A stretch of DNA of 32,392 nucleotides from NCBI GenBank assembly GCA_029257685.1, contig JARIAV010000119.1, positions 1 through 32,392 of the forward strand, written 5' to 3'. This document shows positions 1 through 32,392 of this stretch, piece after piece. Position 1 is the stretch's first letter, and every line of letters starts with the position of its first letter. Both the position numbers and the translations under genes were made by a program. Under the pieces are notes generated by a model. It searched no databases and had not been told where the DNA came from. It was given only the letters and a program-made list of their open reading frames with translations. The stretch is from Butyricicoccus sp. GTDB taxonomy: Bacteria; Bacillota; Clostridia; Oscillospirales; Butyricicoccaceae.

Positions 1-3
1 CAG

Positions 4-97
4 TATAATCAAATTGTGCAAGATGACAGATTTCCGTGGATCTGTCATTCGATTTATGGTGGGTAAGCACCAAAACCATTCATAGGAGGAAAGAAGA
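4..97 (+). promoter_or_regulatory. Leader of the purine permease gene, with two hairpins
   Basis: A TATAAT hexamer lies at 4-9; any -35 element falls outside the window. Downstream there is a clean stem (ATGACAGAT at 23-31 with ATCTGTCAT at 40-48) and then a weaker one built from ATGGT and ACCAT around 56-81. The ribosome site AGGAGG precedes the ATG at 98. The first stem lacks a U-run, so it looks like a leader structure rather than a terminator. The conserved core of the purine riboswitch, expected for this kind of transporter, is not recognisable. Function unknown. Confidence 0.35.
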
Positions 98-1531
98 ATG
101 AACAAACTCACGCACAGCTTGGATCGCTTTTTCGGCATATCCGAGCGCAATTCCAGCATGCGAACCGAAATGCTGGCAGGACTTACGACCTTTATCACGA
201 TGGCGTATATCCTGATTTTGAACCCTCAGATCCTGTCCGCGCCCTATGCGACGGAATCCTATGCGCACTTTGGTGAGATCGCGGCATCCAAGATCGCAAA
301 CGGCGTCTTTATCGCAACCTGCCTCGGTGCATTTCTGGGAACCATCCTGTGTGCGCTCTATGCAAGGGCGCCCTATGCACAGGCTCCCGGCATGGGACTC
401 AATGCCTTTTTTGCATATACCGTCTGTCTGGGCTTGGGCTATACCTACCAGCAGGCACTTGTCATCGTTTTCCTCTCTGGTGTGGGATTCATCTTCATTT
501 CTGCCGTCGGCATCCGTGAGGCGATCGTCCGTGCGATCCCGAACGCCATCAAGGCGGCGATCACACCCGGTATCGGTCTCTTTATCACCATCCTCGGACT
601 CAAAAACGGCGGCGTGGTCGTCAACAACGATGCGACCCTCGTTGGCCTTGTGGATTTTGCCTCGTGGAGAGAGTCGGGCGCGGGTGTGTCTACCGTTGCA
701 ACGGCTGTTTTGAGCCTTCTGGGACTTGCCCTCATCGGTATCCTTGTCTCCAAAAAGGTCAAGGGCGCGGTGCTCATCGCGATCGTTACGACCACGATCG
801 TCGGCATCCCGCTCGGCGTGACCCAGCTTGCCAGCTTCCAGCTCAATCTGGGACAGCAGCTCCGTGACTTTCGCGAGGTCTCTCTCTTTGCGCTGGATTT
901 TAAGGGCATGTTCGACACCTCCGCGCTGGGCGTTACGGAAACCGTTCTCACCATCGTCATGCTCATCATCAGCTTTTCTCTCGTCAATATGTTCGACTCC
1001 ATCGGCACGCTGCTGGGTGCGGCAAAGCAGGCAGGCATGGTCGATGCGGACGGCAACGCTGTCCGCATGAAGGAAGCGCTCATGGCAGACGCCATTTCCA
1101 CCGCGGCAGGCGCACTCGTGGGCACCTCGACCGTCACCACGATGGTCGAGTCCTCCTCCGGTATCGCCGCAGGCGGCCGCACCGGCATGACCAGCCTGAC
1201 CACGGCTTGCCTGTTCCTTGCCTCCGTTCTGTTCGCGCCGTTCGTCAGCGTCATTCCGGCAGCAGCGACCGCTTCCGTGCTGGTCTATGTGGGCATCCTG
1301 ATGCTCTCCAACATCAAGGAAGTGAACTTCTCCGACATGACCGAGGCGATCCCTGCATTTGCCACCATCGTATTCATGCCGTTCACCTATTCCATCGCAA
1401 ACGGTGTGGCAATGGGTCTCATCTTCTACTGTGTGCTCAAGGCACTGACCGGCAAGGCCAAGGAGATCAAGCCGCTTGCCCTCATCGTTGCCCTGATCTT
1501 TATGGCGCGTTATGCGTTCATGTCCATGTAA
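98..1531 (+). CDS. NCS2-family purine permease (AzgA/PbuG-like)
   Basis: This 477-residue polytopic membrane protein imports a nucleobase, most likely adenine, guanine or hypoxanthine, by proton symport. The N-terminus (FFGISERNSSMRTEMLAGLTTF, leading into the first helix with TMAYI) and the motifs PGMGLNAFFAY and NMFDSIGTLLG are typical of the AzgA/PbuG branch of the NCS2 family. Length and hydrophobicity fit 12-14 membrane segments. The start has an AGGAGGAAAG ribosome site eight or so bases upstream. The gene stands alone, closed by a terminator at 1565-1614. Exact substrate cannot be read from sequence. It shows no link to the downstream microcompartment locus. Confidence 0.9.
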   Translation: MNKLTHSLDRFFGISERNSSMRTEMLAGLTTFITMAYILILNPQILSAPYATESYAHFGEIAASKIANGVFIATCLGAFLGTILCALYARAPYAQAPGMGLNAFFAYTVCLGLGYTYQQALVIVFLSGVGFIFISAVGIREAIVRAIPNAIKAAITPGIGLFITILGLKNGGVVVNNDATLVGLVDFASWRESGAGVSTVATAVLSLLGLALIGILVSKKVKGAVLIAIVTTTIVGIPLGVTQLASFQLNLGQQLRDFREVSLFALDFKGMFDTSALGVTETVLTIVMLIISFSLVNMFDSIGTLLGAAKQAGMVDADGNAVRMKEALMADAISTAAGALVGTSTVTTMVESSSGIAAGGRTGMTSLTTACLFLASVLFAPFVSVIPAAATASVLVYVGILMLSNIKEVNFSDMTEAIPAFATIVFMPFTYSIANGVAMGLIFYCVLKALTGKAKEIKPLALIVALIFMARYAFMSM

Positions 1532-1562
1532 CAAAGTCGCAGGCGGGGTTGCCTGAAACGGA

Positions 1563-1614
1563 AAAGATGCCAGAATGTACCGGATGCTCCGGACGTTCTG
1601 GCATCTTTTTATTT
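1563..1614. terminator. Rho-independent terminator between convergent genes
   Basis: A near-perfect stem (AAAGATGCCAGAA with TTCTGGCATCTTTTT) ends in a T-run on the plus strand, and the complementary A-run lets it act on the minus strand too. It lies between the permease and the convergent EAL gene. Confidence 0.85.
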
Positions 1615-1634
1615 TGGATACAGGATTTTTTCGG

Positions 1635-2909
1635 CTACTTGTCCAGCAAGGCTTCGAATGCCTGAACCGGAACGGGACGGGAGAAGTAATAGCCCTGCAC
1701 CAGTCCGCCATCGTGTGCCTTCAGAAAATCGACATATTCGCGCGTTTCCACGCCTTCGGATACCACCTGTATGCCGAGCTGCCTGGCAACAGCCAGCGTG
1801 CCGGCAATGATGATCTTGCCGCGCTCCTTGTCTTCCTCGGTAAACATCTTTTGATCGAGCTTGAGGGTAGTGATCGGAAGGGTTTTGAGGGTGTTCAGGC
1901 AGGAATAGCCGCTGCCGAAATCATCCAGAGAGCAGGAAAACCCCTGCGCCTGCGACAGCTCCAGCAGCTTGCGGATGGGTTTTTCATCGCTCATGATGAG
2001 GCTTTCCGAAAGCTCGAATTCGATCAGCTCCGCCGGAACATGATATTTTTGAAAAATGGGCAGGAGCCTGTCTTCAAAAAACATCTGGTTGGTGAAATGC
2101 GCCTTGGAGAGATTGAGCGAGATCGGAACGACCGGCTGCCCGTTCTCCAGCCTGCGCTCTAAAAGCTGAAGGACAGCCTCGAACACAAAGTAATCGATCT
2201 GACGGATGAAGCCGGACTCCTCGAACGCCGGCATGAACTGGGGGAGTGGGATCAGCCCCTCCTCCGGATCGTTCCAGCGGATGAGCGCTTCTGCCCCTGC
2301 GATGGTTTCCTGCACGAGTTCATATTTCGGCTGCAAATAGATCTCGAAATGTCCGTTCTCAAGGGCGGCATGTCCTCTTTTGAGCATTTTGGCAGAGCAG
2401 ACGCGGGTATCTTGGATCGTATACCCGTAGATCTCATAGCAGGTGTTTTCATCGGAAAGGTCCGGACATGCCGCACGGCTGTAATTGGCAAAGTCCGCAG
2501 CCTGCCGGTAGCTCGTGCCGGTGTCCGGGATGAGATATGCCCCGATGGAGAAAAAGATGTGATCGAAGATATCGAAGCCTGTATGGTAATAGACCGCGTC
2601 ATCCAGTTCACAGATCCGCGCCTCGAGCGCGTCCTTATCCTGTGCGCCGACCAGCACGAAGAAGCAGTCGCTGTAAACACGGGAAATGAGCTCGTCAGGC
2701 TGCAATTTTCCTTTTAGGATGTGGTAGATCTCCTTGAGCACGGAATCCCCCGTTTCCGAGCCATAGAGCATATTGATCGCGCTGAAGCGCTTGACATTCA
2801 TACAGATGAGGCCGCAAGACCCCTCGATCCGCTTGAGCCGTTCCTGAAACAGATACTCAAACATATATTCAGTCAGACCACCCGTCAGGTGGTCGGTTGC
2901 AATATACAT
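1635..2909 (-). CDS. EAL-domain c-di-GMP phosphodiesterase with degenerate GGDEF domain
   Basis: A two-domain cytosolic protein of 424 residues. Residues about 1-165 fold like a GGDEF domain, but the signature loop reads SDCFF (residues 80-84), so cyclase activity is unlikely; the domain may be structural or bind a nucleotide. Residues about 175-424 are an EAL domain with YLQPKY, the EAL triplet at 207-209, DDFGSGYS and SEGVET, so the metal ligands of an active c-di-GMP phosphodiesterase look intact. The ATG at 2909 was chosen because AGGGGGA lies just upstream; a GTG at 2933 would place that site inside the gene. There is no sensory domain or membrane segment, so the input signal is not evident. 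Confidence 0.88.
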   Translation of the reverse strand: MYIATDHLTGGLTEYMFEYLFQERLKRIEGSCGLICMNVKRFSAINMLYGSETGDSVLKEIYHILKGKLQPDELISRVYSDCFFVLVGAQDKDALEARICELDDAVYYHTGFDIFDHIFFSIGAYLIPDTGTSYRQAADFANYSRAACPDLSDENTCYEIYGYTIQDTRVCSAKMLKRGHAALENGHFEIYLQPKYELVQETIAGAEALIRWNDPEEGLIPLPQFMPAFEESGFIRQIDYFVFEAVLQLLERRLENGQPVVPISLNLSKAHFTNQMFFEDRLLPIFQKYHVPAELIEFELSESLIMSDEKPIRKLLELSQAQGFSCSLDDFGSGYSCLNTLKTLPITTLKLDQKMFTEEDKERGKIIIAGTLAVARQLGIQVVSEGVETREYVDFLKAHDGGLVQGYYFSRPVPVQAFEALLDK

Positions 2910-2970
2910 AAAAAAATCCCCCTGTGATATCACGAAATAGTCAATAAAGACAAAATATCAGTTTTTTCTT

Positions 2971-2999
2971 AGTATAGCATAGAGGGGGATCTAATACAA
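2971..2999 (-). promoter_or_regulatory. Sigma-70 type promoter for the EAL gene
   Basis: Read on the minus strand: TTGTAT, a 17-base spacer, then TATACT, followed by about 60 bases to the ATG. A GTGATATCAC palindrome sits in the leader around 2923-2932. Confidence 0.65.
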
Positions 3000-3175
3000 T
3001 ATGGAGAAGTAACAGAAAGCAGACTAAAATGGTAGGGAATATACGACCGTTTGCACGAGGGTTTAGAGGGGAGGATGGAGGCAGCGTGGCAGAGAGGCGC
3101 TCTGCGGCGCGCGGGCGAGGTGTCGATATTCCATGTTTTATGTCTGTATCGTGCACCTGAGCCCCATGCAGTCTG

Positions 3176-3184
3176 TGTTATAAT
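3176..3184 (+). promoter_or_regulatory. Extended -10 promoter (TGTTATAAT) for cooS
   Basis: The TGnTATAAT sequence is a consensus extended -10 element. No good -35 hexamer is seen 16-18 bases upstream, which extended -10 promoters tolerate. AAAAGGAGGAGG follows before the ATG at 3231. Confidence 0.6.
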
Positions 3185-3230
3185 GTTCCTATATCCGAGC
3201 GATCGGAACCCGTGAAAAGGAGGAGGGCAT

Positions 3231-5120
3231 ATGGAGAACACAAAGTGCCAAATGTGCCAAAGTGCGGACAAACCATTGGAGGCGTTTCTGGCGTCCGTGC
3301 CAGACGACCACTCACACCGCCGGATGATCCAGCAGGAGGTCAAATGCGGCTTCGGTCTGGATGGGGTATGCTGTAAGCTGTGCTCGAACGGTCCCTGCCG
3401 CATCTCGAAAGCACGCCCCAAGGGGGTCTGCGGTGCAGATGCGGATACCATCGTCGCCAGAAACTTCCTGCGTTCCGTGGCAGCAGGTTCTGGCTGCTAT
3501 ATCCATGTCGTAGAGGACGCCGCAAAGGAGCTGGAAGCCGCTGCCCTTGCCGGACGGCCGCTCAAGGGCATTGCGACCCTGCATCGCCTGTGCGATACGC
3601 TGGGCATCGCAGGGGAGACCGAGGCGCAAAAGGCACTCGCGCTGGCGCGTGCCATTTTGGAGGATCTGCGCCGCCCGCTCGAACAGAAAATGGTGCTGAC
3701 CGAAAAACTCGCCTATGGGATGCGTGCGGAGCTGTGGAAACAGATCGGCCTGCTGCCCGGCGGCGCAAAGGACGAGATCTTCAATGCGGTCGTCAAGACC
3801 TCTACGAACCTCAACTCCGATCCGGTGGACATGCTCATGCAGTGCCTGCGGCTGGGCATCTCGACCGGTCTCTATGGGCTGGTGCTCGTCAACCAGCTCA
3901 ATGATATCCTCATGGGCGAGCCCAAGCTGGGCTTCGATCCCGTGGGCATGCAGGTCATCGACCCCGACTGCATCAATATCATGGTCACCGGACACCAGCA
4001 GAGCATGTTTGGCAGTCTGACCGAGCTCATGGAACACCCTGCCATTCGTCAGATGGCACAGCAGGCAGGCGCGAAGGGCATGCGCATCGTAGGCTGCACC
4101 TGCGTCGGGCAGGATTTTCAGGTGCGCAGCAAGTGCTTTGAAAACGTATTCTGCGGCCATGCCGGAAACAACTATACCAGTGAGGCGGTGCTGCTGACCG
4201 GCTGCATCGACCTTGTCGTGTCCGAGTTCAACTGCTCCATTCCGGGCATCGAGCCCATCTGCGACAAGCTGGATATCCCCATGCTCTGTCTGGATGACGT
4301 GGCAAAGAAAAAGGGCGCAAAGCTGCTGCCCTATCAGCCTGCGCAGCGCGAGGAGATCAGCGCAGGCATCGTTGCCGCGGCGTTGGCATCTTTCACCAAA
4401 CGCCGCCGGAACGGCACACGCCAAAATCCCATGCGGCAGCATGGCTGTCATGAAGCGATCACGGGCGTGACCGAGGTGACGCTCAAGGACGCGCTCGGCG
4501 GCTCCTTTGCGCCCCTCATCGATCTCATTGCACAGGGCAAGATCAAGGGCGTTGCGGCAGTCGTGGGCTGCTCCAACCTGCGCGCCAAGGGGCACGATGT
4601 CTTCACCGTGGAGCTGGCAAAGAAACTCATCGCAAACGATATTTTGGTATTGTCCGCTGGCTGTACTTGCGGCGGACTGGAAAACTGCGGTCTGATGGCA
4701 CGCGAGGCGGCTTCCATGGCTGGCGCGGGGCTTTCCGAGGTGTGCCGCACGCTGGGCATCCCACCCGTGCTCAACTTCGGCCCCTGCCTTGCCATCGGGC
4801 GCATCGAGAGCGTCGCCGGAGCCCTCGCAGCAGCACTGGGCGTGGATCTGCCGCAGCTGCCCGTCGTGGTCTCCGCGCCGCAATGGCTGGAGGAGCAGGC
4901 ACTGGCAGACGGTGCGTTCGCACTCGCCCTTGGTTTCCACGTCCATCTGGGTCTGCCGCCCTTCGTGACGGGCAGTCCGGTGGTGCTCGATGTATTGGGT
5001 ACGCAGCTGGCGGATCTGACGGGCGGTAAACTCATCATCGAGACCGAGATCGACGAGGCGGCACGCAAGATCACAGACATCATTTCGGACAAGCGAAAGG
5101 GGCTGGGTCTGGATGGCTGA
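3231..5120 (+). CDS. cooS: Divergent Ni-containing CO dehydrogenase catalytic subunit (CooS family)
   Basis: The family interconverts CO and CO2 with ferredoxin electrons. In this 629-residue protein the D/B-cluster cysteines are present (C39, C47, C48, C51, C56, C67). So are all C-cluster ligands by alignment to C. hydrogenoformans CODH-II: H255, C291, C335, C447, C478 and C519. The residue matching the catalytic Lys563 is Gln (Q556, in APQWLEEQALADG), and the four histidines of the proposed proton channel (His93/96/99/102) appear as Y90, V93, D96 and K99. It is therefore a divergent member whose CO-oxidising rate may be low or whose chemistry may differ. No acetyl-CoA synthase or CooC maturase is in the window. 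It overlaps the hydrogenase gene by eight bases, suggesting translational coupling and a joint function. The hybrid-cluster protein family was considered, but length and Cys pattern favour CooS. Confidence 0.85.
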   Translation: MENTKCQMCQSADKPLEAFLASVPDDHSHRRMIQQEVKCGFGLDGVCCKLCSNGPCRISKARPKGVCGADADTIVARNFLRSVAAGSGCYIHVVEDAAKELEAAALAGRPLKGIATLHRLCDTLGIAGETEAQKALALARAILEDLRRPLEQKMVLTEKLAYGMRAELWKQIGLLPGGAKDEIFNAVVKTSTNLNSDPVDMLMQCLRLGISTGLYGLVLVNQLNDILMGEPKLGFDPVGMQVIDPDCINIMVTGHQQSMFGSLTELMEHPAIRQMAQQAGAKGMRIVGCTCVGQDFQVRSKCFENVFCGHAGNNYTSEAVLLTGCIDLVVSEFNCSIPGIEPICDKLDIPMLCLDDVAKKKGAKLLPYQPAQREEISAGIVAAALASFTKRRRNGTRQNPMRQHGCHEAITGVTEVTLKDALGGSFAPLIDLIAQGKIKGVAAVVGCSNLRAKGHDVFTVELAKKLIANDILVLSAGCTCGGLENCGLMAREAASMAGAGLSEVCRTLGIPPVLNFGPCLAIGRIESVAGALAAALGVDLPQLPVVVSAPQWLEEQALADGAFALALGFHVHLGLPPFVTGSPVVLDVLGTQLADLTGGKLIIETEIDEAARKITDIISDKRKGLGLDG

Positions 5121-6468
5121 GATGAACTGCGTACCGGTATGCCCAGACAATCCTGCGATCGTTAAGGATTTCACGCGCTGTGTCAGCTGCGGCCATTGTC
5201 TGGCAGTCTGTCGGGAGGAGATCGGCCCAGCCGCGAAATGTGCCCTTACAGGCGTATCGGACTTTGCCTGCGTCCACTGCGGACAGTGCACGACCGTCTG
5301 TCCGGAGCACGCCATCTATGCAAGACCGGACTGGGTGCGCGTGCGTGATGCCGTGCGTGATCCGGAGAAGATCGTTGTCATTTCCACCGCGCCCTCCGTG
5401 CGCTTGGGACTGGGCGACTGCTTTGGAGAGAAAAAGGGAGCGTTCGTGGAGGGCGAAATGGTCGCTGCCCTCAAGGCACTGGGCGCAGATTATGTGCTCG
5501 ATGTTGCCTTTGCCGCCGACCTCACCATCATGGAGGAGGGGACGGAGTTTTTAAGGCGGCTGCTGTCCGGCAAGGGGACGCTTCCGCAGTTTACCAGCTG
5601 CTGTCCGGCGTGGGTCAAGTATGTCGAGACCTTCCATCCGGCGCGTATCCCCAATCTTTCCAGCGCAAAAAGCCCCATCAGTATGCAGGGCGCACTCGTC
5701 AAGACCTATTTTGCACAGAAAATGGGGCTCGATCCCGAGCGTATCGTGACGGTCGCGGTCGCACCCTGCACGGCGAAGAAGTTCGAGATCACGCGCGAGG
5801 AACTGTGCGACGCCGGCGCGTTCCACGGCATTGCAGGTCTGCGCGACAATGACTATGTGCTGACCACGCAGGAGCTTGCCGACTGGATGCACGCAGAACA
5901 GCTCGACCTGACACGGCTTGCACCGGCGGATTTTGATTCCATCATGGGCAAGAGCAGCGGCGCCGGACTGATCTTCGGCAACACGGGCGGCGTGATGGAG
6001 GCTGCCCTGCGCATGGTCTATGCCTCGGTCACCGGACAGGAACCGACTGAGCTGCTGCTTGCATACACGCCCGTGCGCGGCATGGAGGAGGTCAAGGAAG
6101 CCACGGTCTCGGTGGGCGGCAAGGAGGTTCGGGTCGCGGTCGTTTACGGCACCAAGGCGGCGGAAGCCCTTATAGAAAGCGGTCAGATCGACACCTATCA
6201 TTTCGTGGAGGTCATGACCTGTCCCGGCGGCTGTATCAGCGGCGCCGGACAGCCGCGCGGCCCTGTGATCCCCGTACCCAATGCCCTGCGGCAGGCACGC
6301 ATCCACACGCTTTATGAGGCGGACAGAGCGCGGCCCATGCGCACGGCACTCGACAATCCGGAGATCGGCGCGCTCTATGACGCGTTCCTGACCCATCCAC
6401 TGAGCGAGCGGGCGGAGCAGCTGCTGCATACGGCTTACCACAGCAGACAGGTCACAAGGGATACATAA
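5113..6468 (+). CDS. Monomeric [FeFe]-hydrogenase with two [4Fe-4S] clusters
   Basis: A 451-residue hydrogenase. The N-terminal ferredoxin-like domain carries C23-x2-C26-x2-C29-x3-C33 and C53-x2-C56-x2-C59-x3-C63, plus two more cysteines at 6 and 10. The H-cluster domain shows TSCCPAW (161-167), APCTAKKFE and MTCPGGCISGAGQP, giving all four cluster cysteines and the proton-relay cysteine C163. The usual Met of the second motif (MPCTAKK) is Ala here. The start lies inside the end of cooS. The pair could couple CO oxidation to H2 release, or H2 oxidation to CO2 reduction, exchanging electrons directly or through ferredoxin. The HydE, HydF and HydG maturases must be encoded elsewhere. Confidence 0.9.
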   Translation: MAEMNCVPVCPDNPAIVKDFTRCVSCGHCLAVCREEIGPAAKCALTGVSDFACVHCGQCTTVCPEHAIYARPDWVRVRDAVRDPEKIVVISTAPSVRLGLGDCFGEKKGAFVEGEMVAALKALGADYVLDVAFAADLTIMEEGTEFLRRLLSGKGTLPQFTSCCPAWVKYVETFHPARIPNLSSAKSPISMQGALVKTYFAQKMGLDPERIVTVAVAPCTAKKFEITREELCDAGAFHGIAGLRDNDYVLTTQELADWMHAEQLDLTRLAPADFDSIMGKSSGAGLIFGNTGGVMEAALRMVYASVTGQEPTELLLAYTPVRGMEEVKEATVSVGGKEVRVAVVYGTKAAEALIESGQIDTYHFVEVMTCPGGCISGAGQPRGPVIPVPNALRQARIHTLYEADRARPMRTALDNPEIGALYDAFLTHPLSERAEQLLHTAYHSRQVTRDT

Positions 6469-6484
6469 AGCAAATACCGATCGA

Positions 6485-6514
6485 ACAAAGGCGAGGTGAA
6501 AACCTCGCTTTTGT
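6485..6514 (+). terminator. Terminator after the CODH-hydrogenase pair
   Basis: The stem GCGAGGT/ACCTCGC has a GAAA-type loop, flanked by ACAAAG and a short TTTTGT tail. The U-run is short, so termination may be partial. Confidence 0.7.
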
Positions 6515-6795
6515 GGTCGAAAAAAGCCATTTCCTGAGAAAAAAGGGCGGGGGAGAGGGGAACGGCTGCGCATGGCAGCAGGCGCAGAGCAGCGCGCAAA
6601 AACACTAGGAATTGTCAAATATGGTGTTTTTCAGACCTTGACGGCAGGATATTTTTGTACAAGTTCACAAAACAGCCGAAAACAAGAGGCTTGGAAATTA
6701 CCGTTTTTTCGCGTGAATTGGATAGGGAAAAAATGGGTGGAAATGGTAAAATTGATACAATGAAGTCTGGAACAGAAAGGAGCGTAACAAGAGAC

Positions 6796-6841
6796 GCATT
6801 TTCAGGGGAGGGAGATCGGTTTGCCGTTCCCTGAAAAATGC
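6796..6841 (+). promoter_or_regulatory. Long leader hairpin upstream of the membrane protein gene
   Basis: GCATTTTCAGGG pairs with CCCTGAAAAATGC (one bulge), with a GC-rich inner part. A smaller GCGT/ACGC hairpin precedes it, sharing its last bases. It has no trailing U-run and lies about 38 bases before the ATG, so a regulatory or stabilising leader is more likely than a terminator. Confidence 0.5.
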
Positions 6842-6878
6842 CGCATCACAATCAAATAGAGAAGGGAGAAATATCAGT

Positions 6879-7763
6879 ATGAACATCTTTGCTTTGGTCG
6901 CAGCGTTTGGAGGCGGCGTCATCGGTGCGTATATGGGTGCGCTCCCAGCGTTCATCCTCACAGGCGTGATCGCAATCGTTGGATCCTCTATCGCAATGGC
7001 AGGCGGCGCAGACCTCACGGTCGGTATGGTCGCCTTTGGCTCCTATCTTGGCCCGCATATCGCCTTTGCAGGCGGCGTGGCAGCGGCTGCATACGCAGCA
7101 AAAACAAAGAAGCTCGGAGACGGAACCGATATCCTGTCCTGTCTCAACGGTCTGACAGACCCCATGACCCTTGTGGTCGGCGGTGTGTTCGGCGTTCTGG
7201 GCTTCCTGATCCACTACCTCGTTGGCTCGGTTCTCCATCTCAATACAGACCTCCCCGGCATCACTGTCGTGATCTCGGGCATTCTGGTACGCTTCCTGTT
7301 CGGTTCTTCCGGCCTGATTGGCAAGGCACCGGAAGGACAGAAACGCGTATACTTTACCGCCGGAAAGGGCATGGCATGCAATACGCTGCTCGGCCTTGGC
7401 ATCGGTACCGCGACCGGATTCATCTATCAGGCCCTCGTGGATATGGGCGCACCGGATTTTGCCATCGGCAGCTTTCCTGTGCTCTGCTTCGGCATCGCAG
7501 CCGCTTCCCTCATCTTTGCACAGGCTGGCTTTGCAATGCCCGGCACCCACCACATCGCGCTGATCTCCGCGCTGGCAGCCGTCACCGCCGGAAACCCCAT
7601 CATGGGCCCGATCTTCGGTATCATCGCGTCCCTGCTGGGCGATCTGCTCGGCACGACCTTCAATACCAACTGTGATACCCATGTCGATCCACCGGCATTC
7701 ACCATTTTCATCCTGACCTTCGTCATCAATATCCTGTTTGGCACGGGATTCTTCATGGCGTAA
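6879..7763 (+). CDS. Uncharacterised multi-pass membrane protein
   Basis: I do not recognise this 294-residue protein. It is strongly hydrophobic and rich in Gly and Ala, with roughly eight or nine predicted membrane segments and short loops. Polar motifs inside hydrophobic stretches, such as LNTDLPGITV, AMPGTHH and NTNCDTHVDPPAFT, look conserved and could form a transport path. A transporter or channel is the natural guess, but the substrate is unknown. The start has GAAGGGAG about ten bases upstream. It is a single-gene unit with a structured leader and its own terminator. Nothing in the context ties it to the hydrogenase before it or the peroxidase after it. Confidence 0.8.
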   Translation: MNIFALVAAFGGGVIGAYMGALPAFILTGVIAIVGSSIAMAGGADLTVGMVAFGSYLGPHIAFAGGVAAAAYAAKTKKLGDGTDILSCLNGLTDPMTLVVGGVFGVLGFLIHYLVGSVLHLNTDLPGITVVISGILVRFLFGSSGLIGKAPEGQKRVYFTAGKGMACNTLLGLGIGTATGFIYQALVDMGAPDFAIGSFPVLCFGIAAASLIFAQAGFAMPGTHHIALISALAAVTAGNPIMGPIFGIIASLLGDLLGTTFNTNCDTHVDPPAFTIFILTFVINILFGTGFFMA

Positions 7764-7767
7764 CACA

Positions 7768-7815
7768 AAATACGACCCAGATTCCCAAAGTGCTGGGAGT
7801 CTGGGTCGTTGTTCT
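7768..7815. terminator. Bidirectional terminator
   Basis: ACGACCCAGA and TCTGGGTCGT form a perfect outer stem continued by TTCCCA/TGGGAG. It serves the membrane protein on the plus strand and the convergent peroxiredoxin gene on the minus strand. Confidence 0.85.
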
Positions 7816-8645
7816 TAGATTTCTTGGTTTGCAGATACGCCCGAATCCTGTCGGAGCAGGGTTTCGATCTTGTCAAGGCGGAAGCCTGAGATCTCATCCG
7901 TTCCAATGACGGTCACGGGCAGGGCGGTGTAGCCGCGGCTGTCCATGAATGCCTGTCCCTCCTTGTCGGTGGACAGGTCGATCTCTACATACGGGATGTG
8001 ATGCGCGCCGAGGAATTCCTTGGTCTTGGTGCAGTAGGAACACCCCGGCTGGGTGTAGATCTTTACGGGATCTTCCGTGGACAGGGGAGCGTCGGTCGCC
8101 ACAGACGGCGCGGACGGTTCGGGCGAGAGCGGCGCACTGCCGATCGTCCAGTTGGCACCGCACAGAGAACCGGTCTGCAACGCCTTCAATACCCGCAGCA
8201 CCTCGTCCGTATTGCGCCCGACATTGTTGTCATGGATCACGCTGTAGCGAATGGTCTGCTCCGGATCGATCAGGAACAGGCCGCGCAGGGCAACGCCCTC
8301 ATCCTCGAGCAGCACGCCATAGTCGGCAGCCATGGACATGGTCTTGTCCGCACCCAGCGGATAGGTGATCGCGCCCAAGCCGCTGCGGATCCATGCCTGA
8401 TGACAGTACACACTGTCCGTGCTGACACCAAGGATCTTGGCGTCTGCCTGCTCGAATGCCTCGATCGCCTGACTGAACGCGGTGATCTCGGTCGGACAGA
8501 CAAAGGTGAAGTCCAGCGGATAGAAGAACAGCACGAGCCAGTGCCCGCGGTAGCTGTCCAGAGACAGCTCCAAAAACTGCTCTCCGTCACCGGATACCGC
8601 CTGAATGTGAAAATCCGGTGCTTTCTTTCCAGTAAGTCGATTCAA
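7815..8645 (-). CDS. Peroxiredoxin-glutaredoxin fusion (AhpC/TSA + Grx)
   Basis: This 276-residue cytosolic peroxidase joins a typical 2-Cys peroxiredoxin to its own reductant module. The Prx part (1-167) has the peroxidatic Cys in FVCPTE (C50) and a candidate resolving Cys in SLCGANW (C162). A Pro/Ser/Ala linker (about 168-192) leads to a glutaredoxin/NrdH-like domain with CSYC (C202, C205) and the cis-Pro region TALPVTVIG. The fusion should reduce H2O2 or organic peroxides, using glutathione or thioredoxin reductase for electrons. The start is TTG, selected because AAAGGAGGT sits at the right distance and the sequence begins exactly at the Prx fold. It is divergent from the CPxC-repeat gene, with only 100 bases between them. 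Confidence 0.9.
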   Translation of the reverse strand: MNRLTGKKAPDFHIQAVSGDGEQFLELSLDSYRGHWLVLFFYPLDFTFVCPTEITAFSQAIEAFEQADAKILGVSTDSVYCHQAWIRSGLGAITYPLGADKTMSMAADYGVLLEDEGVALRGLFLIDPEQTIRYSVIHDNNVGRNTDEVLRVLKALQTGSLCGANWTIGSAPLSPEPSAPSVATDAPLSTEDPVKIYTQPGCSYCTKTKEFLGAHHIPYVEIDLSTDKEGQAFMDSRGYTALPVTVIGTDEISGFRLDKIETLLRQDSGVSANQEI

Positions 8646-8745
8646 AATATATACCTCCTTTGTTTCTATATGGGTTTATATTTGTTATAATGATATCATA
8701 AATCAAGGGATCGTACACTACTTTTTTTAAGGAGGACGTAAAAAA
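8646..8745. promoter_or_regulatory. Divergent promoter region with ATGATATCAT palindrome
   Basis: TGTTATAAT at 8683-8691 is an extended -10 for the small CPxC gene. It overlaps the perfect ten-base palindrome ATGATATCAT (8690-8699), which could be an operator. It resembles a PerR/Fur box only loosely. The minus-strand promoter for the peroxidase must overlap but could not be pinned down. Confidence 0.45.
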
Positions 8746-8967
8746 ATGAGCGAGAAAAAATATAGCGGCAGCTTTTACGGCGGAAATAAGCCGGCAGAAA
8801 CACCGGATACCTGCCCCAGCTGCATGTACCAGAAAAAAGAGGTCGAAAAAGACGTAGAGGACTGCCCGAACTGTATGTATCAGAAAAAAGATGCAGAAAA
8901 GGACGTGGAAGAATGTCCCAACTGCTTCTATACCTCCAATAAGGACAACAAGGAGAACAAAGAATAA
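8746..8967 (+). CDS. Small protein of three CPxC(M/F)Y repeats
   Basis: A 73-residue hydrophilic protein with a perfect 17-residue periodicity of Cys pairs: C23-P-S-C26, C40-P-N-C43 and C57-P-N-C60, each followed by (M/F)Y, and the first two then by a QKK(E/D)xEKDVE linker. Six cysteines in three CPxC pairs suggest metal binding (Zn or Fe) or thiol redox buffering. The Lys/Glu linkers look helical. An AAGGAGGA ribosome site and a downstream terminator support a real gene. It is divergent from the peroxiredoxin-glutaredoxin gene, so a role in oxidant or metal stress is plausible but inferred. I do not recognise a named family. Confidence 0.8.
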   Translation: MSEKKYSGSFYGGNKPAETPDTCPSCMYQKKEVEKDVEDCPNCMYQKKDAEKDVEECPNCFYTSNKDNKENKE

Positions 8968-8990
8968 AGCATATCGCATCCCCTGAGATC

Positions 8991-9047
8991 AGGATCCCCC
9001 ACGAGGATCGGTGAAGCACCGAATTTTCGTGGGGGATCTTTTCTTTT
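8991..9047 (+). terminator. Terminator after the CPxC-repeat gene
   Basis: GATCCCCCACGA pairs with TCGTGGGGGATC, and the stem ends in TTTTCTTTT. Confidence 0.85.
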
Positions 9048-9075
9048 CACTGCCCTTCAAAAAGGGCTGCACAGC

Positions 9076-9110
9076 CCCGCCTGTGGCGGAGTTCATACAT
9101 TCGCGCCCTT
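9076..9110. repeat. Palindrome-containing repeat, copy 1
   Basis: It starts with CCCGCCTGTGGCGGAG and continues with TTCATACATTCGCGCCCTT. The CCGCC/GGCGG dyad can fold into a tight hairpin. Copy 2 begins 71 bases downstream and differs at only a few positions. Confidence 0.6.
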
Positions 9111-9146
9111 GGGGTATTGCCGCAGAAAGAATCCGACCTCGGAAAT

Positions 9147-9181
9147 CCCGCCTGTGGCGGAGGTCATACTTTCACACCCTT
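9147..9181. repeat. Palindrome-containing repeat, copy 2
   Basis: It starts with CCCGCCTGTGGCGGAG and continues with GTCATACTTTCACACCCTT. Together with copy 1 it suggests an interspersed REP-like element of this genome. Confidence 0.6.
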
Positions 9182-9372
9182 TCGGCGGCACTAAGGTCGA
9201 TCCGATGGAGAGGGAGTGTGGGATTCATAAGGGCAAGAACCGCAAGGTTTCCTATCCTTTGGCCGCTGTCGTCGGCACGACACGTTTCCCTGCTTCTCGA
9301 AGCAAATCATGTATCAGAAATGAAAATCCAACGGATTCCCAAACCCTCCGCAGTCGGTGGAAACAAAAGCCT

Positions 9373-9837
9373 TTACAGCTGCTTTGCAAAAGCAGCAGCA
9401 TACGCAGCCACCGCCATATCCTGCTCCACCGTGCCGCCCGACACGCCAAGCCCACCGATGCAGCGCCCATCTACCATGATGGGCTCTCCACCGCCAAACA
9501 AACAGAATTTTCCAGGGTGCGTCTCCTGTAACCCATAGAGCGGCTGACCCGGTAAGACCGCCTGCGCCGCCTCCGCGGTCGAAAGCCGCAGTGCCGCCGC
9601 CGTATACGCCTTGGCGTGTGAGATCGCAATGCTGGCAAGCAGGGAATCATCCATGCGATGCAGGGCAACCACATTGCCCCCGTCATCGACCACGGTAAGC
9701 ACCATCGGGACCTGCATACTCTCTGCCATTTCCTCGCCCTGCTCGATCAACCGGCGGGCAAGGGCAAGCCCCATCCGCTCGCGGCGCATGGCGCGTACCA
9801 CGACATCCGCGATCTGCCGTACCTTGGGATCTTCCAT
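9373..9837 (-). CDS. HbpS/GlcG-family protein (PduO C-terminal-like)
   Basis: A 154-residue protein of the GlcG/HbpS/DUF336 fold, also found as the C-terminal domain of PduO. Typical features are ALARRLIEQGEEMA, the LTVVDDGGNVVALHRMDD segment, HAKAYTAA, and the glycine-rich C-terminal part GGEPIMVDGRCIGGLGVSGG. Members bind haem or cobalamin-like ligands, but the role in microcompartments is unproven. No adenosyltransferase domain is present, which fits a B12-independent pathway. It is the last gene of the minus-strand arm, 17 bases after pduT. The ATG at 9837 has AAAGGAGGGG eight bases upstream. Confidence 0.85.
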   Translation of the reverse strand: MEDPKVRQIADVVVRAMRRERMGLALARRLIEQGEEMAESMQVPMVLTVVDDGGNVVALHRMDDSLLASIAISHAKAYTAAALRLSTAEAAQAVLPGQPLYGLQETHPGKFCLFGGGEPIMVDGRCIGGLGVSGGTVEQDMAVAAYAAAFAKQL

Positions 9838-9854
9838 CCGAACATCCCCTCCTT

Positions 9855-10400
9855 TTACAATAAGCTGCGGTAAAGCTCCCGATCCGGATGCGCGATCACA
9901 ACCTGATCGATCAGCGTGCCGCTCTGCTCGACCGACTTCGCTCCGGCACGCACGCCTTCCTCTACCGCACCGACATCACCTGTAAACGTCACGAACGACT
10001 TGCCGCCGATGCCCGTACCCAGCCGGATTTCGATCAGAGAGATATTCGCCGCCTTTGCCGCTGCATCTGCCGCAATGATCGCCCCCGTGACCGAGAAGAA
10101 TTCAAGGATACCGAGCGCGTTCAGCTTCTGCGGCATGGACGCCATGTTGATCGCCTCGATGACCTGCGGACTGACACGGGGGATGAGCAGGCTGTCCACG
10201 ACGTTTGCCTTCGCCGCTTCCTCACCGGCACGCAGGGAGGACTCCACGGCGGAGACCTCACCCGAAATCAACACCTGATACTTGCCGGGGCAGCTGGGCT
10301 TCGCCGCGATCAGCCGAACCTCTGCCGCCTTGATCATGGTGTCTGCCGCCAGAATGCCCTTGGCAATGCTGTTCAGCTCCAAAAAACCAATGGTAATCAT
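9855..10400 (-). CDS. pduT: BMC-T shell protein PduT (pore Fe-S cluster type)
   Basis: A 181-residue protein made of two tandem BMC domains (about 1-90 and 93-181) that assembles as a trimeric pseudohexamer in the shell. The segment AAKPSCPGKYQV matches the conserved Cys-Pro-Gly-Lys turn that places one Cys per subunit at the pore, where PduT binds a [4Fe-4S] cluster. The second domain holds the usual GTGIGGKSFVTFTGDVGAVEEG-type core. It probably shuttles electrons across the shell with PduS. The start was set at the ATG that overlaps the pduS stop (ATGA) and has AAGGAGGGG upstream; longer reading would run into pduS. Confidence 0.93.
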   Translation of the reverse strand: MITIGFLELNSIAKGILAADTMIKAAEVRLIAAKPSCPGKYQVLISGEVSAVESSLRAGEEAAKANVVDSLLIPRVSPQVIEAINMASMPQKLNALGILEFFSVTGAIIAADAAAKAANISLIEIRLGTGIGGKSFVTFTGDVGAVEEGVRAGAKSVEQSGTLIDQVVIAHPDRELYRSLL

Positions 10401-11767
10401 AAAACCCCTCCTTCGGACTGCGTGTCCGCACAGATCACGATCTCCGCCTCGGAAACCGCCGTGACCGTGCCTGCAATGCTTGCATGGATATTTGCACCGA
10501 GCGCGTTTTCCGGGATCGCGCCGATCAGCTGGCCGCAAGCCACCCGATCCCCGCACTGTACCACCGGCTTTGACGGCGCACCGATGTGCTGACGCAGGGA
10601 AATGCGTACCTGCTGCGGCTGTGCCTCGATGCAGGTATGGATCTTGTAATCATAGTACCCATCGACCCCGAGCCGCACCGCCATGCGCTTGCTGGGTGCT
10701 CTGCGGTATGCACGCGTTTCCAGCTGGGTGAACGTTCCCTCCGGCTTGGGGTATCGGAAGCCCTTTTGCCGGAGCAGGTTCTTGAGGTAGATGTTGACCT
10801 GCCGCGGCTGCAAGCCCATCGGGCAGGCGTAGGTCTCGCAAAGACCACATTCGCTGCAGATCATGGACTGCTGCACATGGGGATCGTCCAAGATCTCCTC
10901 GGGCGATGCGGCATACGCCAGCTTGCGCATGATGAGATGGGGCTTGAGCGGGTGTCCGGTCAGATAGCGCGGGCACATCTCCGTGCAGTAGGAGCACTGG
11001 ATACATGACGTCTTTGCGCGCTTGAGCGAGACCGAGATCGGGATCGCACGCTTTTGCACGAGCGGCGTGTCATCGGATACCAGAATAAAGCCCGATGTCG
11101 TCTTGGTCACGGTCAGCTTGTCCGCTTCCGCCATCGAGAAGCACTTGCCCATCATGGGGCCGCCCACGATCACATGGTACGAGGAAAGCAGACTGCCGCC
11201 TGCCGCCGCCAGACATTCCGCGAAGGACGTGCCCAGCGGTGCATGGACGATGCAGGGCGACGCGACCGCACCGGTCACGGTCAGATACTTGCCGGTGAAC
11301 GGCTTGCCCAGAGACGCCTCGTAGATGGAATACACCGTTGCGAGGTTGGATACGACCGCGCCCACGTCGAGCGGGATACCGGTCGGCGGCACGGTGCGCC
11401 CCGTGACCTCACAGACCATGATCTGTTCGTCACCAGCCGGATAGAAATTGCGCATCTTGTGCAGGGCGACCGGTGCGTTTGCCTGCCGGATGGCGTCCTC
11501 CAGTGCGGCGATCTCCTCCGTGTAGGTCTCCTTCAAGGCGATCACACAGGTCTGCGCCTGCACCATTTCACGGATCATGGTGACGGCGGCGACGATCTCA
11601 CGCGCCTTGTAGAGCATGAGCCAGCGATCGGTGCGCAGGAGCGGCTCACACTCGGCGGCATTGACGATCAGGTACTCGACCGTACAGTTGAGTTTGACAT
11701 GGGTGGGAAAACCGGCTCCGCCGCAGCCGACGATACCGGCTTCCTTGATTTGTTCGAGCAGCGTCAT
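10397..11767 (-). CDS. pduS: PduS, RnfC-like Fe-S flavoprotein
   Basis: A 456-residue electron-transfer protein related to RnfC. The N-terminal half has the nucleotide and flavin-binding fold, with GIVGCGGAGFPTHVKL and NAAECEPLL. The middle holds two [4Fe-4S] motifs, CIQCSYCTEMCPRYL and CSECGLCETYACPMGL. The C-terminus ends in a lipoyl-like beta domain (NIHASIAGTVTAV). In B12 Pdu systems PduS reduces cobalamin; here no B12 enzyme is present, so it more likely oxidises NADH or passes electrons to PduT for internal cofactor recycling. The ATG at 11767 follows AAGGGGAG; an upstream in-frame start at 11827 lacks such a site. Confidence 0.92.
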   Translation of the reverse strand: MTLLEQIKEAGIVGCGGAGFPTHVKLNCTVEYLIVNAAECEPLLRTDRWLMLYKAREIVAAVTMIREMVQAQTCVIALKETYTEEIAALEDAIRQANAPVALHKMRNFYPAGDEQIMVCEVTGRTVPPTGIPLDVGAVVSNLATVYSIYEASLGKPFTGKYLTVTGAVASPCIVHAPLGTSFAECLAAAGGSLLSSYHVIVGGPMMGKCFSMAEADKLTVTKTTSGFILVSDDTPLVQKRAIPISVSLKRAKTSCIQCSYCTEMCPRYLTGHPLKPHLIMRKLAYAASPEEILDDPHVQQSMICSECGLCETYACPMGLQPRQVNIYLKNLLRQKGFRYPKPEGTFTQLETRAYRRAPSKRMAVRLGVDGYYDYKIHTCIEAQPQQVRISLRQHIGAPSKPVVQCGDRVACGQLIGAIPENALGANIHASIAGTVTAVSEAEIVICADTQSEGGVL

Positions 11768-11793
11768 AGATACTCCCCTTTCATAGTTTGTAT

Positions 11794-11857
11794 GGGCGCG
11801 AAGGATACCGGATGGCAGGGGAGACACGGATCCCCCTCATATCCGGAACGCGCGCCC
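11794..11857 (-). promoter_or_regulatory. Three-tier hairpin in the pduS leader
   Basis: Nested complementary arms are GGGCGCG/CGCGCCC (7 bases), CCGGAT/ATCCGG (6 bases) and GGGGA/TCCCC (5 bases) with an eight-base loop, separated by small internal loops. It lies between the likely transcription start (about 11911) and the pduS ATG. No U-run follows. Possible RNA regulator or stability element; not matched to a known riboswitch. Confidence 0.5.
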
Positions 11858-11917
11858 CGAACAGACAGCTTGTTTGACGGGATCTCTGCGTGCGCCAAAA
11901 AATCCCTTGCTTACCTT

Positions 11918-11947
11918 ATTATATAAGAAAACCGCGCAGGGGTACAA
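11918..11947 (-). promoter_or_regulatory. Promoter for the pduS-pduT-hbpS arm
   Basis: On the minus strand: TTGTAC, an 18-base spacer and a consensus TATAAT. It leaves a leader of roughly 145 bases that contains the hairpin at 11794-11857. Confidence 0.55.
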
Positions 11948-12121
11948 TAACAGCACAGCCTAAAAAGAGGTACGATACAATCCTGCTTCCCCAAGGGGGA
12001 GGTCTGGAAAATACAAAAAACAGGTTTGCTCCTTACCTGAATGTCAGTGGGGTTCGTGGTACAATCAAATCAGTATCGTGGATGGATACAGCAGACCGGA
12101 AATGGAAGGGCGATCGTGGAT

Positions 12122-12502
12122 ATGGAAATCAAAAATTGGAATGGCAGTCAGAGCGACCTCATGCGTATCGTGCAGGAGTCCGTTCCGGGCAAACAGATCA
12201 CGATGGCGCACATCATCGCAAGTCCGGACGAGATCATATACCGCAAGCTGGGACTCGATCCCAGACAGGACTACAACCATTCTGCCATCGGCGTTCTGAC
12301 GCAGACACCCAGTGAAACGGCGATCATCACCGCCGATCTCGCCATCAAGGCGGCGGCGATCGAGATCGGGTTCATCGATCGGTTCAGCGGTACACTCATC
12401 ATCACGGGTACGATCTCTGATGTGAACATCGCGTTCGAGCGCATACTGGACTATACCGCGCGTGAGTTGGGCTTTACCGTCTGCAAGATCACCAAGGCCT
12501 AG
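12122..12502 (+). CDS. pduU: PduU/EutS-type BMC-H shell protein (permuted)
   Basis: A 126-residue circularly permuted BMC-H protein. Hallmarks are IVQESVPGKQITMAHIIA near the N-terminus, SAIGVLTQTPSETAIITADLAIKAA and EIGFIDRFSG, as in PduU and EutS. The family forms hexamers with a small beta-barrel capping the pore. It starts the plus-strand arm and is ten bases before pduV, its usual partner. The ATG at 12122 was chosen because residues before it match nothing in the family, although the ribosome site is weak (GAAGGG about eleven bases away). Confidence 0.92.
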   Translation: MEIKNWNGSQSDLMRIVQESVPGKQITMAHIIASPDEIIYRKLGLDPRQDYNHSAIGVLTQTPSETAIITADLAIKAAAIEIGFIDRFSGTLIITGTISDVNIAFERILDYTARELGFTVCKITKA

Positions 12503-12511
12503 GGAAGCACC

Positions 12512-12985
12512 ATGAAAAAGATCATGCTGGTCGGGCGCAGCGGCGCAGGGAAAACCACCCTCACACAGGCGCTCAAGGGGAAAAAGATCACCTATCACAA
12601 GACACAGTACATCAATCACTATGATGTCATCATCGATACGCCGGGCGAATACGCCGAGAACAAGACCCTTGCACGCGCCCTTGTCATCTACTCCTATGAA
12701 GCCGATGTGGTGGGGCTTTTGATGAGCGCGACCGAGGATTATTCCCTGTACAGCCCCAATATCGTCTCGATGGCAACGCGGGACGTCATCGGCATCGTCA
12801 CACAGATCGACCGTCCGGAGGCAAGGTGTGACCTTGCTGCCATGCGGCTCGAATTGTGCGGCTGCAAGAAGATCTTTTATGTCAGCTCCATCACCGGAGA
12901 GGGTGTGGGAGATATTTTGGAATACCTCAGAGAGGACGGCGACGTGCTCCCTTGGGAACAGGAACAGAAGGAGGAGACCGAATGA
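12512..12985 (+). CDS. pduV: PduV/EutP-family small GTPase-like protein
   Basis: A 157-residue P-loop protein with [10 protein letters not shown] (G1, residues 8-17), IIDTPGEY (G3) and TQID in place of NKxD (G4), typical of PduV/EutP. PduV has been linked to shell association through PduU and to microcompartment movement. The EutP branch has also been proposed as an acetate kinase, and no other short-chain acyl kinase is encoded here. It lies between pduU and the DJ-1 gene, overlapping the latter by four bases (ATGA). Confidence 0.9.
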
Positions 12986-13560
12986 AGCGTGTACTCATGC
13001 TTGCAGGGGACTATACCGAGGACTATGAGGTCATGGTACCCTATCAGGCACTCGAAATGGCGGGCGTATCCGTCGATGTGGTGTGTCCGGACAAGTCCGC
13101 CGGAGACAGCATCCGCACGGCGATCCATGATTTCGAGGGCGATCAGACCTATTCGGAAAAGCCGGGGCACAATTTCGTGCTCAATGCGTCCTTTGCGTAT
13201 CTGCGGCTCGAACAGTATGACGGTCTGTTCCTGACCGGCGGCCGTGCACCCGAATACCTGCGGCTCGATCCGCGTGTATTGGATATTGTACGTTTCTTCA
13301 TGGAGCTGCACAAGCCTGTCGCGGCGATCTGCCACGGCGTGCAGATCCTTACGGCGGCAGATGTGCTCCGCGGCAGGCGCGTCACCGCATATCCGGCGGT
13401 AAAACCCGAAGTTTTGGCGGTCGGCGGCGATTTTGTGGACGCACAGCCCCACGAAGCGGTCGTTTTTGAAAACCTCGTCACCGCACCGGCATGGCCCGGC
13501 AATATCGAGATCCTCAGGGGCTTCCTGCACCTTTTGGGGATCACCTTTACAGAGCGGTGA
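12982..13560 (+). CDS. DJ-1/PfpI-family protein in the BMC operon
   Basis: A 192-residue class-I amidotransferase-like protein. The nucleophile elbow is [10 protein letters not shown] (C117), an acidic residue suited to activate it lies in the YTEDYE segment (E13 or E16), and APAWPGN is typical of the PfpI/YhbO branch. Members act as glyoxalase III-type enzymes, protein or nucleotide deglycases, or chaperones, and protect against reactive carbonyls. Translationally coupled to pduV, it could deal with leaked propionaldehyde or methylglyoxal, but that role is inferred. The start was set at the ATG overlapping the pduV stop. Confidence 0.88.
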
Positions 13561-13590
13561 GCCGGAGAAAACACAAGAAGTCTGGATTTT

Positions 13591-13616
13591 GCATTTTTTC
13601 AGTCTTGAAAATATGC
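13591..13616. promoter_or_regulatory. Dyad upstream of the radical enzyme gene (candidate operator)
   Basis: GCATTTTTTCA and TGAAAATATGC form 11-base arms (10 of 11 paired) around GTCT. The right arm overlaps TTGAAA (13605-13610), which could be a -35 element. A second small dyad, GATAC-G-GTATC, lies at 13632-13642. Candidate site for the AraC-type regulator, not demonstrated. Confidence 0.4.
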
Positions 13617-13657
13617 CGTCTTTTCGTGAAAGATACGGTATCATGGAAGCCAGAGAG

Positions 13658-13712
13658 TGATGCCCCAAAGGGGATCGCCAAAAAAACAGAAAGCGTAATG
13701 CCCCAAAGCATT
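13658..13712 (+). promoter_or_regulatory. Leader with repeated ATGCCCCAAAG hairpins
   Basis: ATGCCCCAAAG occurs twice, 38 bases apart, just before the radical-enzyme ribosome site. The first copy folds as CCCC-AAA-GGGG, the second as AATGC-CCCAAA-GCATT. The second ends a few bases before AAAGGAGG. Confidence 0.4.
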
Positions 13713-13732
13713 ATCATAAAGGAGGATGTTTT

Positions 13733-16279
13733 ATGTTAGCAAAAGGATTTTCGGAACCAACTGAGAGAGTGAAGCGTCTGAAAAAGGCGATCGTAGATGC
13801 CACCCCCTATGTTGAGTCCGAACGCGCTGTACTGGTAACAGAGTCTTATAAGGAGACCGAAGGTCTTTCCCCGATCATGAGACGCGCGAAGGCTGCGGAA
13901 AAGATCTTCAACAATCTGCCCATCACCATCCATGAGGATGAGCTTGTCGTAGTCTCTATCACAAAGAACCTGCGCTCCACGGAGATCTGTCCGGAATTCT
14001 CCTACGACTGGGTGGAGAAGGAATTCGACACCATGGGGACCCGTCTGGCTGACCCGTTCCAGATCCCCAAGGAGACCGCCGCAGAGCTGCATGAAGCGTT
14101 CAAGTACTGGGAAGGCAAGACCACCAGCGCGCTGGCAGAGTCCTATATGTCGCAGGAGACCAAGGACTGCATCGCAAACGGCGTGTTCACGGTCGGCAAC
14201 TACTTCTACGGCGGCGTCGGCCATGTGTGCGTAGACTATGGCAAGGTGCTGCGCATCGGCTTCACCGGCATCATCAAGCAGGTCATCGAAGCCATGACCA
14301 AGCTCGATACCAGTGATCCGGAGTACATCAAGAAAAAGAACTTCTACGAAGCACTCGTTATCACATATTCCGCTGCGATCAACTTTGCACACCGCTATGC
14401 GGCAAAGGCAAGAGAGCTTGCAGCTGTCTGCCCCGATCCGGTGCGCAAGGCAGAGCTCGTACAGATCGCTGCAAACTGTGACCGCGTCCCCGAACACGGC
14501 GCAACCAATTTCTATGAAGCATGTCAGGCGTTCTGGTTCGTACAGATCATGCTCCAGATCGAGGCAAACGGTCACTCCATCTCTCCAGGACGCTTTGACC
14601 AGTATATGTATCCGTTCCTCAAGGCAGATACCAATATCTCCCGCGAATTCGCACAGGAACTGGTCGACTGCATCTGGGTCAAGCTCAACGACGTCAACAA
14701 GACCCGTGACGAGATCTCCGCACAGGCATTCGCAGGCTACGCCGTATTCCAGAACCTGATCGTCGGCGGTCAGACCGAGGACGGACTGGACGCAACCAAT
14801 GACGTTTCCTATATGTGTATGGAAGCCGTTGCACACGTCAGACTGCCTGCACCGTCCTTCTCCATCCGCGTACACCAGAACACACCGGACGAGTTCCTGT
14901 ACCGCGCATGTGAAGTCACCCGTCTGGGTCTGGGTGTTCCGGCGATGTACAATGACGAAGTCATCATTCCGGCACTCTGCAACCGCGGCGTATCGCTGGC
15001 GGACGCAAGAAGCTACTGCATCATCGGCTGTGTCGAGCCGCAGTGCCCGCACAAGACCGAGGGCTGGCATGATGCCGCATTCTTCAACATCGCAAAGGTA
15101 CTCGAGATCACGCTGAACAACGGTAAGGTCGGCGACAAGCAGCTCGGCCCCGTCACCGGCGACATGACCTCCTTTACTTGCCTTGAAGATATCTTTGCAG
15201 CATATAAGAAGCAGATGGAATACTTCGTTTACCATCTGGCTGAGGCAGACAACTGCGTAGACTTTGCCCATGCAGAGCGCGCACCGCTGCCGTTCCTCTC
15301 CGCACTCGTCGATGACTGCATCGGCCGCGGCAAGAGCGTGCAGGAGGGCGGCGCGATCTACAACTTCACCGGCCCGCAGGCGTTCGGTGTTGCAGACTCC
15401 GGTGACTCCCTCTGCGCGATCAAGAAGCATGTATTCGAGAGCAAGGAAGTCACGATGGCACAGCTCAAGGAAGCAATGGCACATAACTTCGGTTATTCCT
15501 GCACCGCTTCCGCTCCGGCTGCACAGACCGCCGACTGCTCCGACGAGAGCAAGATCTATGAGGCGATCAAGCGCATCCTGTCCAATAACGGCTCCATCAA
15601 TCTGGCAGAGCTCCAGAACGAGCTGAGCACCCCGAGCACCACCACCTGCACCGCACAGCCTGCTTGCAGCAATGCGGACTATGCACAGATCAAGCGCATC
15701 ATGGAAAATACCCCGTGGTTCGGCAACGACGAGGACGAGGTCGATATGATCGCAAGACGCTGCGGACAGATCTACTCCTACGAGGTAGAAAAGTATAAGA
15801 ACCCGCGCGGCGGACAGTTCCAGGCCGGCTGCTATCCGGTATCGGCAAACGTACTGTTCGGTAAGGACGTTGCAGCACTGCCGGATGGCCGTCTGGCAAA
15901 GGCACCACTCGCAGACGGTGTTTCCCCGCGTCAGGGCATGGATACCAAGGGCCCGACCGCAGCTGCGATGTCCGTTGCAAAGCTCGACCATGCAAACTAC
16001 TCCAACGGCACGCTGTACAACCAGAAGTTCCTGCCGTCCGCGCTCGCAGGCGATGAAGGACTCATGCGCTTCGCTTCCGTGGTCCGCTCTTACTTCGACC
16101 ACAAGGGCATGCATGTACAGTTCAACGTCATCGACAAGGCGACCCTGATCGCAGCACAGCAGGATCCGGAGAAGTACAAGGATCTGGTCGTTCGCGTTGC
16201 AGGTTACAGCGCACAGTTCACCGTACTGGCGAAGGAAGTACAGGACGACATCATCAGCCGTACCGAGCAGTCGTTCTGA
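13733..16279 (+). CDS. Glycyl radical 1,2-propanediol (diol) dehydratase, BMC type
   Basis: The signature enzyme, 848 residues. Its glycyl radical loop is RVAGYSAQF (G824), and the thiyl Cys and general base are C433 and E435 in GCVEPQ. H164, H281, S282, D447, C433 and E435 fall at exactly the positions known for the B12-independent glycerol dehydratase of C. butyricum; its Tyr339 is Phe here. This points to a diol dehydratase (propanediol to propionaldehyde) and not choline lyase, despite the shared GCVEP motif. The C433-G824 spacing is about 60 residues longer than in glycerol dehydratase, because of an insertion at about 588-650 with Ala/Thr/Cys-rich linkers and a helix. AAAGGAGGA precedes the ATG. 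The activase gene follows directly. Confidence 0.9.
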   Translation: MLAKGFSEPTERVKRLKKAIVDATPYVESERAVLVTESYKETEGLSPIMRRAKAAEKIFNNLPITIHEDELVVVSITKNLRSTEICPEFSYDWVEKEFDTMGTRLADPFQIPKETAAELHEAFKYWEGKTTSALAESYMSQETKDCIANGVFTVGNYFYGGVGHVCVDYGKVLRIGFTGIIKQVIEAMTKLDTSDPEYIKKKNFYEALVITYSAAINFAHRYAAKARELAAVCPDPVRKAELVQIAANCDRVPEHGATNFYEACQAFWFVQIMLQIEANGHSISPGRFDQYMYPFLKADTNISREFAQELVDCIWVKLNDVNKTRDEISAQAFAGYAVFQNLIVGGQTEDGLDATNDVSYMCMEAVAHVRLPAPSFSIRVHQNTPDEFLYRACEVTRLGLGVPAMYNDEVIIPALCNRGVSLADARSYCIIGCVEPQCPHKTEGWHDAAFFNIAKVLEITLNNGKVGDKQLGPVTGDMTSFTCLEDIFAAYKKQMEYFVYHLAEADNCVDFAHAERAPLPFLSALVDDCIGRGKSVQEGGAIYNFTGPQAFGVADSGDSLCAIKKHVFESKEVTMAQLKEAMAHNFGYSCTASAPAAQTADCSDESKIYEAIKRILSNNGSINLAELQNELSTPSTTTCTAQPACSNADYAQIKRIMENTPWFGNDEDEVDMIARRCGQIYSYEVEKYKNPRGGQFQAGCYPVSANVLFGKDVAALPDGRLAKAPLADGVSPRQGMDTKGPTAAAMSVAKLDHANYSNGTLYNQKFLPSALAGDEGLMRFASVVRSYFDHKGMHVQFNVIDKATLIAAQQDPEKYKDLVVRVAGYSAQFTVLAKEVQDDIISRTEQSF

Positions 16280-16324
16280 GTGAAGCGATAAGGTTCCGGC
16301 ACCAAACAGAGAAGGGAGTTCGGC

Positions 16325-17242
16325 ATGGACTCGATCAATTACAACGTATCGGGAACGGTCTTTGATATCCAGAGATTTTCCCTGCACGATGGCCCGGGTA
16401 TCCGGACGATCGTATTCCTGAAAGGCTGTCCGCTCTCCTGCCAGTGGTGCAGTAACCCTGAATCCCAGAAAACAAAACCGGTGGTCATGTATAAACAAGC
16501 CGATTGTCTCCACTGCGGGCGGTGCATCACCGCCTGCAAGCTGGGGGCGATCAGCCCGAACAACAAGCACTGGATCGATCGCTCGATCTGTACGGGCTGC
16601 GGCGAATGTGTCCATGCCTGTCCGGCAGGCGCGCTCGTGCGCAAGGGCAAGACGATGACCGTTCAGCAGGTGATTCAGGAACTGAAAAAGGATGCAACGA
16701 CCTACCGCCGTTCGGGCGGCGGCGTGACCTTATCAGGCGGAGAACCCCTGATGCAGTCCGCCTTTGCCGCCGAGCTGCTCAAGGCCTGCAAGGGGCAGGG
16801 CTGGAACACGGCGATCGAAACCACTGGACTTGGGACCGCTGAGGCGATCGAAACGGTCATCCCCTATGTGGATACCGTGCTGCTCGACATCAAGCACACC
16901 GATCCCGAACAGCACAGAAAATATACCGGCAGCACCAATGAGGTCATCCTCAAAAACGCGCTGCGCATCAGTCAGATCTCGAACACGGTCGTTCGCGTAC
17001 CCGTGATCCCGAGATTCAACTTTTCGGTGGAGGCGATCTCCAAGATCGCAGAATACGCAAAGACCCTTATGGGCGTGCGTACCATCCACCTCCTGCCTTA
17101 CCATACCTTTGGTGAGAACAAGTATGACTTGCTGGGCAAGGAATACCTACTGAAAGACATCAAGCCGCTGCATCCGGAGGATCTCGCGGCATGCAAGAAG
17201 GCTGTGGAAAGCTATGGCTTCCAATGTATCATTGGCGGTTGA
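16325..17242 (+). CDS. Glycyl radical enzyme activase (radical SAM)
   Basis: A 305-residue radical-SAM enzyme that abstracts H from the Gly of the diol dehydratase. The SAM cluster motif is C35-PLS-C39-QW-C42. An inserted ferredoxin-like domain carries CLHCGRCITAC and CTGCGECVHAC for two auxiliary [4Fe-4S] clusters. The glycine-rich SAM-binding segment is VTLSGGEPLMQ. The start has GAAGGGAG upstream and lies 45 bases after the dehydratase. It consumes one SAM per activation, which may explain metK further down the operon. Confidence 0.95.
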   Translation: MDSINYNVSGTVFDIQRFSLHDGPGIRTIVFLKGCPLSCQWCSNPESQKTKPVVMYKQADCLHCGRCITACKLGAISPNNKHWIDRSICTGCGECVHACPAGALVRKGKTMTVQQVIQELKKDATTYRRSGGGVTLSGGEPLMQSAFAAELLKACKGQGWNTAIETTGLGTAEAIETVIPYVDTVLLDIKHTDPEQHRKYTGSTNEVILKNALRISQISNTVVRVPVIPRFNFSVEAISKIAEYAKTLMGVRTIHLLPYHTFGENKYDLLGKEYLLKDIKPLHPEDLAACKKAVESYGFQCIIGG

Positions 17243-17270
17243 GGCGAATCGACGAACGGAGGAAAGACGA

Positions 17271-18074
17271 ATGGATCAACAGTTGATTGAAAAAGTAATG
17301 AAGCAGGTTTCAGATGAATTGGGCATCAAGCCGGCCGCTCCCGAAGCAGCACCTGCTCCGGCAGCACCGCAGGAGCCTGCAAAGACCAATATCGGTCTGA
17401 CAGAATTTGTTGGTACCGCAATGGGCGATACCATCGGTCTTGTGATCGCAAGCGTGGACCCGATGCTGGTCGATGTCATGAAGCTCGGCAAGTATCGCTC
17501 CATCGGTATCATCGGCGGCCGCGTGGGTGCAGGCCCGCAGATCTGGGCGGTGGATGAAGCCGTAAAGGCAACCAACACCGAGATCATTTCCGTAGAACTG
17601 CCACGCGATACCAAGGGCGGCGCAGGACACGGCAGCCTCATCTACATCGGCGCAGACGATGTATCCGATGCAAGACGCGCCGTTGAGATCGCACTTCAGG
17701 TACTGCCCAAGTATTTTGGCGACGTCTATGCAAACGATGCCGGCCATATCGAGTTCCAGTACACCGCAAGAGCAAGCTACTGTCTCGAAAAGGCACTGGG
17801 CGCACCGGTCGGCAGAGCATTCGGCATGACCTGCGCAGGTCCGGCTGCCATCGGCACCGTGCTCGCGGATATCGCAGTCAAGGCGGCGAACGTAGAGGTC
17901 GTTGGCTATTGCTCCCCGACGAGCGGCACGAGCTATTCCAACGAGGTCATTTTGACCTTTACCGGTGATTCCGGTGCTGTCCGTCAGGCGGTCAGAGCGG
18001 CGATCGATGCCGGAAAGAAGATGCTGGGCGCACTCGGAGACGCTCCGAAGTCCACCACCACACCGTATATCTGA
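17271..18074 (+). CDS. pduB: BMC-T shell protein PduB
   Basis: A 267-residue protein with two tandem BMC domains after an N-terminal extension. The extension is an amphipathic helix (residues about 2-17, QQLIEKVMKQVSDELG) and an Ala/Pro linker up to residue 45, as in PduB, where this part tethers the enzyme core to the shell. The core has IGIIGGRVGAGPQIWAVDEA and AFGMTCAGPAAIGTV, typical of the trimeric gated pore. No internal start for a short PduB' form is apparent. GGAGGAAAG precedes the ATG. A hairpin follows the gene at 18089-18113. Confidence 0.94.
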   Translation: MDQQLIEKVMKQVSDELGIKPAAPEAAPAPAAPQEPAKTNIGLTEFVGTAMGDTIGLVIASVDPMLVDVMKLGKYRSIGIIGGRVGAGPQIWAVDEAVKATNTEIISVELPRDTKGGAGHGSLIYIGADDVSDARRAVEIALQVLPKYFGDVYANDAGHIEFQYTARASYCLEKALGAPVGRAFGMTCAGPAAIGTVLADIAVKAANVEVVGYCSPTSGTSYSNEVILTFTGDSGAVRQAVRAAIDAGKKMLGALGDAPKSTTTPYI

Positions 18075-18088
18075 TCTCCGGAAGGGAG

Positions 18089-18113
18089 CCCGAAACGCTC
18101 GGGCGTTTTCGGA
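18089..18113 (+). other. Hairpin between pduB and pduA
   Basis: CCGAAACG and CGTTTTCGG pair (one bulge) around a CTCGGG loop. No U-run, so it may mark an RNA processing or stability site rather than a terminator. Confidence 0.4.
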
Positions 18114-18151
18114 ACGCAGATACGACGACTTGGGATAGGAGGTCCTAACAT

Positions 18152-18430
18152 ATGAATGCAGATGCATTGGGCATGGTTGAGACAAAAGGTCTGGTCGGCG
18201 CGATCGAAGCAGCCGATGCAATGGTAAAGGCAGCCAATGTCACACTGGTTGGATATGAAAAGATCGGTTCCGGTTTGGTGACCGTTATGGTACGCGGCGA
18301 CGTGGGCGCAGTCAAGGCTGCGACCGACGCAGGCGCGGCTTCCGCGGCAGCGGTTGGCGAAGTGGTATCCACGCACGTCATCCCGCGCCCGCATACCGAT
18401 GTGGAAAAGATTCTGCCTCATCTTGAATAA
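18152..18430 (+). CDS. pduA: BMC-H shell protein (PduA type)
   Basis: A 92-residue canonical hexameric shell protein: [20 protein letters not shown], then [20 protein letters not shown], ending [12 protein letters not shown]. The pore-lining loop KIGSGLV matches PduA/PduJ, whose pore passes small polar diols. It is identical to the BMC-H at 22772-23050 at about 78 of 92 positions. Ribosome site TAGGAGGT. Confidence 0.95.
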
Positions 18431-18465
18431 TGTATGGCTGCATCGCAACAGAGCAGCTGCAAAGG

Positions 18466-18494
18466 ATTCCCTTATCCCCTGCGGATAGGGGAGT
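18466..18494 (+). other. Hairpin after pduA
   Basis: CCCTTATCC pairs with GGATAGGGG around CCTGC, followed by AGTTCTTT. The short T-run may give partial termination, which would raise shell-protein output relative to downstream genes. Confidence 0.5.
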
Positions 18495-18516
18495 TCTTTG
18501 AAACGAGGTGAAAGGA

Positions 18517-19278
18517 TTGAATATCAGCGAAGAACGCTTACGAGAGCTGGTGCTGCGTGTGCTGCGCGAATTGCAGGCGGAGGAGGGCAGGGAGAAAACA
18601 CCCCTCTACATGGTCTGCATGGCGGACTGGAGCACGGCGTATGAAGCATTCCTGCATGAAATGGAGACGTGTGACAGTTATCGCATCTATCCAGTCGTGC
18701 CGGATGCATGGAAGCAGGACGGATGCGCCGCGCGGCTTGCCGCGTGTCCGGCGTGCGCCGGCCTGCGGTACCGCTCGGAACCGCTTCCGCCCGATCTGGA
18801 GCAGGCGGTCAGCCTGTTTCCGGTCGTGCCGCGCGACCTCGCCGTAAAGACCGCGCTGTGCATCAGCGATACCTTTGAGACGGCATGGGTCGCAGCCTGC
18901 ATCGAGGCGGGGAGCCGCACGGTGTTCCTGCGTTCCGGTCTGGCAAGGTTCTCGGGCAAGGAAACGCCTGCGTATGTGAGCCGCATCCTGACCTATTACA
19001 GACAGCTTCTGGAATACGGCATCGAGATCGGGACACCGCAGACGCTGGATACCGACGCGGATCGGACGGAGCCGACCGTTTTTGCCTCGGTCCCCGTCCC
19101 GCATGCGGAAGATCCGCCCGTTCGGCCGGATATGCGCATGGGCGGCAAAAAACGCGTCATTACGGCATCCAACGTCGAACGGCTGGCATCGGGCAAGGTG
19201 CTTCACCTGCTGCCGGATGACATCGTGACAGATCTGGCGAGAGACAGGGCAAAGTTCCTGAACATTCGTCTGGAGTAA
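18517..19278 (+). CDS. BMC-associated flavoprotein-like protein with EutQ-like C-terminal motif
   Basis: A 253-residue protein. It opens with an amphipathic helix (EERLRELVLRVLRELQAEEG) of the kind used as a microcompartment encapsulation peptide. The middle (about 33-170) looks like an alpha/beta nucleotide- or flavin-binding fold, with FPVVPRDLAVKTALCISDTF as its most distinctive stretch. The C-terminus (about 213-253, KKRVITASNVERLASGKV) resembles the short element that opens EutQ. Similar proteins occur in other GRM loci, but their activity is not known to me. TTG at 18517 was preferred because GAGGTG lies six bases upstream; the in-frame GTG at 18508 overlaps that site. Confidence 0.7.
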   Translation: MNISEERLRELVLRVLRELQAEEGREKTPLYMVCMADWSTAYEAFLHEMETCDSYRIYPVVPDAWKQDGCAARLAACPACAGLRYRSEPLPPDLEQAVSLFPVVPRDLAVKTALCISDTFETAWVAACIEAGSRTVFLRSGLARFSGKETPAYVSRILTYYRQLLEYGIEIGTPQTLDTDADRTEPTVFASVPVPHAEDPPVRPDMRMGGKKRVITASNVERLASGKVLHLLPDDIVTDLARDRAKFLNIRLE

Positions 19279-19299
19279 GCAGGAATGTGAGGTGATAGG

Positions 19300-19869
19300 A
19301 TGAAACAGGCATTGGGACTGGTCGAGATCGCGGGCTTGTCCACGGCGATCTTGGTCGCTGATGCGATGGCAAAGGCGGCAAACGTAGAGATCATCGAGGT
19401 GGAGAACACCAAGGGACTGGGCTATATGACCATCAAGGTCACAGGCGATGTGGGCGCGGTCAATGCATCGGTGCAGGCAGGCTGTCAGCTGGGCAGGATG
19501 CATGACAAGCTGGTCTCCTGTAAGGTCATCCCCAGACCCTCCGACTTTGTGGAGCAGACCTTCTGCACGCCGGCAAAGGCGGAGCCGCAGACTGCACCAC
19601 AGGCAGAGGAACAGAAAGAGGAACCGGAAGAAAAGACGGAGCCGCTCCTGCCGGAAGCACCGGAAGCACCGGAACCGAGCAGTGAACCGGAACCCGAGAG
19701 ACCGAACGAAGAACGCGCGGAAACCGTACAGATCGCACTGGAGGAGACCGTACCCGCTCCGGAGACCGCGGAAAGCGGCGAACAGCCGACGGAGGCAGCC
19801 GCCCCCGTGGAACCGGCTGAACCGGACGCCCCCAAGCCGCGCAGGAAAAGCACAAAACGGAAAAAATAA
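19300..19869 (+). CDS. BMC-H shell protein with long acidic, then basic tail
   Basis: A 189-residue protein. Residues 1 to about 88 are a BMC-H domain (LGLVEIAGLSTAILVADAMAKAAN; VTGDVGAVNASVQAG; IPRPSDFVEQTF). The remaining hundred residues are low-complexity, rich in Glu, Pro and Ala, and surely disordered, ending in a basic stretch KPRRKSTKRKK. PduK and EutK are the closest functional analogues, being BMC-H proteins with C-terminal extensions, but neither their cluster motif nor a helix-turn-helix is seen here. The tail may face the lumen or cytosol and bind enzymes, other shells or nucleic acid. Lies between the flavoprotein-like gene and pduN. Confidence 0.88.
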   Translation: MKQALGLVEIAGLSTAILVADAMAKAANVEIIEVENTKGLGYMTIKVTGDVGAVNASVQAGCQLGRMHDKLVSCKVIPRPSDFVEQTFCTPAKAEPQTAPQAEEQKEEPEEKTEPLLPEAPEAPEPSSEPEPERPNEERAETVQIALEETVPAPETAESGEQPTEAAAPVEPAEPDAPKPRRKSTKRKK

Positions 19870-19920
19870 GCACATGCCATAGGACGGGCGATCCGCACGC
19901 CGCGAAAGGAAGGAAACACA

Positions 19921-20184
19921 ATGAAACTGGCAAAGATCATCGGCACGGTCGTTGCGACCCGAAAGGATGAATCCCTTGTGGGCTATAAGCTCATGGTCAT
20001 CCGACGCATCAACGGCTCCGGAGAGTTCATCGGCGAGGAAGAAGTCGCAGTCGATTATGTCGGCGCCGGGATCGGGGAGATCGTTCTGATCGGTCAGGGT
20101 TCCTCCGTTCGCGTGGACGAGAAAAAGCGGCAGGCCGTCATCGATATGGCGATCATCGGGATCGTAGATTCCATGGATATCTGA
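19921..20184 (+). CDS. pduN: BMC-P pentameric vertex protein PduN
   Basis: An 87-residue EutN/CcmL-family protein: KLAKIIGTVVATRKDESLVG at the start, AVDYVGAGIGEIVLIGQGSS in the middle and AIIGIVDSMDI at the end. It caps the twelve vertices of the shell and is the only BMC-P gene in the window. Ribosome site GAAAGGAAGG. Confidence 0.94.
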   Translation: MKLAKIIGTVVATRKDESLVGYKLMVIRRINGSGEFIGEEEVAVDYVGAGIGEIVLIGQGSSVRVDEKKRQAVIDMAIIGIVDSMDI

Positions 20185-20236
20185 AGTCCGTGGAACGATC
20201 CGGAGCTATCTTATAAAAAAGGAGGGAATGTGTGAT

Positions 20237-21550
20237 ATGAAAAACAGCATCTATTCCAATGTCACAGATGCTGTATCTGCTGCAAAGGGCGCATACGGCA
20301 GGTATGCAGAGTTTACCATGAACGAGCGGCAGGAGGTTCTGGAAGCCGTCAAAGCGGCACTCCGCCCCCTCGCCGCGCAGCTGGCGCAGATGGCAGTCGA
20401 GGAGACCGGCATGGGCAACGTGCCCGATAAGACGGCAAAGATCCGGCTGGCGATCGAAAAAACGCCGGGCGTGGAAGACCTGCTCACCGAGGTCAACACC
20501 GGTGACCACGGCATGACGCTCTATGAGCTGGCTTCCTTTGGCGTGGTCTGCGCGGTACAGCCCTGTACCAACCCATGCGCGACCCTCATCAGCAATACCA
20601 TCGGGATGCTGGCTGCCGGAAATGCAGTGATCCACTGTCCGCATCCAAGGGCAGTCAAGGTTTCACAGTTCCTGACTGCTGCCATCAGCGAAGCCATCTG
20701 CGCGGTATGCGGCATCGACAATCTGGTCGTGACGCTCCATGAAAGCCTCATGGGATCGACCGCCGAGGTCATGAGCCACCCCGATGTCGATATGGTCGTA
20801 TGCACGGGCGGCAGCGGCTCGCTCAGACAGGCGATGCTGTCCGGCAAGAAGGTCATCGGCGCAGGGCCGGCAAATCCGGTCGCCATCGTCGATGAGACCG
20901 CCGATCTTGCAAAGGCCGCACGCGATATCGTACAGGGGGCATCCTTTGACAACAACCTCATGTGTACCTCGGAAAAGAGCATCGTGGTCGTTGAGCAGGC
21001 CGCCGATGGGCTCATCTATGAGCTGCTCAAAAACGGCGTCTACTATGTCAAAGATCCCGCGGAGATCGAAAAGCTCCTCCATGCAGCGGTGACGGAGGAT
21101 TTCGTCATCAACAAAAAGCTGGAGGGACGCAGCGCAAACGAGATCTTACAGGCAGCTGGCATCGCCTGCACCACGCCGGTGCGCCTCATCGTTGCCGAGA
21201 CCACCTGCATGCACCCGTTTGCAACGCTGGAGCTGCTCATGCCGCTCGTGCCGCTCGTCAAGGCGGCGGACTTCGAGCAGGCGCTGGAGATCGCGCTGGA
21301 CATCGAGCAGGGCTATCAGCATACGGCAACCATCCATTCGGAATCCATCGACCGCCTCAATCGGGCGGCACGGAAAATGCGCACCGCCGTGTTCGTCAAA
21401 AACGGCGCGTCCCTGCTGGGCATCGGCTTCGATCTCGAGGGACACACCAGCTTCACCATCGCCACGACCACCGGCGAGGGCACGACAACGGCAAGACATT
21501 TTGCACGGCGGAGAAGATGCACGCTCACCAGCGGCTTTTCCCTCCGCTGA
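20237..21550 (+). CDS. CoA-acylating aldehyde dehydrogenase, first paralogue
   Basis: A 437-residue enzyme of the PduP/EutE family, turning an aldehyde into acyl-CoA with NAD. The catalytic Cys is C243 in ASFDNNLMCTSEKS. Compared with the second ALDH it lacks the N-terminal targeting helix and its linker, and the usual TNPTET segment reads TNPCAT, so substrate or cofactor handling may differ. Two ATGs are possible; the one at 20237 was chosen because GGAGG ends only two bases before the ATG at 20228. It follows pduN by 52 bases and precedes metK. It could be a subunit partner, a second-substrate enzyme, or a structural paralogue. Confidence 0.88.
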   Translation: MKNSIYSNVTDAVSAAKGAYGRYAEFTMNERQEVLEAVKAALRPLAAQLAQMAVEETGMGNVPDKTAKIRLAIEKTPGVEDLLTEVNTGDHGMTLYELASFGVVCAVQPCTNPCATLISNTIGMLAAGNAVIHCPHPRAVKVSQFLTAAISEAICAVCGIDNLVVTLHESLMGSTAEVMSHPDVDMVVCTGGSGSLRQAMLSGKKVIGAGPANPVAIVDETADLAKAARDIVQGASFDNNLMCTSEKSIVVVEQAADGLIYELLKNGVYYVKDPAEIEKLLHAAVTEDFVINKKLEGRSANEILQAAGIACTTPVRLIVAETTCMHPFATLELLMPLVPLVKAADFEQALEIALDIEQGYQHTATIHSESIDRLNRAARKMRTAVFVKNGASLLGIGFDLEGHTSFTIATTTGEGTTTARHFARRRRCTLTSGFSLR

Positions 21551-21574
21551 GTCCGGAAAGCAGGTGGATCGAAT

Positions 21575-22753
21575 ATGGAAAGATTCTATGATGTGACCTC
21601 GGAATCGGTCACGGAAGGGCATCCCGATAAGGTGTGCGACCAGATCGCGGACGGCATTCTGGACGCGTACCTTGCAGGAGATCCCAAGTCGCGCGTCGCC
21701 CTCGAGGTCATGGCGTCCAAGGACACCCTGATGCTGGCAGGGGAGATCACCTCGACGGCGCAGGTCGATGTCGTGGCGAAGGCGCGCGAGATCATTCGGG
21801 AGATCGGCTATGTGGAGCACGGTAAGGGGTTCGATGCGGATACCTGCATGATCCTCACCAATCTCCACCAGCAGTCACCCGATATCTCCATGGGCGTGAC
21901 GCGCAGTCAGGGCGGCGAAAAGGAAGTGCTCGGCGGCGGCGATCAGGGCATCATGTACGGCTATGCGACCGATGAAACGGACAGCTTCATGCCCATGCCC
22001 TGTGACCTTGCCAACCGTCTGGCACGCCAGCTCGCCGATGTGCGCAAGCTGCAAAAGGCAGATTTCCTGTATCCGGACGGCAAAACACAGGTCACCATGC
22101 GCTATGATGCCGCAGGGGAGCCCGTCGCCATCCGCAGCATCGTGGTCTCCACCCAGCACAGCGAACAGATCTCGCACAGAGTGCTGGAGGATTTCATCTG
22201 GCAGGCAGTCATTACGCCCGTCGTGGACACCAAGTGGCTGACACCGGAAACCAAGATCCATGTCAACCCAACGGGACGGTTCGTCATCGGCGGCCCTGCC
22301 GGAGATACCGGCGTCACGGGCAGAAAGCTGATGGTCGATACCTACGGCACGGTCGGCAAGCACGGCGGTGGCGCGTTTTCCGGCAAGGATCCCACCAAGG
22401 TCGATCGCTCGGCGGCATACATGGCACGCTATGTGGCGAAGAACATCGTGGCTTCCGGCATGGCGAAGCGGTGCGAGGTCGCGCTCGCGTTCGTCATCGG
22501 GCAGACCGCGCCGGAAGCCATCACGGTCGATACCTTCGGCACGGGCAGACTGCCGGACAGCGCGATCGCACAGATCATACAGGGCGTTTTTGATTTCAGC
22601 GTTGCGGAGATCATCGAACAGCTCGACCTGCGCAAGCCGCAGTACCGCCAGACCGCAGCCTATGGGCATTTCGGCCGCATGGGCTTCCGCTGGGAGGAAA
22701 CAGACAAAGCATACATCTTATCGAATATATGGAAACAACTGGAACAAGCATAA
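21575..22753 (+). CDS. metK: S-adenosylmethionine synthetase in the BMC operon
   Basis: A full-length 392-residue MetK that makes SAM from methionine and ATP. The N-terminal VTEGHPDKVCDQIAD, the GGGDQGIMYGYA loop and the GGAFSGKDPTKVDRSAAY region are all intact, so it should be active. It sits in the same direction between the first ALDH and pduJ with short gaps on both sides, so it is part of the operon. The likely reason is SAM supply to the radical-SAM activase. Without an obvious targeting helix it is not clear whether it is enclosed in the shell. Whether a second housekeeping metK exists elsewhere cannot be seen. Confidence 0.95.
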   Translation: MERFYDVTSESVTEGHPDKVCDQIADGILDAYLAGDPKSRVALEVMASKDTLMLAGEITSTAQVDVVAKAREIIREIGYVEHGKGFDADTCMILTNLHQQSPDISMGVTRSQGGEKEVLGGGDQGIMYGYATDETDSFMPMPCDLANRLARQLADVRKLQKADFLYPDGKTQVTMRYDAAGEPVAIRSIVVSTQHSEQISHRVLEDFIWQAVITPVVDTKWLTPETKIHVNPTGRFVIGGPAGDTGVTGRKLMVDTYGTVGKHGGGAFSGKDPTKVDRSAAYMARYVAKNIVASGMAKRCEVALAFVIGQTAPEAITVDTFGTGRLPDSAIAQIIQGVFDFSVAEIIEQLDLRKPQYRQTAAYGHFGRMGFRWEETDKAYILSNIWKQLEQA

Positions 22754-22771
22754 TATCAGGAGGAATTTTTT

Positions 22772-23050
22772 ATGTCGAACGAAGCATTGGGCATGGTTGA
22801 GACCAAGGGTCTCGTAGGCGCGATCGAAGCAGCAGACGCAATGACAAAGGCTGCAAACGTAGCATTGGTTGGATATGAGAAGATCGGCTCCGGTCTCGTC
22901 ACCGTTATGGTGCGCGGCGACGTGGGCGCGGTCAAGGCTTCCGTGGACGCAGGCGCAGCTGCCGCTGCAAACGTAGGACAGGTCGTTTCCCAGCATGTCA
23001 TCCCGAGACCGCACACCGATGTCGAGAAGATCCTGCCGAAAACACTCTAA
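22772..23050 (+). CDS. pduJ: BMC-H shell protein (PduJ type)
   Basis: A 92-residue hexameric shell protein almost the same as PduA at 18152-18430, with the same KIGSGLV pore loop. Differences are mostly at both termini and on residues 57-74. It lies 18 bases after metK with an AGGAGG ribosome site, and is followed by a very stable hairpin. Gene conversion or recent duplication may keep the pair alike. Confidence 0.95.
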
Positions 23051-23091
23051 ACATTGCGTGACAGGCTGAAAAACAGTCTTTCCGTGGAACC

Positions 23092-23115
23092 TGTACCGGC
23101 TTTCGAGCCGGTACA
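23092..23115 (+). other. Ten-base-pair hairpin with TTCG loop after pduJ
   Basis: TGTACCGGCT and AGCCGGTACA pair perfectly around the tetraloop TTCG. There is no U-run, so it is likely a 3' stabiliser or processing barrier that keeps the shell-protein mRNA abundant. Confidence 0.65.
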
Positions 23116-23142
23116 ACCTTCCGGAAGGAGGCAGACAAAATC

Positions 23143-23778
23143 GTGAATGAACAATTATTAAGGCTCGTGACCGAGCGGGTCATGGAAAAACTCAAGGCGT
23201 TCGAGGCGCAGAAGATCCCCATCGGGGTCTCCAACCGCCATGTACACGTCACACAGGAGGATCTTGAGACCCTGTTTGGCAAGGGCTATGCCCTGACCAA
23301 AAAGAGCGACCTCAAGCAGCCGGGACAGTTCGCCTGCAACGAGACCGTGACCATTCGCGGCCCCAAGGGAGAATTCCCCGGCGTGCGCATCTTAGGCCCC
23401 GTGCGCAAGCAGAGCCAGATCGAGATCTCCAAGACGGACAGCTTCCGTCTGGGCATCCGTCCGCCGATCCGCGAGTCGGGCTGCCTCAGTGGGACCCCCG
23501 GTCTGGAGATCGTGGGGCCGAAAGGCTCGGTCACGCTCACCGAGGGCGCGATCATTGCCCTGCGCCATATCCACATGACGCCTGAGCAGGCGGAGGCGAT
23601 GGGCGTGCGGGACAAGGATATCGTAGAGGTCGAGACCTTTGGCGAGCGGCACGGCGTATTCGGGGATGTGCTCGTCCGTGTATCGGACAAGTTCGCGCTG
23701 GAAATGCATGTGGACGTAGACGAAGCCAACGCCTGTGCGCTGAGCAACAACGACTATGTGATGATCCGCAAGCCGTAA
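23143..23778 (+). CDS. pduL: PduL phosphate propanoyltransferase
   Basis: A 211-residue PduL that turns propionyl-CoA into propionyl-phosphate and frees CoA inside the shell. The zinc-binding histidines lie in SNRHVHV and RHIHM, with EMHVDVDEAN near the C-terminus. Residues 1-20 form an amphipathic helix (NEQLLRLVTERVMEKLKAFE), a typical encapsulation peptide. GTG start with GGAAGGAGG upstream. No dedicated kinase follows in the window, except perhaps the EutP-like PduV. Confidence 0.93.
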   Translation: MNEQLLRLVTERVMEKLKAFEAQKIPIGVSNRHVHVTQEDLETLFGKGYALTKKSDLKQPGQFACNETVTIRGPKGEFPGVRILGPVRKQSQIEISKTDSFRLGIRPPIRESGCLSGTPGLEIVGPKGSVTLTEGAIIALRHIHMTPEQAEAMGVRDKDIVEVETFGERHGVFGDVLVRVSDKFALEMHVDVDEANACALSNNDYVMIRKP

Positions 23779-23811
23779 TACACCAAACTGGAACAAGGAA
23801 AGAGGGGTCGT

Positions 23812-24642
23812 ATGCGGATCACCAAAGAGGTATTGTCTGAATTTGCCGCACTGATCGAGGAGAAAAAGTGCAATCCGTTTACCGGACGGCTCAAAACCGG
23901 CGTGGATCTGGGAACTGCGAATATCGTCATTGCCGTCACGGATGAAGAAAACCATCCCGTCGCCGGCGCGACCGCCGTTTCCAAGGTCGTCAAGGACGGC
24001 ATCGTCGTGGACTTTGTGGGGGCGATCCAGACCGTCAAACGCCTCAAGGAGGAGCTGGAGGCGCTTTTGGGCGTCCCGCTCGAGACCGCCGCAACTGCCA
24101 TCCCGCCCGGCGTGATCGAGGGCAATGTCCGCTGCATCTGCAATGTGGTAGAAGGCGCAGGCTTTGAAGTGACAGGCGTCATAGATGAACCGACGGCGGC
24201 GGCCTCCGTGCTGGAGATCACGGACGGCGCGGTCGTGGACGTGGGCGGCGGCACCACCGGGATCAGTATCCTGAAGGACGGCAAGGTCATCTTTACGGCG
24301 GACGAGCCGACCGGCGGCACGCACATGACGCTGGTGCTCGCAGGCTACTACGGCATCTCCATCGAGGAAGCCGAGCAGCTCAAGAAAAACAAGGATAAGG
24401 AAGCCGATGTCTTTCCGGTCATCAAGCCGGTCGTACAGAAAATGGCTTGCATCGTCAAGCGTTTCCTCACGGATTTTTCGGTCGATCGCGTGTACGTGGT
24501 CGGCGGTGCATCCTGCTTCGAGGACTTTGAGGAAACCTTTGAAAAGGAACTGGGCATCACGACCGTGAAAACCAATGACGCATTGCTGGTGACGCCGCTT
24601 GGCATTGCGTGGAACGCTGCCGCAGACCCTGCAGAACAATGA
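23812..24642 (+). CDS. eutJ: EutJ-like actin/Hsp70-fold chaperone
   Basis: A 276-residue protein with the two phosphate loops of the actin/Hsp70 ATPase fold, GVDLGTANIVIAV (about 30-42) and DVGGGTTGISI, and a VVGGASC adenosine motif. It has no substrate-binding domain, as in EutJ. The role is assumed to be help in folding or assembling lumen enzymes. It has an N-terminal amphipathic helix of its own and sits between pduL and the second ALDH. Confidence 0.92.
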   Translation: MRITKEVLSEFAALIEEKKCNPFTGRLKTGVDLGTANIVIAVTDEENHPVAGATAVSKVVKDGIVVDFVGAIQTVKRLKEELEALLGVPLETAATAIPPGVIEGNVRCICNVVEGAGFEVTGVIDEPTAAASVLEITDGAVVDVGGGTTGISILKDGKVIFTADEPTGGTHMTLVLAGYYGISIEEAEQLKKNKDKEADVFPVIKPVVQKMACIVKRFLTDFSVDRVYVVGGASCFEDFEETFEKELGITTVKTNDALLVTPLGIAWNAAADPAEQ

Positions 24643-24658
24643 AAGAGGTGTGATACAC

Positions 24659-26074
24659 TTGAATATGGATATGAAAGTGATCGAACAGATGGTAGAGCAG
24701 GCGATCAAGGAGATCGCCGCAGAACAGCCGCAGAAGTTTACGGCACCGAAGGTGGAACGCTATGGCGTATTCGATACCATGGATGAAGCGATCGATGCGG
24801 CGGCTGAGGCACAGAAGATCCTGCTGTTTTCCAAGATCGAGGATCGTCAGAAATATGTGGATGCGATCCGTGCTGCCGTCCTCAAACGGGAAAACCTCGA
24901 ACTGGTTTCCCGCCTTGCTGTCGAGGAGACCGAGATCGGCTGCTATGAACATAAGCTCATCAAGAACCGGCTTGCTGCGACCCGTACCCCCGGCACGGAG
25001 GATCTCGTGACCGAGGCCGTGACCGGCGACAACGGACTGACCCTCGTGGAATACTGCCCGTTCGGTGTCATCGGCGCGATCACACCGACCACCAACCCCA
25101 CCGAGACCATCATCAACAACTCGATCTCCATGATCGCAGGCGGCAATACCGTGGTATTCAGCCCCCATCCAAGAGCCAAAAAGGTCTCTCAAATGCTGGT
25201 CAAGATCCTGAACAAGGCTTTGATCGAAGCCGGTGCGCCGGAAAACCTCATCACTATGGTGGAAGAACCCTCCATCGAGAACACCAACAAGATGATCGAG
25301 CATCCCAAGGTACGCGTGCTCGTGGCAACGGGCGGCCCTGCGATCGTCAAGAAGGTGCTGTCCTCCGGTAAGAAGGCGATCGGTGCAGGCGCAGGCAATC
25401 CGCCAGTCGTCGTGGATGAAACCGCCGATATCGAGAAGGCAGCAAAGGATATCGTTGCAGGATGCAGCTTTGACAACAATGTACCGTGTATCGCGGAGAA
25501 GGAAGTCTTTGCGGTCGATCAGATCACGGACTACCTCATTCATTACATGAAGCTCAACGGCGCGTTCCAGATGACCGACCCCACCCTTATCGAACGCCTC
25601 GTGACCGTCGTTACCAACGAAAAGGGCGGCCCCAAGACTTCCTTTGTGGGCAAGAGTGCGCAGTATATCCTCAAGCAGCTGGGCATTCTGGTCGATGAGA
25701 GCGTGAAGGTCATCATCATGGAAGTCCCGAAGGATCATATCCTCGTGCAGGAAGAACTCATGATGCCTATCCTGCCCATCGTCCGCGTGCCCAATGTCGA
25801 TCTTGCGATCGAGTATGCACACGAAGCCGAGCATGGCAACCGTCATACTGCAATGATGCACTCCAAAAACGTAGAAAAGCTGAGCAAGATGGCAAAGATC
25901 ATGGAGACCACCATCTTTGTAAAGAATGCGCCTTCTTATGCCGGTATCGGCGTGGGCGGCGAGGGCTTTACCACCTTCACCATCGCAGGTCCGACCGGTG
26001 AGGGTCTGACCTCCGCAAGAAGTTTCTGCCGCAAGCGCAAGTGCGTCATGACCGATGCGTTCAGCATCCGCTGA
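24659..26074 (+). CDS. pduP: CoA-acylating propionaldehyde dehydrogenase PduP, second paralogue
   Basis: A 471-residue enzyme oxidising propionaldehyde to propionyl-CoA with NAD. It keeps the classical family motifs PTTNPTET and SFDNNVPCIAEKE (catalytic Cys C277). Residues about 3-22 form an amphipathic helix (DMKVIEQMVEQAIKEIAAEQ) followed by a linker, as in encapsulated PduP. The TTG at 24659 lies eight bases after AGAGGTG; an ATG at 24665 is the alternative and changes the protein by two residues. It is followed by pduQ, the alcohol dehydrogenase that recycles its NADH. Confidence 0.94.
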   Translation: MNMDMKVIEQMVEQAIKEIAAEQPQKFTAPKVERYGVFDTMDEAIDAAAEAQKILLFSKIEDRQKYVDAIRAAVLKRENLELVSRLAVEETEIGCYEHKLIKNRLAATRTPGTEDLVTEAVTGDNGLTLVEYCPFGVIGAITPTTNPTETIINNSISMIAGGNTVVFSPHPRAKKVSQMLVKILNKALIEAGAPENLITMVEEPSIENTNKMIEHPKVRVLVATGGPAIVKKVLSSGKKAIGAGAGNPPVVVDETADIEKAAKDIVAGCSFDNNVPCIAEKEVFAVDQITDYLIHYMKLNGAFQMTDPTLIERLVTVVTNEKGGPKTSFVGKSAQYILKQLGILVDESVKVIIMEVPKDHILVQEELMMPILPIVRVPNVDLAIEYAHEAEHGNRHTAMMHSKNVEKLSKMAKIMETTIFVKNAPSYAGIGVGGEGFTTFTIAGPTGEGLTSARSFCRKRKCVMTDAFSIR

Positions 26075-26115
26075 CCCGCCTGCCGCCCCTTGTCGGTATT
26101 TCAGGAGGAACCCCT

Positions 26116-27231
26116 ATGTCCAATGTATATATCAAAACAAAGATCCGCAGCGGGCATTATGCCATGGAATATCTGCGGAAGATCCGCAAAAAACGGGTCA
26201 TGGTCGTCTGTGACAAGTTTTTGTCGGAAAGTGGTGCCATCAACTATATCACCGATGCGCTCGACTCCAGCAATGCAGTCGCGATCTTCGATCAGGCGAT
26301 CCCAGACCCCACCATCGAGGTCGTCGCAAAGGGACTCGGCATGATCTGCAAGGTGCATCCCGATATCGTCATCGGCTTCGGCGGCGGCTCTGCCATCGAT
26401 ACCGCAAAGGGCATCATCTATTTTGCCGGCGTCAAGGAGCTGATCGCCAAGCCCACCTTTATCACCATCCCGACGACGAGCGGGACGGGCTCTGAGGTCA
26501 CTTCGGCGGCAGTCATCACCGATTCGGAGACCAAGAGCAAGCATTTGATCGCTTCCGATGATATTCTGGCAGACGTTGCCATCCTCGATCCGCGCCTGAC
26601 CCTTTCCGTGCCGCCCTCCGTGACGGCGAATACCGGAATGGACGTGCTGACCCATGCCATCGAGGCCTATGTTGCGACCGAATCCAATGTGTTTTCCGAT
26701 GCACTTTCGGAAAAGTCGGTCGAGCTGCTGATGAAGTCCCTGCTGACCTGCTATCAGGACGGCAAGAATCTGGAAGCGCGCACCATCATGCACGAGGCGT
26801 CCACCCTTGCAGGCATGGCGTTCAATACCGCCGGTCTTGGGGTCAATCACAGCATCGCGCACCAGCTGGGCGGTACGTTCCATATCCCACATGGACTGGC
26901 GAACGCCATCCTGCTGCCGCACGTCATCGATTATAACGCGGTCAACCATGATATCATGTGCAAATATGCAACGCTCGCCTATAAAGTACAGCTGGTGGGC
27001 ATCAATGAACCGCCCGAAACCGCCGTGCGTGCGCTCAAGGCCATGATCGAAACGCTGATGCACTGCATGAATATGCCGTCCTGCATCTCTGCGCTGGAGA
27101 TCACACGGGAAGCGTATGAGGCGCAGTTCCAGAACATGATCAACAACGCGCTCATGGATAACTGCATCCGGACCACGCCGCGCGAGATCGGAACGGCGGG
27201 CATCAAGGATATTTTGAGCCGCATCTACTAG
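26116..27231 (+). CDS. pduQ: Iron-containing 1-propanol dehydrogenase PduQ
   Basis: A 371-residue group-III alcohol dehydrogenase reducing propionaldehyde to propanol and giving NAD back to PduP. The nucleotide motif is GFGGGSAIDTAK (88-98). The iron ligands lie in NTGMDVLTHAIEAY (Asp), HSIAHQLGG (His) and HIPHGLAN (His). The ATG at 26116 follows AGGAGG, while the longer reading frame from 26041 runs back into pduP. Last gene of the BMC operon. Confidence 0.94.
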   Translation: MSNVYIKTKIRSGHYAMEYLRKIRKKRVMVVCDKFLSESGAINYITDALDSSNAVAIFDQAIPDPTIEVVAKGLGMICKVHPDIVIGFGGGSAIDTAKGIIYFAGVKELIAKPTFITIPTTSGTGSEVTSAAVITDSETKSKHLIASDDILADVAILDPRLTLSVPPSVTANTGMDVLTHAIEAYVATESNVFSDALSEKSVELLMKSLLTCYQDGKNLEARTIMHEASTLAGMAFNTAGLGVNHSIAHQLGGTFHIPHGLANAILLPHVIDYNAVNHDIMCKYATLAYKVQLVGINEPPETAVRALKAMIETLMHCMNMPSCISALEITREAYEAQFQNMINNALMDNCIRTTPREIGTAGIKDILSRIY

Positions 27232-27324
27232 GGGCGATCTGGAAAGATGGTTTGCTGATTTTCAGATACACCCGAAACAAGATCCATCCCATAGCCAAGG
27301 CAAGTATTCCAAAACGATCAGACC

Positions 27325-27378
27325 AAGCGGAGCTGGTGTGCTGGATATCTGAGATATCCGGCGCGGCGGCTCCGCTTT
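27325..27378 (+). other. Large two-tier hairpin after pduQ
   Basis: The outer arms AAGCGGAGC and GCTCCGCTT (9 bases) enclose a symmetric internal loop and then the inner 17-base palindrome GGATATCT-G-AGATATCC (27343-27359). A short CTTT follows. It may act as the operon terminator, a 3' stabiliser, or hold an operator in its inner palindrome. Confidence 0.5.
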
Positions 27379-27472
27379 GCCTGTGCGCCGATCCTGCGGG
27401 CGATTGGGAAAATAGAAAACAGCATATTTTCTGATTTTCTGTAGAAATGACTACCCGCTTTTGGGCACAATG

Positions 27473-27481
27473 TGGTATAAT
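27473..27481 (+). promoter_or_regulatory. Extended -10 promoter (TGGTATAAT) for the two-component system
   Basis: TGnTATAAT lies about 127 bases before the kinase start. No clear -35 hexamer. It would let the regulators be made separately from the BMC operon. Confidence 0.6.
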
Positions 27482-27607
27482 AGAACTGCATCCGGTTCCG
27501 CCGCCTGCATGGAAGACAGAGCACACGGTGCAGGTGTCCGCGAAACATCCGTGAAATGAAACAGGCAAAAAGAGAGAGCACACAAGAGAGACCAAAGGGG
27601 AGAGGAG

Positions 27608-28945
27608 ATGGACAGGATGGAGCATGGAGACTTATTTCCCGCTGACCGCGTAGAACCCGATCTGCTCGATCTGTATTTGAATTCCGCAGATGAAAATGGT
27701 GTCAATAAGCTGGACATCATTTATCTTTTTGGAAAAGAAAAGCTGGAAAACATTCAGAAGAGCTTATCCAAGGCGACCGGCCTTGCCTTTGTGACCGTGG
27801 ATTTTCGGGGAGAGCCCATCACGGAATCCACTTCGTTCTGCCATTTTTGCAGCCGCGTGCGCAATGACCCCTCCGCGTTCGAGCGGTGCAAGTCTTCGGA
27901 CGCGTTCGGCTCCATTCAGGCAGCCGTCACCAAAAAGACCAATGTATATTTTTGTCCGTGCGGACTTTTGGAAGTTGCCATTCCAATCATCGTGCGCGGG
28001 CATTATCTGGGCGGCTTTATCGGCGGTCAGATCCGCTGCAACGATGCGCCCGATACCGTCAGCCGCCTGTCCTCCGTCATGCATTCCAACCGCTCCGAGG
28101 AGTCCATCCATCAGTATCAGGATCTCATGGACGAGATCCCCGTTTACTCCTACGAGAAGTTTTTGGACATTGCAAATCTTGTATTTTTGGTCATCAATCA
28201 GCTGACCGAAAATGAGATCAGCCAGCATGTACAGGAAGATGCCCTCAAAAAGAAGATCAAAAAATGCCAGAGCCTCAACCAGCGTTACCTCAAGGAAAAT
28301 ATGCAGAAGACCAGAGAGCTTCAGGAAGCCAAGGTCAACTGCAACGAGTTCGAGATCCTGGATCTGCTCACGTCACTGATGAACCTTTCCATCATCGAGC
28401 ATGCGCCGCGTACCAGTGCGTTTTTGGGTGTCTTGACCGATTATGCGCGCTATAAGTATGCGGAAAAGGGCACGTTCGTGCCCCTTGCAGACGAGGTGGA
28501 GCAGGCTGTGCGCTACCTTGCGCTCCAGCAGGAAAAGCTGGGCGACCGGCTGGCTTTCTCCATCCAGATCCCCGCGGAAATGCAGCTCGAGCCCATCCCG
28601 ACCGGTATCCTGCTTCCTTTTGTCAAAAATGCCGTGTATAACGGCGTGATGCTGCAAAAGGAGGGTGGGATGGTCACCATCCGTGGCACACAGCGCGGAC
28701 AGGAGCTCGTACTGGAAGTCATGGACAATGGCCCCGGCATCAGTCAGGCGGAAATCGATATCCGCTATGAGCTCTATAAGGATATGCATGAGGGCTATTT
28801 CATCGACCTCGGGATGCAGTATGCCAGAGAAAAGGTCAAGCAGCTCTTTGGAGATGCCTATAATATCGTAACGGAGAGCAGCCACACCAAGGGCTGCAAG
28901 AGCACATTGATTTTACCGGAACATCACGAAGAAGGGATTGAGTAA
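27608..28945 (+). CDS. PocR-domain sensor histidine kinase with atypical H-box
   Basis: A 445-residue cytosolic sensor. Residues about 30-205 form a PocR-type ligand domain with Cys-rich motifs (CHFCSRVR, ERCKSSDAFG, YFCPCGLLEVAIPI), used by Pdu regulators to sense propanediol-like ligands. A coiled region follows, then a LytS-like transmitter with the ATP site residues FVKNAVYNG (N-box), MDNGPGIS (G1) and a DLGM element. The usual NPHFLFN phospho-acceptor motif is replaced by VNCNEFEI, with no His at that place, so autophosphorylation may be lost or use another residue. It is followed directly by its response regulator, and it is the closest regulator to the BMC operon. Confidence 0.85.
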   Translation: MDRMEHGDLFPADRVEPDLLDLYLNSADENGVNKLDIIYLFGKEKLENIQKSLSKATGLAFVTVDFRGEPITESTSFCHFCSRVRNDPSAFERCKSSDAFGSIQAAVTKKTNVYFCPCGLLEVAIPIIVRGHYLGGFIGGQIRCNDAPDTVSRLSSVMHSNRSEESIHQYQDLMDEIPVYSYEKFLDIANLVFLVINQLTENEISQHVQEDALKKKIKKCQSLNQRYLKENMQKTRELQEAKVNCNEFEILDLLTSLMNLSIIEHAPRTSAFLGVLTDYARYKYAEKGTFVPLADEVEQAVRYLALQQEKLGDRLAFSIQIPAEMQLEPIPTGILLPFVKNAVYNGVMLQKEGGMVTIRGTQRGQELVLEVMDNGPGISQAEIDIRYELYKDMHEGYFIDLGMQYAREKVKQLFGDAYNIVTESSHTKGCKSTLILPEHHEEGIE

Positions 28946-28947
28946 GC

Positions 28948-29973
28948 GTGTACAGGGTTTTGATTGCAGACGATGATCTTTTGATGCAGGAAGCACTTGG
29001 CGTGATGTTCGCAGATGAGGACGCATTTGAGGTGGTCGGGACAGCGGCCTCGGGAGAGGCTGCCGTGAAGATATGCAAGGAAGATTCTGTCGATCTCATC
29101 CTGATGGATATGCAGATGTCCGGTATGACCGGATTGGAGGCGAGCCGCATCATCCATCGTGTCAGTCCGGAAACGGCGATCTATATTTTATCGCCGCCGG
29201 CTGCCGGTGTGCGTATCCGCAGTGCCGGAGCAGATACCATTCAGGATGTGCTGGAAAAGCCCATCACGCCGGAGCGTCTGCAAAAAATGCTGGAGAGCTA
29301 CAAGGCGGAGCACGAGCACTCCATTCAGGGGCAGTTGGAAGCCCTCATCGAAGTCCTGCGGCACAAGGATTTTCAGGAGTTTTATGAGATCCTGCCCCGT
29401 ATCATAGACGAGATCTATCAGCTGACCGGTATGGACTCGGCAAGGCTCATCAAGGTATTCTCCTACCTTGGGCAAAGCCTGCTCGATACGCGCAGTGTAT
29501 ATGAGGAGAGCACGAAAAACGTGCGCGATCTGTTCCCCATCAATGAGGGGCTTATTTTGGACTGTAAGGCGTCTGAGCTATGGCTGTTCCGTGTGATGAA
29601 TTATCTGTTCTGCCAGAACAGCATCAGCCGCTATCCGCTGCTCGATAATATTTTCAAGTACATTTCCAATCATATCCGTGAGGATATCACGCTCAACAGC
29701 ATCATTGAGAATTGCGCCATCAGTCAGGGCTATCTGAGCCGCATTTTCCGAGAGCAGTTCCATGTGAGCGTGACCGAATACCTGCACATGCGCAAAATGC
29801 ATCTGGCAAAGGGATATTTCTATTTTACTGAGCACAGCATTGCCGAGGTCGCTTTCCGTTTGGGCTACAATGAAAGCAGCTATTTCAGCAAGGTATTCAA
29901 AAAATATGAAAAGATGACCGTAAAGGAATATAAACGTGAGGTGCGCGCCAAGAATCCGGCGAGGTCCTCGTGA
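28948..29973 (+). CDS. Response regulator: REC domain with AraC-type DNA binding
   Basis: A 341-residue regulator. REC (1-120) keeps the acidic pocket ADDD, phospho-acceptor D54 in ILMDMQMSG and the Lys in LEKPIT. A helical linker follows, then two AraC helix-turn-helix motifs near the C-terminus (LNSIIENCAISQGYLSRIF and SIAEVAFRLGYNESSYFSKVF). The start is GTG, two bases after the kinase stop, with GAAGGGA upstream. It likely activates the BMC arms in answer to the PocR sensor; the dyad at 13591-13616 is a candidate site. Confidence 0.92.
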   Translation: MYRVLIADDDLLMQEALGVMFADEDAFEVVGTAASGEAAVKICKEDSVDLILMDMQMSGMTGLEASRIIHRVSPETAIYILSPPAAGVRIRSAGADTIQDVLEKPITPERLQKMLESYKAEHEHSIQGQLEALIEVLRHKDFQEFYEILPRIIDEIYQLTGMDSARLIKVFSYLGQSLLDTRSVYEESTKNVRDLFPINEGLILDCKASELWLFRVMNYLFCQNSISRYPLLDNIFKYISNHIREDITLNSIIENCAISQGYLSRIFREQFHVSVTEYLHMRKMHLAKGYFYFTEHSIAEVAFRLGYNESSYFSKVFKKYEKMTVKEYKREVRAKNPARSS

Positions 29974-29978
29974 AAATC

Positions 29979-30019
29979 AAAACCGACGCCGTCCCCAAAA
30001 GGGAAAGCGTCGGTTTTTT
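29979..30019. terminator. Bidirectional terminator after the regulator
   Basis: AAAACCGACGC pairs with GCGTCGGTTTTTT. It ends the regulator transcript on the plus strand and, with A-rich left flank, the convergent hydrolase on the minus strand. Confidence 0.88.
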
Positions 30020-30027
30020 GTATCCGG

Positions 30028-31251
30028 TCAGCTGTCCAAACGGAATGTATAGGGAGGCTGATCGAAGTTTTCGTTGGGCACCCAAAGCAGGGAGCGATCG
30101 GTCAGGTTATAGACCACGCTATGTACCGTGCAGCCGTTGTTGTCATCGTTTTTCCAGCTGCGTCTGCCAACGATCTTGAGGATCTCCATGGCTGCCTGCT
30201 CGTCCTTGACGATGCCGTCCGTGCGGTTCAGTTCCTCATAGATCCGCGCATAACGATCTGCGCCTTTTTTCTCGGTCTCCGGCGAGTCTGCATAGTAATC
30301 TGGCTCAATGACGAAGTTGGTGATGACCTGATAATCGGTCTCGCCCTCCATTGTGCCGATGTGCGAATCGGCATCGTTATAGGTCACGACCAGTTCACGC
30401 TTGCTGCCGTCGTTGTCAGTGCGGTCCGTGCCTGCGACCCATTCCAGAATGGCACTCTTACCGCTTGCGTCTGCAACCATATAGTGATAAGAGGTGTTCG
30501 CGGAGTCGTGCAGATCGTAGGAGGAGGCGATCTCTACCGCTTCCTCGACCGTGCCTGCATAGTCCAGTATCAGGCGCAGGAGCGTTGTGGAGGTGAAGTC
30601 CGGCTTGTCCGTGTTCTGGTTGGTTGGGATGGTCTTTTCGCCGCCCTGATAGGTCATGTAAATGCCGCAGGCGAGTCCGGCATCGTTGATGCCGTCGAGC
30701 GGGGTATAGGCCGCTGCGAGTGCGGTGACCTTATCCATGAAGCCGTCCAGATTTTTGTTTACGTCCAGACCCAAAAATTGAAGGTCGGTTGTGGAGATCG
30801 AGGCGTGCCGTCCCTTGTTGGCTTCTGTGAAGACGATACAGCTGTTCGTTTTGGAAAAATCGTAGTTGCGTCCAAACAGGCGATCACCGTTTTCTGTGGC
30901 TGCGGTGAAGGAGGAGCAGCCGATGTCTGGATTTTCGATGTTGATATCCATGAGGCCTTTGGTGATCTTACCTGTGATGAAGTTGATGAGCTCGCCGTCA
31001 TTTTGGACGCCGCCCTGCTCGATGAAGTCGTCCAGATAGAAGCCGCCCTTGACGTGCATGGTGTAGACGGCGCCGTCTAAATGTGCGTCGTTGCGATCCT
31101 TGAGAAGTTGGATGCTGGAGATCGTTGCGATCTCGTTGTGCCAGAGGGCGTAGACGGTGCCTGCCAGCACGACCAAGAGGGCGAGGGCAAAGGCGATGAT
31201 GGCAAGCAGGAGTTTCTTTCCGCGAGAGGGGTTCTTTTGTGATACATTCAT
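30028..31251 (-). CDS. Membrane-anchored Ntn-hydrolase, choloylglycine hydrolase/linear amidase-like
   Basis: A 407-residue protein. Residues 13-36 form one membrane segment after a short basic tail, so the catalytic part is outside the membrane. The core begins at C112 in GCSSFTAAT with GRNYDF close behind, the pattern of linear amide C-N hydrolases (bile salt hydrolase, penicillin acylase, C45 peptidases). If the family mechanism holds, cleavage before C112 would free the nucleophile and remove the anchor. Substrates could be bile salts, N-acyl amino acids or peptides; none is evident. Ribosome site AAAGGAA. Confidence 0.8.
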   Translation of the reverse strand: MNVSQKNPSRGKKLLLAIIAFALALLVVLAGTVYALWHNEIATISSIQLLKDRNDAHLDGAVYTMHVKGGFYLDDFIEQGGVQNDGELINFITGKITKGLMDINIENPDIGCSSFTAATENGDRLFGRNYDFSKTNSCIVFTEANKGRHASISTTDLQFLGLDVNKNLDGFMDKVTALAAAYTPLDGINDAGLACGIYMTYQGGEKTIPTNQNTDKPDFTSTTLLRLILDYAGTVEEAVEIASSYDLHDSANTSYHYMVADASGKSAILEWVAGTDRTDNDGSKRELVVTYNDADSHIGTMEGETDYQVITNFVIEPDYYADSPETEKKGADRYARIYEELNRTDGIVKDEQAAMEILKIVGRRSWKNDDNNGCTVHSVVYNLTDRSLLWVPNENFDQPPYTFRLDS

Positions 31252-31309
31252 AGTTGTGTTCCTTTAGGAATTCTGGGGATAGGATTTGTTTATAGAGTTT
31301 TAGAAAACC

Positions 31310-31326
31310 TGTGATATCTTATCACA
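31310..31326. promoter_or_regulatory. Inverted repeat TGTGATA-TCT-TATCACA
   Basis: A perfect 7-3-7 dyad about 60 bases upstream of the minus-strand hydrolase, in the expected place for an operator. It begins like the GTGATATCAC palindrome upstream of the EAL gene. Binding protein unknown. Confidence 0.5.
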
Positions 31327-31416
31327 AGGAGGGAGATTCGTCAAGGGGAAGGGGGATCTGCTTTATGAAAGAAGTGTAGGTGTACAATACATATTGGACA
31401 ATTGAATAAAAAAAGG

Positions 31417-31492
31417 ATGAAGGATACGGTCTCATGAGTTATAGTTAAGTTACCACACAAAAACTCTAACGAGAGGAGACCATATCCTTCAT
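31417..31492 (+). promoter_or_regulatory. Inverted repeat covering the transposase start
   Basis: ATGAAGGATACGGTCTC (31417-31433) and GAGACCATATCCTTCAT (31476-31492) pair at 16 of 17 positions. The right arm includes the first two bases of the ATG, and the ribosome site GAGAGGA is at the edge of the loop. Transcripts entering from outside would hide the start. Confidence 0.65.
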
Positions 31493-32392
31493 GAGTAAAA
31501 GTATAACACAAGACATGTCATATAGGCAATCGTTAATGAAATATGCAGCAAAATATGGTGTGAGCCGAGCAAGCCGGAAATATAACAAGAGCAGATCCTA
31601 CATCTACTTTTGGAAGAAACGCTGGGATGGAAGTGTGGGATCTCTGGCGTGTGAATCTCGGCGGCCACATCGTCATCCCAACGCACATACAGAAGAAGAA
31701 CTCAAAATGATTCGAGATCTGCGCCGCCGCAATCCAAATCTTGGTATGGTAGAGCTATGGCACCGCCTCAAGAAGCGTGGCTATACACGTCGTCCTGAGA
31801 GCCTATTCCGTGTCATGCGCAAACTGGGAATGTTTCAACCTCAAAAGGCTCAGACACGCTATATCCCGAAGCCTTATGAGCAAATGACACATCCAGGTGA
31901 ACGGGTGCAAGTAGATGTCAAGGTCGTTCCACGACGCTGCATTGCGGATCCAGAGCTCAAGCTTTACCAATATACCGCAATAGATGAATTTACCAGATTA
32001 CGTTTTTTAGCTGCTTATCCTGAGCAATCTACCTATTCTTCAGCCGATTTTCTAAGAAAACTGGTGAAGTGGTATGCAAAGCGTGGGATTTATGTGGAGT
32101 GCATCCAAACAGACAACGGTTTTGAATTCACCAACCGCTTTTCCAATAGCAAGCGGAATTTACCTACTCTGTTTGAGAAAACCGCTTCTGAACTGGGTAT
32201 TCGCCATAAACTGATTCGCCCCTACACGCCACGTCATAACGGTAAGGTGGAGCGTAGCCACCGTGAAGACCAAAAACGGTTATATTCCTGTCATTCTTTC
32301 TTCTCTCTTGACGACTTTGCGAAACAGCTTGCAGTTCATAACCGCCGCTCCAATAACTTACCTATGAGACCTCTTGCTTGGCTTTCTCCTTT
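31491..32392 (+). CDS. IS481-like DDE transposase, truncated by the window
   Basis: An open frame of 300 codons that continues beyond the window. The N-terminal part (about 10-60) is a helix-turn-helix (YGVSRASRKYNKSRSYIYFW). The rve-type catalytic core follows with the first Asp in VQVDVKVVPRR, the second in CIQTDNGFEF and the Glu in HNGKVERSHREDQ, so the DDE triad is present. Such IS copies are frequent in gut Clostridia. GAGAGGAGA lies about 11 bases before the ATG. Completeness at the 3' end is unknown. Confidence 0.9.
   Translation, partial: MSKSITQDMSYRQSLMKYAAKYGVSRASRKYNKSRSYIYFWKKRWDGSVGSLACESRRPHRHPNAHTEEELKMIRDLRRRNPNLGMVELWHRLKKRGYTRRPESLFRVMRKLGMFQPQKAQTRYIPKPYEQMTHPGERVQVDVKVVPRRCIADPELKLYQYTAIDEFTRLRFLAAYPEQSTYSSADFLRKLVKWYAKRGIYVECIQTDNGFEFTNRFSNSKRNLPTLFEKTASELGIRHKLIRPYTPRHNGKVERSHREDQKRLYSCHSFFSLDDFAKQLAVHNRRSNNLPMRPLAWLSP

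Follow-up and report, generated by a model that had tools for sequence, protein, structure and literature searches.

Peroxiredoxin-glutaredoxin (Prx-Grx) hybrids, such as that of Haemophilus influenzae, consist of a peroxiredoxin fused to a C-terminal glutaredoxin domain with a CxxC motif. In the Butyricicoccus sp. DNA analyzed here (32,392 nucleotides, hereafter the window), a minus-strand gene with a TTG start at positions 7815 to 8645 encodes a protein of this architecture. It matched the profiles PF00578 (E = 7e-37) and PF00462 (E = 2e-11), in agreement with the initial annotation, which had named a peroxiredoxin-glutaredoxin as the divergent neighbor of a small CPxC-repeat gene. The cysteines of the Prx part (C50 and C162, peroxidatic/resolving) and of the Grx motif CSYC (C202 and C205) are all invariant in the Prx-Grx alignment. 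Unlike in hybrids such as that of H. influenzae, the Prx part belongs to the AhpC/typical 2-Cys type, and a microcompartment locus holds the gene together with its partner, which encodes a CxxC mini-protein.

The locus resembles the GRM3 type. In the portions of PMC4207490, against which gene content was compared, and of PMC6325248 that were available, GRM3 loci contain a glycyl radical diol dehydratase, an activase, aldehyde dehydrogenase, PduL, PduS, MetK, EutJ, DUF336, and a two-component pair, all of which have counterparts in the window. However, those portions describe GRM3 loci without a peroxiredoxin, a glutaredoxin, or a CxxC mini-protein. The rest of the GRM3-like locus spans 9373 to 26074 and includes genes for a putative glycyl radical diol dehydratase (13733 to 16279), its activase (16325 to 17242), MetK (21575 to 22753), HbpS/DUF336, BMC shell proteins, PduS-like, PduV-like, DJ-1/PfpI, EutN-like, PduL-like, and EutJ-like proteins, and two acylating aldehyde dehydrogenases. 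Both dehydrogenases of this one locus (20228 to 21550 and 24599 to 26074) belong to the PRK15398 subfamily. MetK and DUF336/HbpS were assigned by profile, and EutJ, PduL, PduS, and the two-component pair were named from sequence and synteny only. An acetate kinase, recognized by eye in locus L011, was not identified in the window.

Among the best PDB relatives of the glycyl radical enzyme were the B12-independent glycerol dehydratase 1r8w and the diol dehydratase 5i2a, and the enzyme has an extra stretch around 588-658, as expected of diol/glycerol dehydratases. The locus is predicted to encode a 1,2-propanediol-type glycyl radical dehydratase with its cognate activase. The string "peroxi" is absent from the 2014 and 2021 surveys searched, and the literature found, partial texts included and most subscription journals being outside its scope, discusses no peroxiredoxin or glutaredoxin in such loci.

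The mini-protein gene lies on the plus strand at 8746 to 8967, and its translation, MSEKKYSGSFYGGNKPAETPDTCPSCMYQKKEVEKDVEDCPNCMYQKKDAEKDVEECPNCFYTSNKDNKENKE followed by a stop, has 73 residues. The units CPSCMY, CPNCMY, and CPNCFY occupy residues 23-28, 40-45, and 57-62, and translation confirmed the exact 17-residue CPxC(M/F)Y period that had been noticed initially. When the residues were shuffled 200,000 times, two or more CPxC motifs arose in 56 cases and three in none. The translation and termination signals, which the initial annotation had called strong, were borne out as well. The ribosome binding site AAGGAGG (plus strand, 8729 to 8735) is located 10 nt ahead of the ATG, and AGGAGG is present ahead of the gene in orthologues too. 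Folding of the stretch after the stop codon predicted an intrinsic terminator on the plus strand, a hairpin at about 8991 to 9040 (−37.7 kcal/mol; z = −8.6; no shuffle equally good). No Pfam or NCBIfam model matched the mini-protein of the window at its curated cutoff, an Rfam scan of 6700 to 12100 gave no match, and inspection by eye revealed no signal-like N terminus.

An open reading frame that is short, of low complexity, and without a family match could be no gene at all, or a leader peptide only. We consider this extremely improbable in view of the purifying selection, the conserved ribosome binding site, the terminator, and homologues in three families. Indeed, among four close orthologues, pN was 0.007 to 0.021 and pS was 0.075 to 0.57; these values contradict the reading as a noncoding frame and show, at the codon level, that the mini-protein gene is real and under strong purifying selection. 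Furthermore, the mini-protein is not a leader in seven loci, because it is divergent from Prx-Grx there.

Homologues were searched for in about 1,990 sampled genomes. With the mini-protein of the window as the query, no other copy was found in its own family (40 relatives at E ≤ 1e-3; the genus at a relaxed E), and the seed scan of the genome collection revealed no homologue. In 391 genomes of the class, this query gave only matches with E values of 0.004 to 0.009, with no small CPxC-repeat protein among them. Searches of plasmids, phages, and viral contigs yielded no homologue, and a PDB search gave nothing at E ≤ 1 and only chance-level matches at E ≤ 10. Homologues were reached via the neighboring gene. 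Used as a seed in the genome collection, Prx-Grx led to four loci (71 to 74% identity) from Enterocloster-type clostridia, each with a two-unit mini-ORF divergent from Prx-Grx; three of these mini-ORFs encode 56 residues, exactly 17 fewer than the 73 of the window. Two further genomes of the Enterocloster genus came from a profile search, which brought the two-unit form to six genomes of another family (52 to 56 residues, usually exactly 17 shorter than the protein of the window). When the order of the window was searched with the mini-protein profile, three distant homologues from a third family were found. They have about 68 to 71 residues and, at irregular spacing, three C-x2-C-[FH]-Y units, of which two form the core and one is N-terminal. 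The search for homologues with different repeat numbers thus returned two-unit forms from six genomes and three-unit forms from three, and conservation beyond this strain extends to nine other genomes of two other families. In one of these genomes (G493, locus L013), the mini-ORF (around 3865 to 4038) and Prx-Grx (4122 to 4902) are both frameshifted in the draft, which may reflect joint decay or a draft/assembly error.

Alignment of the ten core sequences revealed a common core of two units of the form C-x2-C-[bulky]-Y-(Q). The cysteines of both CxxC pairs are invariant, as is the Tyr that follows each pair after one intervening residue, an upstream Y...ETP segment is kept in nearly all sequences, and the core spacing is 12 to 14 residues. 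Even spacing of three units is confined to the protein of the window, and the 17-residue period is not family-wide. Unit 1 of the window (CPSCMYQKKEVEKDVED, 8812 to 8862, plus strand) is the extra unit; together with unit 2 (CPNCMYQKKDAEKDVEE, 8863 to 8913, plus strand) it makes up a 51-bp tandem duplication within the gene. Unit 2 aligns to the family's first core unit, and unit 3 (CPNCFY, 8914 to 8931, plus strand) is the second core unit, kept in all homologues. Unit 1 shares 78% identity in DNA and 76% in amino acids with unit 2, against 53% and 29%, respectively, with unit 3. Given this similarity of units 1 and 2, and since unit 3 is like the final unit of the orthologues, the extra unit is best read as the product of a tandem duplication; the two-unit orthologues have exactly one such unit fewer. 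Because the core CxxC pairs and Tyr residues are kept across the ten sequences, we conclude from the alignment that the mini-proteins are a real family, with a core of two units to which two lineages apparently added, independently, a third of their own.

Prx-Grx adjoins the mini-protein gene in 10/10 loci. The window and the six Enterocloster-genus loci have the divergent pair, and in the three distant loci the mini-protein gene lies just upstream of Prx-Grx, close by and on the same strand. Of 17 genomes searched in the Enterocloster genus, the same six hold both genes. No other strong Prx-Grx match was found in 87 genomes of the window's family, and in a 398-genome sample of the phylum, nine other matches at E ≤ 1e-60 all covered the Prx part only. 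At the sister locus G342 (glycyl radical enzyme 86% identical), mini-protein and Prx-Grx are missing together: HbpS adjoins the membrane protein gene that precedes the pair in the window, with a terminator alone between them. Likewise, neither gene was present in the stretch read of G362 and G305 (glycyl radical enzymes 70% and 68% identical). The 10/10 pairing is partly ascertained, as most two-unit loci were found via Prx-Grx or its genus, and nine of the ten loci stem from only two lineages. Independent evidence comes from the joint absence in G342 and from the three distant loci, which an unbiased search of genomes recovered with only the mini-protein profile as the query. Gene content and order across these loci show that the mini-protein and Prx-Grx are a co-inherited pair in propanediol-type microcompartment loci. 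Of the initial interpretation, the link to peroxide defense is well supported by this co-occurrence in two gene arrangements and by the joint absence at the sister locus, but the propanediol-type microcompartment setting of the pair had been missed.

All ten mini-protein loci are microcompartment loci, of the propanediol type as far as tested, and in the three distant loci the pair sits between shell genes. The distant locus G1468, in which alone the PduC and PduO assignments were made, encodes PduC (propanediol/glycerol dehydratase; NF011979, above cutoff) and a PduO-like protein. In this it is like B12-dependent PDU loci, for which, however, the literature found describes no peroxiredoxin/CxxC pair. 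A role of the pair specific to glycyl radicals was rejected on account of this PduC. Since the signature enzyme is a glycyl radical enzyme in the window and the B12-dependent PduC in G1468, the pair, as read from these loci, follows propanediol compartments and not glycyl radicals. The mini-protein might be a microcompartment component with no tie to Prx-Grx beyond the common locus, for example, a cargo adaptor, a thiol scavenger of propionaldehyde, or a metal chaperone for PduS or the activase. The setting of the ten loci and the position between shell genes in three of them would suit this. However, the related loci without Prx-Grx (G342, G362, and G305) also lack the mini-protein, which itself has neither a shell domain nor an obvious amphipathic helix for encapsulation, and we regard such a role as improbable. 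A tetracysteine shell-protein tail (PduK-like) was rejected as the source of the motif, as no shell protein read has C..C[bulky]Y.

Other features of these loci were also observed. A 294-residue putative membrane protein (6879 to 7763, plus strand), unmatched by Pfam and NCBIfam, keeps its syntenic position in G342 and in the mini-protein loci, of both the glycyl-radical and the B12 propanediol kind; it is a candidate transporter of the pathway. A CO dehydrogenase catalytic subunit (TIGR01702) and an FeFe hydrogenase (3231 to 6468) directly adjoin the GRM3-like locus, and in several genomes they also adjoin the Enterocloster-genus loci where the stretch read covers them. In both locus types, some shell proteins have a long C-terminal tail of low complexity that is rich in Pro/Glu and, at or near its end, in Lys/Arg (19300 to 19869 in the window; 17829 to 18533 in L090; 271 to 768 in L092).

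The intergenic region of the divergent pair contains the element GTTATAATGATATCATAAAT (8684 to 8703), with the back-to-back −10-like hexamers TATAAT (plus strand, 8686 to 8691) and TATGAT (minus strand, 8700 to 8695). It has a single match within the window, and no good −35 was found near it on either strand. TATAAT-N-ATATCA is kept in all seven divergent loci, with the minus-strand reading TATGAT in most. The AT-rich palindrome that had been reported for the shared promoter, ATGATATCAT, does exist at 8690 to 8699, but conservation does not extend to its palindromic form: ATCATATCAT stands in its place in two of the seven loci, while both −10 hexamers stay. A function as an operator is therefore not supported, and the palindrome is better read as overlapping divergent −10 boxes, an arrangement that suggests mutually exclusive or co-regulated transcription. 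Divergent genes with overlapping −10 boxes, as in these seven loci, are typical of regulator-target pairs, and the mini-protein could be a small thiol or zinc-finger protein that senses oxidation and controls Prx-Grx through the shared promoter. We hold this to be quite unlikely, as the protein is acidic (net charge −3 to −8), has no helix-turn-helix or other DNA-binding match, and is encoded next to Prx-Grx and co-directionally with it in three loci.

AlphaFold2 models, made with metals absent and 7 to 10 sequences, had a mean pLDDT of 43 for the three-unit and 52 for the two-unit form and showed no hairpin and no strands. About 70% of the residues of the mini-proteins are disorder promoting. 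The mini-protein is probably soluble and mostly unstructured, with C-x2-C-[bulky]-Y dithiol units as its working parts. The strongest rival to a role of these dithiols as redox partners of Prx-Grx is a small zinc-ribbon or rubredoxin-like protein in which two CxxC knuckles form a tetrathiolate site for a single Zn or Fe. Loaded with Fe, such a protein would carry one electron at a time; loaded with Zn, it would be structural or a redox switch that releases zinc. The third knuckle of the window would supply a further pair of ligands or an alternative one. The core C-x2-C-x(12-14)-C-x2-C, present in 10/10 sequences, is near the spacing of rubrerythrin and zinc ribbons. Such knuckles often have a Tyr at the second position past the second Cys, as is also the case here. 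Sub-threshold profile matches of the members were to rubredoxin-like models (RUBY_RBDX in 4/8 members; best E = 9e-4), several zinc-ribbon models, and cytochrome c7 models, and the RPB9 zinc ribbon in the PDB matched at chance level (E = 0.23). Multiheme cytochrome c7 (PF14522) with CxxCH motifs was rejected because His is found only in some units, with F, M, Y, I, or L elsewhere.

In contrast to the rubredoxin-like domain of rubrerythrin (PF21349) and small zinc ribbons (DZR, Zn_Ribbon_1), the protein of the window remained below every curated cutoff (15.4 bits against a cutoff of 26.5), and no hairpin was predicted. Moreover, CAQCFY and CNQCFY of L086/L087 lack the Pro and the Gly that usually follows the knuckle, no Gly is conserved in the family, and odd unit counts and irregular spacing fit paired knuckles poorly. 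We therefore rather doubt a metal site of this kind, while considering it a real possibility.

Our preferred reading, held tentatively and with slightly less than even confidence, is that the flexible CxxC mini-protein acts with Prx-Grx as a thiol-redox partner or as a thiol/metal reserve. The link to Prx-Grx is strong; the chemistry we infer. The units indeed behave as units, with the 17-residue tandem duplication in the window, a separate N-terminal unit in the distant group, and the core spacing of 12 to 14 residues. We favor this redox role because of the unit-by-unit growth, the variable spacing, the high charge, and the lack of a predicted fold. The clostridial glutaredoxin domain may be without glutathione as a reductant, and the dithiols of the mini-protein would donate electrons to, or accept disulfides from, the Grx or Prx cysteines; alternatively, the mini-protein would be a reserve of thiols or of thiolate-bound metal. 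More units would mean more dithiol capacity, which would explain the variable unit number and spacing. The pair would clear peroxide near an oxygen-sensitive pathway with its radical dehydratase, the Fe-S protein PduS, and Cys-dependent aldehyde dehydrogenase. Against this role, CxxC pairs 12 to 14 residues apart equally suit a zinc-ribbon or rubredoxin-like site, and the neighborhood of the genes is no proof of physical interaction between the mini-protein and Prx-Grx. A more specific proposal, which we think unlikely on balance, is that this new family of largely unstructured CxxC-x-Y mini-proteins is a dedicated dithiol electron relay for the Prx-Grx peroxidase, replacing glutathione or thioredoxin and forming an oxygen-defense module common to glycyl-radical and B12 propanediol microcompartments.

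The mini-protein is described by no family library, and its pairing with Prx-Grx in such loci is absent from the literature found, part of which was available as excerpts. To our knowledge, few studies have addressed how strict anaerobes shield the radical enzymes and Fe-S proteins of microcompartments, which are sensitive to oxygen. If the redox role is true, a peroxidase and a tiny dithiol protein in glycyl-radical and B12 propanediol loci would represent a defined, small, and testable protection mechanism, and the pair could reveal how the glutaredoxin domain functions in bacteria that may lack glutathione.
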